53,330 bases of DNA from a virus, in IMG/VR virus record IMGVR_UViG_3300022685_000036, positions 1 to 53,330 of that record. The stretch is one strand, 5' to 3'. The translations under genes and the position numbers were made by a program. Below, one piece after another: positions 1 through 53,330 of the stretch (positions are counted from its first letter, which is position 1; each line of letters starts with the position of its first letter). The notes under the pieces were generated by a model, which worked only from the letters and a program-made list of their open reading frames with translations, ran no database searches and was not told the DNA's origin.

Positions 1-417
1 TCCGTCCGAAGTAAAAGTAGCACCAGCCCCCGCCGCAATGTCAGTAACTACGTTGCCGTCAACCGTTGGACCACTACCACCTGTCGGGGGAGTTGCACAA
101 GTTAGAGTTCCGTTAGCTGCAATATCGGTTACAAATTCACCTCCAGGACACGGAATTGGGTTTGCCGCCAACTGTCCCGCCGTGATGTTGTCAGCTACAC
201 GAGCGTCCGGAAATTCGCCAGAACTAATCTGAGAAGCATCTAACAGTAGCTCGTCGTCGCCACCGAGTGCATGACGTAAGGCGTGGCTCAGTGGTGAATA
301 TCTAAGATCAGCATCAGGCACGAACTGTTGCGTATCAGAGTCTACTAAACCTGTGATGGCAGCAGCAATAGACCCGGAGAGTGAAGCCGCTGAAACAAAA
401 ACGATTAATCTTTTCAT
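1..417 (-). CDS. Exported or fibre-like protein, C-terminus cut by the window edge
   Basis: An open frame of 139 codons runs off the window edge without a stop. Its ATG overlaps the stop of the upstream fibre gene (TAATG), so translation is probably coupled. The first 20 residues (MKRLIVFVSAASLSGSIAAA) are basic then hydrophobic and look like a signal peptide. The rest holds two degenerate units, VTDIAANGTLTC and VTDIAAGAGATFTSDG, resembling the Gly/Thr-rich beta repeats of the preceding gene. By position, last in the tail-fibre run, it may be a fibre or surface protein. The signal peptide would be odd for a virion protein, and a hydrophobic N-terminal anchor is the alternative. The function is not established. 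Confidence 0.6.
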   Translation of the reverse strand, partial: MKRLIVFVSAASLSGSIAAAITGLVDSDTQQFVPDADLRYSPLSHALRHALGGDDELLLDASQISSGEFPDARVADNITAGQLAANPIPCPGGEFVTDIAANGTLTCATPPTGGSGPTVDGNVVTDIAAGAGATFTSDG

Positions 418-926
418 TACAGCGCTGCTCCGGCCGTTACGAGGTATCTCCACACATTGGTAGAAACACAAATTGCTATCTGCCCTGTTGTGGCATCAAA
501 AGCGATCTGACCTTGTTCGCCTGGAGAAGTCGACGTTGCCGGAAAAGCGACTATCTCCGCAGGGCGGGGCCGGGCATTAGTCACCGTCCAGACTGTGCCC
601 CCGCCACTAACGGTGATGTCCCCATAAACACCGTCTGCAATAGTCGCTGTGCCAGAGCTTACGTTAAGCGTAACGGTGCCGTCGCCGTTGTCACTAAAAG
701 TGATATTCGTTCCGGCGATTACATCCGTATACGCAACTCCACCAAATGTCGCCCCGCTACCACTAGCCCCCACAGAAATCCAACCGAGGCCAGAATCGTA
801 AACTTTTAATACTGGTGGATCAACACTGGTATCAACCCACAAGTTTTCGCTAAGCGGTGAATCGGGAGCTACATCGCTAACTACTGGTGTTTGGTAGTTA
901 ACGCCTCTGACAAAAAGAATCGTCAC
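417..926 (-). CDS. Tail fibre-like beta-repeat protein
   Basis: The 169-residue protein is rich in Gly, Thr, Ser and Val. It contains phage-fibre style segments: ENLWVDTSVDPPVLKVYDSG (typical of short fibre domains that end in a displayed value) and YGDITVSGGGTVWTV. It follows the collagen/collar fibre gene with a 4-bp overlap, so it belongs to the same adsorption apparatus operon. No enzymatic motif is visible. The family is not precisely recognised; the fibre role is inferred from composition and position. Confidence 0.65.
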   Translation of the reverse strand: MTILFVRGVNYQTPVVSDVAPDSPLSENLWVDTSVDPPVLKVYDSGLGWISVGASGSGATFGGVAYTDVIAGTNITFSDNGDGTVTLNVSSGTATIADGVYGDITVSGGGTVWTVTNARPRPAEIVAFPATSTSPGEQGQIAFDATTGQIAICVSTNVWRYLVTAGAAL

Positions 927-1687
927 AATTCTTCTCCCGCATAAACATAAGCATATACTTTCTCACCTTGGGCTATTCTAGGAGTTCTATTCCCATTGAG
1001 TAAATGCTTTAGCTCGCTAAATTCGCCAGGGATCAAACTACCGTCACAAGGTAAAAAACCTTCCGGGGCCTCTTTACTTACATTATATAAAACTGTGCCA
1101 ATCGGATATTTAAGCTTAGATGGTTTTAATTTTTCAATGAGACCAGCAAGGTACACATCAAACTCTGTGCCATCATCCATGCGAAACCGTAATATGTCGT
1201 TTTCTATAACAGCAGCAATAGGGCTAGCCCCATGGCGGCCGTCTTTGCCATCTTTTCCTGCGGGGCCTTGCTTCCCTTCTTTGCCTCGCTGAGCAAGCAT
1301 CTTTACACGTCCGTCAGGGAGGACGCCGAACAGGCTCCCGCCGTCAATGTAAAGGTCACCACACTCCAGTTTTGAAGTGTCCTCTGGCTTCAACCCAATA
1401 AACTCTAACCCCCAAGGACCTACTCGCTTCCATGCTGAAGATTTGCGCGGCTCATCAGCAGTGTCGCGCGTGGCCACATATATTTTCCCCCAAGCAGTAA
1501 CGACACAATCCCCTTCGCGGTGCACCTGTCCTTTAGAATAGATCTTAAGATCAAAGCCGAGCCCGTCGCGGCCATCTTTGCCCGGCGGCGCCTCGATCTC
1601 GGCTACCGCCTGCTCAATCTTGCGCGTAGCGAACTTCGCGATTTCTTCGGCGAGCAGACCGCCGGGCGTGAGGAGGTCGTTAGGCAT
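923..1687 (-). CDS. Collagen-like tail fibre protein with tail-collar-like C-terminus
   Basis: The 254-residue protein has two short collagen-type Gly-X-Y stretches (around residues 34-43 and 135-155, for example GKQGPAGKDGKDG) that should trimerise. Its C-terminus carries a segment like phage tail-collar domains: YPIGTVLYNV, then a Pro-Glu-Gly and the FLPCDGS signature. Such domains form receptor-binding trimers at fibre tips. It overlaps the upstream collagen-like gene by 8 bp and the next fibre gene by 4 bp. Base composition shifts here from the GC-rich head genes to a more AT-rich fibre segment, suggesting modular exchange of the tip. Confidence 0.75.
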   Translation of the reverse strand: MPNDLLTPGGLLAEEIAKFATRKIEQAVAEIEAPPGKDGRDGLGFDLKIYSKGQVHREGDCVVTAWGKIYVATRDTADEPRKSSAWKRVGPWGLEFIGLKPEDTSKLECGDLYIDGGSLFGVLPDGRVKMLAQRGKEGKQGPAGKDGKDGRHGASPIAAVIENDILRFRMDDGTEFDVYLAGLIEKLKPSKLKYPIGTVLYNVSKEAPEGFLPCDGSLIPGEFSELKHLLNGNRTPRIAQGEKVYAYVYAGEEL

Positions 1688-2537
1688 AGCGGGCGAACAC
1701 GGCTTTGATTTCGGACATCTCGCGCTGCCGGAACTCCGCCATCAAGGCTTCGATCAGGGCGGCGACATCGGGCATAGGACCGGCGGGTCCGCGCTCGCCG
1801 CGGACGGTATCAAGGAACTGCTTATCCCGCTTCAGCTCGGCGGCGACTTCGTCACTGGAGACCGACTGACCGGAGTCTCCCTTTTCGCCTCGGACGATCC
1901 CGAGAAACTGCTGGTCCTGCTTCAGCTCGGCAGCGACTTCATCACGTGAGACCGATTTGCCGGGCTCACCCTTCTCGCCGCGAAGGCCCTTCAGAAATTC
2001 CTTGTCCTGCTTCAGCTCAGCGACCACTTCATCGCGGGTGACTGACCGACCCGGCTCACCGCGAAGCTCCGCGCCGTGGCGCTCGAACAAACTGTCAGCA
2101 ACTACGTTGGGGTCCGCATCCTTTCCCGGAGCGCCGGTGCCGCCGGCAGGACCCTGCGCGCCTACCGGCCCTTGCTCGCCCCGGAGACGATCAGCGTGCC
2201 GCAAGACGAGGCCGTTCACCACATCCTCAACATCGGGCGAGGCGCCGTCCTTGCCGTCCTTGCCAGGAGGACCGGGGGTGCGCTCCAACTGCAGAAGCCG
2301 CCCGCGTAGCTCGGCTATCTCTTCGCCCCGGTCTGCCGGTACGGCACTGCGCAGAGCCTCGTAGCGACGGTTCAAGTCGCCGATGCGGGTCAGCAGATCG
2401 TCGCGGGTCTTCTCAAACTCCTCGCGTGGAAGCCCTAGCTGACTGCGGAGCTCCTTCAAGCCGGTGGAGATCTCGACCACCTGCTCATCGATGTAGGCGC
2501 CGACGGAGTCGAGAATAAGTTTAGTCTGTGCGTCCAT
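1680..2537 (-). CDS. Coiled-coil plus collagen-like repeat fibre protein
   Basis: The 285-residue protein starts with a helical, charged region (residues 1-90, probable trimeric coiled coil). Gly-X-Y collagen stretches follow (GPPGKDGKDG, GPVGAQGPAG). Then come three tandem units of about 35 residues, each made of a collagen triplet run and a helix, with cores SVTRDEVVAELKQDKEFL, SVSRDEVAAELKQDQQFL and SVSSDEVAAELKRDKQFL. It directly follows the portal gene, an unusual place for a fibre gene. It is probably a shaft or head-decoration fibre; the exact location on the virion cannot be told. Confidence 0.75.
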   Translation of the reverse strand: MDAQTKLILDSVGAYIDEQVVEISTGLKELRSQLGLPREEFEKTRDDLLTRIGDLNRRYEALRSAVPADRGEEIAELRGRLLQLERTPGPPGKDGKDGASPDVEDVVNGLVLRHADRLRGEQGPVGAQGPAGGTGAPGKDADPNVVADSLFERHGAELRGEPGRSVTRDEVVAELKQDKEFLKGLRGEKGEPGKSVSRDEVAAELKQDQQFLGIVRGEKGDSGQSVSSDEVAAELKRDKQFLDTVRGERGPAGPMPDVAALIEALMAEFRQREMSEIKAVFARYA

Positions 2538-3919
2538 CAGGCCGCCTTTCGGTTTCTGAGATAGCTCATAATCTCGATCTGCTTCTCAATGCCTACAGCA
2601 ACGGCTGCCTCGCCAGGCGGTGCAGGTTCAGGTGCTTCGGGCGCAGGAGGTGCTTCCGGCATCTTCCCGACCTGCGAGAGCGGCACAACCTGCTGTTGCA
2701 CCCTCGGCTCCTCACCGAACTCGACCGCAGGCAGACGCTCGCGCCGCCGCGCCTCGTTAGGGGACATGAGACCTGTGGTGACCGCGTTGCCGAGGGACTT
2801 GATCCGCCCTTCGAAATCCGTCCTGAGCAGGGCTTCGGTGTCGAAGTCCATGAACTCATCGGATGGAAGGCGAAACAGCCGACCGAACGCCTGCTCGATG
2901 TGCGTCATTAGGAAGCCGAGCCCGGTCGAGAGCCACTGGTTGATGAGCTGCTCGACGTTGTTGTAGGTCGCCTTCGTGTAATCACCGATCAGGGCCAGCG
3001 GGACGCGGTAGACACGGGCGATGTCCTCGATGGACATCCGGTATGCCTCGATCAGCTGTGCGTCCTGGCTGGTGATGGTCATCTGGTTCCACTTCAATCC
3101 CCAAGAGAGCACAGGCACCTCGCCCGCCGCCAGTCCACGGCTCTTCTCATACCAAGCTTTGCGCAGCGCATCCATCTGCTCCTTGGTCAGCTTCTCGTCC
3201 GTCGTCAGCACGCCGGATGGACGGCTCATGTTCGAAAAAAACGCTGCCTGATTGCTGCCGATCGCGGTGTTGACCTGAATGGCCATCGTAGCGAACTCGA
3301 TCGGGCTAATGCCGATCAGTGGATGCCTCGGCGTATGCAGCCGCAGGTGCAACACGTCGCGCGCGGGGATCAAGGCTTGCAGCTCACCGATGATTGGATT
3401 GGTGCCTACGCCGTAGAAGATCGCGCCCTCGGGCGTGATGTATGGCTGCGTGCTGTTCGCCGGCACGATGTGGATCGACTCAATCCGCTCCGACCCATCG
3501 CGGAAGACCAGAGCATAGGCGTTGCCGTAGCTCAGCAGCTCGAACAGCAGGTTCAGGAAGAAGTCCGACGGCGTCTGATACCCGTTCGGGTTGCGCAAGA
3601 TGCGCGATAGCGGAGACGTCGTGATGGTCTCCAGCCCACCGTTCTCCAACCGCCTGTGATGGTGGGCGGGCATGGTAGCGATGGCCTGCGCCGGGACGTT
3701 CTTGCAGGCGTAGACCGCGCCACAGGTGCGCTGAAGCCACGGGGAAAGGTTGCGCTGCCATCCATCTTCCCAGGGCGTCAGTTCGTAGGCGCCCCCCAAC
3801 TCGCCGATTCCCCAAAAGGGACCGCGCCAACTGCCCTCGCCGTTGTCACAGCCGAACGACTTCCGCGCAACGATCGGGTGACCGCGTGAATCAACAAGCT
3901 GGATGGCTTGATCAGTCAT
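2537..3919 (-). CDS. Portal protein, HK97 family
   Basis: At 460 residues it has the usual size of HK97-type portals, the dodecameric ring through which DNA enters and leaves the capsid. Family features are the N-terminal QRTCGAVYACKNVPAQAIA region, the SDFFLNLLFELLSYGNAYAL segment, and the SIEDIARVYRVPLALIGD and YNNVEQLINQWL motifs of the clip and wing. The C-terminal 60 residues are Pro/Glu-rich and poorly conserved. The start overlaps the stop of the upstream small gene (ATGA). In this phage portal lies after protease and capsid, whereas HK97 has it before them. Confidence 0.93.
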   Translation of the reverse strand: MTDQAIQLVDSRGHPIVARKSFGCDNGEGSWRGPFWGIGELGGAYELTPWEDGWQRNLSPWLQRTCGAVYACKNVPAQAIATMPAHHHRRLENGGLETITTSPLSRILRNPNGYQTPSDFFLNLLFELLSYGNAYALVFRDGSERIESIHIVPANSTQPYITPEGAIFYGVGTNPIIGELQALIPARDVLHLRLHTPRHPLIGISPIEFATMAIQVNTAIGSNQAAFFSNMSRPSGVLTTDEKLTKEQMDALRKAWYEKSRGLAAGEVPVLSWGLKWNQMTITSQDAQLIEAYRMSIEDIARVYRVPLALIGDYTKATYNNVEQLINQWLSTGLGFLMTHIEQAFGRLFRLPSDEFMDFDTEALLRTDFEGRIKSLGNAVTTGLMSPNEARRRERLPAVEFGEEPRVQQQVVPLSQVGKMPEAPPAPEAPEPAPPGEAAVAVGIEKQIEIMSYLRNRKAA

Positions 3920-4173
3920 CGGCTTTTGGGCGTCCGGCGTCTACTGGTGCGGGGCTTCGCCTCCATGGTGCGGGTCTCGTAGACCTGCTCCTTGACTGGC
4001 GCCGACTCGGGATCGGGCTCGGGATCGGGCACCGCAACGGTGCCGTAGTAGACGCCTGGCTGGTGCGCCGAAGGTCGGTAGGCCTTGCCGGCGGCTTCCA
4101 GCTTCTTCGCCTCCTCCAGCGAGATACGCTGGAAGTGCGACATGCCGTGGGGCTTGTAAAGGGCTTCTGGCAT
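3916..4173 (-). CDS. Small head-module protein, unknown
   Basis: The 85-residue protein lies between capsid and portal and overlaps the portal start by 4 bp. Residues 10-40 (RISLEEAKKLEAAGKAYRPS) look helical, the middle is acidic and Pro-rich (DPEPDPES), and the C-terminus is strongly basic (SRRRTPKSR). It may be a head accessory or minor decoration protein, but no family is recognised. Confidence 0.65.
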   Translation of the reverse strand: MPEALYKPHGMSHFQRISLEEAKKLEAAGKAYRPSAHQPGVYYGTVAVPDPEPDPESAPVKEQVYETRTMEAKPRTSRRRTPKSR

Positions 4174-4203
4174 GAAGGTTGTGCTCTTGTGTCAGATTCT
4201 GTT

Positions 4204-4231
4204 GAGGGACGATCCTTCGCCCTCTCTTTTT
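4204..4231 (+). terminator. Hairpin plus T-run, plus-strand terminator candidate
   Basis: In the 68-bp gap between capsid and the 85-residue gene, the plus strand reads GAGGGaCGA-TCCT-TCGCCCTC followed by TC and five T. This is an 8-bp stem with one bulge and a U-run, the pattern of an intrinsic terminator for rightward transcription. All genes here run leftward, so it would stop antisense transcription, or act only as a stem-loop between two late cistrons. The GTTGAGGGAC start resembles the early 5' leader hairpins. Confidence 0.35.
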
Positions 4232-4241
4232 CAGCCTACGA

Positions 4242-5750
4242 TCACCAAGCGATCGAGGTACGTTGCGCCACAGTGGACGGACGCAGCAAGGCCCAGGACG
4301 TGGGCGCGATCATCCGGACAGCTTCACTGTACGTCTGGAACATGGACCGCGCCACGTAGCCGGCACCTGCGCCCGCCGCAATAGCCGCCGAGGGCACTAC
4401 GTTGATGCCTGTTGGGACCTGCCCGGCGGTACCAACTGCTCCTGTAGATCCATCATCGGCCATTGTCGGCGCGGTAGTGTCGGCGTTGGCCATGACCAAA
4501 GTAGCGACCTGGCTGATGTCAAACATCGGCGCATCCAGTGCCATTGCGACGCTGGAGGCATCGACCATCATGGCGACCGTCGCCGGCACGTTGCCCGAGC
4601 TGATGACTGGCACCGTCAGCAGGTTGCCGCTGTTGAGGTCGTCGCGGAAGGTGAACATGCCCAACGCATCTGTCAAGAACGTTAACCCCATGCGGGTCTG
4701 ATTGTTCAGCAGCAGCACCGGGACAGCCGCCTCGTTGGCCGCCAGCAGAGCGCCCATCATATCCTTGATATCCGCCACCACCGACGGGATGCCGCCCGTG
4801 GTGTCACCCGCGCCAGTATTGGCGCCCGCAAGACCGTTGAGCAGCCCCGCGGGACGCACGCCAGCGACCGCAGCCGCGTTGCTCAGCAGCGCGTTGTCGA
4901 GCACCTTCACATAGGCCCGCTGCATGGCGCGACGGAAGATCGACTCGATGTCGGTCACCGACCGCTCGCGCAGCTCCATGGTCGTGACCAGGATATCGGC
5001 CAGCTTGTAGCGGTTGATCGTCTGCGAGCCGATGGAGATCGAGCCCACCGGAATAGCACCGCCTTCCTGCACCCAAGCTGGTTCAGTCGGAGTAGAGCCA
5101 GTCGGGTTTAGGCGCGGAATGGTAACGGTCTGCGCACGACCGAAGTTCATCAGCATACCGCCGGAGCGCGCGGCCCACAACGCCAGTGCAGCGGCAACGG
5201 ACTGGCTCTCGATATCCTCCAGGAGACCACGGATGTCCTCCTGGACCAGCTCAGCGGCATAGCCGGTGTCGGTGGTCGTGGCGATCGGGGCCTCGGTCTT
5301 GGTGATCAGTGGCATCACAGACTTCAGCCGCAGGTCGTCGCCGTACAGCTCGTCCATCACCTGCTGCTCGGGGATGCGCTTGGCGTGCGACAACGCAGTC
5401 ACGACGGCGTGGCGGACGAACACGTCCAGGCCCTTGGACTGCTTGCGCTCGGGCTTGATAACGGCGGGAACGCCCTGGGGCTCCGCCGGACGGGCGCTCA
5501 GGCCCTGACGCTTCTCGATCTCGCGGTACTCGCCGAGGCGCTTCTCGAGCTTCTCGACGTCGGCGGTCAGGGTGTCCACGGACTTGCCGACCTCGTCGAT
5601 CTCGGCCAGGAGGACTTCCTCCTTCTCGGCGTCTTCGACCTTGGCGACCTCCTCGGTCAGCTCGGCCAGCTTCTCTTGCTGAGTCTTCAGCTCTTTCTGC
5701 TTTGGACCGAGGTCCGCAGCCAGGTTCAGGATCTTGTCGGAAATGTTCAT
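4242..5750 (-). CDS. Major capsid protein, HK97 fold with N-terminal scaffold domain
   Basis: The 502-residue protein has a long charged coiled coil at residues 10-85 (KQKELKTQQEKLAELTEEV), the delta/scaffold domain normally removed by the prohead protease. The capsid core follows from about residue 110. The core shows family hallmarks: the Gly/Asp-rich N-arm (ITKTEAPIATTTDTGYAAEL), the E-loop and spine helix region, and a C-terminal P-domain (FQTYSEAVRMIAPTSWALL). Its ATG overlaps the protease stop (ATGA), so both are made together. Context and size make this call firm. Confidence 0.93.
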   Translation of the reverse strand: MNISDKILNLAADLGPKQKELKTQQEKLAELTEEVAKVEDAEKEEVLLAEIDEVGKSVDTLTADVEKLEKRLGEYREIEKRQGLSARPAEPQGVPAVIKPERKQSKGLDVFVRHAVVTALSHAKRIPEQQVMDELYGDDLRLKSVMPLITKTEAPIATTTDTGYAAELVQEDIRGLLEDIESQSVAAALALWAARSGGMLMNFGRAQTVTIPRLNPTGSTPTEPAWVQEGGAIPVGSISIGSQTINRYKLADILVTTMELRERSVTDIESIFRRAMQRAYVKVLDNALLSNAAAVAGVRPAGLLNGLAGANTGAGDTTGGIPSVVADIKDMMGALLAANEAAVPVLLLNNQTRMGLTFLTDALGMFTFRDDLNSGNLLTVPVISSGNVPATVAMMVDASSVAMALDAPMFDISQVATLVMANADTTAPTMADDGSTGAVGTAGQVPTGINVVPSAAIAAGAGAGYVARSMFQTYSEAVRMIAPTSWALLRPSTVAQRTSIAW

Positions 5751-6313
5751 TTGCGCATACTCAATGCTGCCTTGGCGCGCTCGATGCGGGCAAGGGCTTG
5801 TTCGACTTTCTGGTTGCGCTCAGACAGAGCATTGATGACCTGAGACCTCTTGACCGGGTCTTGGTCGAAAGACTTGATGGTGGCCAGGGTGCAATCGGCA
5901 TTGGCCGGAATGGTTACCGCTGACAGCTCCAGCCATTCCCACTCCTTGAAGTGGATGCCGCCGGTGTCCTTGATGAAGGTGTATTCGAGAGCGCGGAAGC
6001 CGATGGACAAGCCGCGCACCAGCCCGGCTTTGATCTGCTTCCAGGTCGTCTCGATGTAATCCAGGTCGGTGTCCTTGGCGATCTCGCCCTCGACCTCGAT
6101 ACCGTTGTCGGTGATTGTCGCGCGCTTGATGAAGCCGACGGGCAGGTGGTGCTCGTGCTGGCTCAGCAAGGGCAGCGGCAGCTTGTACTTCGCGCCCTTG
6201 GGCTCGACAACGTCCTGCATCCGGTCCGGGTTCGGCGTCGAAGCGATGCCGGAGAACTGGCGCTTCTCGTCGTTAAAATCTTTGGCTTCGAGGATGGCGT
6301 AGGCTTTGTTCAT
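5747..6313 (-). CDS. Prohead maturation protease, HK97 gp4-like (U35/S78 family)
   Basis: The 188-residue serine protease should cut the capsid N-terminal scaffold during head maturation. The catalytic elements are visible: the His in LLSQHEHHLPVG (residues 49-60), the Ser in GLSIGF (S103), and the acidic strand EWLELSAVTIPAN (around residues 127-138), all in the family order. The C-terminal tail (residues 150-188) is helical and basic. It sits directly before the capsid gene, as in HK97-type phages. Confidence 0.92.
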   Translation of the reverse strand: MNKAYAILEAKDFNDEKRQFSGIASTPNPDRMQDVVEPKGAKYKLPLPLLSQHEHHLPVGFIKRATITDNGIEVEGEIAKDTDLDYIETTWKQIKAGLVRGLSIGFRALEYTFIKDTGGIHFKEWEWLELSAVTIPANADCTLATIKSFDQDPVKRSQVINALSERNQKVEQALARIERAKAALSMRK

Positions 6314-6509
6314 TGCGATTCGTTCTCCATGAGTTAACGGAAACTAAGTCAGCGGCTTTACCAAGCGCCTCTTCGCGGCTTTCACCGGTCGCCGTTCCCA
6401 CTTTTAACACCGTTTGTACAGTCGCGGTCCATGTACCGTCGCCGTTGTCTTGCACGTTTGCACGCGCCCAAACACGCGTCTGCGTGACTTCAACAAGATC
6501 GCGACTCAT
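6273..6509 (-). CDS. Small protein between terminase and protease
   Basis: The start chosen is MSRDLVEVTQ at 6509; the longer frame to 6614 would run through the upstream 38-residue gene. The 78-residue product has a beta-rich core (TRVWARANVQDNGDGTWTAT) followed by a helix with EEALGKAAD, the look of a small dsRBD-like or hypothetical phage domain. It overlaps the protease gene by 41 bp. No family is recognised. Confidence 0.55.
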   Translation of the reverse strand: MSRDLVEVTQTRVWARANVQDNGDGTWTATVQTVLKVGTATGESREEALGKAADLVSVNSWRTNRNEQSLRHPRSQRF

Positions 6510-6522
6510 TGCTCTGTACCTA

Positions 6523-6639
6523 TCAGCGAAGGGACACAATCTTATCACCGCCACGCCGCTTCTTTGCCTGTGCCTCTTTGGCAGAGCTGGCAACCACAGG
6601 TGTACGCCGACCACTGAAAAAGTACAGTTTCTTAGCCAT
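6523..6639 (-). CDS. Very small basic protein (38 residues)
   Basis: An ATG 8 bp after the terminase stop opens a 38-residue frame beginning MAKKLYFFSGRRTPVV and ending GGDKIVSLR. It is basic (nine Lys/Arg in 38). It fills the gap between terminase and the next gene with little spacing, which supports it being real. The upstream AAGAAA is a weak ribosome-binding site. Function unknown. Confidence 0.5.
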   Translation of the reverse strand: MAKKLYFFSGRRTPVVASSAKEAQAKKRRGGDKIVSLR

Positions 6640-6647
6640 ACGATTTC

Positions 6648-8249
6648 TTAGCCAATGATCGCCCCCACATCAAACGCCACCCGCGAGCTTTCGCCTTCGC
6701 TGACCGGATAGACAGCCATAACGGCGGCAACGAGCGGGTCAATGCGTTGGGTAGATTTCTGTTTCTGGAGCTTGATGTTTCCCGGCCCATCCTGGATCAC
6801 GCGGGCGTTGGAAGCCGCCATGTTGAGCAGCGGATGGCCGCCGTGCCGCAGCCGCCCATTCAGCAGCAGAGCCTCGAAGGCTTCCAAACGCGGTGACATT
6901 GCGCGGAACGTCTGCCCGACACCGTTCCACTCCGCCGACGAGCCAAAGCCGATTTTATCTGCCTCGCGCCGCAGGTCGTCAATCCGCCAAGGGTCAAACT
7001 CAATCGTCGCCGGCTCAAAGCCCAAAGCCATCGTGCGGCGCATCAGCCACTCGACAACCCATTCGTAATTGACGGTGGCGCCGGGGACCAGAATCAAGTC
7101 CCCAGCCGCCGCCCACGCATCATAAGGAGCCCGATCGCGCGCCGCGCGCGCGAGCAGCCCCTCCTCGGGCGCGAAGACGAAGGGCAGCAGGTGCACAGCG
7201 TCTTCGTCGTCGCGCGCCGCCGCTACAGCCGCCGTAAGGTCGTGACGGGCCGAGAGGTCGATCCCTAGGGAAACCCCTGGGTGGCCATCGAAGAGCGCCT
7301 CCCGGGGCGGCGAGGAGGCTTCCCGCCACACCGTCGGGCTCAGCCAGAGCGTGTCCGCGCTCACGCGCTGGTTAAGCAACAGATTGCGTGCCGCACCTTC
7401 CATCGCCGCGATGCGCCCGGCGCGGCGCAACTGATCGGCGAGATCGACGCGGCTGCGGAAACTGTTCAGAGCGGGGTTCGCCGCCTCCCACGCCCGCTCG
7501 TCGTCCAGCGCACAGCCTTCTGGAGCGGCATAAAGATGGACAACGTTGGAAGGGTCTCCGCTGCGGGCAGCGTCGTCGATCATCACCGACAGAAAATCGG
7601 CATCGGTGCGCGCCTGCGTCGAAATGATGATGGTCAACGCATCGTCGTAAGCGCCCTGGCCGCTGAGCAGTGCGTCAACAAACGGATTGGTTGGCCCCTG
7701 AACCTGTCCCCACTCGTCGCCGATCACCACGCGGTCTGACCGCCCAACGGCGCGCGATCCGTCTGCCGCCAGAGCACGGTAACGCGCTTTTGTGGCGCGG
7801 CACACGAGCTGCTTGCTGCTCGGCGTGACGCTGATCAGCGTGGACAGCGTCTCGCTCTGTTCGATCATCTTCACCATCAGGTTGAAGACGAGTGCCGCCT
7901 GGTCCCGCGACATCGCGCCGGAGCTGATCTCCGAGTTCTTCATCGCCACCGGACCAGCCAAAAAGGCGAGCGTCAAAATGGCGATCAGCGCGGTTTTGCC
8001 ATTCTTGCGCGCTATGCTGAGCACCGCGCGGCGCGTGGGATAGTCGAGTACCGAGCGCAGGAACAGCTCCTGAAACGGAGCGATGCGGATCGGCTGCCGC
8101 ACCAGCTTCCCTTCCGGCACCTTGAGGTGGCGCTCTGCCCAGTGCATCACCTGCTCTGCGCGGGTGAGTGCCGCAGCTTCTTCTGGCGTACGAGGGTACG
8201 GGAGCGACCGCCAATCCCTGAGCTTGGGGTTGGGGCCGCTGATGATCAT
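6648..8249 (-). CDS. terL: Terminase large subunit
   Basis: The 533-residue ATPase/nuclease pumps DNA into proheads and cuts concatemers. The ATPase domain shows a Walker A variant, IARKNGKT (residues 79-86), and a Walker B, VVIGDEW (174-180), with the catalytic DE. The RNase H-like nuclease begins at GIDLSARHDLTAAV (around residue 330), which supplies the first catalytic Asp. A second acidic region, IEFDPWRIDDL, and the C-terminal RIDPLVAAVMAVY supply the others. It resembles the HK97-type terminase family. Its start overlaps the small subunit stop by 4 bp. Confidence 0.95.
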   Translation of the reverse strand: MIISGPNPKLRDWRSLPYPRTPEEAAALTRAEQVMHWAERHLKVPEGKLVRQPIRIAPFQELFLRSVLDYPTRRAVLSIARKNGKTALIAILTLAFLAGPVAMKNSEISSGAMSRDQAALVFNLMVKMIEQSETLSTLISVTPSSKQLVCRATKARYRALAADGSRAVGRSDRVVIGDEWGQVQGPTNPFVDALLSGQGAYDDALTIIISTQARTDADFLSVMIDDAARSGDPSNVVHLYAAPEGCALDDERAWEAANPALNSFRSRVDLADQLRRAGRIAAMEGAARNLLLNQRVSADTLWLSPTVWREASSPPREALFDGHPGVSLGIDLSARHDLTAAVAAARDDEDAVHLLPFVFAPEEGLLARAARDRAPYDAWAAAGDLILVPGATVNYEWVVEWLMRRTMALGFEPATIEFDPWRIDDLRREADKIGFGSSAEWNGVGQTFRAMSPRLEAFEALLLNGRLRHGGHPLLNMAASNARVIQDGPGNIKLQKQKSTQRIDPLVAAVMAVYPVSEGESSRVAFDVGAIIG

Positions 8250-8686
8250 TGCAGCGCCGCCATCAGCGGGTCGTCGCCATCAACCGACTCGCGCACCGCA
8301 CGTTCGCGCTCTGCCGCCATCAGGGAGTTGTAGTACTCGTTGACGCCGAGCAGTTTCGCCTTCGCCATCATCGCGACGTGGTGCCGCTCGGCGTCAATCA
8401 AATGTCTGTGGGCAGGATGAATGACGACATTGCCATTCGGCAGCTCTATGAACTCCGGGCATTCCGCCGCAACCCTTGTCCACCGGTCAACACGTGCTTG
8501 TGACCGTGCGCAAAGGGCTGCTGTCAGCCGCACACCCAGTATGTTCCTGTGCTCAGCAGAAAGGGCGGAAAGAAACCCGTAATAGTGGGTCTCTTCCTCT
8601 TTAGAAAGCGGCTGATGTGGCGGCAAGATTGGTTGCTTAGATTTCTCTAAGACCATTGCCGTATATGAACGGTCGATGCCTTTCAT
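8246..8686 (-). CDS. terS: Terminase small subunit (by position and size)
   Basis: The 146-residue, mostly helical protein is encoded immediately upstream of the large terminase with a 4-bp overlap. It begins MKGIDRSYTAMVLEKSKQ, followed by a charged region and a helical block. The C-terminal helix (DAERHHVAMMAKAKLLGV) fits the oligomerisation helix of P27-type small terminases. The match is to general features and context rather than to a clear motif. It is the first gene after the leftward promoter at 8722-8750. Confidence 0.75.
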   Translation of the reverse strand: MKGIDRSYTAMVLEKSKQPILPPHQPLSKEEETHYYGFLSALSAEHRNILGVRLTAALCARSQARVDRWTRVAAECPEFIELPNGNVVIHPAHRHLIDAERHHVAMMAKAKLLGVNEYYNSLMAAERERAVRESVDGDDPLMAALQ

Positions 8687-8721
8687 TATGTCGCGAATGG
8701 CAGGCAGTATGAGTTCCCATG

Positions 8722-8750
8722 ATTATCGCCTTTTCGCGCGAAAAAGTCAA
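8722..8750 (-). promoter_or_regulatory. Sigma70 promoter of the head operon with palindromic spacer
   Basis: Reading leftward: TTGACT (8750-8745), a 17-bp spacer, and GATAAT (8727-8722). The core elements equal those of the early promoters. The spacer differs: it contains the perfect 14-bp palindrome TTTTCGCGCGAAAA (8731-8744), a plausible operator. Transcription would start about 30 bp before the small terminase ATG at 8686. Confidence 0.8.
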
Positions 8751-9016
8751 GCTCAGAAGTCGAATGAAGAACTCAATAATTGGGACGGCAAATATTCAGA
8801 CGTTGTTTAAAAATCAGCTTCCGGCCCGGTCAGGGGCGACAGACATCAAAGTTTCTGTTGATCCCCCCTCGGCGGGTGCCGCCCAGTCTTTCTGTTGCAG
8901 CCGCGCACCGAAACAGGGCGTTCAACTCTATTGAATGGGGGCCGAACCAGCCTGGTTTCGCCAGTTTCTGTTCGCTCGAAAGTGAAATTCCTTTACGAAT
9001 CATGCTCTTACCGCAG

Positions 9017-9052
9017 CCGGGCCAGGGTCGGCCGCCGGGCCAGGGCTGGTCG
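9017..9052. repeat. Two tandem 18-bp GC-rich units
   Basis: CCGGGCCAGGG occurs at 9017-9027 and again at 9035-9045, with partly matching flanks (TCGGCCG against CTGGTCG). The spacing is close to two helical turns, as in protein-binding iterons. They lie about 270 bp upstream of the terminase promoter. Confidence 0.6.
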
Positions 9053-9254
9053 CACGTAAGCCCTTGAATCTCGCCTCTTTTTCCGCGCCGGCGCGCCGGT
9101 CCAGGCTCTCGAAAACTCTTAAAGGGGGAAACGGAAAAGGGGAAATACATAATAACCCTCTAAATCACAAAGGATTATTTAAGATCTTTTTCCTTATCCC
9201 TTGGACCTACCTAGACCTTAAGAAGAAAAGAGGAAAGAATCAATGACTTGCAAG

Positions 9255-9284
9255 AGGCCAGGGAGCAGGACCTCTCCTTGGCCT
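9255..9284. terminator. Stem-loop after the helicase gene
   Basis: The arms AGGCCAGGGAG and CTCCTTGGCCT pair over 11 positions with one mismatch around an 8-nt loop. It lies 38 bp past the helicase stop in the leftward direction. No U-run follows on the leftward transcript, so it is a weak intrinsic terminator at best. It may instead protect the 3' end of the replication mRNA. Confidence 0.4.
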
Positions 9285-9321
9285 ACCCCGGCTCTCACGA
9301 TCACCTGCACGGCAACGCCGA

Positions 9322-10746
9322 TCATTCAATAAGCTCGTCGAGCTTCATCCAGTAAGTAGGCCTGGCGGTGCCGTCGCCACCAATGGCGGCTCGGTTCAAC
9401 TCCTCGTTGATGTTGTCTCTCAAGATCTCGTGTTCGTCGTCTGTTAATTTGCGCCGGAGCCTGATGTTCATTTTCTTGGAAACATCTTTTCCGGATATCG
9501 GATCAACGAACGTCAATCGCATTCGTATTGAATGGCTGTAGCCCTTCTGGTCAAACCAACGCTGTAGCTGCGCTTCAATTGACTTGTAGCTGCTGCTTAA
9601 ACAACCTTTGAAATGGCTGTATATGATCCACTGGCGGCTCGGCCAATGTTCAAGCAACGAGTCAGCCTCTCGCGTCAGGGTGTTCCGTGTCGCGGAGATC
9701 GCCGTCTCCTTCGCTTCATTCATCGGCGGCGCAGCGCCTGGACTGAAGTCATCCAGGTCAACGTTGTCGAGCATCATCCGGAACGTGTCGGAAAACTGTA
9801 TTCGCTTCATCGCCCGCTGAAGCATATCATAGTAAGCCGCAGGCATCTTCTCAACAGGGTTATTAATCACGAACAGCCGCCTGTCATTCTCCGGCATCGG
9901 TAAGCCGTCGATATGATTCGACGCCATCAGCCAATGACAAGAGTTGAACTCGTCATACTCAGCCCCGTATTTAATGTTGATGCCGCGAATCTCCTCCGTG
10001 ATCGCCTCACGCACCTGCGCGGCGAGCAAATACGGTGACGCGCCGTCAACCGCCAACTCATCCACGCAGGCCAGCCGCCGGCCAGACAACCGTCCGTTGA
10101 ACCCGCCGCCAATAACCTTGCCCAGTTTGACGTTGCGCGCAACCTCGCCAGGCCACACGCGGTCAAGCATGTTGAACAGCGTGTTGCGGCCAGTTCCAAA
10201 TGTCGGTGTCGTCATCAGCACGCCCCACTGCACAGGCTGATCGGGGTGGCGGTGAATCCACGCCAGCCAACGCCAGAACAGCTCCGCCTCCGACGGCTCC
10301 GGGATGAGATAACGGATGTGCTCGTCGATGACGAACGCCAGCTCCTCGTCCCAGGTTTTGGGCGGCGGCGGCGCGGTCCACAAGTTGACGGCTGTCCTTC
10401 CGTCCGGTGCCTCGCAGATCTGCGGTCGCCCGATAGCGTGCGTAATGGTCTCCACGGAGCGCCGCATCGGCGACTCCTTCCACAACTCAATGTTGAGAAC
10501 GCGGCGGCGATTGTGCGTTTGCCAGGAAGCCGCGTAGAACGCAGCAGCGTCGTTCCACGTCATCAGGCGCGGTTTGCGGTCCTTGTACAGCCGCACAACA
10601 TGGCGGCCATCCTGGACGTAGACCAGACATTCAAGCATCTCCTCAAACTCCAGCAGTTCCGCCAAGAGCGGGTTGCTGCGGATTCGCTCCTCTTCGCGGT
10701 CTGCTTCTTCAATCAGACCATCGATGTGATCTTCCCAGTCGCTCAT
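9322..10746 (-). CDS. SF3-like replicative helicase (DUF5906/P4 type)
   Basis: The start MSDWEDHIDG at 10746 overlaps the primase stop (ATGA) and is preferred to a longer frame. The 474-residue protein should unwind DNA at the phage fork. The ATPase core shows a Walker A-like TPTFGTGRN (around residues 180-187), a Walker B ACVDELAV (226-233), and a sensor block WLMASNHIDGLPMPENDRR. The P-loop carries Arg (GTGRN) where the family normally has Lys, a notable substitution; activity should not be assumed. It is paired with the upstream primase, the usual primase-helicase unit of phage and plasmid replicons, here on two genes. Confidence 0.85.
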   Translation of the reverse strand: MSDWEDHIDGLIEEADREEERIRSNPLLAELLEFEEMLECLVYVQDGRHVVRLYKDRKPRLMTWNDAAAFYAASWQTHNRRRVLNIELWKESPMRRSVETITHAIGRPQICEAPDGRTAVNLWTAPPPPKTWDEELAFVIDEHIRYLIPEPSEAELFWRWLAWIHRHPDQPVQWGVLMTTPTFGTGRNTLFNMLDRVWPGEVARNVKLGKVIGGGFNGRLSGRRLACVDELAVDGASPYLLAAQVREAITEEIRGINIKYGAEYDEFNSCHWLMASNHIDGLPMPENDRRLFVINNPVEKMPAAYYDMLQRAMKRIQFSDTFRMMLDNVDLDDFSPGAAPPMNEAKETAISATRNTLTREADSLLEHWPSRQWIIYSHFKGCLSSSYKSIEAQLQRWFDQKGYSHSIRMRLTFVDPISGKDVSKKMNIRLRRKLTDDEHEILRDNINEELNRAAIGGDGTARPTYWMKLDELIE

Positions 10747-11762
10747 ATCTTCGCCACCTTGTTCTTCGCGTTGATCTTCGCAACCCACTCGCGCCAGCCG
10801 CGAGTGTTGCGTTGGATGGTGTGAATCGCCTCCTCCTCAGCATACTCCACCACGTCCGCCCAGCCCTTCTCCCCGTCCGAGCCCTTGGCGTGGGAGCCGT
10901 GGTGACAGACAAAGCCGCCGCGCCACCCATTCTCTGCAGAAGGGGCGGCAATCGCAGCCCCGTCATCGCGCCTGCCGGTATGCTCTTCGACCCAAGGGCA
11001 CGTCACATCCATCCAACCGTCACTGCGCATCGGCCCTTTCACGTTCAGCGCGTCCACCACGCGCCGAAACTCCTCCAGGCGCCGCCGCCTCTCCGCCGGG
11101 GGCACTTCCTCCGGGCGCTCGCGCCGTTCCACGACCCGACCCGCACCGAACGCCCCCTCCAGCCGTTCTAGGCCGTAGCGGGCTCGCGAGGGGCCTTCTC
11201 CACCGACCACGAGATTCACCGGCCAGTTCTCGCGCCCCGCCTTCCCGTTCCTAAACCCCGGCAGCCGGAACACCCGCGTCAGCGATAGCATGCCGGGGTC
11301 TTTGCCTTTGAACAACCCCTTCACCACCGCGCGCAGCAGCCGCTCACACCGCGCCCGGTCACGCGCAGCGCGGTTGAGGAGGTACAACGCTTGGTAGGAG
11401 TGGCGGGAGGTTTGTATGAGCCAAGTTGGCGGCTCAGGCAGGTCGTCGATCGAGCACTTTTCGCCGACATCGTCTATCATCAGCACCGCCATCCCGCGCC
11501 ACAGCTCGTTGCGGCGACGAGGGCGGCCACGCGCGTCGCGGTCAAAAACAGACACGCACGCGTAGCCGTTCCAACCGGCAGCGGCCGCTTCGGTCAGCTC
11601 TGAGGGGATTGCGGCGCGCACCGCGATCGGTCGCCACGCGAAAGGCTCTACGTTCTGCGGATCGCCAGGAAAGGCGCAAACCAGCAGCTCTTCTTCGGCG
11701 TCAACGGCGAGCCGCATGCCGGCAAGTATTTCATCCACACGCGGCCACCCGCTGCTGCTCAT
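10743..11762 (-). CDS. Archaeo-eukaryotic-type primase (RepB/PriCT-like)
   Basis: The 339-residue protein makes primers for DNA synthesis. The N-terminal half has the AEP layout: an acidic pair in VLMIDDVGEK (around 94-103), a strand WLIQTSRHSYQALYLL, and a basic FRLPGFRNGK loop. The C-terminal part has a zinc-binding or PriCT-like segment, CPWVEEHTGRRDDGAAI then GGFVCHHGSHAKG, typical of phage and plasmid primases that feed SF3 helicases. It overlaps the helicase by 4 bp and the upstream small gene by 32 bp. Confidence 0.82.
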   Translation of the reverse strand: MSSSGWPRVDEILAGMRLAVDAEEELLVCAFPGDPQNVEPFAWRPIAVRAAIPSELTEAAAAGWNGYACVSVFDRDARGRPRRRNELWRGMAVLMIDDVGEKCSIDDLPEPPTWLIQTSRHSYQALYLLNRAARDRARCERLLRAVVKGLFKGKDPGMLSLTRVFRLPGFRNGKAGRENWPVNLVVGGEGPSRARYGLERLEGAFGAGRVVERRERPEEVPPAERRRRLEEFRRVVDALNVKGPMRSDGWMDVTCPWVEEHTGRRDDGAAIAAPSAENGWRGGFVCHHGSHAKGSDGEKGWADVVEYAEEEAIHTIQRNTRGWREWVAKINAKNKVAKI

Positions 11763-11955
11763 AGTCTTCGACAGCGCGGCGCAGATTGCGGAACCGCGCG
11801 TCAGACCATTTGTGACCCGGTTTCACCAGATAGCCGTTTTCGCGCAGAAACCACTGGTGCCCCCGCACCCAGCGGTACGCCGCCGGCTCCGAGGGAAAGA
11901 TATCCGTCAACGCAGGCCAGGCTTCGTTCCAGGTCTGCCATTTCATTTCACTCAT
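11731..11955 (-). CDS. Small unknown protein upstream of primase
   Basis: The start MSEMKWQTW at 11955 is favoured: a GGAG lies 7 nt upstream and the ATG overlaps the HNH stop. The ATG at 11961 would leave only one base after GGAG. The 74-residue protein has aromatic-rich helices (AYRWVRGHQWFLRENGYL) and a basic DARFRNLRRAVEDYE helix, perhaps a small DNA-binding fold. No family is recognised. Confidence 0.6.
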   Translation of the reverse strand: MSEMKWQTWNEAWPALTDIFPSEPAAYRWVRGHQWFLRENGYLVKPGHKWSDARFRNLRRAVEDYEQQRVAACG

Positions 11956-12245
11956 GACCATTCTCCGTCAACAGGAAAACCATCCACCCGCACCGCCACC
12001 CGCTCCTCCGGCGGGCGCCCACCGCCTTTCTCGGCGTGGCGGCGATTGTCGCACGTCGGGCACAACGTGCGCAGATTCGTCAGATCCAGCATCCGCGAGG
12101 GGTCAACCCGCACAGGCACAATGTGATCCACCCGCGCGGCTTTCCACCCGCTCACGTCCGCCCCGCACCACACGCACCGGTACCCGTCGCGGCGCAACGC
12201 CGCGCGCCGCAGCGCGGGCCAGCGCGGTCCGTAATCAGCGCTCAC
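11952..12245 (-). CDS. HNH endonuclease
   Basis: The 97-residue protein has a complete HNH module: two zinc Cys pairs (CVWC near residue 24, CPTC near 63) around the ARVDHIVPVRVDPSR histidine strand and the NLRTLC helix, ending with NRRHAEKGGGR. Phage HNH proteins nick DNA during packaging or act as free-standing homing nucleases. Packaging HNH genes normally sit beside terminase; this one sits upstream of primase, so a replication or homing role is equally possible. Confidence 0.85.
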   Translation of the reverse strand: MSADYGPRWPALRRAALRRDGYRCVWCGADVSGWKAARVDHIVPVRVDPSRMLDLTNLRTLCPTCDNRRHAEKGGGRPPEERVAVRVDGFPVDGEWS

Positions 12246-12474
12246 AGATTCTGTACTCCATGCTGGAGCCTGGAACGAGAGTTTGAAAGAACCGCAGAGC
12301 TGCTTCTGCTGCTTCTGCTGCTTCTGCTGCTTCTGCTGCTTCTGCTGTCTCTTCCGTTCTTATGTCTTCCCACTCGGTCCAGCCATTTTCCCAGCTGTGA
12401 TGCACACCGTTGTAGCACCTTCGCATGGGGTCTGCATTGATGATGGTCGGCTTTCTGCTCTGCAACACGAACAT
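12235..12474 (-). CDS. Small protein with Glu-Ala-Ala repeats
   Basis: The 79-residue frame ends 11 bp inside the HNH gene. Residues 12-40 contain VHHSWENGWTEWEDIRTEE, followed by an (EAA)5 helix encoded by a 9-bp DNA repeat, then a short tail FFQTLVPGSSMEYR. Start options are MFVLQSRK (12474) or MRRCYNGV (12426). The DNA repeat makes the length prone to change. Frames across the repeat on the other strand and phase give only low-complexity Cys/Phe or Ser/Arg. Function unknown. Confidence 0.5.
   Translation of the reverse strand: MFVLQSRKPTIINADPMRRCYNGVHHSWENGWTEWEDIRTEETAEAAEAAEAAEAAEAALRFFQTLVPGSSMEYRICER
12299..12343. repeat. 9-bp microsatellite (GCTGCTTCT)5
   Basis: Five perfect copies of GCTGCTTCT lie in tandem, with a decaying sixth copy. 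The 9-bp period keeps the reading frame of the leftward gene, adding or removing Glu-Ala-Ala units without frameshift. Such repeats usually vary by replication slippage. Confidence 0.9.
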
Positions 12475-12483
12475 TCTTCAATT

Positions 12484-12507
12484 GCCCGCCTTGCGGCGGG
12501 CACCTCC
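12484..12507 (-). promoter_or_regulatory. Hairpin between Shine-Dalgarno and start codon
   Basis: On the leftward transcript, GGAGG (12507-12503) is followed by GCCCGCC-GCAA-GGCGGGC (12501-12484), a perfect 7-bp stem with a GNRA tetraloop, and then AATTGAAGA before the ATG at 12474. Linear spacing is 28 nt, too long for initiation. Folding the 18-nt hairpin brings it to about 10 nt. Hairpins that bridge a long spacer in this way are known from T4 mRNAs. Confidence 0.4.
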
Positions 12508-12510
12508 GCG

Positions 12511-13212
12511 TTAGACGTTGGACACCTGCTCGTAGAACGCCACGCAGTCGTTCCACAAGTCACCGCCCACCGGCAGCCAGCCCGCCGGCTCGAACTCCAC
12601 GCCCTTCCACGAGCCCTTGTCGTTTTTCTCGTTGACGGCGGTCAACGTGTACGCCCGCGCCCAGATCGGCCCGCCGTTGTGCTCGGTCAGAGCCTGATTC
12701 AGGCGCGTGGACTTGCGCAGCTGCGTCGACGCCAGCGCCAGCACAGCGCGGTCCTGCCCGTTGACGATCACGTAGTACTCGTCCGTAGGACGAGCAGCAA
12801 CGCCGTCCTCGTCCACCCAGCGGCCCTGCGCCTTCTGCACCGTGCCCATCTCCGCAGCGGACTTCAGCTCCTCGGCGGAGAGCGACGCCTTGATGCCGCC
12901 GCCGGTCTCGCGCGGGTTCCAGAAGATGTACCGCCGCGCGTACCAGCACACGACGATTGTCAGTGGCGGCGTGAACAGCTCGCCGGTCACCGAGTTCACA
13001 AAGTCGCCCGGCTTGGCGCCCTCCACGTACCGCTCCCCCGAGCCTTCGTCCACCTCGGGGGAGCCTTTCTGAAGCAGCTTCAGGAACGGCGTGGCGAAGG
13101 AATCGGCCTGCATCCCTTCGTACCCGGCGGCGGCGGCGGCATCGTCGAACTGTGGCGCTTCCGCAACGAGGCCGAGGTCATTTGGTTTGGTCAGTTGTTG
13201 CTTAGTTGGCAT
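12511..13212 (-). CDS. Unknown conserved-looking phage protein of the replication operon
   Basis: The start MPTKQQLTKP at 13212 has a GAAGAGA ribosome-binding site; the longer frame to 13449 would run through the divergent promoter and is rejected. The 233-residue protein contains FATPFLKLLQKGSPEVD, a strand-rich GDFVNSVTGELF region, the W-rich YIFWNPRETGGG, and a C-terminal WLPVGGDLWNDC. This pattern recurs in phage proteins encoded near replication and recombination genes, some suspected to bind single-stranded DNA. That role is only a guess. It is the first gene of the leftward replication operon. Confidence 0.75.
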   Translation of the reverse strand: MPTKQQLTKPNDLGLVAEAPQFDDAAAAAGYEGMQADSFATPFLKLLQKGSPEVDEGSGERYVEGAKPGDFVNSVTGELFTPPLTIVVCWYARRYIFWNPRETGGGIKASLSAEELKSAAEMGTVQKAQGRWVDEDGVAARPTDEYYVIVNGQDRAVLALASTQLRKSTRLNQALTEHNGGPIWARAYTLTAVNEKNDKGSWKGVEFEPAGWLPVGGDLWNDCVAFYEQVSNV

Positions 13213-13320
13213 TCTCTTCAGTCTCTCTTGGTCGTGGCCACCCCTGCGGCGACCACCCAAAGCGAATCCTGCGCCAAAAGCCGCGGCAGAGCTGACGTTT
13301 GTATCAATCGCCGACGCCGA

Positions 13321-13343
13321 AACGATTGGTACAACCAATCGTT
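13321..13343. promoter_or_regulatory. Perfect inverted repeat in the divergent control region
   Basis: AACGATTGGT-ACA-ACCAATCGTT has two perfect 10-bp arms with a 3-bp centre. It lies 6 bp upstream of the first rightward promoter (-35 at 13350) and about 110 bp upstream of the leftward ATG at 13212. Its position between the divergent transcription units suggests an operator for a dimeric regulator. No clear sigma70 promoter was recognised for the leftward gene. Confidence 0.6.
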
Positions 13344-13349
13344 CAGTTG

Positions 13350-13378
13350 TTGCCTTCTGAACAGAAATCAGCGATAAT
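13350..13378 (+). promoter_or_regulatory. Early promoter 1 with 5' leader hairpin
   Basis: TTGCCT (13350-13355), 17-bp spacer, GATAAT (13373-13378). The spacer holds the near-palindrome TTCTG-AA-CAGAA. The transcript should start near 13385 and immediately form GAGGGG-AAACG-CCCCTC (13390-13406). It is followed by CTGGAGACTGAAG and the ATG at 13430. This is the first and outermost of eight related rightward promoters. Confidence 0.88.
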
Positions 13379-13429
13379 AGCCTTGCGTTGAGGGGAAACG
13401 CCCCTCGCCGAATCCGCTGGAGACTGAAG

Positions 13430-13894
13430 ATGAAAAAATTCACCGACACCTACAACCGCATGGTCGGCGAGGCCGCCAGCTTGAACGAGACCAGCGATTG
13501 CGCCATCAAGGCGATCGCCATCACCACCGGCACACCTTACAAAGAGGTGCACGCCCGCGCAGCAGCCCTCGGCCGCAAGAACGGCGAAGGCACGCATTGG
13601 CACATCATCACCCGCATCATCCACGATCTCGGCCACGAGCTCAAGACCACTAAACCAGCCGACTTCATCAACCAGTACCCAGGCGTGCACAAGAATTTGA
13701 AGAGCGTCACCACGCATCATCCTGCGCGATTCAACAAGGTGTGGCGTGACGGCAAAATGTACATCTTCAATTGCCGCGGCGGCCACCACGTGGCGGCGGT
13801 GGTGAACGGCGAGCTGCACGACTGGACTGTCGGCACCGCGTCACGGTGCATCGGCATCTACGAGGTGGTCAAGAAAGGTGAAAATAATTGTTGA
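13430..13894 (+). CDS. Papain-like cysteine-protease-fold protein
   Basis: The start MKKFTDTYNR follows the CTGGAGACTGAAG site. The 154-residue protein shows a papain/C39-like layout: a Cys at the head of a helix, TSDCAIKAIAITTG (C24), a Gly-rich middle, and GGHHVAAVVNGELHDW near the end, giving His (H119/H120) and Asp (D131) candidates. Phage members of this fold are known as small peptidases or transglutaminase-like proteins, some inactive. It is the first rightward early gene behind a strong promoter, the usual place for host-takeover or anti-defence proteins. That role is inference. Confidence 0.65.
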   Translation: MKKFTDTYNRMVGEAASLNETSDCAIKAIAITTGTPYKEVHARAAALGRKNGEGTHWHIITRIIHDLGHELKTTKPADFINQYPGVHKNLKSVTTHHPARFNKVWRDGKMYIFNCRGGHHVAAVVNGELHDWTVGTASRCIGIYEVVKKGENNC

Positions 13895-13919
13895 CTCCAA
13901 GAACAAAATCAGCGATAAT
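13891..13919 (+). promoter_or_regulatory. Early promoter 2 with long leader hairpin
   Basis: TTGACT (13891-13896), 17-bp spacer, GATAAT (13914-13919). The -35 box overlaps the stop codon of the upstream gene. The leader GTTGAGGGG-GCGTT-CCCCTCAAC (13928-13950) is the longest hairpin of the family, with 9 or more base pairs. It feeds the small gene at 13975. Confidence 0.88.
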
Positions 13920-13974
13920 AGTCCTAAGTTGAGGGGGCGTTCCCCCTCAACGACCAAAACTGGAGATTGACAAA

Positions 13975-14187
13975 ATGAAAGTTCGCATCGAGAAAGCCAC
14001 CAACAACGTCAACGCCACCTTCCACAACAACAGCCGCATCACCGCCGTCAAGGCGCACCGCCAGCCGAAGTGCAAAGGCAACGGCTGGAACATGTTGACT
14101 GAGAGTGGCGAGCACGTCGAGTGGTTCACGACCAAGAAGGCTGCCACCGAGAGGGCAAACGCCATCGGCGCAGACGTCATCAGCTAA
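13975..14187 (+). CDS. Small basic protein, unknown
   Basis: The 70-residue protein follows AACTGGAGATTGACAAA, the shared ribosome-binding site. It is basic, with strands and a C-terminal helix (MKVRIEKATNNVNATFHNNS; WFTTKKAATERANAIGADVI). The end resembles the small helical tails of other early proteins here, such as the 50-residue protein at 24861. No family is recognised. Confidence 0.75.
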   Translation: MKVRIEKATNNVNATFHNNSRITAVKAHRQPKCKGNGWNMLTESGEHVEWFTTKKAATERANAIGADVIS

Positions 14188-14197
14188 TAAGCCACGA

Positions 14198-14211
14198 CGC
14201 CAAGGACGGCG
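14198..14211 (+). repeat. Junction stem-loop CGCCAAGGACGGCG, copy 1
   Basis: CGCC-AAGGAC-GGCG lies between the 70-residue gene and the GTG-started gene at 14230. The loop holds AAGGA, which could itself pair with 16S rRNA. The AACTGGAGGCTGAC site follows 5 bp later. One of seven related junction elements. Confidence 0.75.
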
Positions 14212-14229
14212 CGCAAACTGGAGGCTGAC

Positions 14230-14418
14230 GTGATCAATAACATAAACGACTTTTTGCGCGAGGCGGCATATTCACTTGCGAACAGAGACATTGAGCGCAT
14301 CGACGAGCTTCGAGAGATAGTCCGAGGCTGGGCTCAAACGGAAGAAGAAGCGAAAGCTCAACTAGAGCTGCTCGAAGAAATCGCCCTGGCGATCGAAGTA
14401 ATTCCTGGCGGTGTTTAA
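14230..14418 (+). CDS. Small acidic helical protein (GTG start)
   Basis: The 62-residue protein starts with GTG, 5 bp after an ACTGGAGGCTGAC site. Its sequence (AYSLANRDIERIDELREIVR; EEEAKAQLELLEEIALAIEV) is strongly acidic and helical, probably a coiled-coil dimer. Its stop overlaps the ATG of the polymerase gene (TAATG), so both are translated together; it may be a small partner of the polymerase fragment. Unknown family. Confidence 0.7.
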   Translation: MINNINDFLREAAYSLANRDIERIDELREIVRGWAQTEEEAKAQLELLEEIALAIEVIPGGV

Positions 14419-17318
14419 TGACTGATCCACGCCTCGCCCACGCCCTGAAAGCCAGCTCCCGCGCGCGGGAGCTTTTTGCCGAGGCCGAGCGCCGCGGCAT
14501 CACGCTGCCGCCCCCGCGGTACCGCTTCGACAAGACGGTCCCCGACATCGACGTCGACATCAGCCCCTCGGGGCGCGACAGCCTCTTCGCCTACCTCAAG
14601 CACCGGTACGGCCACGTGGCACGCATCGGCAACCTCAGCACGATGCAGCCGCGTTCCGTGCTGGCCCGGTGCGGAAAGGCGCTCGGCATCCCCGAGCAGG
14701 CCACCCGCGCGGTGCGCAGCGTGTTGGTGGAGTACAGCTCGGGCGACTCGCGGTACGGCAGGGCGTTGGAAGACACCCTGCAGCACACCGACCCCGGCCA
14801 AGCGTTCATGCGCAAGCACCCGGAGATGGCGATGGTGTACGCGGCGGAGCAGTCCGCCAGCCACACCTCGGTTCACGCCGGAGGGGTGGTCGTCTCGCCG
14901 ACCCCGCTGACCAACTACGCCACCGTCCGCGACGGCGTGCTCCAGATGGAGAAGTACGGCGCGGAGAACCTGAACCTGCTGAAGATCGACATGCTAGGGC
15001 TGCGCACGCTGGCGGTGCTGGAAGAGCTGGCGCCGCCCGAGTCCTACTACCAGCTGCCGCTCACGGATCAGCGGGCATTTGACGTCATCAACGCTGGTCA
15101 CTTCTCCGGCATTTTCCAGTTCGAGGGCGACGCCCAGCGGCGCGTCTCCGCGCAGCTCCACATCACCGATTTCCGCACCATGGACCACATCACCGCCCTC
15201 TCCCGGCCCGGACCGCTGGGCGGCGGCGCGGCCAACCACTACATCAACCGCTCTCGCGGCTCGGAGCCGGTCACGTACCGCCACCCCAGCATGGCGGCGT
15301 ACCTCGGCGACACGCTAGGCGTGGTGCTGTACCAGGAGCAGGTCATGTCGATCTGCCGCGAGATCGGCGGTTTTAACTGGTCCGACATCACCGAGATCCG
15401 CCGCGCCATGAGCAAGCGCAAAGGCGAGGAGTGGTTTGCGCAGTGGGGCGCCAAGTTCGCCGCGGGCGCCGCGCGGCTCCACGGAATGACGCGCGAGGAC
15501 GCGGACGCCATCTGGGACGAGATCAACTCGTTCGGATCTTATGGAATGAACAAGTGCGTCACCGCTAACACTCGCATCAAGCTCTGTCACCCCAACCAGT
15601 GGCTTGGCAAGAACCCCACGATCGAGGAGCTGTACCTTCACTACGAGCGCCCAGGCCGCAAGGGTCGCCCAGCCAAGCTGCTCAGCTTCGACGGCGAGCG
15701 AGCCAAGCCCGCCGTGGTCAAGCGCATCCACAAAACAGGCGTGAAGCGGTGCATCGAGCTGGTCACAGCCGACGGGCGCAGCATCGAGCTGACGCCGGAC
15801 CATCGGCTGCTGATCAACGGCCAGTGGGCAACCGCCGGCACCGCACAGCTGGGCGACGAGCTGACGGCGGTCAGCCGCAAGCGGTGGATTAAGGACGGTC
15901 CAAACGCTGGGCGCGGCAAAGCGTGGCGCAAAGGTCGCGCTGGCGCTGGGATGTACGACGTTGGCCATGGCCGTTCCATGTTCGAAGCTGCATTCCGCCG
16001 CGAGCGCGCATCCGACCCCTGCGACGACTGTGGCAAGGCGAAGCAGCGCATGGAAGTTCACCACAACGACTTCAACCACGGCGCAGACCGCCCAGACGAT
16101 CTGGCTTGGCTTTGCTCCGGCTGCCACAAGCAACGCCACATGGACGCCGGCAACTGGCTAACCCCATACGCACGCGGTTGGACGCTCGACCACCCAGCCA
16201 TCATCACCGAGATCCGCGAAGCGGGCTACCAGGAGACGTACGACATCGAGATGGCCGAGGAGCCGCACAACTTCGTACTGGCCAACGGCATCGTCTCCCA
16301 CAACAGTCACACCGTCTCCTACGCCATCATCAGCTACTGGTGCGCGTACCAGAAAGCCACCCAACCCCTAGAGTTTGCCGCCGCGCTGCTCCGCCACGCC
16401 AAGCACGAGGAGCAGGCGGTGGAGCTGCTGCGGGAGCTGGACGAGGAGCAGCTGCCGGTGGTGATGTTCGACATCAAGCGTTCCCAACCCGATTGGTCCG
16501 TGCAGGACGGCCAGCTGGTGGGCGGCTGGCGGAACCTCAAAGGGGTCGGACCCAAACTCGCCGAAAAGTACGCGGCAAATCCCCCGGCCGAGCTCCCCGC
16601 CAGACACGTGCTGCGGTTCCCCTCGATTCACGCCACGCACGAGCGGTGGGGCGCGTTGTACGACCTGTCCGCCGCGCAACGCAGCGCCGAGCTGAGGTGG
16701 GTGCAGCGCGGCACGCCGCTCAAAGCCGCCGCCGCCGCCGCCGCCGCCGCGCCGGTGCTGCAGCCCGTGCGCGAGCTGGCCGATTTGGCGGACGACGAGA
16801 TCGCCACCGTTGTCTGCCTGATCCGCCGCCGGGACCGCCGCGACGAGAACGAAGAGGTGCGGCGCAAGCGGCGCGGCGGAGACTTTCTGCCCGGCCAGAC
16901 GAAGTTCCTTGACGTGTTCGTGACCGACGACAGCACCAAGCGCCCGGTGATCGTGCGGTTCAAGAGCCGGGTGTGGGACAAATACGGTCGGCGAATTGCC
17001 GACCATGCAGTTGACGATGAAGACTGGTTGTTGGTGCACGGCCGATGGCTTAAGCAGTTCAATATGCTGCTGGCGGCACGTGCGGTTTGCCTCACCAAAC
17101 CTGGACTCATCGGCAATGTCCCTAACTCTTCCCGAGCAGCGCCTTTGGGCGCGGCTCCAGAAGCAGATCCACGGCATGTACACGCGGGTGGAGAACATCG
17201 CAGAGTCGGGAACCCCGGACGTGTGGACGGCGCGAGCGGGGTGGATCGAACTCAAGGTACCGCGCCGCGCCGCGCGGGCGGCAACCCCAATCCTTGGGCC
17301 AGGAACCCTTCGCGTTGA
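14418..17318 (+). CDS. DNA polymerase III alpha, C-terminal half (palm acid residues to OB), with intein
   Basis: This 966-codon gene starts just before the palm motif VPDIDVDIS, whose D45 and D47 match the two metal-binding Asp of DnaE. The third, D191, is in LLKIDMLGLRTL. Fingers follow, interrupted by an intein (residues 380-629) after SYGMNK. Extein resumes at SHTVSYAIISYWCAYQK, then a helix-hairpin-helix (LKGVGPKLAEKY), an Ala-rich linker, and an OB-like domain ending near CLTKPGLIGN. The PHP domain and the GRGS part of the palm are missing here and are encoded at 23488-24525. The last 67 residues overlap the nuclease gene out of frame and are low-complexity. This is the catalytic half of the phage replicase. 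Confidence 0.9.
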   Translation: MTDPRLAHALKASSRARELFAEAERRGITLPPPRYRFDKTVPDIDVDISPSGRDSLFAYLKHRYGHVARIGNLSTMQPRSVLARCGKALGIPEQATRAVRSVLVEYSSGDSRYGRALEDTLQHTDPGQAFMRKHPEMAMVYAAEQSASHTSVHAGGVVVSPTPLTNYATVRDGVLQMEKYGAENLNLLKIDMLGLRTLAVLEELAPPESYYQLPLTDQRAFDVINAGHFSGIFQFEGDAQRRVSAQLHITDFRTMDHITALSRPGPLGGGAANHYINRSRGSEPVTYRHPSMAAYLGDTLGVVLYQEQVMSICREIGGFNWSDITEIRRAMSKRKGEEWFAQWGAKFAAGAARLHGMTREDADAIWDEINSFGSYGMNKCVTANTRIKLCHPNQWLGKNPTIEELYLHYERPGRKGRPAKLLSFDGERAKPAVVKRIHKTGVKRCIELVTADGRSIELTPDHRLLINGQWATAGTAQLGDELTAVSRKRWIKDGPNAGRGKAWRKGRAGAGMYDVGHGRSMFEAAFRRERASDPCDDCGKAKQRMEVHHNDFNHGADRPDDLAWLCSGCHKQRHMDAGNWLTPYARGWTLDHPAIITEIREAGYQETYDIEMAEEPHNFVLANGIVSHNSHTVSYAIISYWCAYQKATQPLEFAAALLRHAKHEEQAVELLRELDEEQLPVVMFDIKRSQPDWSVQDGQLVGGWRNLKGVGPKLAEKYAANPPAELPARHVLRFPSIHATHERWGALYDLSAAQRSAELRWVQRGTPLKAAAAAAAAAPVLQPVRELADLADDEIATVVCLIRRRDRRDENEEVRRKRRGGDFLPGQTKFLDVFVTDDSTKRPVIVRFKSRVWDKYGRRIADHAVDDEDWLLVHGRWLKQFNMLLAARAVCLTKPGLIGNVPNSSRAAPLGAAPEADPRHVHAGGEHRRVGNPGRVDGASGVDRTQGTAPRRAGGNPNPWARNPSR
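15555..16304 (+). mobile_element. Intein with HNH homing endonuclease domain
   Basis: The 250-residue insertion splits the polymerase between SYGMNK and SHTVSYA. Splicing residues are all present: Cys1 in block A (CVTANTRIKL), block B with TPDH (RSIELTPDHRLLIN), block F/G (ETYDIEMAEEPHNFVLANG then IVSHN), and Ser as +1 extein residue. Between the halves lies an HNH domain with zinc Cys pairs (CDDC, CSGC) and the catalytic MEVHHNDFN. It should splice itself out and could home into intein-free alleles. HNH is a less common intein nuclease than LAGLIDADG. The insertion point is an invariant part of the fingers, as expected for inteins. Confidence 0.92.
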
Positions 17319-17517
17319 CCAGCGGAAGTGGTTTCGCGCGGCGGCGCACGCCGGTGCCGAGGCTTGGGTGGTGGCGGAGCTGGACGGCAAGTCGCTCTAC
17401 GCCGCCATCCCGGCGGCAGACGTTCCCGCCGCTCACACGCTTCCCGGCACCGAGGCGCGCGCGCGGTGGGGCCACCCGACGCTCAAGTCGCTGTGGGCGG
17501 CAATCGCAAAAAGTTGA
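17116..17517 (+). CDS. VRR-NUC-like (PD-(D/E)XK) nuclease
   Basis: The start MSLTLPEQRLW at 17116 is chosen because the nuclease fold begins there; the first part of the longer frame is polymerase sequence in another phase. The 133-residue protein shows the restriction-fold core: E30 in the first helix, then GTPDVW (D35) and the strand GWIELKVP (E45-x-K47). A helix with LRVDQRKWFRAAAHAGAEAW and the strand WVVAEL follow, the VRR-NUC pattern. Family members resolve branched DNA. It overlaps the polymerase frame by about 200 bp. Confidence 0.82.
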   Translation: MSLTLPEQRLWARLQKQIHGMYTRVENIAESGTPDVWTARAGWIELKVPRRAARAATPILGPGTLRVDQRKWFRAAAHAGAEAWVVAELDGKSLYAAIPAADVPAAHTLPGTEARARWGHPTLKSLWAAIAKS

Positions 17518-17526
17518 AGAAAGTTG

Positions 17527-17555
17527 TTGCTTTCTGAACAGAAATCAGCGATAAT
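17527..17555 (+). promoter_or_regulatory. Early promoter 3 with 5' leader hairpin
   Basis: TTGCTT (17527-17532), 17-bp spacer with the TTCTGAACAGAA palindrome, GATAAT (17550-17555), then AGTCCTACGTTGAGGGG. The leader hairpin is GGGG-AACG-GCCCC (17569-17581). The ribosome-binding site here departs from the family (CTGGACTAACAGGATAC). It drives the gene at 17615. Confidence 0.88.
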
Positions 17556-17614
17556 AGTCCTACGTTGAGGGGAACGGCCCCGAAGCCAAAACTGGACTAA
17601 CAGGATACACGAAA

Positions 17615-17851
17615 ATGAAAGGCACCATCCGCAACATGAACACCGTCGCACGGGAGCTCTCCGCCGGTCGCGCCGCCGCCAAAAAGGCTGCTAAGAGCTT
17701 TGCAGTTCGCTCTTTGACCAAAGCCGGTACAGTCTCAAAGGTCGCTGATAGCCCCATGAACTTGACCGACACCTTGGAGCAAGCCGAGGCGCGTAAGGCC
17801 ATGATGGAGAAAATGAACCCCGGCCGCTCTTTCGTGATCGTCAAGATCTGA
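17615..17851 (+). CDS. Small basic protein, unknown
   Basis: The 78-residue protein is Lys/Arg/Ala-rich in its first half (AGRAAAKKAAKSFAVRSLTK) and ends with a helix and a strand (EARKAMMEKM; SFVIVKI). The composition suggests a nucleic-acid-binding or otherwise basic helical protein. It is transcribed from its own promoter and followed by a junction stem-loop and another promoter. No family is recognised. Confidence 0.7.
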   Translation: MKGTIRNMNTVARELSAGRAAAKKAAKSFAVRSLTKAGTVSKVADSPMNLTDTLEQAEARKAMMEKMNPGRSFVIVKI

Positions 17852-17861
17852 CTCGTACCCT

Positions 17862-17875
17862 CGCCAAGGACGGCG
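17862..17875 (+). repeat. Junction stem-loop CGCCAAGGACGGCG, copy 2
   Basis: An identical 14-bp element directly precedes promoter 4, so here it sits at the 3' end of the upstream transcript rather than before a ribosome-binding site. A run of A follows. Confidence 0.75.
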
Positions 17876-17885
17876 CAAAAACTTG

Positions 17886-17914
17886 TTGACTTCTGCGAAG
17901 CACTAGGCGATAAT
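17886..17914 (+). promoter_or_regulatory. Early promoter 4, without leader hairpin
   Basis: TTGACT (17886-17891), 17-bp spacer, GATAAT (17909-17914). The spacer starts TTCTG like the others but lacks the second half of the palindrome. The conserved leader hairpin is missing: CACCGTGTC leads straight to AACTGGAGACTGACA and the ATG at 17939. Confidence 0.82.
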
Positions 17915-17938
17915 CACCGTGTCAACTGGAGACTGACA

Positions 17939-18376
17939 ATGCAACCCCAGCTCAATTTCGAATCAATGTCCGGACCCGAGCTTGTCGAGTGGTACAACAA
18001 GCACGCCCACAAGCCTGTCACCAAGTTCGCTTCCCGCGCCAAAGGCATCGATCGATGCTGGAAGCTGCTGGACGCGATGCGGTTCGACGCTCCGGACGAA
18101 CAGCAAGAGACAGCAACCATGAACGAAGAAACCCAAATCAACACTCCTGACCCGGATCGCAGCGCAGCGATGGCCACCAGCTGGCAGGACCCCGAGGTCC
18201 GCGCCAAGCGTGCCGCTCGCCACGCCATCACCGTCAACGGCGAAACGTACAAGTCCATGTACAAGGCATTCGAGGTGCTGGGCCTGGATCTGAAGGACCA
18301 CGCCAAGGTGCGGATGCAGTGCGTTCAGAACGGCACCGTCGAGTACGAAGGCCACACCTTCAAGCTCGCCAGCTAA
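17939..18376 (+). CDS. Two-part small protein, possible DNA-binding modules
   Basis: The 145-residue protein has an N-terminal helical domain, ELVEWYNKHAHKPVTKFASR with KGIDRCW, a pattern (ELVxxYN, KKFxSRxxGxxR) common in phage and host proteins and probably DNA-binding. A polar linker follows (residues 55-85). The C-terminal part (ITVNGETYKSMYKAFEVLGL to GTVEYEGHTF) resembles the small helix-turn-helix modules of homing endonucleases (NUMOD/IENR type). No nuclease domain is present. A transcription or replication accessory role is possible. Confidence 0.7.
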   Translation: MQPQLNFESMSGPELVEWYNKHAHKPVTKFASRAKGIDRCWKLLDAMRFDAPDEQQETATMNEETQINTPDPDRSAAMATSWQDPEVRAKRAARHAITVNGETYKSMYKAFEVLGLDLKDHAKVRMQCVQNGTVEYEGHTFKLAS

Positions 18377-18415
18377 CCGAGCACTCTCTTGGTTCATGGG
18401 CACTGCGCCAAGGTA

Positions 18416-18437
18416 AGGAAAGTCAGCGACCTTTCCT
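18416..18437 (+). repeat. Leader stem-loop with diverged junction motif
   Basis: A diverged junction element CGCCAAGG (18406-18413) is followed by AGGAAAG-TCAGCGAC-CTTTCCT, a perfect 7-bp stem with an 8-nt loop. AACTGGAGATTGAAG and the ATG at 18489 follow. It replaces the usual short hairpin at this junction. Confidence 0.55.
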
Positions 18438-18488
18438 AGAGTTGTCGCTAGCAGGCCCACCATCAACCAAACTGGAGATTGAAGCGTT

Positions 18489-19265
18489 ATGAGAGCCTAC
18501 ACCGAAGACGACCTCCGCAGCGCTGCGCCGGCGGTTTTCGCAGAGGCCCCCGCCACCAACGTCAGCGGCAAGTACCAGTTCGTGAGCACCATCGACTTGG
18601 TGCGCGAGTTCTGGGACCGCGACTACGTCGTGGTCGACGCCGCGCAGGCCAGCGTCCGCAAGAACAGCTCCCGCGACTCGCTTCACGCCCTCCACATGCT
18701 GCGGCTCCAGCCGGCCAACGCGCCGCAGGAGCTTGACGGCCTGTTCCAGCAAATCCTGCTCAGCAACAGCCATCGCGGCCACAACGCGCTGAATTTCGGT
18801 GTCGGCATCTACCGCTTGGTCTGCACGAACGGAATGGTGGTCGGCAAGGCCGAGTCGCACTATCGGGCGCGGCACACGGGCAACGTCCATCAGACGATCG
18901 ACGAAGCGCTGCCGCACATCTTCCGTTCCCAGGAGCGGGCGCTGGAGCGCGTGGAGCGTTGGGCCGATATCGAGCTGACGCCTGCCCGCATCGAGCGCTT
19001 CGCCGACGAAGCCGCCGCGCTCCGCTCCGGGCGCTCGCCGCACGGCTACGACCTCGCCGACGTGCTGCGCGTGCGCCGCGCCGAGGACGAGGGCAACTCG
19101 CTGTGGCGCGTGTTCAACCGCGTGCAGGAGAACCTGACGCAGGGCGGCGTTCAGACAACCACCGCCAACGGCCAAACGCGCACCACCCGTCCTCTGCGCG
19201 GCATCGGACTCAACATGCGGTTCAACGCTGATCTCTGGGATCTGGCCGACGCGGTCGTAGCTTAA
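18489..19265 (+). CDS. DUF932 family protein
   Basis: The 258-residue protein matches the DUF932 phage/plasmid family. The family marks are FVSTIDLVREF near the start, ALNFGVGIYRLVCTNGMVV in the middle (residues 96-120), and RPLRGIGLNMRFNADLWDLA at the end. Members are common in large plasmids and phages and their function is not known. It has the shared leader and ribosome-binding site and belongs to the operon leading to ThyX. Confidence 0.82.
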   Translation: MRAYTEDDLRSAAPAVFAEAPATNVSGKYQFVSTIDLVREFWDRDYVVVDAAQASVRKNSSRDSLHALHMLRLQPANAPQELDGLFQQILLSNSHRGHNALNFGVGIYRLVCTNGMVVGKAESHYRARHTGNVHQTIDEALPHIFRSQERALERVERWADIELTPARIERFADEAAALRSGRSPHGYDLADVLRVRRAEDEGNSLWRVFNRVQENLTQGGVQTTTANGQTRTTRPLRGIGLNMRFNADLWDLADAVVA

Positions 19266-19282
19266 CCCCACAACTAAACCCC

Positions 19283-19298
19283 GCGCCAAGGACGGCGC
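19283..19298 (+). repeat. Junction stem-loop CGCCAAGGACGGCG, copy 3
   Basis: The longest copy of the junction element: GCGCC-AAGGAC-GGCGC, 5-bp stem. AACTGGAGAATGCAGCA and the ATG at 19318 follow directly. Confidence 0.8.
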
Positions 19299-19317
19299 CC
19301 AACTGGAGAATGCAGCA

Positions 19318-20217
19318 ATGCCAATTGCCCGCATAATCGGCGCAGGCTACTCCGGCCTGATCGCGGGGTTTGCGTTCCCGCAAATCCCGATCATCGAATC
19401 CGCCCCCGAACCAATCGAGCGCCACAAGGCTGTGCTGCGGTTCCGCACCGACCGCATCTCCGCGCTGACCGGCGTCGAGTTTCGGCGCGTGAACGTGCGC
19501 AAGGCAATCTGGTCCCACGGGCGCGAAACCGCGCCAACGGTCGCGCTGGCCAACCAGTACAGCATCAAGGTGCTGGGCCGCGTGGAGAACGACCGTTCGA
19601 TCTGGAATCTGGAACCGGTGGAGCGTTTCATCGCTCCGACCGACTTCTACTTCCAGCTCGTGGATCGGATGGCGGGTCGTATCAATTGGAATTTGAGTTG
19701 GGATTTCACAACGGCGTACGGGCCTGTGATCTCCACTGTGCCGCTGCCAACTCTGATCAAGATCAAGGGTCTTCACACAGGTCTGCACTTCGCCTCCGAG
19801 CCTATCGTCGTCGAGCGGTGTCATGTTCCGAAGTGCGACGTGTTTCAAACCATCTACTTCCCCGACCCCGAACTAGAGGTTTTTCGCGCGTCGATCACCG
19901 GCTCGATGCTGATTATGGAGTTTCGCGGTGAGCCCGCCATGGACGACTACCGCGCGGTGGCGGCGGCATTCGGGGTGGACCCAGAGATGCCGGGAACGCG
20001 CCACAATCAGCGGTACGGCAAGATTGCGCGCATAGCGGACGACGCCGCCCGCCGCGCGCTGTTGCATCGGCTGACCGCCGACCACGGCATCTACTCCCTC
20101 GGGCGGTTCGCCACGTGGCGCAACATACTGCTGGACGACCTGCCGCACGACTGCGCGGTGATCCGCCGCATTGAATCTGGCGGCGCGTACGCCGCCCAAC
20201 TGGAGGCTGCACGATGA
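19318..20217 (+). CDS. FAD/NAD-binding flavoprotein, ThyX neighbour
   Basis: The 299-residue protein starts with a dinucleotide-binding fold (MPIARIIGAGYSGLIAGFAF, GxGxxG). It ends with a second FAD-contact motif, YSLGRFATWRNILLDDLPHD, like the GRFxxWxxxxMD signature of UDP-galactopyranose mutase and amine oxidase-type flavoenzymes. The middle is not recognised and is shorter than in those enzymes. Its stop overlaps the ThyX start by 4 bp, so the two are made together; ThyX is also FAD-dependent. It may act on the product of ThyX or serve another redox step. The substrate is unknown. Confidence 0.72.
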   Translation: MPIARIIGAGYSGLIAGFAFPQIPIIESAPEPIERHKAVLRFRTDRISALTGVEFRRVNVRKAIWSHGRETAPTVALANQYSIKVLGRVENDRSIWNLEPVERFIAPTDFYFQLVDRMAGRINWNLSWDFTTAYGPVISTVPLPTLIKIKGLHTGLHFASEPIVVERCHVPKCDVFQTIYFPDPELEVFRASITGSMLIMEFRGEPAMDDYRAVAAAFGVDPEMPGTRHNQRYGKIARIADDAARRALLHRLTADHGIYSLGRFATWRNILLDDLPHDCAVIRRIESGGAYAAQLEAAR

Positions 20218-20975
20218 AAGTGACGCTGAAACGCTACACCCCCGACGCGCTCGACCTGCTGCTCGCGACCAAGGAGACCCGCCTGGGCGGCACGGATGAC
20301 CCTGCCCGCTGGTCCGAGGAGCGAAAGGCTGAGCATCTGCAGTACATGCTCGGCACCATCAAGTCCAGCTGGGAGTTCGTGGATTACGTCTTCCACATCA
20401 GCGGCGTCTCCCGTGCCTTCACTCATCAGCTGGTCCGCACCCGCCAGGGCAGCTACGCTCAGGAGAGCCAGCGCACGGTGGACGCGCGCGACAACGGCGT
20501 GGTCCTTCCGGAATTCGAAACGGCGGCTGGAGAGCTTGCATTCACGGCGATCACGGACAGGATCTTCCGAGCTTACGCGGAGATGATCGACGCGGGCGAA
20601 AAGCCGCAGAACGCTCGGGCCATCCTCCCGACCGCAACCGCCACGTCGATCTGGGCGAAGTTCAACCTCCGCACCCTCAGCGACATGGCTCGTGTGCGGC
20701 TCTGCACCCGCACCCAGGGCGAGTACCAGCGGGTGTTCCGAGAGATGTGCGACGAAGTTGTTGCGGTCCACCCCTGGGCCGAGCCGTTTCTGGCGGTCGA
20801 GTGCGTGGCGAGCGGCACCTGCGCGTTCCCCAATTATGGGCCGGACCACTGCCCGATCTACCACCCCTCGCTCGACCGCACCGAGGTGAAGCGCCAACAG
20901 CGTGAGCGGTTCTTCACCGCGCCCATCCATGAAGCCGCTCCGCAGCGAGGCAAAGACAGCCGGAGTATTGGATAA
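20214..20975 (+). CDS. thyX: Flavin-dependent thymidylate synthase ThyX, variant motif
   Basis: The 253-residue protein makes dTMP (or a derivative) from dUMP using FAD and methylene-tetrahydrofolate. The signature RHRx7S is present as RTRx7S: HQLVRTRQGSYAQES (R75, R77, S85), with Thr for the usual His. The second conserved block is NARAILPTATATSIWAKFNL then RTLSDMARVRLCTRTQGEY, where family members have NxRxLxHFxxLR. The C-terminus (residues 195-253) is longer than usual and has a Cys/His-rich GTCAFPNYGPDHCPIYHPS segment. The altered motif may change the chemistry, for example towards hydroxymethylation; this is speculative. Confidence 0.88.
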   Translation: MKVTLKRYTPDALDLLLATKETRLGGTDDPARWSEERKAEHLQYMLGTIKSSWEFVDYVFHISGVSRAFTHQLVRTRQGSYAQESQRTVDARDNGVVLPEFETAAGELAFTAITDRIFRAYAEMIDAGEKPQNARAILPTATATSIWAKFNLRTLSDMARVRLCTRTQGEYQRVFREMCDEVVAVHPWAEPFLAVECVASGTCAFPNYGPDHCPIYHPSLDRTEVKRQQRERFFTAPIHEAAPQRGKDSRSIG

Positions 20976-21328
20976 TGAAGATGAACGTGCCGTTGCACAA
21001 AATATTCCGTTACAACAAGAGCCTCGCGGCCAAGCTCCGCGAAGGCTACCCCGTGATGATCCAGCCGGACGAGACGGGGGACATCGTTGTTCGCGCTGCA
21101 GATCCGGACACAGGCGTTTATGATTCCATCGGCCAGATCCCGGCGGACAGCGCAGACGCCGACCCGAAGTTCGCCCACTACCCGGCGCTGCAGATGGTGC
21201 AACAAATCGCCGAGCGGCATAACCAGTGGCCGATCGAGTCCAAGCTCACCAAGCATTTCGTGCTTCACAAGAAGGAATACGCCGAGCCGTGGCTTGCGAT
21301 GCAGGTGGAAATTGATACTGGAGAATGA
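20975..21328 (+). CDS. Unknown protein after ThyX
   Basis: The 117-residue protein starts on the ThyX stop (TAATG). It has a strand-rich N-terminal half (YPVMIQPDETGDIVVRA) and a helix HYPALQMVQQIAERHNQWP, then ESKLTKHFVLHKKEYAEPW. It sits between nucleotide-metabolism genes. No motif is recognised. Confidence 0.7.
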   Translation: MKMNVPLHKIFRYNKSLAAKLREGYPVMIQPDETGDIVVRAADPDTGVYDSIGQIPADSADADPKFAHYPALQMVQQIAERHNQWPIESKLTKHFVLHKKEYAEPWLAMQVEIDTGE

Positions 21329-21331
21329 ACG

Positions 21332-21739
21332 ATGATTCTGATTGACATTGACGGCTGCATCAGCGACGACCGTTGGCGGTTGCCGCTTATTGATCACACC
21401 GCCCAAGACCCCTGGCACGACTACCACGTCGCCGCCGAGCACGACGAGCCCGCCAATCTGCACGTGATCACCGAGCCCGCCATCGCGCTCACAGCGATGC
21501 CGGCGCGATACGCGGAGATCCGGCGGCGGTGGCTGCGGCAGCACGCCCCAGCTGTTGTGCGGGTTGTGATGCGACCGGACGGCGACCATTCGTCGTCGCC
21601 GATCCTGAAGCGCAACATGCTCCGCTTCGTGCGCGGCCAGTTCCCCAGCGAGCGCATCCGCGCGGCCTACGACGACCGCGCCGACGTGGTGAGCATGTAC
21701 CGCCGCGCCGGGATCAACGCGGAGGTGTTGGCGGTATGA
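21332..21739 (+). CDS. HAD-family phosphatase-like protein
   Basis: The 135-residue protein begins with the HAD motif I, MILIDIDGCISDDRWR (D5 and D7), followed by DPWHDYHVAAEHDEPAN, as in the phosphatase half of T4 polynucleotide kinase-type proteins. The Lys of motif III may be in ILKRNMLRF, and motif IV in YDDRADVVSMY. It may remove phosphates from nucleotides or DNA ends. The ACTGGAGAATGAACG site lies before the start; the stop overlaps the next ATG (ATGA). Confidence 0.75.
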   Translation: MILIDIDGCISDDRWRLPLIDHTAQDPWHDYHVAAEHDEPANLHVITEPAIALTAMPARYAEIRRRWLRQHAPAVVRVVMRPDGDHSSSPILKRNMLRFVRGQFPSERIRAAYDDRADVVSMYRRAGINAEVLAV

Positions 21740-22023
21740 GCAGCGATCCCCTTCAGAACCTGGAGCGCGCCGCCGCCACTTTCCGGGAGCGCAACGCGCA
21801 GTACGGCGATTCCTGGCGGCGATTCGGAACGGTTGCGGCGGCGCTGTTTCCCGACGGCGTCACCATCCGCACCGAGGCCGACTGGGCGCGGTGGGGCGTG
21901 CTGTTCCACGTGATCGACAAGCTCAGCCGCTACGCCGGAGCGCCGCACCGCGATTCGGCTCACGACCTGATCAACTACGCTGCGATGTTGGAGGCACTGA
22001 CCAACGATGTGGGCAGCGGTTGA
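21736..22023 (+). CDS. DUF1599/DUF6378-like nucleotide-associated protein
   Basis: The start MSSDPLQNLERAAATF at 21736 overlaps the upstream stop. The 95-residue all-helical protein carries FRERNAQYGDSWRRFG and HVIDKLSRYA then DSAHDLINYAAMLEAL. This is the YGDSW, K-x-x-R, and DxxxDLxNYA pattern of small phage proteins linked to nucleotide metabolism and modification. It lies between the HAD phosphatase and the exonuclease. Biochemical function is not established. Confidence 0.68.
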   Translation: MSSDPLQNLERAAATFRERNAQYGDSWRRFGTVAAALFPDGVTIRTEADWARWGVLFHVIDKLSRYAGAPHRDSAHDLINYAAMLEALTNDVGSG

Positions 22024-22501
22024 CTTCGAAACCACCGGCCTGTTGCTCCACCCGCAGGCGCAAGCGCCACAGCCGCGCGCTGTGGAGTTTGCCGCCGTGC
22101 GGGAGGACGGCGAGGAGCGGGTGTGGCTGTTCGATCCTGGCGTGCCGCTGCCGCCCGAGATCATCAAGATCACCGGCATCACTCCCGGCATTCTCGACGG
22201 CGCGCCGCCGTTTCAGGAGCTGTGGCCGGAGATCGACATCTTCATGCCCGAGGAGGTCTGGGCGCACAACGCTGCGTTCGACAGCGGCATCCTCCACGCT
22301 GAGCTGGCGCGGTTCGGCGGCAACGACGCGCACCGCTGGCGGTGCACGGTCGAGGAGTACGCCCCGGAGTGGGGTTACCGCCCGCGGCTGATCCATCTGT
22401 ACGAGTGGATGTTCGGAGAGCCGCTCGCCCAGGAGCACCGCGCGTTGAGCGACACGCGGGCGCTGGCAAAAATCGTTCGCACGATGAAAGAAAGTTGTTG
22501 A
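22007..22501 (+). CDS. DnaQ-like 3'-5' exonuclease (DEDDh)
   Basis: The 164-residue protein has the three exonuclease motifs: VDFETTG (D6, E8), AHNAAFDSGILHAEL (D92) and HRALSDTRALAKI (H144, D149), the DEDDh set. This is the fold of the Pol III epsilon proofreading subunit. In a phage whose replicase is a DnaE-type polymerase with a degenerate PHP domain, it is the natural proofreader. It overlaps the upstream gene by 17 bp. Promoter 5 overlaps its last codons. Confidence 0.88.
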   Translation: MWAAVDFETTGLLLHPQAQAPQPRAVEFAAVREDGEERVWLFDPGVPLPPEIIKITGITPGILDGAPPFQELWPEIDIFMPEEVWAHNAAFDSGILHAELARFGGNDAHRWRCTVEEYAPEWGYRPRLIHLYEWMFGEPLAQEHRALSDTRALAKIVRTMKESC

Positions 22502-22526
22502 CTTCTGAACAGAAACGCGCGATAAT
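22498..22526 (+). promoter_or_regulatory. Early promoter 5 with 5' leader hairpin
   Basis: TTGACT (22498-22503), 17-bp spacer with TTCTGAACAGAA, GATAAT (22521-22526), AGTCCTACGTTGAGGG. The leader hairpin is GAGGG-AACGA-CCCTC (22538-22552), followed by GGCGACCTGAACTGGAGACTGACGAA. It has the best -35 box together with the full palindrome and is closest to the family consensus. Confidence 0.9.
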
Positions 22527-22578
22527 AGTCCTACGTTGAGGGAACGACCCTCGGCGACCTGAACTGGAGACTGACGAA

Positions 22579-22713
22579 ATGAAAAACATTGAAACGGCGT
22601 ATGTAGAAATCGCAACTCGAGAGCTCATGAAACCGATTTGCATGTATTACTGGTACGAGGGGCATCGGCGCGGATTCTGGATGAACATCAAGAGTCACCG
22701 GACGCGCTGGTAA
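22579..22713 (+). CDS. Very small protein, 44 residues
   Basis: The ATG at 22579 follows AACTGGAGACTGACGAA, the family ribosome-binding site, behind its own promoter and hairpin. The product starts MKNIETAYVEIATRELMKPI and is rich in aromatic and basic residues (CMYYWYEGHRRGFW). The strong expression signals support a real gene despite its size. After the stop, CCCGC-TTC-GGCGGG may form a weak stem. Function unknown. Confidence 0.65.
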   Translation: MKNIETAYVEIATRELMKPICMYYWYEGHRRGFWMNIKSHRTRW

Positions 22714-22765
22714 ACAACCACCCGCTTCGGCGGGTTCATCGCCGCCTACAACGAGTTCATTGTTG

Positions 22766-22794
22766 TTGACTCACGAACAGAAATCAGCGATAAT
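22766..22794 (+). promoter_or_regulatory. Early promoter 6 with 5' leader hairpin
   Basis: TTGACT (22766-22771), 17-bp spacer containing only the AACAGAAA half-site, GATAAT (22789-22794). The leader hairpin AGGG-AACAT-CCCT (22807-22819) is shorter. It drives the gene at 22851 and presumably the operon with the N-terminal polymerase half. Confidence 0.88.
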
Positions 22795-22850
22795 AGTCCT
22801 ACGTTGAGGGAACATCCCTTGGCGATCGAAACTGGAGAGGCAACTGACCG

Positions 22851-23027
22851 ATGACCAAGAACAACTTCACCTACCGCGAGACTTCTGAGAAGATCATCAG
22901 CGATCTGCGCACCCTTCCGGATGTGGTCCGCAGCTCCTGCGGCAAATACACCTCGTCGCCGCTCTACTGGATCATCCTGAGCAACGCTCTGGTCGGCACC
23001 AAGGTCGAGTTCTACAACGTAAAGTAG
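22851..23027 (+). CDS. Small protein, 58 residues
   Basis: The ATG at 22851 lies behind promoter 6 and an AACTGGAGAGGCAACTGACCG site. It encodes MTKNNFTYRETSEKIISDLR, then a Ser/Tyr-rich segment ending SNALVGTKVEFYNVK. The short helix-plus-strand architecture is not recognised. The next gene has its own CAGGAGACTGAAG site. Confidence 0.62.
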   Translation: MTKNNFTYRETSEKIISDLRTLPDVVRSSCGKYTSSPLYWIILSNALVGTKVEFYNVK

Positions 23028-23071
23028 CAACACCGCAGCCGGGAGTCGCCCTCCCGGCAGGAGACTGAAGA

Positions 23072-23491
23072 ATGCAGACATTCCTCCCCTTCCCCAGCTA
23101 CATCCGCAGCGCCCAGGCGCTGGACTCCCGCCGGCTCGGCAACCAGTGCTACCGCGAGACGCTGACGCTGTTGCGCGGCGGCTGGCCGAACCATCCCGCC
23201 TCCCGTATGTGGCGCGGCTACGAGCACGAGCTTGCGGCCTATGGGCTCACGCTCGCGTTCGAGATGCGCCGCCGGGGCGGCTGGCGCCCCGAGGTCACGG
23301 ACCGCTGGATCAACTTCTACTCCGCCGCCATGCGTGAGCTGCCGTGGTCGCCGCGGCCGCCTTGGCTCGGCGACCCGGAGTTCCACCGCGCGCACCAGAG
23401 CAACCTGATCCGCAAAGACCCGGAGCACTACGGGCGGCTGTTTCCCGGCGTGCCGGACGACCTGCCTTACATCTGGCCGGAGACCGCATGA
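23072..23491 (+). CDS. Pyrimidine-dimer glycosylase-like (MSMEG_6728 family) protein
   Basis: The 139-residue protein starts MQTFLPFPSYIRSAQALDSR then RLGNQCYRE, followed by NHPASRMWRGYEHELAAYG. This is the typical N-terminal block of the MSMEG_6728 family, which is related to T4 DenV-type base-excision enzymes. The conserved Thr near the N-terminus and the Arg/Tyr-rich block fit. It may repair or process phage DNA. It overlaps the polymerase N-half gene (ATGA), tying repair and replication expression together. Confidence 0.78.
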   Translation: MQTFLPFPSYIRSAQALDSRRLGNQCYRETLTLLRGGWPNHPASRMWRGYEHELAAYGLTLAFEMRRRGGWRPEVTDRWINFYSAAMRELPWSPRPPWLGDPEFHRAHQSNLIRKDPEHYGRLFPGVPDDLPYIWPETA

Positions 23492-24525
23492 TCCCACAAC
23501 TCAGAGTCCGCACCGAGTACACGTTCAAGCATGTGTACGGCAAGCTGCCGCAGGTCGCTGCGGCGATCTCCGCCGCGCCGGCGGCGGCTATCGTGGACGC
23601 CGAGTCCACCTGGGGCCACGAGCGTTGGGCGTCAGCGCTGAAGCCGCACGGCGTGCGCCCGATGTACGGCGTGGCTGTCGAGGTGCCGTTTGCCGACGGC
23701 CGCAAGCCGCACGGCTGGGTGCTGGCGCGCGACGACATCGGCGAGCTGTACCGGTTCGCCTCCGACGCCGACCCGGATTGGCGCGCGGCGGAGGGGCGTC
23801 TGCTGCGGTTCGCCGGGGCGGCGCTCACCGACCCTGAGGAGTTTGATTACGTTGACGTCAACCCGGCTTCCGCTCGTGCAGCGCTGCGCGCGGTGAAGCT
23901 GGCGCGGCGCACCGGCCGGCCGCTCGTGGTCACGAACCTCAACCGCTGGCCAGCCCCCGAGCACGAGAACGTGGCGCTGGCGCTGTGGGACAACCGCGCT
24001 GTGCGGTACGCTGGACACATCCTCAGCGACGACGAGCTGCGGCGGGCGCTGGTGCCGGAGGTGATGGATGCGGCGACGTTCGACCGCGCCTCGCAGGCCA
24101 CCGCCGACGCCGCCGCGCTGAGCACCGCGCAGCTGCTCCCCGCACCGCAGCTGGAAGTGCCCGGCGACCTGGACGCCGAAATCGAGGCTGGTCGTCAGCT
24201 GCGCATCCGTCAAGGGATGCCGTGGAACGAAGAGTACGCTGCGCGGCTGGCGTCGGAGCGAGAGACGATCGCCGACAAAGGATTCGAGAGCTACTTCATC
24301 GTTGTCGGCGACCTGATGCGCGAGGCCAAGCGGCGAGGCATCATGACCGGAGCGGCACGCGGCAGCGCCGCCGGGAGCCTGGTCAGCTACGTGCTGCAGA
24401 TCACCGAGGTCGACCCCATCAAGCACAATCTGCTGTTCGAGCGGTTTATGGACATAAACCGTGGCGGCTGGTTCTTCACAGACGAGTATCTGGACGAGGT
24501 GGAGGAGCTGCTCAAAAAAAGTTGA
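23488..24525 (+). CDS. DNA polymerase III alpha, N-terminal half (PHP to Gly-Ser palm motif)
   Basis: The start MIPQLRVRTEYTFKHVYG overlaps the upstream stop. The 345-residue protein matches the DnaE N-terminus: a PHP domain (residues 1-70) whose metal-binding HxH is lost (RVRTEYTF; later DAESTWGHERW), a connecting region, then the palm start GFESYFIVVGDLM, GAARGSAAGSLVSYVLQ (288-304) and VDPIKHNLLFERFMDIN. DnaE normally continues here straight into the PDxDxD aspartates; instead the protein ends after 20 more residues. Those aspartates start the gene at 14418. The two proteins must join to form one active site. No split-intein sequence is visible at either end. Confidence 0.9.
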   Translation: MIPQLRVRTEYTFKHVYGKLPQVAAAISAAPAAAIVDAESTWGHERWASALKPHGVRPMYGVAVEVPFADGRKPHGWVLARDDIGELYRFASDADPDWRAAEGRLLRFAGAALTDPEEFDYVDVNPASARAALRAVKLARRTGRPLVVTNLNRWPAPEHENVALALWDNRAVRYAGHILSDDELRRALVPEVMDAATFDRASQATADAAALSTAQLLPAPQLEVPGDLDAEIEAGRQLRIRQGMPWNEEYAARLASERETIADKGFESYFIVVGDLMREAKRRGIMTGAARGSAAGSLVSYVLQITEVDPIKHNLLFERFMDINRGGWFFTDEYLDEVEELLKKS

Positions 24526-24533
24526 AAAAGTTG

Positions 24534-24562
24534 TTGCCTTCGTGAACAAAAAGAGGGATAAT
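24534..24562 (+). promoter_or_regulatory. Early promoter 7 with 5' leader hairpin
   Basis: TTGCCT (24534-24539), 17-bp spacer (no palindrome, AACAAAAA half-site remnant), GATAAT (24557-24562). The leader hairpin is GAGGG-AACGG-CCCTC (24574-24588). It begins 9 bp after the polymerase stop. Confidence 0.86.
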
Positions 24563-24624
24563 AGTCCTACGTTGAGGGAACGGCCCTCGGCGACCCGAAC
24601 AACCCAACCACGAGAACAGCGACA

Positions 24625-24810
24625 ATGACCACCCGCATCTTCACCAGCCGTTTCGACCCCATGATCGTGGTCGTAATTCGTATTGATGGTTCTGCCGCAA
24701 CGATGGAGCATGTCTGGACGGCCTCCGAGAAAAGCAAGATGTTCAAGATCACTGCGGAGCAGGCCGAGGAGAACATCGTTGGCTTCGAGAACGACTCTGA
24801 CTGGGCCTAA
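24625..24810 (+). CDS. Small acidic protein, unknown
   Basis: The 61-residue protein (MTTRIFTSRFDPMIVVVIRI; ITAEQAEENIVGFENDSDWA) has strand-rich N-terminal and acidic helical C-terminal halves. The leader ends CCACGAGAACAGCGACA, a weaker ribosome-binding site than the family norm. Promoter 7 lies directly upstream. No family is recognised. Confidence 0.62.
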   Translation: MTTRIFTSRFDPMIVVVIRIDGSAATMEHVWTASEKSKMFKITAEQAEENIVGFENDSDWA

Positions 24811-24825
24811 TAGAACGGCCCTCAA

Positions 24826-24838
24826 CGCCAAGGACGGC
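24826..24838 (+). repeat. Junction stem-loop CGCCAAGGACGGC, copy 4
   Basis: CGCC-AAGGAC-GGC(A), nearly identical to the other copies, lies 22 bp before the ATG at 24861 and is followed by CCAACTGGAGACTGACGAA. Confidence 0.72.
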
Positions 24839-24860
24839 ACGCCAACTGGAGACTGACGAA

Positions 24861-25013
24861 ATGAAAACCTTCCGCGTCATCAGCATCCGCTCCGACAGCA
24901 AGATTGTTAAGCAGACCATCCGCGCAAAGACAGCCAAGTCTGCCGCTGCTAAGGCTGCCGGCGTTCTCATGTCTATTGCTCAAATCAACGAGGTTGGCGC
25001 CGTCGTCGGCTAA
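24861..25013 (+). CDS. Small basic Ala/Lys-rich protein, 50 residues
   Basis: Behind the junction hairpin and the full family ribosome-binding site, a 50-residue protein begins MKTFRVISIRSDSKIVKQTI and continues with an Ala/Lys helix (RAKTAKSAAAKAAG) and a strand tail. Its first 11 residues recur in a fragment at 26961. It may bind nucleic acid or a host protein. Unknown. Confidence 0.65.
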   Translation: MKTFRVISIRSDSKIVKQTIRAKTAKSAAAKAAGVLMSIAQINEVGAVVG

Positions 25014-25032
25014 ACCTAAAGCAGGCAAAACC

Positions 25033-25263
25033 ATGAAATACGCGGCCAAGTTCATCAACTTTTTGCGGGCAGGCGAGACAGAGGAGGAGTTGATTGACGT
25101 GTTCATGACCTTCATAGCCGGCAAATGCCCCTTGCGAGTACCCGCTCAAATGCTGGCTCGGAGCACGGCAGGCGGTCCTCAGACGCATCCAGCCGTCTGC
25201 ATCCTGTTCGTGGATGATTCTATGATCCTGCAGATCGACAGCGATCCGCCGATCTGCACCTGA
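25033..25263 (+). CDS. Unknown protein, 76 residues
   Basis: The start MKYAAKFINFLRAGETEEEL at 25033 follows AAAGCAGGCAAAACC, with only a weak ribosome-binding site. The second half (AVCILFVDDSMILQIDSDPP) is strand-rich and acidic. It lies 19 bp after the preceding gene and just before another junction hairpin. Not recognised. Confidence 0.58.
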   Translation: MKYAAKFINFLRAGETEEELIDVFMTFIAGKCPLRVPAQMLARSTAGGPQTHPAVCILFVDDSMILQIDSDPPICT

Positions 25264-25264
25264 C

Positions 25265-25278
25265 CGCCAAGGATGGCG
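25265..25278 (+). repeat. Junction stem-loop CGCCAAGGATGGCG, copy 5
   Basis: CGCC-AAGGAT-GGCG has one loop change against the consensus. It is followed by CCCCAACTGGAGACTGACGAA and the ATG at 25300. A more diverged copy, CGCCAATGACGGC, lies at 25686-25698 before the gene at 25717. Confidence 0.75.
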
Positions 25279-25299
25279 CCCCAACTGGAGACTGACGAA

Positions 25300-25677
25300 A
25301 TGACCAAGACCATCATCTTTGTTGCAACCCTCGCCGCCAGCTTCAACGCCAGCGCCGACACCAGCGCCGACACCTGGCAGACATGCTCGGAGAACGTCGA
25401 GTCCTACCTCTGGACGAACGGCCTGTGCGGCGCCAGCTCGTGCATGGACGACGCTGGGCGCAGTCTGGAGGAAGCGATCGTTCACGAGTGCGGCTATCCA
25501 GAGTGGACCGCCGCTGAACGCGAGAAGCTCGTCAAGGAGGCAGGCCAGATGTGCGGCCTCGCCGAGGGAGGCGGGCTGGCATGCCCGCGCTACATCAGCT
25601 GCAGCCTCGCGCTGTTCAAGAAGTCCGACCCTATCTATCGGCAGATCTTGGACGCCGTGTTCAGCGCCAACCGATAA
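25300..25677 (+). CDS. Exported Cys-rich small protein
   Basis: The 125-residue protein starts MTKTIIFVATLAASFNASA, a Sec signal peptide with a probable cut after ASA. The mature part has seven Cys (TCSENV, LCGASSC, ECGY, MCGLA, ACPRYISC), fitting disulfide bonds in the periplasm. It is expressed with early genes, so it may change the cell envelope before lysis, for example in superinfection exclusion. This is inference. No family is recognised. Confidence 0.72.
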   Translation: MTKTIIFVATLAASFNASADTSADTWQTCSENVESYLWTNGLCGASSCMDDAGRSLEEAIVHECGYPEWTAAEREKLVKEAGQMCGLAEGGGLACPRYISCSLALFKKSDPIYRQILDAVFSANR

Positions 25678-25716
25678 CCCGGCATCGCCAATGACGGCAC
25701 ACTTGGAGCCACCCCA

Positions 25717-25905
25717 ATGCCAGCACGTGAAATGATCGGCACCCCGCCGCCTGGGGCGACTCACTACCTTCCCCGTAGCGGGCTGTTTTACAAGATGGTG
25801 AAGCGCCCGAGCGGCCCTGTGATGTTCCGATACATCGACGGGGAATGGACGCGAGTAATGAAGTTCAACCCGCGCTCAATCCTGCCCATTGAGAAAGCAG
25901 GATAG
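25717..25905 (+). CDS. Small protein, unknown
   Basis: The 62-residue protein follows a diverged junction motif and CTTGGAGCCACCCCA. It begins MPAREMIGTPPPGATHYLP, with strands GLFYKMVKR and VMFRYIDGEWTRV, a compact beta-type small protein like those found in many phages. Not recognised. Confidence 0.65.
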   Translation: MPAREMIGTPPPGATHYLPRSGLFYKMVKRPSGPVMFRYIDGEWTRVMKFNPRSILPIEKAG

Positions 25906-25955
25906 CCGCACCCGTTCATCTTGACACCGCCACCCACTCACAAAAGGCACGACCA

Positions 25956-26342
25956 ATGAGCATGTTCGTTATCAGGATCACGACAAACCACACAGACAAG
26001 GACCTCTGCCTCGCCAAGAAGGTCGAGGATATGCCCGAGATGATCAGCATCGGACAGGAGGTATGCGACAGCAACTTCGACACAAATTGGTTCATGGCCT
26101 TTGTCTTCTCCAATGCACCGATGATGGTGGCTGTGCTGGAAGAGGACTCGTTCCCTAAGGACCACGTGTTCACCCTGTTCGTCGGCACCCTGGCCGCCGC
26201 CATGCGAGATCTTTCGCCCGAGGAACGAGATCTCATGATCGAAAAGATCGACGCAGGTGAGGCTATGGAGCTTCACTGCAACCTCGATGGTGAGGAAAAT
26301 GAGATCGTCTGGCGCCTTTACGCCAGCAAGAAACAACGATAA
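25956..26342 (+). CDS. Unknown protein, tandem paralogue A
   Basis: The 128-residue acidic protein begins MSMFVIRITTNHTDKDLCLA and ends EAMELHCNLDGEENEIVWRL then YASKKQR. It aligns along its length with the next gene (same length; shared FVIR-T, C-E-C pattern, DLMI/DIMM, EAxELHCxLD, VxWRLY). The shared C-terminal block defines a small family. Function unknown. Confidence 0.7.
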   Translation: MSMFVIRITTNHTDKDLCLAKKVEDMPEMISIGQEVCDSNFDTNWFMAFVFSNAPMMVAVLEEDSFPKDHVFTLFVGTLAAAMRDLSPEERDLMIEKIDAGEAMELHCNLDGEENEIVWRLYASKKQR

Positions 26343-26362
26343 CCCCATAGTGAGAAAAGACA

Positions 26363-26749
26363 ATGACTGATTTCGTGATCAGACTCTCCACGGACGAAAC
26401 GGACCTGGATGTCTGCTTGAGCAAGCCGACTAAAGAAGTTGCGAAAATCCTTCGAGGGATGGAACCCAAATCCGTCATTGACGACGATACAGACCACGTT
26501 CTGCGCGTCGTCTATGAGTCCGCGAAGGCCGCTATCGATGAAATCTCTGCCGACAGGTTCAGCACAAAGGCGGGAAACCTTCTGTTCATTGTCATTCTGG
26601 TGAGCGCAATGCGGGTCATAAAGGACGAAAGCAGGGACATCATGATGGACGCCATCGAAAAGGAAGAAGCAGTCGAACTGCACTGCCTGCTTGACAGCAA
26701 GGAAAACCAGGTTACCTGGCGTCTCTACGGCGCGGAGTCGTTACACTGA
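26363..26749 (+). CDS. Unknown protein, tandem paralogue B
   Basis: The 128-residue protein begins MTDFVIRLSTDETDLDVCLS and has the shared end EAVELHCLLDSKENQVTWRL then YGAESLH. It arose with paralogue A by tandem duplication; identity is limited mostly to the two ends, so the duplication is old. The next gene starts on its stop (TGATG). Confidence 0.7.
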   Translation: MTDFVIRLSTDETDLDVCLSKPTKEVAKILRGMEPKSVIDDDTDHVLRVVYESAKAAIDEISADRFSTKAGNLLFIVILVSAMRVIKDESRDIMMDAIEKEEAVELHCLLDSKENQVTWRLYGAESLH

Positions 26750-26937
26750 TGGATGAACTTTTCCTGCTGCTCGGCTTCCTGCTGGCGGTTGTCGTCGCAG
26801 GCTTCTTCACGGCCATGATCTTGCCGGGGACATACTGGGAAACGGACGAAGACTCGGACGACCCGAAGACGGGCCGCTCGATGAGCGACGGGGATCGCTT
26901 ATTGCATGAGCGGGTCAGAAGTCGCCGTAAACGCTGA
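26749..26937 (+). CDS. Small inner-membrane protein
   Basis: The 62-residue protein has one membrane helix at the start (FLLLGFLLAVVVAGFFTAMI) followed by an acidic then basic cytoplasmic-type tail (RVRSRRKR). It is coupled to the upstream paralogue. It could be an early membrane effector or a holin-like protein; the late holin candidate lies elsewhere. Confidence 0.65.
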   Translation: MDELFLLLGFLLAVVVAGFFTAMILPGTYWETDEDSDDPKTGRSMSDGDRLLHERVRSRRKR

Positions 26938-26960
26938 GTTTTTAATGGTTAAAGGTTTAC

Positions 26961-27035
26961 ATGAAAACATTCCGCATCATCAGCATCCGCTCCGCCAGCA
27001 CAGCCATGACCAAGACAGAGGTATATGACCGCTAA
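26961..27035 (+). pseudogene. Truncated copy of the 50-residue gene
   Basis: MKTFRIISIRSASTAM repeats the first 11 residues of the protein at 24861 (MKTFRVISIRS), then diverges and stops after 24 codons. The DNA is also alike there. It looks like a duplication remnant. A further 25-codon frame (MLDALLGLFLNALTKRE) starts on its stop at 27035 and overlaps the next gene; its reality is doubtful. Confidence 0.5.
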
Positions 27036-27092
27036 TGCTTGACGCCTTGCTCGGCCTGTTCCTGAACGCGTTGACTAAACGAGAGAAAAGCC

Positions 27093-27350
27093 ATGACCAA
27101 CCCGCTAATTGATGCTGAGCATCACCACAACAGGATGTATCTTGACAACCGCGATCCAGAAACCAGAGAAGTGATTTGCAGCCTCATGGACCTGACTTAC
27201 GAATTGATTGAGGCGATGAAAGCCCTTTCTAAGTCGTGCGGAGGTATCAGGCCGGCAAAAAGCTCGATTTCGACAGAAGAGCTTGCTTGGCAATCTTTTG
27301 ATGAATCGGTCGCTAAAGCCGAGAAATTTCTTGTTGACTCGTGTCTGTAA
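27093..27350 (+). CDS. Small helical protein, unknown
   Basis: The 85-residue protein follows CGAGAGAAAAGCC. It begins MTNPLIDAEHHHNRMYLDNR, followed by a long helix (VICSLMDLTYELIEAMKALS) and an acidic end. The composition is less GC-rich than its neighbours. Promoter 8 overlaps its last codons. Confidence 0.65.
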   Translation: MTNPLIDAEHHHNRMYLDNRDPETREVICSLMDLTYELIEAMKALSKSCGGIRPAKSSISTEELAWQSFDESVAKAEKFLVDSCL

Positions 27351-27362
27351 CCGAGCGATAAT
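27334..27362 (+). promoter_or_regulatory. Early promoter 8 with leader hairpin
   Basis: TTGACT (27334-27339), 17-bp spacer without the palindrome, GATAAT (27357-27362). The leader has GAGGG-AGAT-CCCCTC (27373-27387), a hairpin of the family shape though the sequence between differs. It precedes the SNF2 helicase gene and is the last promoter recognised for the block up to 36479. Confidence 0.8.
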
Positions 27363-27409
27363 TCCCGGACATGAGGGAGATCCCCTCAACCACCGATTGG
27401 AGTCTGACG

Positions 27410-28816
27410 ATGCCACTTCCCGCCCTCTACCGCCATCAGGCCGAAGCGCTCGCCGCCTACGGCGACCGCGTCGCGTTTGCCTACCTCTGGGAACAGGGGA
27501 CCGGCAAGACAGTGATCGCGTTGGCTGAAGCCGCAGCAGCCCTCGATTCCGGCCACACTACCAACGTTCTCGTTGTTGCGCCAAAAGGCGTCCACACCAA
27601 CTGGGTAAACCGCGAGATCCCCAAGCACACGCCGCATATCGACGCTGTGGCCTGGTCCTCCCACGCGCGGGATCGCCGCGCGGCGGCGGACGCGACGCTG
27701 TTCGCGATCAACTACGAAGCTCTCGCCACCAAAGCGGGGTTCGCCGCTGCGCAGAACTTTGTGCGGTCCGGGCCGACGTTGCTGATCGCGGATGAATCTT
27801 CATACATTAAATCGCCATCCGCCATCCGCACACGCAACACGCTAGCGCTGGCGCGGCTATGCCCGGTGCGGCGCATTCTCAACGGCACCCCAATCGAGAA
27901 CGCGCCTATTGACCTGTTCTCACAGTTCGAGCTGCTGCAGCCCGGTGCGCTCGGATTTCGGAAGCACTCTGATTTCATCGCCAACTACGCGAAGTTGCTT
28001 CCGGCGGATCATCCAATCGTGGTTGCGGCTGTAGCAAGATCGCGCTGCAACTTCGCGCCGCAGATCATCGAGCGCGACGCCCGTGGAAGACCAATCTGGC
28101 GAAACCTCGACCATCTCCGAGACCGCGTCCGGAATTGGTCATCGCGGTTGCGGAAAGAGGATTGCTTGGATTTGCCGCCGAAAGTGTACGAGCGTTCTTA
28201 TTTCTCGCTACCGGCGGAGGCTCGTCGCCATTACAACGCGCTGAAATCGGAACACGCCACAGAGATCGAAGAAGCGCTTGTGACCGTCACCCCGCTCACC
28301 GCGCTAACGAAGCTGCAGCAGGTCACATCCGGATTCATCAACGTTGATGGCGAGCCGCGCTATCTTCTGGAGAACAACCCTCGAATCGCAGCCGTCCAGA
28401 GCATTGTCGATTCGTTGCCGGCCGACCGTTCCGTTATCCTCTGGGCGCGGTTCCGCGAGGAGATCGAAGCGCTGTGCGCCGCGCTCCCAGGCGCCGTGCG
28501 GTACGACGGGTCAACCCCTGCGGCTGACCGCGAGCGAGCTGTAGACGCCTTCCAGAGCGGCGCTGCGCGGTTCTTCGTCGGCAACCCGTCGGCGGGTGGG
28601 CGAGGGCTGACGCTGACGCGGGCGAGCGTGGTGATTTACGTCTCGAACTCGTTCAGCTACGGGCACCGCGCACAGTCCGAGGACAGGGCGCACCGCATAG
28701 GGCAAGACAGATCGGTCACCTACATCGATCTGATTGCTGAAGACACAATCGACGAGAAAATCGTCGACGTACTGACAGATAAGCAAAATGTTGCAAGAGA
28801 CATCATCGATGGATAA
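27410..28816 (+). CDS. SNF2-family DEAD/H helicase
   Basis: The start MPLPALYRHQAEALAAYG at 27410 follows TTGGAGTCTGACG. The 468-residue protein has all SF2/SNF2 motifs: the Q-type start, Walker A WEQGTGKT (around 27-34), motif II DESSYIKS, motif III RRILNGTPIEN, and in the second domain GGRGLTLTRASVVIYVSN, then RAHRIGQDRSVTYIDLI. It is a compact, phage-type SNF2 translocase likely acting in recombination or replication restart. It overlaps the YqaJ exonuclease gene, with which it probably forms a recombination pair. Confidence 0.92.
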   Translation: MPLPALYRHQAEALAAYGDRVAFAYLWEQGTGKTVIALAEAAAALDSGHTTNVLVVAPKGVHTNWVNREIPKHTPHIDAVAWSSHARDRRAAADATLFAINYEALATKAGFAAAQNFVRSGPTLLIADESSYIKSPSAIRTRNTLALARLCPVRRILNGTPIENAPIDLFSQFELLQPGALGFRKHSDFIANYAKLLPADHPIVVAAVARSRCNFAPQIIERDARGRPIWRNLDHLRDRVRNWSSRLRKEDCLDLPPKVYERSYFSLPAEARRHYNALKSEHATEIEEALVTVTPLTALTKLQQVTSGFINVDGEPRYLLENNPRIAAVQSIVDSLPADRSVILWARFREEIEALCAALPGAVRYDGSTPAADRERAVDAFQSGAARFFVGNPSAGGRGLTLTRASVVIYVSNSFSYGHRAQSEDRAHRIGQDRSVTYIDLIAEDTIDEKIVDVLTDKQNVARDIIDG

Positions 28817-29744
28817 TTTCCACGCTGAACGGCGGGAAGGCTTGGGCGGCAGCGACATCGGCGTGCTGCTCGGCTTTTCAATCAAGACGCCTTACGAACT
28901 GTGGCTGGAGAAAACGGGACAGGAAGAGCAGTTTGAAGGCAACTTGGCCACCCGCATGGGCACTCGGCTCGAAGAGGCCGTTGCGCAGGAATACGCTTCT
29001 GCCACAGGCCACAAGGTTCAGCGCTATCATCAAATGCTGCGCCATCCGGAAGCGCCCCTGATTGGCCACCCAGACCGACTCGTCGTTCCGGAAGGACAAC
29101 AGTCGGCTGTATGGTTCGGTCGGATTCGCGCTAGGAAAGGTCTGGAATGCAAAACCGTCAATCCCCATGCTTTCGCGGCCTGGAACGACGAGCTACCGGA
29201 CGCCTATCGAGCGCAAGCGCAAACGTACATGACGCTGACGGGCTGCCACCAATGGGACGTGGCCGCGCTGGTTGGTGGGAATTTGCGGTTTGAAATCTTT
29301 CCCGTCGAGCACGACCCGGATCTCGAAGAGCGCATCTTGGCGCTGGTCAGCGACTGGTGGGACCGCCACGTGATCGGCGGCGAGCCGCCCACCCCCACCA
29401 CCGAGCGGGAGGCGCGGCTCCGGTACGCGAAGGCGAGCAAAGGCAAAACGATCGTCGTTGAGGATGACGTCGCTTCTGCAATCGAAGAGCTGAAAACCAT
29501 TCGTGCAGAAATAGCCGAACTCGAAAGGCGAAAGCAAGCGCTACGCAACACGCTGATTCCGGAACTCGGCGACGCGACAGAGATCGTCGACAGTGACGGT
29601 GTGTTGTTGGCGACTTACCGGCAGAACCGCGATTCGCGAAAGGTGAATTGGGAAGCAATTTCCAAAATGCTTCCAGCTTCCGTCATAAAAGAGAACACCG
29701 AGTCGGTCCTCGGCGCCAGAGTGCTGCGGCTGATAGGAGACTAA
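28809..29744 (+). CDS. YqaJ-type (lambda exonuclease-like) nuclease
   Basis: The start MDNFHAERREGLGGSDIG at 28809 fits the family N-terminus; an ATG at 28788 is possible. The 311-residue PD-(D/E)XK exonuclease shows GGSDIGVLLG, an early acidic block GTRLEEAVAQEYA, a GHPDRLV strand with Asp, and the E-x-K pair in RKGLECKTVNPHAF, then YRAQAQTYMTLTG. A coiled-coil tail follows (EELKTIRAEIAELERRKQAL). Such 5'-3' exonucleases supply single strands for phage annealing. No RecT/Beta partner is recognised. Confidence 0.88.
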   Translation: MDNFHAERREGLGGSDIGVLLGFSIKTPYELWLEKTGQEEQFEGNLATRMGTRLEEAVAQEYASATGHKVQRYHQMLRHPEAPLIGHPDRLVVPEGQQSAVWFGRIRARKGLECKTVNPHAFAAWNDELPDAYRAQAQTYMTLTGCHQWDVAALVGGNLRFEIFPVEHDPDLEERILALVSDWWDRHVIGGEPPTPTTEREARLRYAKASKGKTIVVEDDVASAIEELKTIRAEIAELERRKQALRNTLIPELGDATEIVDSDGVLLATYRQNRDSRKVNWEAISKMLPASVIKENTESVLGARVLRLIGD

Positions 29745-29746
29745 CA

Positions 29747-29905
29747 ATGAAAGCTCCTGACGTCAAAGGAGGTCGCGTTCAGTTTACGGTGCGGTTACCG
29801 CCACAGCTGTACATCGAACTCTCGAAGCTCGCCAAAAAAGAAACACGCACAATGACCAGTTTGGTCGAAATCTCAATAAAGAGGTACCTTGATGAAAATC
29901 GCTGA
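29747..29905 (+). CDS. Ribbon-helix-helix (Arc-like) DNA-binding protein
   Basis: The start MKAPDVKGGRVQFTVRLP follows GGAGACTAACA. The 52-residue protein has a ribbon VQFTVRLPPQLYIELSKLAK and a second helix TMTSLVEISIKRYLDE, the Arc/MetJ fold that binds operators as a dimer. It is the only clear transcription-factor-like protein in the early region. It could act on the palindromes in the phage promoters; that link is untested. Confidence 0.78.
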   Translation: MKAPDVKGGRVQFTVRLPPQLYIELSKLAKKETRTMTSLVEISIKRYLDENR

Positions 29906-30431
29906 ATACAGCTCGGAAGCTGGCGGCACCGTAAAGCAGCTCAAAGAGACATCCATCCGTATGCTGGAGGCTGTCGTCCGCGGAGACTCGGATGGTTTTC
30001 GAGAAGAAGCCGAGTCGGTTCACACCCTAATTGAGCACATTCTCGGAATTGAGCATCGCCTATCCGGAAAAGCGAGCATGGCGATGAGTATCGACGATAT
30101 GTTCAACAAGTCTTTCACCGAACTGTCTTCCCGTATTCACAGCGACAACTACAAGAAAGGCTTCTGGCCAGACGAAATCGAGAGCCGCAACCCTGGTGAA
30201 GCGATCGCGCTGATGCACTCCGAGCTGAGCGAAGCGCTGGAGGCGTACCGCCACGGTCTACCGATGAGCGAGAAGATCCCCAACTTCAGTAACGCCGAAG
30301 AAGAGTTCGCGGACCTCATCATCCGTGTGATGGACTTCACAGGCGCGCATCGCATGCGCATCGCAGAAGCCGTCCTCGCGAAACTTGACTACAACCGTAG
30401 CCGCCCACAGAAGCACGGGAAGGAGTTCTGA
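29892..30431 (+). CDS. MazG-like nucleotide pyrophosphohydrolase
   Basis: The ATG at 29892, 7 nt after AGAGG, is preferred to a TTG one codon earlier. The 179-residue protein has a C-terminal helical MazG-type domain: EAIALMHSELSEALEAYRHG followed by NAEEEFADLIIRVMDFTG and HRMRIAEAVLAKLDYN, with the ExxE and ExxD metal sites. Phage MazG-like enzymes lower (p)ppGpp or clean nucleotide pools. The N-terminal 75 residues are an extra helical domain. It overlaps the RHH gene by 14 bp. Confidence 0.83.
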   Translation: MKIAEYSSEAGGTVKQLKETSIRMLEAVVRGDSDGFREEAESVHTLIEHILGIEHRLSGKASMAMSIDDMFNKSFTELSSRIHSDNYKKGFWPDEIESRNPGEAIALMHSELSEALEAYRHGLPMSEKIPNFSNAEEEFADLIIRVMDFTGAHRMRIAEAVLAKLDYNRSRPQKHGKEF

Positions 30432-30434
30432 CGA

Positions 30435-30554
30435 ATGAGCGATTCGCTATTACTCGAATTAGGCGACACCTGCCCGTCCAGAAGTGGTGTGACTGCCGTG
30501 AGAGAGCGGCGCCTTTCAACGTCCTGGGGCATGTGGATGGAGCGTAAGCAATGA
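30435..30554 (+). CDS. Very small protein, 39 residues
   Basis: An ATG 3 bp after the MazG stop opens a 39-residue frame, MSDSLLLELGDTCPSRSGVT then a basic half ending WGMWMERKQ. The upstream GGAGTTCTGACGA could be a ribosome-binding site. Nothing else fills this gap. Function unknown. Confidence 0.42.
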   Translation: MSDSLLLELGDTCPSRSGVTAVRERRLSTSWGMWMERKQ

Positions 30555-30563
30555 GTCACAGCA

Positions 30564-30776
30564 ATGGCTAACCATTACAACCATATTTTAGTTAGGTTTG
30601 AAGAGCCTGGGGTTGCTCCGTCAATTAAACGATACGAGCTACCTGAAGAGCCTTATGCGCAAGCTTTACTGCTAAAGGCTTTAAGCATGTCTCCTATCGT
30701 TAAAGATTTGGGTACAGTAATACAGGGTCATTGGAGTCCTATCAACACGGAAAAACAAAATGAAATAGACCACTAA
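30564..30776 (+). CDS. Small protein, unknown
   Basis: The 70-residue protein begins MANHYNHILVRFEEPG and contains KRYELPEEPYAQALLLKALS. It is more AT-rich than flanking genes. The upstream signal is weak (AGTCACAGCA). No family is recognised. Confidence 0.55.
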   Translation: MANHYNHILVRFEEPGVAPSIKRYELPEEPYAQALLLKALSMSPIVKDLGTVIQGHWSPINTEKQNEIDH

Positions 30777-30830
30777 ACCGGGAGAAGTCCGACACGCCCA
30801 AGCGCGGGCGCAGCCGCTGGAGATGAACCA

Positions 30831-31157
30831 ATGGAAACCAAGACTTGCACAAAATGTAACGATGTCAAGCCGCTGGAGATGTTCAGCAAACGCGCCAGCA
30901 GTCCGGATGGCTTTAATTCGTGGTGCAAGCAGTGCTATTCGGATTATAGGAAAAAACACGCCGCCCGGCAAAAGCCGAATCTGCCACCGCACCATATTAA
31001 AAAGTGTGGCAAATGCGGAAAGGCCAAGCCAGCGGCTGCTTTCTACAAGGATGTCTACAGCCTGGATGGACACACACACTGGTGCAAGCAATGCATCTTG
31101 GTTCGTCAGAGGGACTACGTCGCCCGGCTGAGAGAGCAAGCGCAGTCCCGGAGATAA
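30831..31157 (+). CDS. Double zinc-finger protein, endonuclease VII-like N-terminal motif
   Basis: The 108-residue protein has two copies of the same zinc module: METKTCTKCNDVKPLEMF to WCKQCYSDYRKKH, and KCGKCGKAKPAAAFYKD to WCKQCILVRQRDY. This CxxC ... F ... CxxC pattern is common at the front of HNH and endonuclease VII-type proteins, but the nuclease part is absent. It is basic, so DNA or RNA binding is likely. The CCGCTGGAGATGAACCA site lies before the start. Confidence 0.75.
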   Translation: METKTCTKCNDVKPLEMFSKRASSPDGFNSWCKQCYSDYRKKHAARQKPNLPPHHIKKCGKCGKAKPAAAFYKDVYSLDGHTHWCKQCILVRQRDYVARLREQAQSRR

Positions 31158-31161
31158 GCTC

Positions 31162-31644
31162 GTGAAGACCATGACCGACAACGACTGGAGTGCCTTAGAG
31201 GCATCCATCAGGCACTGGCGGGACAACGAAGCCCGCCAGAAAGAAGATAAGGATCTTTCTGTTGGCATGGATGCCTGCGCGCTGTGCCAACTCCAAAAGC
31301 GGCGCGTGTGGAACGTCATTTCGAAAGCGTTCACCGACGAAGACGCAGGCGGGGTGGCGCCGACCGTCTGCTGCACGACCGCAGACGCGGAAGATGAGTA
31401 CGCGGAAGACTGGCCCATGGGGAGGACCATCAGCCCATGCGTCATCGCGGAATTCACAGGGCGTCCAAGTTGCGAAGGCACGCCCTATTACGATGCCGCG
31501 GCGGAAGAAATCCCCGCGTCGGTGATGACGCAGTGGCTGGAACAGCTTTATGCGCACATGCGCAACCCGGAAGTCAACGCGGCACCGGCGGTCAAGGACT
31601 CCTGGACCAACGAAGAGCCAAGCAGCGGGGTTTTCCGTGTCTGA
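31162..31644 (+). CDS. Unknown protein, 160 residues (GTG start likely)
   Basis: GTG at 31162 has GGAGATAAG at proper spacing; an ATG at 31171 is the alternative. The acidic protein contains DACALCQLQKRRVWN and CCTTADAEDEYAEDW, then EFTGRPSCEGTPYYDA, with six Cys that may bind metal. The C-terminal 40 residues look disordered. Not recognised. Confidence 0.62.
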   Translation: MKTMTDNDWSALEASIRHWRDNEARQKEDKDLSVGMDACALCQLQKRRVWNVISKAFTDEDAGGVAPTVCCTTADAEDEYAEDWPMGRTISPCVIAEFTGRPSCEGTPYYDAAAEEIPASVMTQWLEQLYAHMRNPEVNAAPAVKDSWTNEEPSSGVFRV

Positions 31645-31822
31645 GACCCCCTCCAAAGAGCAGATCGAGCGCGCCAGAAGCCTGGTCGCGCTGGCGCATT
31701 ACGTCGTCAATCATCTGATCGGGATCGGTATGCGGCTTGACTATGGTGGTCCTGCGATTTGCCTCCCCCAGCCCCAACTCTCCAAACAAAACGGATCTTT
31801 CTTCCAAGAGGAAAAGCAATGA
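31637..31822 (+). CDS. Small protein, unknown (GTG start)
   Basis: A GTG at 31637 inside the end of the upstream gene opens a 61-residue frame with one helix (KEQIERARSLVALAHYVVNH) and a hydrophobic middle. The C-terminal part overlaps the lipoprotein start by 4 bp. The frame would also extend upstream, but that part is out-of-frame sequence of the preceding gene. Confidence 0.45.
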   Translation: MSETPSKEQIERARSLVALAHYVVNHLIGIGMRLDYGGPAICLPQPQLSKQNGSFFQEEKQ

Positions 31823-32334
31823 ACTTCAACACTGTCACCGCCGCCGCGCTGGCCATCTCCCTGTCCGGCTGCGCGATCACCAAGCCGCCGGGGCGGACTG
31901 TCGAGGGCCGCCCCAGCAACCCCCTCGCCTACACCGCGGACGTGGCGCAGTCAGCAGATGCTGCCACCGCCGTTGCCGCGACTGTGCTGCCTGGATTTAT
32001 GGAGTTGAACCCCCTCGGGCTCATGCTGGTGCCGGTCAAGTTCCGCATGGCAGCCATGGCCGAGAACAACACGTCCGAGGACTGCGAGTCGGCCCAGAAG
32101 GCTATCGCCATCGGCGGCCTCGGTCCAGCGGCGTGGGGCGCCGTGCTCTTCGCCGGCGGCACCGTGGCCACCGCGGGCGCGGCGTTGGTGGCCGCGCCCG
32201 CGGCCCTGTGGGCGTCTGGCCTGCTCGACAAGAGCGCCGAGGCACGTTGTGCGGACGCCCGCCCGCTCACCAAGAAGGAGCGCACTGCGCTGACTGAGAA
32301 GATGGACGCTGACCGTGCGATGTGGGGGTTTTGA
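31819..32334 (+). CDS. Phage lipoprotein
   Basis: The 171-residue protein starts MNFNTVTAAALAISLSGC, a signal peptide with a lipobox (LSGC) and a lipidated Cys18. A hydrophobic Gly/Ala segment at about 100-130 (AAWGAVLFAGGTVATAGAAL) may insert in a membrane. It ends with a charged helix. Such phage lipoproteins often block superinfection or act in host surface changes. A GAGGAAAAGCA site precedes it. Confidence 0.72.
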   Translation: MNFNTVTAAALAISLSGCAITKPPGRTVEGRPSNPLAYTADVAQSADAATAVAATVLPGFMELNPLGLMLVPVKFRMAAMAENNTSEDCESAQKAIAIGGLGPAAWGAVLFAGGTVATAGAALVAAPAALWASGLLDKSAEARCADARPLTKKERTALTEKMDADRAMWGF

Positions 32335-32376
32335 TGAAAGACTACAAACCTGCCAACCCAACCACAGGAGAATAAA

Positions 32377-32895
32377 ATGACCATCATCAACCTGACCCAA
32401 CACGCAGCCACGCCCGCCCAAAAGGCGGCGGGTGTCGTCGATGTCCACAACCGCGACGCGCTGACTCGCCTGCTGACCGTACAGGTTAGTGGGGAGTATG
32501 GGTTCTCGAGCCTGTCCAAGGAGGGACAGAAAGTGGTTCTGGACATGCGCGTCGGGCAGATCCTGTCCGAGTTCGTCTTCCCCGCCGTCACGGCAGAGCA
32601 GCGTCAGTACCTGGCCAGCATCTACGCAGCCGGTCAGAACGACTACCACGTCGACCCCGACGCGTGGGCGGCGGGACTGTCCCTCACCGAGCTGAGCCAG
32701 CTCGGAAAGCCGACCGTCAAGGCCATGATCGGCGGCTTCGCGCCGCTGGTCGCCAACCTGACCGAGCGCCTGAAGGGAATTGGCGTTCGGCCCGTGGTCG
32801 CCTTGAGCGACCGCGTGTCCAAGGAGGAAGCGCTTAGCGACGGCAGCGTCCGCAAAACACAAGCGTTCGTCCACTGCGGGTTCTACGAGTTGTAG
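32377..32895 (+). CDS. Unknown phage protein, Rossmann-like
   Basis: The 172-residue protein has an N-terminal MTIINLTQHAATPAQKAAGV block and a C-terminal MIGGFAPLVANLTERLKG, GVRPVVALSDRVSKEE, DGSVRKTQAFVHCGFYEL. This start and end (NLTQHxAT, SDRxSxE, FVHxGFY) recur in phage and plasmid proteins with no known role; strand-helix alternation suggests a Rossmannoid fold. A nucleotide-binding role is only a guess. A CACAGGAGAATAAA site supports the start. Confidence 0.75.
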   Translation: MTIINLTQHAATPAQKAAGVVDVHNRDALTRLLTVQVSGEYGFSSLSKEGQKVVLDMRVGQILSEFVFPAVTAEQRQYLASIYAAGQNDYHVDPDAWAAGLSLTELSQLGKPTVKAMIGGFAPLVANLTERLKGIGVRPVVALSDRVSKEEALSDGSVRKTQAFVHCGFYEL

Positions 32896-32949
32896 GCCCG
32901 CATCAACAAACAGGCTGCGCGAGCGCGCAACCCCGACCGGAGCAACGAC

Positions 32950-33198
32950 ATGAGCGATCAACACTACGTCCTGCGGGGCGCCATCAGTGGTACACCGTTC
33001 GCATCTCAGGATGAGATGCCGGATGACTTCGGCCACCCCGTCGAGTGGGACGGCGAAGAGTGCTTCTGGGCACTCGAAACCGTAACTCCGCCGCGGCGCC
33101 ACTGCCCCGAGTGCGGCTCCGCGCCGTATGCGGCGCCGAACCCCCCAAAGGGCACCGATGTTCGGTGCCCCGAATGCGACACGAGGTGGATCGTATGA
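32950..33198 (+). CDS. Zinc-ribbon protein
   Basis: The 82-residue protein has an N-terminal beta region and a C-terminal zinc ribbon, HCPECGSAPYAAPN then VRCPECDTRWIV (two CxxC). It is preceded by CGGAGCAACGAC. It probably binds nucleic acid or protein. Confidence 0.7.
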   Translation: MSDQHYVLRGAISGTPFASQDEMPDDFGHPVEWDGEECFWALETVTPPRRHCPECGSAPYAAPNPPKGTDVRCPECDTRWIV

Positions 33199-33419
33199 AG
33201 ACCGACCCCAACCAGCGCCACCGCATGGCACTCAAGACCCTTCGCTGAGCAGCATTCCCGCTGCCTGTGTGGCGCACCGAGCCCGGCATGGATGGCCCGT
33301 CAGGCGATGTGTGGTTTGACAACTCCGGCCGCCTTCGCGCGACCGGCGGAGCCAACCAGCCTGCTACAAAATCAGATGAACGGCCGTACTACGGCCCCGT
33401 GGAGGACCACTCCGGATGA
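33195..33419 (+). pseudogene. Frame interrupted by one in-frame TGA
   Basis: The ATG at 33195 (overlapping the zinc-ribbon stop, ATGA) gives 17 codons, MKTDPNQRHRMALKTLR, and then a TGA at 33246. The same frame stays open for 57 further codons (WRTEPGMDGPSGDVWFDNSG to YYGPVEDHSG) and ends by overlapping the next gene (ATGA). The spacing fits one 75-codon gene broken by a stop. The second part could still be translated from GTG 33267 or ATG 33288, giving a 50- or 43-residue protein. Confidence 0.45.
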
Positions 33420-33817
33420 ACACCGACCCAAGAGCCCGGCAATTCCGGGCGATCAAGACCGTTGAGCGCGCCCTGTTCCCCGAAAAGTGGGGCACGGGGA
33501 AGATCTTTCCTCTTGTGGACCTGACCCCGCAGGAGGGGCTCACCGTCTGGCGCGCGCCGGAGTCGCAGCCGCTGACCGAAAATGGCGGCACTATGTACAC
33601 GTACCCGGCTCTGATCTATGCGGAGCCGGAAGTCATCCACCTGGAGCGCGATAGCGGTCTAGAGTGGATGGCGAGCGCGTGGGGCGGCAAGCCCCGAACG
33701 TGCTTGTGGACGAAGTACATGCGCTTCGATCTCGACAGCGCCATGTACCGCTTGGCGCTGGCGTATCCGGGAGTGCGGATCGAAGTCCTCCCGGATGTTG
33801 ATCCGGACGAAGACTGA
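33416..33817 (+). CDS. Unknown protein, 133 residues
   Basis: The start MNTDPRARQFRAIKTVERAL overlaps the upstream frame. The middle (YTYPALIYAEPEVIHLERDS) and RTCLWTKYMRFDLDSAMYRL suggest an alpha-beta fold; the C-terminus is acidic (DVDPDED). No motif is recognised. Confidence 0.65.
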   Translation: MNTDPRARQFRAIKTVERALFPEKWGTGKIFPLVDLTPQEGLTVWRAPESQPLTENGGTMYTYPALIYAEPEVIHLERDSGLEWMASAWGGKPRTCLWTKYMRFDLDSAMYRLALAYPGVRIEVLPDVDPDED

Positions 33818-33857
33818 CCACCCCGCCCGGCTTGGCCGGGCACAATAGGAGAACCCT

Positions 33858-34178
33858 ATGCCACAAGCTCCTTCGTACATACAAGCTAGGACCTGCTCGG
33901 ACGGCGATGGCTTATGCTGGCCCATCCCGCCCGAAGCAGGATTCTATGTCTTGTCAGCCCCTGGGGGGCACCGCTGCGCCCTGTACAAGAAGAACAAACC
34001 GACCCCGGTTCAGCACGGGATTGGGCAGCAGTACGATGGGCGCGCCACCCACGTGCCGAAACTGCTGGAAAACGCCCAGCTTGAGTTCGTTGCAGAGGTT
34101 GGCCCCACAGGGGGTTTCTTTTCAGAGCATGCGGCAGTTGATGCGGCGCTGCTACCACTGCGCGCCGCAGATGCGTGA
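33858..34178 (+). CDS. Unknown protein, 106 residues
   Basis: The start follows a good TAGGAGAACCCT site and a short hairpin CCCGGC-TTG-GCCGGG (33825-33839). The protein begins MPQAPSYIQARTCSDGDG and has QLEFVAEVGPTGGFFSEHAA near the end. Not recognised. About 250 bp after its stop hold no convincing gene: the frame from 34203 (MTPFLIFVRGQYLGVINAEL) soon becomes Arg-rich and may be a decayed gene. Confidence 0.62.
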   Translation: MPQAPSYIQARTCSDGDGLCWPIPPEAGFYVLSAPGGHRCALYKKNKPTPVQHGIGQQYDGRATHVPKLLENAQLEFVAEVGPTGGFFSEHAAVDAALLPLRAADA

Positions 34179-34430
34179 CTGGGGTCGGATCGCCGTCCCG
34201 GCATGACACCCTTTCTCATTTTCGTCCGCGGTCAGTATCTAGGCGTCATCAACGCCGAACTGGACGGGGTTAGGCGGCGAGTGCCCGTCCGGCGACTATC
34301 GACAAAACCCCGCCAGTGCGCGGCGCTGACCTCCTCTTGTCGTGACCGACTCCAGGCAGCGCGCGTGCACCGTTCGCCCCACGATACGGGGCACAACCCA
34401 ACCCAATCTGAGAGACCATTGGCCATGACC

Positions 34431-34505
34431 ATGAACTACAACGTCGTTTCAGCCGCCGCCGTGCCGGTCATCTCTCTGTCCGGCTGCGCGGTGTGGCGGT
34501 TGTGA
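34431..34505 (+). pseudogene. Truncated lipoprotein signal peptide copy
   Basis: MNYNVVSAAAVPVISLSGCA repeats the signal peptide of the lipoprotein at 31819 (MNFNTVTAAALAISLSGCA), then stops after VWRL, 24 codons in all. An ATG two codons earlier is possible. It looks like a duplication that lost its body. A 24-residue lipopeptide could still be made; small lysis lipopeptides of about this design exist in colicin plasmids, so function is not excluded. Confidence 0.5.
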
Positions 34506-34906
34506 TAAACACAATCCTCATCCACCAACTCCCGCGCGCGGAAGATGGCACGCAGCAGTTCGCCGTGTGGGATGCCCGTAGTAGGTGGGACGGCTGGAAG
34601 CTAGGGTACTGCGTGGAGCCTGGACACTACGCGGTACACGCCGGAATCGTGCCGTTCGAGATTACCTCAGCAGGAACCTTCGACGACTGCACCCACTACC
34701 GACTAGAGAACCCCGACCATCAAAACGTGTACGTCACGTGCCAGACCGTCGAGCCCGACGGCACGCCGACGCCAGAGCAGGACGGCGGACCGGTCCCCGT
34801 GAGCACGGTATCGACGATGTATCTAATGATGGGCCTGCTCATCCTTGTCGCCGTAAGACTGCGGCGTAAAACTAACCTTGTAGAAAGCAAATGGCAAATC
34901 AAATGA
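34493..34906 (+). CDS. Membrane-anchored unknown protein
   Basis: The 137-residue protein (GTG start) has a globular part (FAVWDARSRWDGWKLGYCVE; CTHYRLENPDHQNVYVTCQT), a Pro/Gly-rich spacer and one C-terminal membrane helix, TMYLMMGLLILVAVRLRRK, with a short basic tail. This looks like a type of single-span protein with the globular domain outside the cytoplasm. The first residues MAVVINTILIHQ are hydrophobic too. Not recognised. Confidence 0.62.
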   Translation: MAVVINTILIHQLPRAEDGTQQFAVWDARSRWDGWKLGYCVEPGHYAVHAGIVPFEITSAGTFDDCTHYRLENPDHQNVYVTCQTVEPDGTPTPEQDGGPVPVSTVSTMYLMMGLLILVAVRLRRKTNLVESKWQIK

Positions 34907-35187
34907 CAGACCTAGTGCCCTTGAATTACCAACCATATTTTGAAGATAAGGTTAAAGACTTGACTAAAAAAGAAAAAGCCGTTTTTATAAGAATCATAAG
35001 AGAAAGCAAACGAGACCAGATTGAAAGACTATTGAGAGCCATAAAAAACAAAGATAATGAAATGGCGAATGGTATGACCTACAGAATGAAACCAGAAGAC
35101 ACGTACAGGGCCAGAAAAATGGTCATCATTCTTAGCGAAAGTTTGAAAAACGAAGAAGACCTGGTAAGGGTTATGTACCCCTATTAA
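34891..35187 (+). CDS. AT-rich charged helical protein, possible recent import
   Basis: The 98-residue protein is Lys/Arg/Glu-rich and helical (DKVKDLTKKEKAVFIRIIRE; IERLLRAIKNKDNEMANGMT). The gene is clearly more AT-rich than its neighbours, with many AAA/ATA codons, so it probably came from another source. It overlaps the upstream gene by 16 bp. Function unknown. Confidence 0.65.
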   Translation: MANQMTDLVPLNYQPYFEDKVKDLTKKEKAVFIRIIRESKRDQIERLLRAIKNKDNEMANGMTYRMKPEDTYRARKMVIILSESLKNEEDLVRVMYPY

Positions 35188-35235
35188 AAAGAGAAACCTA
35201 CAGGCATTGAGAAGCCCTAACCCTTGGAGAGACAG

Positions 35236-35703
35236 ATGAAAGAATTGCAAGATCCTGGCCTGTGTGTAGAGCAGAGGTATTTCAACGCAAAGACGGTTTT
35301 GGGGCGCATGCTGGACATGGGTCGCATGCTCGACTGCCCCGCCACGTCAGCAAAGCGTGAGGCCGTGAAGGCGGTTCTGCGGGAAACCGGCGTTGACCTG
35401 CGCCCCATGTTGGCGTTTGCAGTGGCGGTCGGTGGCGAGCAGTGGCTGAGCCTGTCGGCGTTGCGCGCAGAGCTTGACGTGACATCGGAGGACCACATGA
35501 ACGAAATTCTGAAGTCGTTAGGGCTTCAGGACTGCATCGGTGGCGAGTGGGTGCCCGCGGATTCCGGCGCTGGGCTCTTCTGGCGCATGGTGCCCCGGCG
35601 CAAGGGTGCGCCCGTGAGCCACGGTGTTCAGTGGAACCTGACCGAAGTCCGTGCGCTTCTCGACGAAGCTGACAGCGAGGAGGACGACGACGATGCCGTT
35701 TAA
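35236..35703 (+). CDS. Unknown protein with winged-helix-like segment
   Basis: The start MKELQDPGLCVEQRYFNAKT at 35236 follows TTGGAGAGACAG. The 155-residue protein has helices and a block QWLSLSALRAELDVTSEDHM with NEILKSLGLQDC, resembling a winged helix. It ends in a run of acidic residues (DEADSEEDDDDAV). It overlaps the next gene by 11 bp. Confidence 0.6.
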   Translation: MKELQDPGLCVEQRYFNAKTVLGRMLDMGRMLDCPATSAKREAVKAVLRETGVDLRPMLAFAVAVGGEQWLSLSALRAELDVTSEDHMNEILKSLGLQDCIGGEWVPADSGAGLFWRMVPRRKGAPVSHGVQWNLTEVRALLDEADSEEDDDDAV

Positions 35704-36076
35704 GGAGGGCCATCCGGGCAGACCAAGCGCCTTCACGACGCGCCTTCAGGACGGCGCAGTGTTCGAAGAGATTGGGGTTGTCGTGCTGGCCTTGCTCCCC
35801 GAGGAGGGCAAGCCGCGTTCAGACTGGAGTGTTCAGATTGAGCGCCGATGTTGCGGCAAGATCGAGACCATCAGGGTCAAGGCCCTACGCTCGCGCCTGA
35901 CGAGCGTTGTCCACCGCCCAAGCATGTTCCCGCACATGTGCCGCAGCTGCGCAGACGCGGCAAAGAAGGATGGCACTATGCGTTCGGCGCAGTCCGCGAA
36001 AAGCGCCTGGCGCCCGACCAGCGCGGCCTGGGGCGCCAGGTGGAGTTATTATGCTGACGGAGGTAATAAGCCATGA
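35693..36076 (+). CDS. Unknown basic Cys-containing protein
   Basis: The start MPFKEGHPGRPSAFTTRLQD at 35693 is favoured by context. The 127-residue protein has RRCCGKIETIRVKALRSRL and MFPHMCRSCADAAKK, a possible zinc site with two Cys pairs. The last 30 residues are low-complexity and may not be conserved. Confidence 0.55.
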   Translation: MPFKEGHPGRPSAFTTRLQDGAVFEEIGVVVLALLPEEGKPRSDWSVQIERRCCGKIETIRVKALRSRLTSVVHRPSMFPHMCRSCADAAKKDGTMRSAQSAKSAWRPTSAAWGARWSYYADGGNKP

Positions 36077-36282
36077 GCAGCTTTTTATGTGAGCATTGCG
36101 GCGCGATGGCCATGGACACCAGCCGCGGCTGTGAGCACCACGAGCCAAATGTGCCGACACATGCGCTGACGACAGACGAGATGCGCTGGTTGATAGACGC
36201 GCGCAATCGTGTGGCACTGATCTATAGGCCACACCTAGACAGCCTGGAGTTTCAACTCAGGAATCGCGAGGTCCTACGATGA
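36073..36282 (+). CDS. Small zinc-finger-like protein
   Basis: The 69-residue protein starts on the upstream stop and begins MSSFLCEHCGAMAMDTSRGC then EHHEP, a compact CxxC...C-H-H metal site. A helix follows (TDEMRWLIDARNRVALIY). It overlaps the next ATG by 4 bp. Confidence 0.65.
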   Translation: MSSFLCEHCGAMAMDTSRGCEHHEPNVPTHALTTDEMRWLIDARNRVALIYRPHLDSLEFQLRNREVLR

Positions 36283-36479
36283 AAATGACGTTCGAAAGCT
36301 TCTCAGTAAACGGAGAATTGTTGCCCAGCCAAGAATGGGAAGTGTACACCTTGCGGGTCGATAGAGACCACAACGAATATGCGCTAAACATCTGGGTACT
36401 GGAAGATAACGGCAAAAGCACCCTCTTGATGTTGACGCAGGATCAGCTTGACAGGGCCATTGATAACGGCTGGAAATAG
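36279..36479 (+). CDS. Small protein, last rightward gene
   Basis: The 66-residue protein is strand-rich (MKMTFESFSVNGELLPSQEW; YTLRVDRDHNEYALNIWVLE) with a short helix at the end. Its stop lies only 19 bp from the stop of the convergent tail gene at 36499; no intrinsic terminator is visible between them, so transcripts from both sides may overlap. Confidence 0.62.
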   Translation: MKMTFESFSVNGELLPSQEWEVYTLRVDRDHNEYALNIWVLEDNGKSTLLMLTQDQLDRAIDNGWK

Positions 36480-36498
36480 CTGAGCCCGCGCTGCACCA

Positions 36499-36951
36499 TC
36501 ACACAGTAAAGATCCGAGTCTCCAGCTCATCTCCCGATACCGCCCAAAGTGCTAGGGTCAAGGAAGACCCTGTCACTGTGTAGTCTACTCCGTTTGTCAG
36601 TATCGACCCATTCAACGCTACTTCAACCAGCATTGAACTAGCGGGCGTCGTCGTGAGCGCAAACGCTGTTTGACCGGCAGTGGCGGTGAAGTGCTCTGTT
36701 GCAATGGCCCCGACGCTGGTATTGTTCAAGCGAGACAAAGCTTCTGCCAGCGTGATAGAAGATGCTTGGGGATAGTTTAAAGTACACATCTGCCCTGCGG
36801 GGCCGGTTATAACACATCGCAAAAAACCAGCAACCCCAGCAAGAACGGAAATTGTTTTATATACACCTGTGCCGAGTTCCGAAAGCTGTTGCTTTGCTTT
36901 GTCAGCAGCGTCACAAACACACTGGATACATGACTGAACCGTATTGACCAC
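36499..36951 (-). CDS. Small tail/fibre protein with paired C-terminal domain
   Basis: The 150-residue protein has an N-terminal helical part (CIQCVCDAADKAKQQLSELG) and a C-terminal beta domain, MLVEVALNGSILTNGVDYTV then TGSSLTLALWAVSGDELETR. The same C-terminal pattern occurs in the upstream neighbour. Such small repeated domains sit at phage tail tips or fibre ends. It is the last leftward gene of the tail cluster. Confidence 0.62.
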   Translation of the reverse strand: MVNTVQSCIQCVCDAADKAKQQLSELGTGVYKTISVLAGVAGFLRCVITGPAGQMCTLNYPQASSITLAEALSRLNNTSVGAIATEHFTATAGQTAFALTTTPASSMLVEVALNGSILTNGVDYTVTGSSLTLALWAVSGDELETRIFTV

Positions 36952-36952
36952 G

Positions 36953-37378
36953 TTAACCTCCGTAAGACTTTACCAAAACCAGATCGCCAGGCGATAGCCC
37001 AATACTGAATGTAAGGGTAGACCCAGTGACATTATAATCAATGCCACTTGTCATCATAGAGCTGTTCACAGTAACCCTGACTGGCTTCAAAGGAGTCTCG
37101 GGAAGAATAAGTACAGTTTTCCCAGGCTGGTCTTTGTTGTACCACGACCAAAGGTTAAACCCCTCGTCCAACCCCCCAACTACCCTGGACATGAGGTTTT
37201 GAAAACTTGCTCCCTCCTGCCCACTAGGAAAAGTTACGTAGCCACCTAAGGGCGAAACCCATTTAAATATAGGTTCGATATTTCTAAACCAATATTCAGT
37301 AAAGGCGTTTAGGACGGTCTCAGTTGCTGAGCTAATCGCCTCACAGAAAGTGTTACAACATTCAGCCATTAGGGTCAC
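36953..37378 (-). CDS. Small tail/fibre protein, related to its neighbour
   Basis: The 141-residue protein has a hydrophobic Cys-containing N-terminus (MTLMAECCNTFCEAISSATE) and a C-terminal domain PVRVTVNSSMMTSGIDYNV then TGSTLTFSIGLSPGDLVLVK, clearly matching the end of the next gene (NGVDYTVTGSSLTL ... SGDEL). The two arose by domain duplication or exchange. A role in adsorption is likely from position. Confidence 0.62.
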   Translation of the reverse strand: MTLMAECCNTFCEAISSATETVLNAFTEYWFRNIEPIFKWVSPLGGYVTFPSGQEGASFQNLMSRVVGGLDEGFNLWSWYNKDQPGKTVLILPETPLKPVRVTVNSSMMTSGIDYNVTGSTLTFSIGLSPGDLVLVKSYGG

Positions 37379-37922
37379 TCCACGCCGCAGCGTCGCCTGC
37401 GGTTTGATGTAATTGGATCCAGTTTACTGGGTCTGCTAAATTCACCTCAAAGACCAAACATTCGGTTAGTTTTTCTTGATACAAGCAAAGCCAACAATCC
37501 ATGTCTATCTTGTACTGCTCGGCCTGTACGGCTACCTCCCAAACATTCTCGGTTAATAGATTAACCTGCCAATCAGAAATATACCTAATCGGGTGTTCGG
37601 AAGGATGCCATACCGGGCATTGACCAGTGACCATGGGCAAAAAGTGCCACCCGTAACCATGCTTGTTTGCGAACGCTTCCCATGCATGCAATTGATCTGT
37701 TGTTAGAGTCCAAGTCAAGTCATAGGTGGTCGGTCTGTCGCTAAACAAGCGGCGCTGCCTTGCATACCCAGTGGCAACTGACGTTCGGATTATTCCGGCA
37801 TTCACTGAGTAACTGAAAGCCGAAATGCTTGGGCATGGCAAATTATAATCAACTGTGCTAATTAAGCCGCCTGCACAGGGTTCACCGCTAACGACATCTA
37901 GTGTCTCTATACAAGTAGTCAT
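37362..37922 (-). CDS. Tail tip/baseplate-associated protein, unknown
   Basis: The 186-residue protein follows the J-like gene with a 4-bp overlap. It has TYDLTWTLTTDQLHAWEAFA and HFLPMVTGQCPVWHPSEHPI, rich in Trp and strands, like small structural proteins. Five or more Cys are present (IDMDCWLCLYQEKLTECL). No family is recognised. Confidence 0.6.
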   Translation of the reverse strand: MTTCIETLDVVSGEPCAGGLISTVDYNLPCPSISAFSYSVNAGIIRTSVATGYARQRRLFSDRPTTYDLTWTLTTDQLHAWEAFANKHGYGWHFLPMVTGQCPVWHPSEHPIRYISDWQVNLLTENVWEVAVQAEQYKIDMDCWLCLYQEKLTECLVFEVNLADPVNWIQLHQTAGDAAAWSDPNG

Positions 37923-40363
37923 GCGTAAGCCCTCTCATCGTACTCAAAGGCAATGACGGATGTCTTTGTTCCACCAGTGTGACGTACTTCAGACACTACA
38001 CAAAGAACTGGACTCTTGTTCAAAGGCACTATGTTTATTACGTCTCCTGGGTTCAAAATAAGTGCATCTAGCTCAGAATTGAATTTCCAAGTAAACCTAC
38101 TAAATTGGCTCTTATTCCAGATCTTTCTAGCCCTGGCCACTGCTGTATCGTTACAGGTACAACCTATCAGCTTAACTGAACGTGGGCGCACACTGGTACT
38201 TGGGTACAAAGCGTAAGCCGGTTCATAAGTTATCTCGTCACGGTATTCTATTTCCACTCCGTCTTCATCGGTTCTGTTTCCCAAAGCATAAGTAACACTA
38301 AGCGAATTTTCTTCAATAAGTCCGCCGCTAGTTTGACCTTCTACAAAAGACATGACGGGGACAAGATTAGGATTGTCGTCAATCAAAACTAGCTCAGAGC
38401 CGCGAGGGAAAATGCGATAGTCTGCGGCATTTGCTACCGTTTGCAGGGCCTCCCATACATTGGATTGAAAATCAAACACAGCGTTAAAAGACCCGGAAAG
38501 GGTCCCCTCAATTAGGCTTGAGTTTTGGTTTGCCCCGTATTTCACATTTGACCATATATCAATAAAAGCATCCTGGGCAGAGGTAGTGTCAGCCCCGTTG
38601 AGTTTGCGAGTGCAAGATACTGAAATCCTATTCAAAGCGTTACTGCTAACGCCGTTAGTCGCTTTGATCTTCATTGCTAGTAGGGTAACGTCTCCATACC
38701 CCTTCCCCCCATATTGAGCGTAGACGAACCCTTTCAACCCAGTCCAAAGCACCCTGTCAACAACTCTTGAGTCATTCTCAGATGCGGCGCTTGTTCTGGC
38801 AAATCTTACCAAGTAGTAGTCACCGGAAGGGACAATAAGCCCATTCGTTCGCCTTTGCGGGGTAGTTGTCGCTAGAGTCTCGTTCCAGGTGGTTGAGATA
38901 GTGGGGGCGCCAGTAGGGTTCCCGTCTTGGTCTATTTGTGTTGCCTCCAGCAAAAAGTCTACGCTGTTTGACTCTAGCTCCCCCGACTCCTTATTTACTT
39001 TATAGAGCCCGCCGGGGAACACGTAGTCAATTTCAATAGTGCCTATTTCCTGCCCAGGTCCGCCCACTATGAACTGTTGTAAAGTAGAGACGTCATAGTA
39101 AATAAACGACACGGGGTCGCCGACAGAAGAAGCGGCTTTTTCTATATCGATGTCGGTATAAATGACCCAGTCTGGCGAAGAGAAAGTATTTGCGCCTGTT
39201 TGGGTTATATTTGTCAGGGTCAAGACGTAGTTAATTGCTATCGCCCCAATCTCTCCAGAGATAACGTAATCAGAAGCCCCGCCAAAAGAGACAGTTAACG
39301 CGTCACCTGTTTGTGTGTTATCAACCAATTTCTTAAAGTTGTCGAAATTAAGCACGTTAATCTCTAAGTCGCCGTTTACTATTCGAGCGTCCCCTCTCAA
39401 TGCGCTAAAGAGCAAGAAAGGTTGATCAAGGGTGGCTGGCGAAATTGTAATCTGTGAACCGTTTACAGTCTCAATAGTGTGGGGAACACCGAAAATGTAT
39501 ATCGTAGTACCGATAGGGGGAATATCGGCTGTGGTAACGTCAATTGCATCGGCAGCTAAAATCGTACCAGAACTAGACAATTCTGTTGGTGTTTCCAATT
39601 CAATGTCAGAAACTTCAATAGAAGTGATGACATTTTCTGGAAAGCCCCCAATAGTATCCACAAAATCGGAGTCTATAAAGCCGATTGTCTGTGTATGGTC
39701 AGTAGGGCTATACGATTTGTAGCTCACTGAGCCAGGAGCCAACCGGTTGACACTTGTGTTAGAAATATAAATATCAGAAATACCGTACTCTCCTTGACCG
39801 AGACAGAACAGCAAAAACACCCATTGGTTATTTTCGTGATATTTTGACCATGCTTGTGTTGCATAATCAGGAACTATTCTATTTTTCCCGTAAGCTACGG
39901 GGATTGAGTCACCAAGTCTAACTTGATTTTGCGGGACAGCTAGGTTATACACAGACTCTGCTTTCGGCAGAGACACTTGAGATGGTGAAGACGCGACATC
40001 TAGTTTTGGAGCGCTAGGGGCTAGGGCGTAACTGACCGCTGTAGATACGACCGCCACAGCAAGCGCAGCAAGCACCGGGCTCGCAGCCACAGCACTAACA
40101 ACAGCACCAACAGCGGCTGCCACGGGTGCGCCTGGAGCCACAAGCAGCACCACTTCGTCGCCCGGGGCAAGCACCAGGCCATAATCTTCAACAGGAAGAG
40201 GGGCCTTGTTTAGAAATGTTTGATGGCTGCCCGGGAAACCCTCAGGATAAAACTTGTTCAAAAAGCCGCTCTGTCCATCATTCGAACAGTAGGGGCCTAC
40301 CCATTCTCTGATTTGGTAGTCAGATGGGTTCAGCGGATTGTCAACAATGATTATCCTAGCCAT
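37919..40363 (-). CDS. Central tail tip protein (J/gp-tip-like)
   Basis: The 814-residue protein starts MARIIIVDNPLNPSDYQIRE, has a hydrophobic Ala/Val-rich segment at about residues 80-110 (VAAAVGAVVSAVAASPVLAA), then the LGDSIPVAYGKNRIVPDY domain typical of tail-tip proteins. Beta-rich domains follow, and a C-terminal phage-tail-3-like region (KIWNKSQFSRFTWKFNSELD; LNPGDVINIVPL). Lambda J-type proteins fix the fibre and receptor specificity. It overlaps the NlpC-like gene by 13 bp, in lambda order (TMP, minor tail, K-like, J-like). Confidence 0.85.
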   Translation of the reverse strand: MARIIIVDNPLNPSDYQIREWVGPYCSNDGQSGFLNKFYPEGFPGSHQTFLNKAPLPVEDYGLVLAPGDEVVLLVAPGAPVAAAVGAVVSAVAASPVLAALAVAVVSTAVSYALAPSAPKLDVASSPSQVSLPKAESVYNLAVPQNQVRLGDSIPVAYGKNRIVPDYATQAWSKYHENNQWVFLLFCLGQGEYGISDIYISNTSVNRLAPGSVSYKSYSPTDHTQTIGFIDSDFVDTIGGFPENVITSIEVSDIELETPTELSSSGTILAADAIDVTTADIPPIGTTIYIFGVPHTIETVNGSQITISPATLDQPFLLFSALRGDARIVNGDLEINVLNFDNFKKLVDNTQTGDALTVSFGGASDYVISGEIGAIAINYVLTLTNITQTGANTFSSPDWVIYTDIDIEKAASSVGDPVSFIYYDVSTLQQFIVGGPGQEIGTIEIDYVFPGGLYKVNKESGELESNSVDFLLEATQIDQDGNPTGAPTISTTWNETLATTTPQRRTNGLIVPSGDYYLVRFARTSAASENDSRVVDRVLWTGLKGFVYAQYGGKGYGDVTLLAMKIKATNGVSSNALNRISVSCTRKLNGADTTSAQDAFIDIWSNVKYGANQNSSLIEGTLSGSFNAVFDFQSNVWEALQTVANAADYRIFPRGSELVLIDDNPNLVPVMSFVEGQTSGGLIEENSLSVTYALGNRTDEDGVEIEYRDEITYEPAYALYPSTSVRPRSVKLIGCTCNDTAVARARKIWNKSQFSRFTWKFNSELDALILNPGDVINIVPLNKSPVLCVVSEVRHTGGTKTSVIAFEYDERAYA

Positions 40364-40737
40364 CTTAAAACCTTTTGCTTTTTATAGCCAAGCCGGTAGA
40401 GTACTCTGGGGTCTATCCTTATTACTCCGGCTTGCCCCTTGGTTATGTGCAGGACACTGCTTTCATCAACAAAAGGACAAACGTGAGCCCATTGTCTTGA
40501 AGTCCCGCATATTAATACATCGCCCTTTTTTGGGTGGGAGACTTCTTGCCATTTTGGAGACGCCCTGCTGTTTTCTATGTATTCATTTATTACTTCGAAA
40601 TCCATTTTTCCAAAGCTTAGCACGTAATCACAATTGATACCTAACCGAGACATAACTTCCAGAGTCAGCCCCCAACAGTCGTAAGCATTTGGCCCACGGC
40701 CCTGCCACTGAAACGGTTTTCCGATCAAATCATTCAT
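40351..40737 (-). CDS. NlpC/P60-like tail assembly protein (lambda K-like)
   Basis: The 128-residue protein has the papain-like triad of NlpC/P60 peptidases: Cys21 in NAYDCWGLTLEVMSRLG, His85 in RQWAHVCPFV, and a polar partner in SVLHITKGQ (H97). Lambda K-type proteins cut peptidoglycan during tail entry or mature the tail tip. Neighbours on both sides are tail proteins (DUF1833-like and J-like). Confidence 0.85.
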   Translation of the reverse strand: MNDLIGKPFQWQGRGPNAYDCWGLTLEVMSRLGINCDYVLSFGKMDFEVINEYIENSRASPKWQEVSHPKKGDVLICGTSRQWAHVCPFVDESSVLHITKGQAGVIRIDPRVLYRLGYKKQKVLRWLG

Positions 40738-41225
40738 CTTCTAGTCAGACCCGGGTAAAGGTCCGGTCTATAAAGTTCTCTAGGAAATCTTGCGTTGAAT
40801 ATGTCCACCCTAGTGGCAGTCCCAGACATGACGAACGTGTCTAATGTCAAATCCGTTAGACTAAGATCCCAAGGAGGATCGTACTGCGGGTCTAGCACCC
40901 CTTTGATGTATTGGGTAACGCGACACCGGATTGGCTCTTCAGGTCTATTACGAACATTCTGAAGAGCATTCCACATCTCTTCACCTATATTGCAAACCCG
41001 AATGCTTAAATCCTGCTGTCCCTCTGCATCCACAACAGGGAGCACAACTTCAAACGGTATGGGTTGGAAAACCCGATTAACCCCTTCAAACAAACCAGTT
41101 TGTGCTTGATGGTCATTCGTCAAAAAATATGAACCAGCAGCGCTATGAGAAAGAATAAGAGCGTCCCACCAGTCTACGTCAACTTCACTAGTGTAGCGCT
41201 GCTGCATTTCTGGTGACAAAGCCAT
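40734..41225 (-). CDS. DUF1833-like tail protein
   Basis: The 163-residue protein lies between tape measure and the NlpC-like gene, where DUF1833 proteins are found. It shows the beta-rich VFQPIPFEVVLPVVDAEGQQ, the helix EMWNALQNV, PIRCRVTQYIKG, and LTDLTLDTFVMSGTATRVDI. It overlaps its neighbours by 1-4 bp. It probably forms part of the distal tail ring. Confidence 0.75.
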   Translation of the reverse strand: MALSPEMQQRYTSEVDVDWWDALILSHSAAGSYFLTNDHQAQTGLFEGVNRVFQPIPFEVVLPVVDAEGQQDLSIRVCNIGEEMWNALQNVRNRPEEPIRCRVTQYIKGVLDPQYDPPWDLSLTDLTLDTFVMSGTATRVDIFNARFPRELYRPDLYPGLTRR

Positions 41226-43651
41226 TATCTACCCCTTCGTAACTTATAAGCTTGGTCCAACGCGCGGGCTGTAGAATTGCCGCCACGTTGTATCCGATCA
41301 TCCATTTGCCCAATAGCAATTTCGATTATTTCGCGGTCACCAAGTTGTCGTGTCCGACGGCTAACGTCTTCACCAGAGTAGTTATTTATCACCACTTCAG
41401 TTCCGCCGCCTTGGACCCCAAGCTTGCCATCGGCGCCACGCTTCAGTGGTAGCACGGCCTCGGGACCTGCCTCACCCAGTACGCCGCCTTGTGCATACCG
41501 CTTCAGCGGCCCCTCGCTAGGCATGGTGAAGTAGGTAGGCTGCGCATAAACGCCCTGCGGTAGCGGCAGGCTGGAGAAAGCAGCGCCCTTGGCAAAACCA
41601 AACAGCCCGCCAAGCACACCGCCCAAAAGACCACCGCCACCGCCACTACCAAACAGCGCAAACCGTAGCGCAAGCTTGGCGATATCAGCCGCTAGACCGC
41701 GGAGGGCGTCCTTTAGCTTAAAGGTCCCTTCCACGGCCCGATCAATCCAGGAACCAAAGCTAACCGTAAGGTTTTGCCCGACGCTCTGTGCAAGCGTGTT
41801 TGTCGCTTCTACAGCTTGTAGAGCGCCCTCACTTGCAGCAAAGTAAGCGGCTTGCGCTTGCTGTGCTGCACGAACAAACGTCTCTTGATCTAGCCCACTA
41901 TCGAGCAAGCCGCGCAACCTTTCAAGCGTTGCGGCATACTGCTCTGCCGGGGTACGGGTGCTTTGATACACCTGTTGGATTTCGTTTAAGACTTGCCCTT
42001 GCCTTTGAATAGCTTGCGCGGCATCGTCGCTAACAAAGGCTAGATTACCAGTCGCAGCAGACAGGCGCTCGTAGTCTGGTATGATATTTTTTACATAACC
42101 TTGTGTTTCTGCAAACGGGGGCACACCGCCAAACTTTTGAACGTTTCCGATCCCTGCATTATAAGCGGCAAGGGCAAGTTCTACATCCCCACCAAGTTGT
42201 TTTAGCCGTTTGGCAATGTAGAACGCGCCACCTTCAATGTTGGCTGAAGCGTCGTTCACCAATCGCTCAAAGCTAATGCCGGTTTGTCGTGCAATATCCC
42301 GTGCGGTGCCGGGCATTAACTGCATGACACCGATTGCACCTTTTGTCGACCGAGCAACCTTGTTAAAACCAGACTCCTGTTTGGCCAGCGCTACAAGGAG
42401 GTTTCGATCAACCCCGAATTTCTGTGCGGCAGCAGTAAACGCTTCCGCCTGACTGCGGAACCTGGCGGCCTGTGCGCTAGTCAGCTTGAGGGACTGAACT
42501 ACTGTGTCAGCCCATTGCTCTACTTCAGATGCCTGCCCAGATAAGCTACCACCTCCGGTCACGTCCGGTATTTCCGGTAACGAAACAGGCGCCACATCTG
42601 ACACAGCCGGGGCAGAAGCCGCGAGTTGATTGCGGCGCAGAATTAGGGATTCTAATTCGTCTCGGTATTTAGCGAGAGCTTTTCGTGCCTCTTCTAAAGC
42701 ATTGTCAGAGCCAAAAGTACGTTGGAAAAATCCAACGAACCCGCCGCCGCTGTCGGACGAAAGGTTTGTTATTTCCGTTGTTACTTGTTGAATTTTCCGT
42801 TGAACTTCACTTATGTCAACGTCTAATTGGTAGGTAGTGGTTCCACGCCCAAGGTCATCCAAACCACGGAAACGTGCCACAAGAGTGTCTATAAACTGGA
42901 CTACGTTAACTACGGCATTGCGCCAAACAGTTTGCAAACGTTGTGCTGTTTCTGTAAATCTTGTCTCTAGTTCGGCAGCAGCGGTAATTGCCTCCTGCCG
43001 AATAACACGACCTTGCCTAGCAAGCTCTTCTGTAGTTTCCGCGATTGTCCCATTCAAATTGCCAAGCGTTTGCCCTAGCTTCACCCCTTCAGTGTCGAAT
43101 GCTGCCATTGCAACCCGGTTGCGTTCGGCAGGGTCCTCAATGCCGGACAAAACACGACGAAATTCTTCCAGCAGGGTATTGACGCTTTTTTGATTCCCTT
43201 CAACATCATTAAGCGTTACGCCGTATTGCTCGAATACCTTAGCTAGCACCCCGGAATCTTGACGGGCTTCTGCAATCCGGCGGCTAAATCTTTGCAGGGC
43301 TGTGTCAGTGGCGCTAAAAGAGAGCCCGACTTTTTCAGCTTCAAACCTAAGGGCCTGAATTGCTTCAACACTGACACCAACTCGGTCAGCAGTGTTATTA
43401 AGCTCGTCGGCAAATTGCGTAACGCTGCGAAGTGACTGAACGCTAAATGCGCCTGCGAACCCAAAGGCAAACCCTTTTGCAAGGTTGCCAAGTAAGCGCA
43501 TGGATTTACCGACACGATCAATGCTAGTTTCCACATTGCGCATTGACTTAGCAGTTTTCGCGCTGCTGCGATCAATGTTCTGTAGCGCCCGCTGCCAGCC
43601 AGTTGTGTCAGCGGTGTACTTGCGGACAATTTCTAGTGTTTGCCTAGCCAT
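41225..43651 (-). CDS. Tape measure protein with lytic transglycosylase domain
   Basis: The 808-residue protein sets tail length and ejects first. A hydrophobic segment lies at about 55-75, with long helical coils (residues 80-340). A soluble lytic transglycosylase (SLT/goose-lysozyme-like) domain lies at about 400-530: AKQESGFN (E425 catalytic), KGAIGVMQLMPGTARDIARQ and VELALAAYNAGIGNV. The C-terminus has a Gly-rich membrane-active stretch (GGGGGLLGGVLGGLFGFAKG). The enzyme domain opens the host wall during DNA entry. Confidence 0.93.
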   Translation of the reverse strand: MARQTLEIVRKYTADTTGWQRALQNIDRSSAKTAKSMRNVETSIDRVGKSMRLLGNLAKGFAFGFAGAFSVQSLRSVTQFADELNNTADRVGVSVEAIQALRFEAEKVGLSFSATDTALQRFSRRIAEARQDSGVLAKVFEQYGVTLNDVEGNQKSVNTLLEEFRRVLSGIEDPAERNRVAMAAFDTEGVKLGQTLGNLNGTIAETTEELARQGRVIRQEAITAAAELETRFTETAQRLQTVWRNAVVNVVQFIDTLVARFRGLDDLGRGTTTYQLDVDISEVQRKIQQVTTEITNLSSDSGGGFVGFFQRTFGSDNALEEARKALAKYRDELESLILRRNQLAASAPAVSDVAPVSLPEIPDVTGGGSLSGQASEVEQWADTVVQSLKLTSAQAARFRSQAEAFTAAAQKFGVDRNLLVALAKQESGFNKVARSTKGAIGVMQLMPGTARDIARQTGISFERLVNDASANIEGGAFYIAKRLKQLGGDVELALAAYNAGIGNVQKFGGVPPFAETQGYVKNIIPDYERLSAATGNLAFVSDDAAQAIQRQGQVLNEIQQVYQSTRTPAEQYAATLERLRGLLDSGLDQETFVRAAQQAQAAYFAASEGALQAVEATNTLAQSVGQNLTVSFGSWIDRAVEGTFKLKDALRGLAADIAKLALRFALFGSGGGGGLLGGVLGGLFGFAKGAAFSSLPLPQGVYAQPTYFTMPSEGPLKRYAQGGVLGEAGPEAVLPLKRGADGKLGVQGGGTEVVINNYSGEDVSRRTRQLGDREIIEIAIGQMDDRIQRGGNSTARALDQAYKLRRGR

Positions 43652-44385
43652 TACCTATTCCATCGCCGGCGCCGGCCCTGTGGACGTTTGCGGAATTGCA
43701 AACCAGTACGGCCGCGCATACTATTTAACTGCCCTATCCAGATTACAGGCGAAGGGTACGAAAAACCTTTTGTACCGAGTTCAGAAACTTCGTTAAGATA
43801 ATCCATTCTTACGTCATAATTTTTACTCCTGGCTCGAGTTTGCACTTTACTAAATGTGCGTCTAAAAACATTTCTAGACCGCATATTTTCAAGCGCACTA
43901 GCATACGCGGCGATGTTTGTTACTCCAGCAACAGTCCATTGCCCTTCGTCTCCTTTAGGTAGGCCACGACTTACTGTACGGCCCACCACGTACCGGAAAG
44001 AGGCCCGGTAGTTACCTGTACTGGCAAACGGGGAAGAAGCCGTCACGAGCGCTTGATACAGCCACCGCAGCTCTTCTGTTAGGTCTGGACGAGCGAACTG
44101 TCCTGCTGGCGTCAGCACAGCAACACTAGCCCAAGGCATTTTTTCTAATAACCTAGCTTTGCTGCCTTCATAGTCTTTAATGTTATTCAGCCCAACGCGC
44201 CCGTCAACGATTTCCGGTATCTGCCCCCTCACCTCGTCTAAGGTTGTTACCCTAACCACGTCTTCTAGGCGCTCAGAATCCATAAACGCTTTCACACTCT
44301 TAAACTCATCAACACCTAAGACGGCCAAGGCTGACCGGTTCCCGGCGGAAAAAAGGTCTTTGTCTTTTATGAAGGTTTTTGCCAT
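43651..44385 (-). CDS. Unknown tail-module protein between chaperone and tape measure
   Basis: The 244-residue protein starts on the stop of the long chaperone form (TAATG) and ends on the tape measure start. It begins MAKTFIKDKDLFSAGNRSAL and ends in a strongly basic tail (FRKRPQGRRRRWNR). Many siphophages have no gene here, so it is a lineage-specific tail protein. No family is recognised. Confidence 0.65.
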   Translation of the reverse strand: MAKTFIKDKDLFSAGNRSALAVLGVDEFKSVKAFMDSERLEDVVRVTTLDEVRGQIPEIVDGRVGLNNIKDYEGSKARLLEKMPWASVAVLTPAGQFARPDLTEELRWLYQALVTASSPFASTGNYRASFRYVVGRTVSRGLPKGDEGQWTVAGVTNIAAYASALENMRSRNVFRRTFSKVQTRARSKNYDVRMDYLNEVSELGTKGFSYPSPVIWIGQLNSMRGRTGLQFRKRPQGRRRRWNR

Positions 44386-44857
44386 TATCCAAACCCAAAA
44401 GCTTTCGCCAGAGCATTTTCGTCCATTTCTTCGGGGTCTTGCTCTCCACGCTCTAACATAGCCTTCTTTTCAAAGAACGTCTGCCACTTTACGAACTCTG
44501 GCAAGGTCATCTTTTCGCACATCTCTCCAACCGTCATCTTCAACTCCCACGCGAGAAAGTATAAGAACTCTTCGGTGGGAGCTAGTCTTTTCCCTCCTCT
44601 TCCTGCGGCATGAGTTTATTCATGGCAGAAAGCAATGGAAGCACCGCCGACATGCCAAAATCGCCTAACTGTTCTGACGTAACCCGTTGGTTGTCCACAT
44701 AGAGCATTTTAGACAAATACTCTAGCGAAACTTCCAACCCCTCTTCTTTGGCGCCGATAGTTTTTTGCGCTGATACAAAATCCCGCATGGTCATTTCACG
44801 AAGCTCCACAGTGTTGCCAAGCGGAGAATTTGGAATGTGAATAACTTTGAGGTTCAT
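44385..44857 (-). CDS. Tail assembly chaperone, long form made by -1 frameshift (G-T type)
   Basis: Frame 0 (44857-44582) encodes a 91-residue chaperone ending KLMPQEEEGKD. A -1 slip at 44588-44594 continues as RLAPTEEFLYFLAWELKMTV and ends EMDENALAKAFGFG at 44385, just before the next ATG. The extension is the typical T part: acidic, with a Phe/Trp-rich helix and TVGEMCEKMTLPEFVKWQTF. In lambda the G and GT forms coat the tape measure during tail assembly and their ratio matters. The order chaperone then tape measure fits, with one gene inserted. Confidence 0.85.
44582..44857 (-). CDS. Tail assembly chaperone, short form (G type)
   Basis: The 91-residue product of normal termination begins MNLKVIHIPNSPLGNTVELR and has a helical body (MRDFVSAQKTIGAKEEGLEV; LEYLSKMLYVDNQRVTSEQL). 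It shares its N-terminal 90 residues with the frameshifted form and should be the more abundant one. Located directly after the secreted inserted gene and its hairpin. Confidence 0.85.
   Translation of the reverse strand: MNLKVIHIPNSPLGNTVELREMTMRDFVSAQKTIGAKEEGLEVSLEYLSKMLYVDNQRVTSEQLGDFGMSAVLPLLSAMNKLMPQEEEGKD
44588..44594 (-). other. Slippery heptamer G GGA AAA for -1 frameshift
   Basis: In frame 0 the leftward transcript reads GAG GGA AAA GAC TAG. The heptamer G-GGA-AAA is a consensus X-XXY-YYZ slippery site, almost the same as lambda's G-GGA-AAG. Both tRNAs can re-pair one base back. The frame 0 stop lies one codon downstream, and the -1 frame stays open for 66 further codons. Confidence 0.85.
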
Positions 44858-44875
44858 TTTCTGCTCGTTTAATGT

Positions 44876-44904
44876 GGCTGTAACAGCGACGCGCTATTAC
44901 AGCC
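44876..44904 (-). terminator. Strong 13-bp stem-loop between inserted gene and chaperone
   Basis: GGCTGTAATAGCG-CGT-CGCTGTTACAGCC folds as 13 pairs (one G-U) with a 3-nt loop on the leftward RNA. It lies 8 bp after the stop of the secreted gene and 18 bp before the chaperone ATG. Only ACATTAAACG follows, not a U-run, so it would be a partial terminator or an RNA end-protection element rather than a full stop. Confidence 0.55.
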
Positions 44905-44912
44905 ATGCTAAG

Positions 44913-45269
44913 TCAATACTGGCTTTCGCCAGCGCCGATGTCCTCGAACACAGTGACGGTAGACATGTCACCATCAACGTCCAGCGTAATGTCGATGGAC
45001 GACTCCACCATGGAGCCGGAGCCGGTCATTTCGTCGGCGATGATTTCCACGACCTCGTCGACCGATTCCGTCGGAACTGTGATGGTCGTCACCACCATCA
45101 TGTCGGTGTCGGTGCCGACCACGGACAGGTCCATGTCCAGGTGCGGGGTGCCCTCCAGGCTCTCTTCGATCTGGTCGTAGAGGTCTTCGCTGATGATGCC
45201 TTCGGCGGCGTGGTGCGCGGCGACAGGGGCGGCGAGGACCGCCAGCAGAGGCAAAACAAAGTATTTCAT
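44913..45269 (-). CDS. Exported acidic protein inserted in the tail operon
   Basis: The start MKYFVLPLLAVLAAPVAA at 45269 gives a clear signal peptide with a cut after VAA. The mature 100 residues (HHAAEGIISEDLYDQIEESL then beta-rich MMVVTTITVPTESVDEVVE and DITLDVDGDMSTVTVFED) are very acidic. The gene is visibly more GC-rich than the tail genes on both sides and is followed by a strong stem-loop. This is the structure of a 'moron', an independent cargo gene. Its product acts outside the cytoplasm; function unknown. Confidence 0.75.
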   Translation of the reverse strand: MKYFVLPLLAVLAAPVAAHHAAEGIISEDLYDQIEESLEGTPHLDMDLSVVGTDTDMMVVTTITVPTESVDEVVEIIADEMTGSGSMVESSIDITLDVDGDMSTVTVFEDIGAGESQY

Positions 45270-45311
45270 ACACATCTCCGTCAAGTACGCACGTACCTGT
45301 GCAAAATACGC

Positions 45312-46307
45312 TCACGCGATAACCGCAGTGAGCGTCACAATGTTGCCGCCACCGGACTCGGTAACGGTAACGACCCCGTCTACAGCACTGGCCACAAGGG
45401 TATCGGTGGTGCCGGCGTCCTGCTTTCCGTCAAGCTCAGCAGCAACCGCGGTGGCCACCTGCGCGATAGTAGCCCCCTGCGCAACTGAGACTGGCGTCAA
45501 CCCAGTAATAGCACCAGCCGCCGTAGAAGCGGTGAGGGTTACCGTATATTCAGCATCAGATGGTCCACCAGTAAAGGTAATGGTGGCGCTCGCAGTACCG
45601 GTGCCAGCAATTGCAGCATTGATCGGCAGGTAATCAACGCAAGACTTGCAGTACACGCGGAAAGGTCCTGACTTAATCGCCCCTCCACTTGTAAACGTGA
45701 TAGACGCGTTAAGCTCGTATGACTCGCTATAAGAGCCGATGTCTACAGTTTGGAAAACCCAACTAGGCGGCTCTGACGGCAACTTGAAAACCATCAACCG
45801 GTCTTTTCCGTCTTCAAGTGCCTTCAGCATTTCACCGAAACCTTCCTCACAACCATCAAGAATCCCTGCGGTCGTATAAGTCGCAGGCTGTGGCTGCCCG
45901 GATGCGGAAGCTGTCCCGCAGAAAGTAGACTGGTCAATAGTCTCAGCCTGAGGTTGATCGTAGCTATAGCTTGTCAAACACCACTGCACAAGGTTGGCAT
46001 TCTGCCCGGTCATTTTGTAAACCCGGGCGACCCCTTCAGTCGCAGGGGCAGCCTCGCCACTAGCATCGGAACAGTCCAACTCGAAAGTTGTGCCGGTCAC
46101 TCCACTAATCGGCCAATACTTATCATCGAGAGATGCAAAACCAGTCCCCGTAATTAAGACAATATCGCCATCAGCGTAGTTGCCAATTGTTGTCGGGGTG
46201 ACAACGGCGGGGGCTGCATTGGTCACGTTAGTGATAATGTCAGCCGGGGCGGGTTTAGAAGCTTGGGAGAGGTAGATCCCCAAGTTACGGGTTGTGAGTT
46301 TGGGCAT
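45312..46307 (-). CDS. Major tail protein
   Basis: The start MPKLTTRNLGIYLSQASKPA at 46307 follows GGAGGCTAGATTA. The 331-residue protein has the beta-sandwich tail-tube pattern (YADGDIVLITGTGFASLDDK; WPISGVTGTTFELDCSDASG), common in major tail proteins, and SYSESYELNASITFTSGGAI. An Ig-like C-terminal domain follows (ITFTGGPSDAEYTVTLTAST) rich in Thr and Val. Order after tail completion genes and before the chaperone fits. Confidence 0.83.
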   Translation of the reverse strand: MPKLTTRNLGIYLSQASKPAPADIITNVTNAAPAVVTPTTIGNYADGDIVLITGTGFASLDDKYWPISGVTGTTFELDCSDASGEAAPATEGVARVYKMTGQNANLVQWCLTSYSYDQPQAETIDQSTFCGTASASGQPQPATYTTAGILDGCEEGFGEMLKALEDGKDRLMVFKLPSEPPSWVFQTVDIGSYSESYELNASITFTSGGAIKSGPFRVYCKSCVDYLPINAAIAGTGTASATITFTGGPSDAEYTVTLTASTAAGAITGLTPVSVAQGATIAQVATAVAAELDGKQDAGTTDTLVASAVDGVVTVTESGGGNIVTLTAVIA

Positions 46308-46311
46308 TAAT

Positions 46312-46671
46312 CTAGCCTCCAAAAGTAAACGATGATGTGATGCGGTATACCCGCATAGCGGCGTCATAGTCTTCGAACACGGAATCCGGCGCCGCTTTGA
46401 ATGCCCGGAATACCGCAGTCATTTGCCGGTTTAGCTCACGCGCCCCAGCATAGTCGTGGTGGAGACAGTCAACGATGTAACTGTCGGTGAGCGACGCATC
46501 AGCGTCACAGAAGTTCTCCAGGTCCGCGCCGCTGAACTGCTCACGGCTGAAGATAACATAAGGCGTGCGCACCGGTTGCAAGTCGTCTGCCTGCGGTGCG
46601 TGTAGCCGGTAGACAGGCACGGGTGCCACTTGGGCGGCCATTGCTTGGTAGAGCGCGGCTTCGCCGTTCAT
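46312..46671 (-). CDS. Tail completion protein (DUF3168-like)
   Basis: The 119-residue protein begins MNGEAALYQAMAAQVAPVPV and has TPYVIFSREQFSGADLENFC and SYIVDCLHHDYAGARELNRQ, the alpha-beta pattern of tail terminators that cap the tail tube. Position between head closure and major tail protein agrees. It overlaps the upstream gene by 4 bp. Confidence 0.72.
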   Translation of the reverse strand: MNGEAALYQAMAAQVAPVPVYRLHAPQADDLQPVRTPYVIFSREQFSGADLENFCDADASLTDSYIVDCLHHDYAGARELNRQMTAVFRAFKAAPDSVFEDYDAAMRVYRITSSFTFGG

Positions 46672-47003
46672 GGATGGCTGCTCCCGGCTTTTGCTGCCAC
46701 GGTAAGGAAGTTGCGGTAGTGCGAATCAAGCACCGCCGTCACATCGAAAATCGCCCCCGTGTCCGCGTCGATGAAGCGATGTGTGCCGTCTATATGCGCA
46801 CCAGGGATCTCGCGGATGGTGATCTTCCACGTCTCCTCGCCCAAGTCACGACTAGCACCGAAATACTCACGCCCACGCAACGACTCAATGCTAGCGTTGA
46901 CCTCGGCGATTTCGGTCCAAGTCTTAGTCGGTGCGCCAAGCGAGTCCGTACCGTCGGTGACAGTTTCGATGCGGACCCGGTGGCGTAGGCGTCCCGCCTT
47001 CAC
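46668..47003 (-). CDS. Head closure / head-tail joining protein
   Basis: The 111-residue protein begins MKAGRLRHRVRIETVTDGTD and has GAPTKTWTEIAEVNASIESL then RGREYFGA, the beta-barrel signature of SPP1 gp16-type head closure proteins (Phage_H_T_join family). These plug the connector after packaging. It is separated from the connector gene by the tailspike gene. Confidence 0.83.
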   Translation of the reverse strand: MKAGRLRHRVRIETVTDGTDSLGAPTKTWTEIAEVNASIESLRGREYFGASRDLGEETWKITIREIPGAHIDGTHRFIDADTGAIFDVTAVLDSHYRNFLTVAAKAGSSHP

Positions 47004-49147
47004 GGCGAAACACTCCAGTCCGCAGACGGGTAAACACTGTTGTTCGGCATAGAGATCCTAACTTCAGCATGGTATATTTGCACTGTATCCGCACCGGCCA
47101 CAATATCTAAATCCAAAGGCAACGTAGTCGTTGTATAATCGTAATCGATACCTAGATAACTCTTATTGACCGTTGTTGGCGTGTCTGCGCTATTTGCTTT
47201 CCAATAAATGCCGTTGTAAAAGAACCTGCGTATATATAGACTTATCAGTCTTCCTGTGATGCAGAATGCCCCATTATCAGCTGGATCCAGCGTCATGGTA
47301 AAAGCAGTTGTTCCAGCAAACGTAAGGGTTAACGTCGTGGCTGTCGTACGAGTGCCGTCTATAGAGCCCCGTATGTCAATGTCCAAAGAGAAACCATCAG
47401 GGTAGAATTGTGGATTTTGCTTCAACTCATAACTGAACGCTTTTACCGTTCCAGTAAGCAGAGTATGTCTAAGAACATAAATTGGTAATGGTTGAGACGT
47501 ATTGTCTAAAACAGTAATGCCGCTAAGCACAACACCAGGGTTGTTTGGGTCGGTTGCCGCTATACTGTCAACGACGGCATTCTCAATCCTGACCGAACCG
47601 CTTTTGCTGTTGCCAGGGTCGTTTAGCAACAGACGCCCTTGCGGTATACTGACATTTGACAACAAGTAGGTTCCCGCCTGTTCAGAGGGAGTTAAAATAG
47701 CGGTTTTAGTGCCAGCAGATGGATTTTTCACCAGTATGCTAACATTGTTAACGTTTACGTGACCGATGCCCGTCGGCACGGAGCGAAGCGCAATGCCGTA
47801 AGTAAAAGAGCCTTCTTCCAGCAAAATGTTGATGTTTGTAATATCAAAACTCGCGTCGGGCATTACATCCTCTGTTCGAATGTCCATAAGGTCAGCTGTG
47901 CAGCTTTTCAAATTGGCTTTAACATTCGAAACACTAACACGATTACAACGATAGAGCCGAATAAAATCCTCATTAAAATGGTGGCCGCTAGCGTTGAAGA
48001 TAACGTCACGAATAGAGATATCGCGCGAACGCTCGCCAATGTTCACAGGAGGCTGTATACTCGGCGTCGCCCCGGCAAGGGCTACCACGTTCTGCTGTAA
48101 CCCCCAAAGCTGCGTTTGATAGGAACCCATTTTAAGTTCCACAAGTCGCGTATTAGTGAGATTAGCGTCAACAGTGACATTATTGATTATGTTGTAAAAC
48201 TTAGATTTAGTGCTGAGGTTGAACGCCAGCATGTGAGACCCAGTCAACCACAGGTCATGAATGGAACCGTTGTACAAACCACTCAAACGCAACGCTTGGT
48301 ATTGCGGATCGCTGCACGTCGCCCTAAGGTTGCTAAGGGTAACACCTTCCAGCGCGGCCTTTAGGTTCAACGGGTGCCCGCTATCACCGATCATATCTTT
48401 CGGATTTGCAATTTGCGCCGACGCAACATCGTCAACAAATCCAGACTCAAAAGTAAGCACACCCCCGTCAATGTCGACAATGCGATTTAGCTCTACAAAC
48501 TCAAACATCCCTGGGGAATCAAACCCAGTCGACGAAACCATAGCGATATCCCCGACCGAGTAGTTTGCCGCATCAGCCGCATTCGTCAATGTAACACTGC
48601 TACTCCCTCCAGCAATACTGTTAAGAGGGTGAAAAGTATAATGACCAGCGTTAATGGCTGCAGGATGAAAATGCTCCCCGTAACCAAAGACTGCCCCACC
48701 CGTAATTTCCACATGGCTCTCGGAGCCCTCACCAACAACAGAGACGTGAGGGGCAAACCAGATAACGTCGGTACCTACAAAGTGCCCTTTCGGCACTAGC
48801 ACCGTGCCGCCGCCCTCTGCATAACATGCAAAAATGGCTTCTTGAATAGCGGCTGCGGTTGTGCCGCCAAACCAGCAAGCATTTACGAATCCTGAAAAGA
48901 CCCGCTCACGCCGCCCAGGACCAACATGCCCGGTCGGCAACACCACCGTCCCAAGGTTGTCGTCGTCTAAGCTTGCAGCGTCCCAACGCCATAAGCCGCC
49001 GCCACCATCGGCGGCCGACAGAGCACCGAGCGTTTCAAACATCAGCTCAGGTGAGTTGACAAACGGATGCGCCCGAAGATCCGCAACAGTGTTGACCGTG
49101 ATAATTCCATGACGGGAGATATCAGCAAGTTGGCGAGCGTAGGACAT
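47000..49147 (-). CDS. Tailspike with right-handed beta-helix (pectate-lyase-like)
   Basis: The 715-residue protein has an N-terminal attachment region (residues 1-90), then AAIQEAIFACYAEGGGTVLV and VPKGHFVGTDVIWFAPHVSV, the usual start of a pectate-lyase-3-like beta-helix. The helix continues with Asn/Val-rich rungs (VSNVKANLKSCTADLMDIRT; ITNINILLEEGSFTYGIALR) to about residue 540. A C-terminal beta domain follows. Such tailspikes bind or cut capsule or O-antigen sugars. Odd location: it splits the connector-head closure genes. Confidence 0.83.
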   Translation of the reverse strand: MSYARQLADISRHGIITVNTVADLRAHPFVNSPELMFETLGALSAADGGGGLWRWDAASLDDDNLGTVVLPTGHVGPGRRERVFSGFVNACWFGGTTAAAIQEAIFACYAEGGGTVLVPKGHFVGTDVIWFAPHVSVVGEGSESHVEITGGAVFGYGEHFHPAAINAGHYTFHPLNSIAGGSSSVTLTNAADAANYSVGDIAMVSSTGFDSPGMFEFVELNRIVDIDGGVLTFESGFVDDVASAQIANPKDMIGDSGHPLNLKAALEGVTLSNLRATCSDPQYQALRLSGLYNGSIHDLWLTGSHMLAFNLSTKSKFYNIINNVTVDANLTNTRLVELKMGSYQTQLWGLQQNVVALAGATPSIQPPVNIGERSRDISIRDVIFNASGHHFNEDFIRLYRCNRVSVSNVKANLKSCTADLMDIRTEDVMPDASFDITNINILLEEGSFTYGIALRSVPTGIGHVNVNNVSILVKNPSAGTKTAILTPSEQAGTYLLSNVSIPQGRLLLNDPGNSKSGSVRIENAVVDSIAATDPNNPGVVLSGITVLDNTSQPLPIYVLRHTLLTGTVKAFSYELKQNPQFYPDGFSLDIDIRGSIDGTRTTATTLTLTFAGTTAFTMTLDPADNGAFCITGRLISLYIRRFFYNGIYWKANSADTPTTVNKSYLGIDYDYTTTTLPLDLDIVAGADTVQIYHAEVRISMPNNSVYPSADWSVSP

Positions 49148-49157
49148 GGGGTAAACC

Positions 49158-49664
49158 TCAGCAGGAAGGGCGCCACAGACCAGCCATCAATCGATTAGCC
49201 ATGTCTGGAAGTTCATTAAAGGAACCGGCCTGCACTGCCTCACGTTGCTCATAAAGTGTGCCAGTCAGCATCAAGATTGCGTTCATAACGGCCGGGGGAA
49301 GTTGTTTTATATCTGCATAGCCAGCGACTATTGTGAACCTATTACCTATTTTGGAACCTTCAATGTAGCCAATAGGGTCGTTCCATATAATCTCTACTTC
49401 TTGTAAGTCACTATCTAGCAACTGACGTACAGGGATTTTCGGGATACGAATATACCGAGTCGTATAGCAACTCGTAGGCTGCCATTGCCACTGGCTCGAG
49501 TTAATTGTTAAGTCTGTTACCGATTCTATCTCTGCGATAGCACGAGCAATGGCGCCTTTGATGTATTGGTCATCTCTGTCAAACTCGACACGCAAGTGTT
49601 CTTTTGCCGCAGGCAATATTTGCGAAGGCAAAATATCAAAGTCAGAACTTATTAACTTGAGCAT
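49158..49664 (-). CDS. Head-tail connector (HK97 gp6-like)
   Basis: ATG at 49664 has AAGGTGG just upstream and gives MLKLISSDFDILPSQIL. The 168-residue protein is helical with AAKEHLRVEFDRDDQYIKGA then IARAIAEIESVTDLTINSSQ and YADIKQLPPAVMNAILMLTG. This is the pattern of connector proteins that stack under the portal. It precedes the head closure gene apart from the tailspike insertion. Confidence 0.83.
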   Translation of the reverse strand: MLKLISSDFDILPSQILPAAKEHLRVEFDRDDQYIKGAIARAIAEIESVTDLTINSSQWQWQPTSCYTTRYIRIPKIPVRQLLDSDLQEVEIIWNDPIGYIEGSKIGNRFTIVAGYADIKQLPPAVMNAILMLTGTLYEQREAVQAGSFNELPDMANRLMAGLWRPSC

Positions 49665-49674
49665 TTTACCCACC

Positions 49675-50196
49675 TTACCTTAGCGTATGTATCACCGTCT
49701 CTTTCATGAGATGCCAGGCACCGGCCCCAATGCTGCCAACAGCCGCAGCGGCGGCGGCGACCAGCACTACGAAGCGCAAAAACATGCCGCCACGCCTGTG
49801 AACCCACGCCCTGGCCTGCTCCGCCTTGGCGAGGGCGACCAGGGTCTGCGTCGCGTCCGTTAGCGGACCAGACTCCGCCAAATGCTTGTCGAGAGACGCT
49901 TGCGCAGCCGCTGCAAGTACGTGGTCGTGCTTCTGCGTTTCCTCTATGCCCCTAACTCGCCCGTTTGTGTCCGCCGCTCGTTGAAGGGCGGCTTGCGAGT
50001 CTGCAATCGCATTGTCCACTTTAACCGACAGCACCTTGACCGACACTTCTAAGGTTCTGAGTCGGTCATCAACGCGCGCCAGCGCGCTCATGATGCGGTC
50101 AACAGTTTCTTCGCTCGCTGGCTTCGGCGCCATAAATCTTCTCAGGGTTGGCCTGGCAGCCACCCCTGGCTGAAAAATGATGTTCGTCCCGATCAT
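49675..50196 (-). CDS. Coiled-coil membrane protein in the lysis cluster
   Basis: The 173-residue protein has a long helical coil (LARVDDRLRTLEVSVKVLSV) followed by a C-terminal membrane helix, FLRFVVLVAAAAAAVGSIGA. It directly follows the endolysin gene. Start options are MIGTNIIF (50196) or MAPKPASEETVDRI (50133, GAGAAG upstream). It may be a second holin or a spanin-type protein; the C-terminal anchor does not fit a classical i-spanin. The base composition is GC-rich up to its end and more AT-rich after it. Confidence 0.55.
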   Translation of the reverse strand: MIGTNIIFQPGVAARPTLRRFMAPKPASEETVDRIMSALARVDDRLRTLEVSVKVLSVKVDNAIADSQAALQRAADTNGRVRGIEETQKHDHVLAAAAQASLDKHLAESGPLTDATQTLVALAKAEQARAWVHRRGGMFLRFVVLVAAAAAAVGSIGAGAWHLMKETVIHTLR

Positions 50197-50202
50197 CGTA
50201 TT

Positions 50203-50964
50203 CTACGCGAACTTGGAGCGCTTTGCCGCGCCCGCGAGCCGAGTGTGGTAGTTGTTCTGGGCGTACCCGGGGCCGTTGTACCCCCGAGCGAACTCGCGCC
50301 AATCGCCGCGGCGGAGCGCGGGCAACAAGTCCTTTTTGTCGATGTAGTTCATCATGTGCATGAACTGCGCCGGCTCGCCGCTGAATGCCTCGACCACCAT
50401 GTCCTCGACGGTCTCGCAGCCGGCCAGCTCGTAGTTGAAGCCCATGACTTGCCCCAGCCCCCAGCTCGCCGACTTCAGTGCGTTGTGCGCGTCGTACTGG
50501 AACGCGTCGCGGAGTCGGCCCCATTCGGCGCTGCCGCCCTTGTAGTATTTCTTCGGGTGAGACAGGTCGGGGCGGACCCGGCTGACCAAGACGGGCGTCA
50601 GCCTGTAGAACCAGTGGCCCTCGAACAGAATCTTCGGGCGCGCGGGCATCGGCTCGTTCAGCAGGAACCCGGAGCCCGCGGCCTCCACCTGCCGCACGGC
50701 GTCAACGTGCGCTGCCGGCACGTCGAATGCGAGCGCCGTCGTCTTGATGTCGAAGTCGCTCAACGCGCGCTGGATAGGCGGATCGTCGGCGTCGAACTGC
50801 ACGGGGAACCAGCGCCCGTCCGGGCCGATACCCTCTCCGTAAGTGAACGGCTCCGTCTCGATGAAGTCGTCGCCCTCGTCGAAAGGGTCGTCCTCGGTCG
50901 GCGCGTCGCACGGCAGCGAGTCAGCGGCGAAGTAGCGAACACCGTCAATAATTACGTCAAGCAT
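50203..50964 (-). CDS. Endolysin, N-acetylmuramidase (DUF3380) domain
   Basis: The start MLDVIIDGVRYFAADSLPCD at 50964 follows GGAGAGG. The 253-residue enzyme has an N-terminal acidic domain (residues 1-85) that may bind the wall, and a C-terminal N-acetylmuramidase domain: VRQVEAAGSGFL (E catalytic candidate), KILFEGHWFYRLT, HPKKYYKGGSAEWGRLRDA, ALKSASWGLGQVMGFNYELA and FARGYNGPGYAQNNYHTRLA. These residues are strongly conserved in the family. It cleaves peptidoglycan for lysis together with the nearby membrane proteins. Confidence 0.92.
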   Translation of the reverse strand: MLDVIIDGVRYFAADSLPCDAPTEDDPFDEGDDFIETEPFTYGEGIGPDGRWFPVQFDADDPPIQRALSDFDIKTTALAFDVPAAHVDAVRQVEAAGSGFLLNEPMPARPKILFEGHWFYRLTPVLVSRVRPDLSHPKKYYKGGSAEWGRLRDAFQYDAHNALKSASWGLGQVMGFNYELAGCETVEDMVVEAFSGEPAQFMHMMNYIDKKDLLPALRRGDWREFARGYNGPGYAQNNYHTRLAGAAKRSKFA

Positions 50965-51049
50965 GAGCCTCTCCATTTTTGGGTGCCCCGGGTCATGGCC
51001 ACAACACACCGACCAAAGTGAGTTTGAAAGACCACGCCCGGGGCATTGA

Positions 51050-51241
51050 CTATTGCTTGGCCTTGCTCGGCACCAGAATGCCGGCGAGGACCTCGATGAC
51101 CCGGTATGCCTTGGCGACGATGGCGTCGTCTTTCGGGGTTGGGGTCAGGTTGACTACGGCCACAGCCAGCCCGTGAAGGGCGGCGAGTATGCCAAGAATC
51201 TCGCCGGAATGCGCGGCAAGGAAGGTCATGAAGTCAAGCAC
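51050..51241 (-). CDS. Holin candidate
   Basis: The 63-residue protein has one clear membrane segment (ILGILAALHGLAVAVVNL) and a weaker one near the C-terminus (VIEVLAGILV), separated by a charged turn. It lies just upstream of the endolysin, the standard holin position. The family cannot be named. Confidence 0.65.
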   Translation of the reverse strand: MLDFMTFLAAHSGEILGILAALHGLAVAVVNLTPTPKDDAIVAKAYRVIEVLAGILVPSKAKQ

Positions 51242-51256
51242 AGTACACCTCTTAGG

Positions 51257-51400
51257 CTACAAGACTTGCTCGTCTGCAAGCTGCATAATTTCCTCCCCGA
51301 CGGTATGTACCTGCGCCCAATCCAGTGGTGCGGGCATGTCGAGAAGCTGCTGCACAAGGGCGGCAAGCTCGCGTTCAGCTTCGGTGTGAGTTTCGGCCAT
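51257..51400 (-). CDS. Very small helical protein
   Basis: The ATG at 51400 overlaps the upstream stop (TAATG) and gives 47 residues, MAETHTEAERELAALVQQLL to HTVGEEIMQLADEQVL. It is acidic and helical and probably oligomerises. It sits in the lysis cluster between an exported protein and the holin candidate. Unknown. Confidence 0.55.
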   Translation of the reverse strand: MAETHTEAERELAALVQQLLDMPAPLDWAQVHTVGEEIMQLADEQVL

Positions 51401-51996
51401 TAGTTGCACACCCCGAACTCTAGCCAGTAGAGCCAGACGAACGTACTCCCGAATGAGCCGTCCTGATAGAGCTGGACCGTGCAATTGGTGCAGTCCATCG
51501 GTTCGAACTGGGTTGTGACAGGCCCAGCCGACGGCAGCCTGCCCAGGGTCGTGCCATTCACCTGCACGACAATTCCTCGGTTTGCCTCGTTGGGCATGAG
51601 CACTGTGACGCAGTTAGCGTTCCGAAGGTCCATGCCATTGAATTTAAGGTAGGCACCTGCACCACTCAGCGCCTGTCGCGTCGGGCACTGGGCCACGCTC
51701 AGGCCGGACGATGCGTCATAATCACATGCTGCTACCTGAACACCAACATCCAGCCCCAGGTCGGTCGGGGGCGGAGGGTCAACAGGGTCCGGCGGGGGCT
51801 CTACGGGATCAGGAGGCGGCTCTACGGGGTCCGGGGGCGGGTCCACGGGGTCAGGCGGCGGTGCCGGGTCGATTTGCCAGTTCGTGTCGTAGGCCAGACA
51901 CTCAGCGGGGATGCCACGATTCACCAGGTCGTCGGTCGAGATTGCAGCCGCGGGCAGCGCCGCGGCAAGCAAAAGAACAGCGAGAAGATGTTTCAT
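51400..51996 (-). CDS. Exported protein with Pro-rich repeat stalk
   Basis: The 198-residue protein starts with a signal peptide (MKHLLAVLLLAAALPAAA), then a stalk of PPPDPVEPPPDPV units (about residues 45-80), then a Cys-containing C-terminal domain ending LYWLEFGVCN. Pro-rich stalks usually span cell wall or hold a domain away from the membrane. It follows the metzincin with 2 bp between stop and start, so both are made together. Confidence 0.72.
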   Translation of the reverse strand: MKHLLAVLLLAAALPAAAISTDDLVNRGIPAECLAYDTNWQIDPAPPPDPVDPPPDPVEPPPDPVEPPPDPVDPPPPTDLGLDVGVQVAACDYDASSGLSVAQCPTRQALSGAGAYLKFNGMDLRNANCVTVLMPNEANRGIVVQVNGTTLGRLPSAGPVTTQFEPMDCTNCTVQLYQDGSFGSTFVWLYWLEFGVCN

Positions 51997-51998
51997 AT

Positions 51999-52658
51999 CT
52001 AGAACTCCACCACGCAGTCAGTTTGAAATACAGTCGGCAGGGGCGCCAGTTCGGCCTCAATTGCATCGACCGAAAGCTGGCTGAAACCGTTGTAGAGAGT
52101 GCCTGTATAAACAGCAGCGAACATTATCTTCCCGGAAGCCGGGTCATGATCGGCTCCCATGTTGTGGCCCAGTTCGTGCGGTACGGTTGGTGGCCCGTAC
52201 ATTGTCGTGTCTCGCATGCTAGACACACTGTAGCTGTACTTGGGGTTGCAGACTGTCCCTAAGTATGCAATGCCCCGGACACTACTATCGTAGAGCCTGT
52301 TTGTGAACAGCGTTGACATGCCCGGGGCGAGGTCTGGATTGGAAAGGTACCCTGCGGTATACCACAGGTAGTCCCGGAACGCGGAAAGGTGCGACGACCC
52401 CGAAGAATCCGCGGCGTTCACCTGCGCGTACCGCACGTCACGGACCGCCACGAAGATTCGGAAGGCGTCCCAGTACGGCAGGACGATGCGGGACCAGTAG
52501 ACCTTGAGCGCCAGCGCCTCGGGGTCCTCCCCGCGCGCTTCGGCGTAGGACTTGAAAGTGTCCTCGTACCAAATATCCAACGACACCATGCGCGGGGGTG
52601 TCTGGGCGACGGCTCCGACGGACGCCAGCAGCAAGATGCAAACGAGAATGAGTCTCAT
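51999..52658 (-). CDS. Exported metzincin zinc protease (reprolysin/M12-like)
   Basis: The start MRLILVCILLLASVGAVAQT gives a signal peptide (cut near AVA-Q). The 219-residue protein carries the metzincin motif VPHELGHNMGADHD (H161, E162, H165, H171, D172). It also has the upstream strand RGIAYLGTVCNPKYSYSV seen in adamalysin/reprolysin proteases, and a possible Met-turn, SGKIMFAA. All zinc ligands and the catalytic Glu are present, so it should be active outside the cytoplasm. Such proteases are known from bacterial and animal secretions; a phage late-gene copy is unusual. It may cut surface proteins during release or entry. Substrate unknown. Confidence 0.82.
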   Translation of the reverse strand: MRLILVCILLLASVGAVAQTPPRMVSLDIWYEDTFKSYAEARGEDPEALALKVYWSRIVLPYWDAFRIFVAVRDVRYAQVNAADSSGSSHLSAFRDYLWYTAGYLSNPDLAPGMSTLFTNRLYDSSVRGIAYLGTVCNPKYSYSVSSMRDTTMYGPPTVPHELGHNMGADHDPASGKIMFAAVYTGTLYNGFSQLSVDAIEAELAPLPTVFQTDCVVEF

Positions 52659-53062
52659 GGGCACACCTCGTAAATGGTCGTCCCGGACGGGGCCTCAACG
52701 GACACAGGTCGAATGATGTCTGGGGTGCACTGAGCAGCTTCATCCTCGATGATGGCCGTCAGCTCAGTGGGGGCCGGGACCGGTGGCAGCGGCGGGACGA
52801 TGCCGGCAGCCACGTACCGGGCATGGCGGTCCATCACCTGCTGGCACGTCAGGTTAAATACGATGGTCGAGCCATCGCTGAAATTCGCGACGATGACGAC
52901 ATCGACGGGCACCTCGATACCCAGGAGGAACTGGCAGGTCAGCGCCGCTTCGGCAATCTGCTCCGGGACAGTTTCCGCGCTGGAGGGTGGCGTGGGGGTG
53001 ATCTGTGCGCTGGCGACGAACGACGCCGCGGCAGCAATCAGGGTGGCGATGACTCGGTTCAT
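52655..53062 (-). CDS. Exported protein, unknown
   Basis: The 135-residue protein begins MNRVIATLIAAAASFVASAQ, a signal peptide with a likely cut after ASA. The mature part has a beta region (PVDVVIVANFSDGSTIVFNL), a Pro-rich linker and three Cys. It overlaps the metzincin start by 4 bp. It could be an inhibitor, propeptide-like chaperone or partner of the protease, as is common for secreted protease pairs; this is inferred only from position. Confidence 0.68.
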   Translation of the reverse strand: MNRVIATLIAAAASFVASAQITPTPPSSAETVPEQIAEAALTCQFLLGIEVPVDVVIVANFSDGSTIVFNLTCQQVMDRHARYVAAGIVPPLPPVPAPTELTAIIEDEAAQCTPDIIRPVSVEAPSGTTIYEVCP

Positions 53063-53071
53063 GTTCAGCCT

Positions 53072-53330
53072 TTACGTGAAGTTGAAGTGTCGGCAAAAGG
53101 CTTCCATACCATCGAGAATGTCTTCTCCCTGCGGGACGATTTCGCCTGAAAGTGCAACGAACCCGGATTCTGCCGTACACTCGAATAGTAGCGGAGGTAC
53201 TCCAAGCTCCCAGTAGATGTGGTTGCGCAGTACACCGCCAGCGTCGGATGAGAACGACGCCGCGTCATCGTAGACCCAGTTGCCCCATCCGTTGCTGTCC
53301 ATAGCGGCTTTGACCGCGGTGCGCATGGCA
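53072..53330 (-). CDS. C-terminal part of a probable M14-like carboxypeptidase, cut by the edge
   Basis: The frame is open to the window edge, so the true start is probably outside; an internal ATG lies at 53326. The end, HIYWELGVPPLLFECTAESG then FVALSGEIVPQGEDILDGME, resembles the C-terminus of M14 zinc carboxypeptidases (the FEL-x-D-TG-x-x-GF-L then IIPTAxE pattern), with the Glu of LLFEC in the catalytic position. The zinc ligands would lie upstream, outside the window. Alternative: an unrelated tail or host-range protein. Confidence 0.4.
   Translation of the reverse strand, partial: AMRTAVKAAMDSNGWGNWVYDDAASFSSDAGGVLRNHIYWELGVPPLLFECTAESGFVALSGEIVPQGEDILDGMEAFCRHFNFT

What the first reader, a model, noticed from the sequence alone, without database searches (positions are those of the whole stretch)
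14418..24525. Replicative DnaE polymerase split into two distant genes inside the palm domain, in reversed order
Seen: the gene at 23488-24525 ends soon after the Pol III alpha palm block GAARGSAAGSLVSYVLQ ... LLFERFMDIN. The gene at 14418-17318 starts about 40 residues before VPDIDVDIS, the catalytic Asp motif that follows directly in normal DnaE. Together they cover DnaE without a visible gap, but they are separate genes, about 6 kb apart, with the C-half first. Known: cyanobacterial DnaE is also split, but is rejoined by a split intein and cut elsewhere. Here no split-intein halves are visible at the break, so the active site must assemble from two chains. The PHP HxH motif is also lost, and a DnaQ-like exonuclease nearby can supply proofreading.
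Basis: partly seen in the sequence, partly recalled or inferred. Interest (0 to 1): 0.92.

Follow-up and report, generated by a model that had tools for sequence, protein, structure and literature searches.

The report
Phage replicase split across two genes
In this phage genome the catalytic heart of the DNA-copying enzyme (a DnaE/Pol III alpha polymerase) is encoded by two separate genes 6 kb apart, one of which also carries a self-splicing intein, whereas all examined relatives of this clade keep it as one gene, so the enzyme very probably has to be put together from two protein chains.

Summary
One Pfam profile (PF07733) is cut cleanly in two: positions 10-98 lie in the gene at 23488-24525, positions 99-260 in the gene at 14418-17318. 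The seam corresponds to E. coli DnaE 396|399, between the Gly-Ser loop and the catalytic PDIDxD strand. On 65 related viral contigs the same two parts are one continuous gene. Synteny shows that the N-half kept the ancestral locus (ThyX-DnaQ-dnaE-helicase) and that the C-half, with the ORF behind it, was moved about 9 kb upstream. Both halves have their own starts, coupling and promoter-like sites, and coding-biased extensions (20 and 40 aa), and keep 88-96% of the clade's conserved residues and all catalytic Asps. Most likely mechanism: intein splicing, then non-covalent assembly of a two-chain palm. Split phage Pol III alpha is known (group 2.2 jumbo phages, Iyer 2021); I checked that Atu_ph07 and RaK2 are cut at the same seam, but they are tiny, divergent accessory enzymes. 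This one is an independent, derived fission of a full-size PHP-DnaE. It rests on one contig, and complex formation is untested.

The parts
23488..24525 (+). N-half of DnaE: degenerate PHP-like domain plus first part of palm, 345 aa
   Evidence: PF07733 10-98, E 2.5e-31; model pLDDT 89.5, Foldseek best hits Pol III alpha
24349..24381 (+). Gly-Ser nucleotide loop GAARGSAAGSL (residues 288-298)
   Evidence: G288, R291, G292, S293, G296, S297, L298 invariant in 43 relatives
24463..24522 (+). 20-aa C-terminal tail of the N-half after the last homologous residue R325; predicted helix 332-344, acidic
   Evidence: absent in all unsplit relatives; codon model: 0 of 376 wrong-frame windows score as high; helix in model, pLDDT about 65
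14418..17318 (+). C-half of DnaE: 40-aa extension, catalytic palm strand, thumb, fingers, interrupted by an intein
   Evidence: PF07733 99-260 and DNA_pol3_finger; Foldseek best hit 2hnh
14418..14537 (+). 40-aa N-terminal extension of the C-half, basic, predicted helix 4-26 of low confidence
   Evidence: no homologue in relatives; coding by codon model, 0 of 340 wrong-frame windows as high; pLDDT 33-41
14541..14558 (+). PDIDVD catalytic motif (D45, D47)
   Evidence: nearly invariant in 41 relatives
14988..14990 (+). third catalytic Asp D191 (KIDMLGL)
   Evidence: invariant in 41 relatives
15555..16304 (+). cis intein (250 aa) between GMNK and SHTVSYA
   Evidence: Pfam Intein_splicing E 5.1e-10; starts with Cys, ends HN before Ser; relatives L003 and L005 carry one at the same point
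16020..16139 (+). HNH endonuclease domain inside the intein
   Evidence: Pfam HNH E 3.8e-4 (just under curated cut-off) and several PHROG HNH families
14230..14418 (+). 62-aa ORF whose TAA stop overlaps the C-half ATG (TAATG, translational coupling)
   Evidence: sequence at 14416-14420
17116..17517 (+). small ORF (phrog_2165) behind the C-half; same position behind dnaE in relatives L016, L019, L021
   Evidence: phrog_2165 E 1.2e-15; weak matches directly after dnaE
22007..22501 (+). DnaQ-like 3'-5' exonuclease
   Evidence: RNase_T E 9.7e-17; conserved upstream neighbour of dnaE
23072..23491 (+). gene overlapping the N-half start (ATGA), pyrimidine dimer glycosylase family
   Evidence: PF03013 E 2.5e-13
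27410..28816 (+). SNF2-type helicase, ancestral downstream neighbour of dnaE
   Evidence: Pfam SNF2-rel_dom/Helicase_C; synteny
13891..13919 (+). promoter-like repeat upstream of the C-half transcription unit
   Evidence: TTGACT-17-GATAAT, repeat family D1/D2
22766..22794 (+). promoter-like repeat upstream of the N-half transcription unit
   Evidence: TTGACT-17-GATAAT, repeat family D1/D2
24534..24562 (+). promoter-like repeat directly behind the N-half
   Evidence: TTGCCT-17-GATAAT, repeat family D1

Best explanation
The phage's only detected replicative polymerase is a C-family (DnaE/Pol III alpha) enzyme whose gene was broken in evolution between the Gly-Ser loop and the catalytic PDIDxD strand. 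The segment encoding the C-half, together with the ORF behind it, moved about 9 kb upstream, while the N-half stayed at the ancestral dnaE locus. Each half became a free-standing gene with its own start, coupling partner and nearby promoter-like site. Shown by sequence: the fission, unsplit relatives, synteny, coding nature of both extensions, retention of all catalytic residues. Inferred: the C-half precursor splices out its cis intein; the spliced C-half then associates non-covalently with the N-half, so that the palm closes with the Gly-Ser loop from one chain and D45, D47 and D191 from the other; the new acidic tail and the new basic extension may help docking; the separate DnaQ-like protein supplies proofreading.
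For: Complementary profile halves. On 65 related viral contigs the two parts run on in one frame, 0-3 residues apart, as in all 23 matches in bacterial or MAG contigs. The N-half locus is syntenic with dnaE of relatives and the C-half is out of place. Both halves fall in the same small clade with L015 as nearest neighbour. Conserved residues kept: 41/45, 57/65, 24/25. Start/stop overlaps, promoter-like repeats and coding bias in both extensions. N-half and C-half models fold and match Pol III alpha. Precedents: jumbo phages cut at the same seam; phage 25 gp43A/43B co-purify and polymerise, and split Aeh1 NrdA is fully active (PMC2988022).
Against: Only one contig shows the arrangement; no sibling genome was found. 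No complex prediction could be run; extension 1-40 has pLDDT below 50. Retention of conserved C-half residues (88%) and terminal branch lengths (rank 42/43 and 40/41) are at the divergent end of the clade, so some relaxation is possible. The record is incomplete, so a second polymerase outside it is not excluded.
Confidence: 0.75

Rival explanations
1. Assembly artefact: pieces of one gene misplaced by the metagenome assembler.
For: Single contig; near-identical promoter repeats of about 75 bases could confuse assembly.
Against: The repeats lie about 65 nt from the N break and about 570 nt from the C break, so swapping segments at repeats would not restore the gene: 20 new codons plus a stop, and two ORFs plus 40 new codons, would still separate the halves. 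Both extensions are coding in frame. Two misjoins at exactly complementary positions would be needed.
Confidence: 0.07
2. Decayed polymerase: the halves are remnants and the phage uses the host replicase or a second polymerase beyond the record ends.
For: Record incomplete: contig L078 continues beyond window position 1. Somewhat long branches.
Against: Catalytic Asps and Gly-Ser loop intact, 88-96% of conserved residues kept, open frames with codon bias, intein splicing motifs intact, primase, helicases and exonuclease genes present. No polymerase was found in the other contigs of the species that I could search.
Confidence: 0.11
3. The halves are rejoined covalently: trans-splicing by a split intron (RNA) or an unrecognised split intein (protein) at the seam.
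For: In Sextaecvirus staphylococcal phages and Lactobacillus phage Satyr, insertions, most with an endonuclease-type gene, interrupt dnaE at or within a few codons of LPD|IDID, close to this seam.
Against: No Rfam intron in the window at E<=1, although Rfam also missed the Sextaecvirus insertions. Both extensions look translated, are too short for standard intein halves and lack Cys/Ser at the start and HN at the end. The C-half has its own overlapping start.
Confidence: 0.05

Closest known systems
Split minimal Pol III alpha of group 2.2 jumbo phages (Iyer et al. 2021, PMC7824862; Atu_ph07, RaK2)
   Same: C-family palm encoded by two distant genes, cut between the Gly-Ser loop and the PDIDxD strand. 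Atu_ph07 N unit ends ..KYDLDFSEFLE; its C unit starts IMKNIPDIDIDF.
   Different: Those units are tiny (about 180-190 aa), very divergent, without a PHP domain, and accompany a family B polymerase; they are read as possibly ancestral. Here it is a full-size PHP-DnaE, the only polymerase seen, with unsplit sister phages and an intein in the C-half.
Unsplit dnaE of PB1/BcepF1/Wifcevirus/XcP1-type phages
   Same: Same family, neighbours (ThyX, DnaQ, helicase) and degenerate PHP motif.
   Different: One gene.
Cyanobacterial split DnaE (trans-splicing split intein)
   Same: DnaE encoded in two separated genes.
   Different: Cut downstream in the fingers and rejoined by split-intein halves; here the cut is in the palm and there are no intein halves at the cut. 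The window's cis intein sits close to the cyanobacterial position (from own knowledge of that site).
Aeromonas phage 25/44RR split gene 43 and Aeh1 split nrdA (PMC2988022)
   Same: Essential phage enzyme in two genes that reassembles without splicing; shown by experiment for phage 25 and Aeh1.
   Different: Family B polymerase or ribonucleotide reductase; pieces stay at one locus, separated by an endonuclease gene or an untranslated spacer.
Intervening-sequence-bearing dnaE of Sextaecvirus (RQ1, SEP9, PMBT8, PT1-1) and Satyr
   Same: dnaE interrupted at or within a few codons of LPD|IDID, close to the window's seam.
   Different: Pieces stay in order at one locus and are presumably RNA-spliced (SEP9 is annotated as a join).

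Membership tests
C-family polymerase (DnaE/Pol III alpha) | Complete palm profile with Gly-Ser loop and three catalytic Asp | tested here: met
   PF07733 10-98 plus 99-260 over the two chains; residues invariant or nearly so in relatives
C-family polymerase (DnaE/Pol III alpha) | Polymerase activity | not testable with these tools
   needs purified halves
Split Pol III alpha of group 2.2 jumbo phages | Two distant genes, cut between the NTP-binding and Mg-binding parts of the palm | tested here: met
Split Pol III alpha of group 2.2 jumbo phages | Minimal size without other Pol III domains, next to a family B polymerase | tested here: not met
   N-half carries the PHP-like domain, C-half carries fingers; no family B polymerase was found among the genes scanned, though not every ORF was scanned. 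Works like it, but is not a member of that lineage.
Cyanobacterial-type split DnaE | Split-intein halves at the break | tested here: not met
   Intein_splicing found only inside the C-half at residues 400-629; none at 325/41
Cis-splicing intein (inside the C-half) | N-terminal Cys, splicing domain, C-terminal HN followed by Ser | tested here: met
Genes-in-pieces by homing endonuclease insertion | Endonuclease gene between the pieces | tested here: not met
   no endonuclease ORF recognised directly at either seam; an HNH-like ORF is nearby at 11952-12245

The most novel reading that the evidence does not exclude
A full-size C-family replicase has secondarily become a two-chain enzyme by fission at the same few-residue seam as the jumbo-phage split Pol III alpha, with new interface extensions. 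That makes the palm of this family a repeatedly separable two-piece module and argues that split forms can be derived, not pre-LUCA relics.
Probability: 0.6. Interest if true: 0.75.

Novelty: new variant of a known kind. Interest (0 to 1): 0.64.

Why it matters
A polymerase palm is usually thought of as one indivisible catalytic domain. Here a presumed essential replicase seems to work with nucleotide-binding and metal-binding parts on separate chains, made from distant genes, one of them also needing intein splicing. Because close unsplit phages exist, the direction is clear (one gene became two). This bears on the proposal that split Pol III alpha of jumbo phages is an ancient state, and it gives a natural template for a conditional two-part polymerase. 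The same seam is also close to where intervening sequences interrupt dnaE in staphylococcal and lactobacillus phages, which links mobile elements to gene fission.

Tried and rejected
Searched viral contigs for the same species or siblings with both halves, both seam 24-mers, the phrog_4828 gene and the primase: no second genome with the split; terminase finds two same-species contigs that do not cover the locus. Prophage/genome scan: only unsplit DnaE. One genome hit (L084) seemed to match the N-half tail to residue 343, but it is an ordinary continuous DnaE. Rfam for split introns: nothing. An apparent frameshift near 17 kb was my own frame offset; the C-half frame is coding to about 17115. 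A first N-half tree from projected alignments was unresolved and was replaced by an IQ-TREE on MAFFT alignments. First-look suspicion that PHROG families starting at PDIDxD (phrog_12219) meant many natural two-gene splits: traced to dnaE genes carrying intervening sequences.

Full report
Observation. The two genes exist as described. The gene at 23488-24525 (345 aa) matches Pfam PF07733 at profile positions 10-98, and the gene at 14418-17318 (966 aa) matches positions 99-260 and the finger domain. No other copy of the family is in the 53,330-base record. Profile searches of PDB sequences place the end of the N-half at E. coli alpha residue 396 and the start of the C-half at 399, that is, between the helix ending LLFERF and the strand carrying the first two catalytic aspartates. 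This is a clean division of one domain, not a chance likeness.

Relatives L003 and L005 have an intein at the same FNK|SH point and L010 has two inteins close together, the second ending before SFNKSH; the nearest relative, L015, has none. The mature polymerase therefore comes from three coding segments. The loss of the PHP HxH motif is shared by the nearest unsplit relatives, so it is unrelated to the split. The DnaQ-like exonuclease at 22007-22501 is a conserved neighbour.

Relatives. 71 loci on 65 viral contigs that cover the seam have both parts in one frame with 0-3 residues between; closest is L015 (48% and 52% identity). All 23 matches in bacterial or MAG contigs are also continuous. 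Among 1,328 phage records with a DnaE match there are only 1,337 matching places, so separated halves are rare. None of the relatives has counterparts of the 20-aa tail or the 40-aa extension.

Direction of change. In relatives the order is phrog_4828 gene - ThyX-like gene - small genes - DnaQ - dnaE - helicase, with a small ORF directly behind dnaE in L016, L019 and L021. In the window the N-half sits in exactly this series, while the C-half with a similar small ORF (17116-17517, phrog_2165) lies about 9 kb upstream. Thus the C-half block moved. IQ-TREE on each half puts the window in the same small clade with L015 nearest for both, so the halves come from one ancestral gene. ('ThyX-like' rests on its motif, from own knowledge; it was not scanned.)

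Are both halves alive? The C-half start overlaps the stop of ORF 14230-14418 (TAATG) and the N-half start overlaps the preceding gene. Both transcription units have a repeated TTGACT-17-GATAAT promoter-like element upstream (eight sites found, 2.9 expected). Both extensions score as coding in frame; no wrong-frame window of 376 or 340 scored as high. Of positions at least 90% conserved in 40 phage representatives, the window keeps 41/45 (N), 57/65 (C before the intein) and 24/25 (C after it), near the low end of the relatives' range but far from decay. AlphaFold models: N-half pLDDT 89.5 with a short helix in the tail; C-half residues 1-379 pLDDT 80.6, its extension below 50. Foldseek finds Pol III alpha for both. 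By my own count of the letters the tail is net acidic and the extension net basic, which would suit docking; this is only suggestive.

Artefact? Even if segments were swapped at the promoter repeats, the halves would stay separated by new coding sequence, because the breaks lie about 65 and 570 nt from the nearest repeats. A misassembly would need two joins at exactly complementary positions. Still, only one contig shows the split, and the record is incomplete: L078, 99% identical over 8.7 kb, runs on beyond position 1 with tail-fibre-like genes.

Known cases. Iyer et al. (PMC7824862) reported a minimal Pol III alpha split into two proteins from distant genes in group 2.2 jumbo phages, beside a family B polymerase, and treated it as a possible ancestral form. 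I found the units in Atu_ph07 (N unit near 240.8 kb ending ..KYDLDFSEFLE; C unit near 58.3 kb starting IMKNIPDIDIDF) and the N unit in RaK2: the seam is the same. The window case is a separate event, in a full-size PHP-type DnaE that appears to be the phage's own replicase. Experimental precedents for active enzymes in pieces are phage 25 gp43A/43B and Aeh1 NrdA (PMC2988022).

A possible route. In Sextaecvirus phages (RQ1, SEP9, PMBT8, PT1-1) and Lactobacillus phage Satyr, insertions interrupt dnaE at or within a few codons of LPD|IDID, and other insertions (PG-2021_4, PT94, PT1-1) sit at SFS.P|H, near the window's intein site. Rfam does not recognise them, so calling them group I introns is inference, helped by the joined annotation of SEP9. 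Group I introns and inteins prefer conserved sites (PMC2814812). An endonuclease-bearing element at the seam could have started the fission; no remnant is visible in the window.

Verdict. Real, well supported as a gene fission; functional two-chain assembly is likely but untested; new variant of a known kind.

Noticed in passing
window 13346, 13887, 17523, 17879, 22494, 22762, 24530, 27327: Repeated promoter-like element (TTGACT/TTGCCT-17-GATAAT, often followed by a GTTGAGGG..CCCTC stem) between genes, probably the phage's own early promoters with a shared leader.
   Followed up: partly
L138, L139, L140, L141, L142 (phages RQ1, SEP9, PMBT8, PT1-1, Satyr): Insertions interrupt dnaE at or within a few codons of the PD|ID catalytic codons; in PG-2021_4 and PT94 (and PT1-1) another insertion sits near the intein site. 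Depositors annotate some as separate polymerase genes.
   Followed up: partly
L010 856-4959 and related loci L011-L014: Phage DnaE with two inteins close together, one before QYGAWC and one before SFNKSH.
   Followed up: no
window 17116-17318: The last 67 codons of the C-half overlap the phrog_2165 ORF in another frame; only the latter frame has coding bias. Possibly a lost stop codon or a small indel.
   Followed up: partly
window 1-8687 versus L078: Same-species contig L078 is 99% identical and continues beyond window position 1 into tail-fibre-like genes, with differences piling up toward position 1; the record is not a complete genome.
   Followed up: partly
window 37000-50000: Tail-gene region with much lower G+C (0.45-0.52 in most of it) and little third-position bias compared with the rest, suggesting a mosaic origin.
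   Followed up: no
window 11952-12245 (-) and 12299-12361: Free-standing HNH-like ORF, and a 9-base tandem repeat (GCTGCTTCT)n.
   Followed up: no
L109 (Staphylococcus phage MVC_VPHSA1): dnaE annotated as several fragments with internal stops, probably sequencing frameshifts.
   Followed up: no
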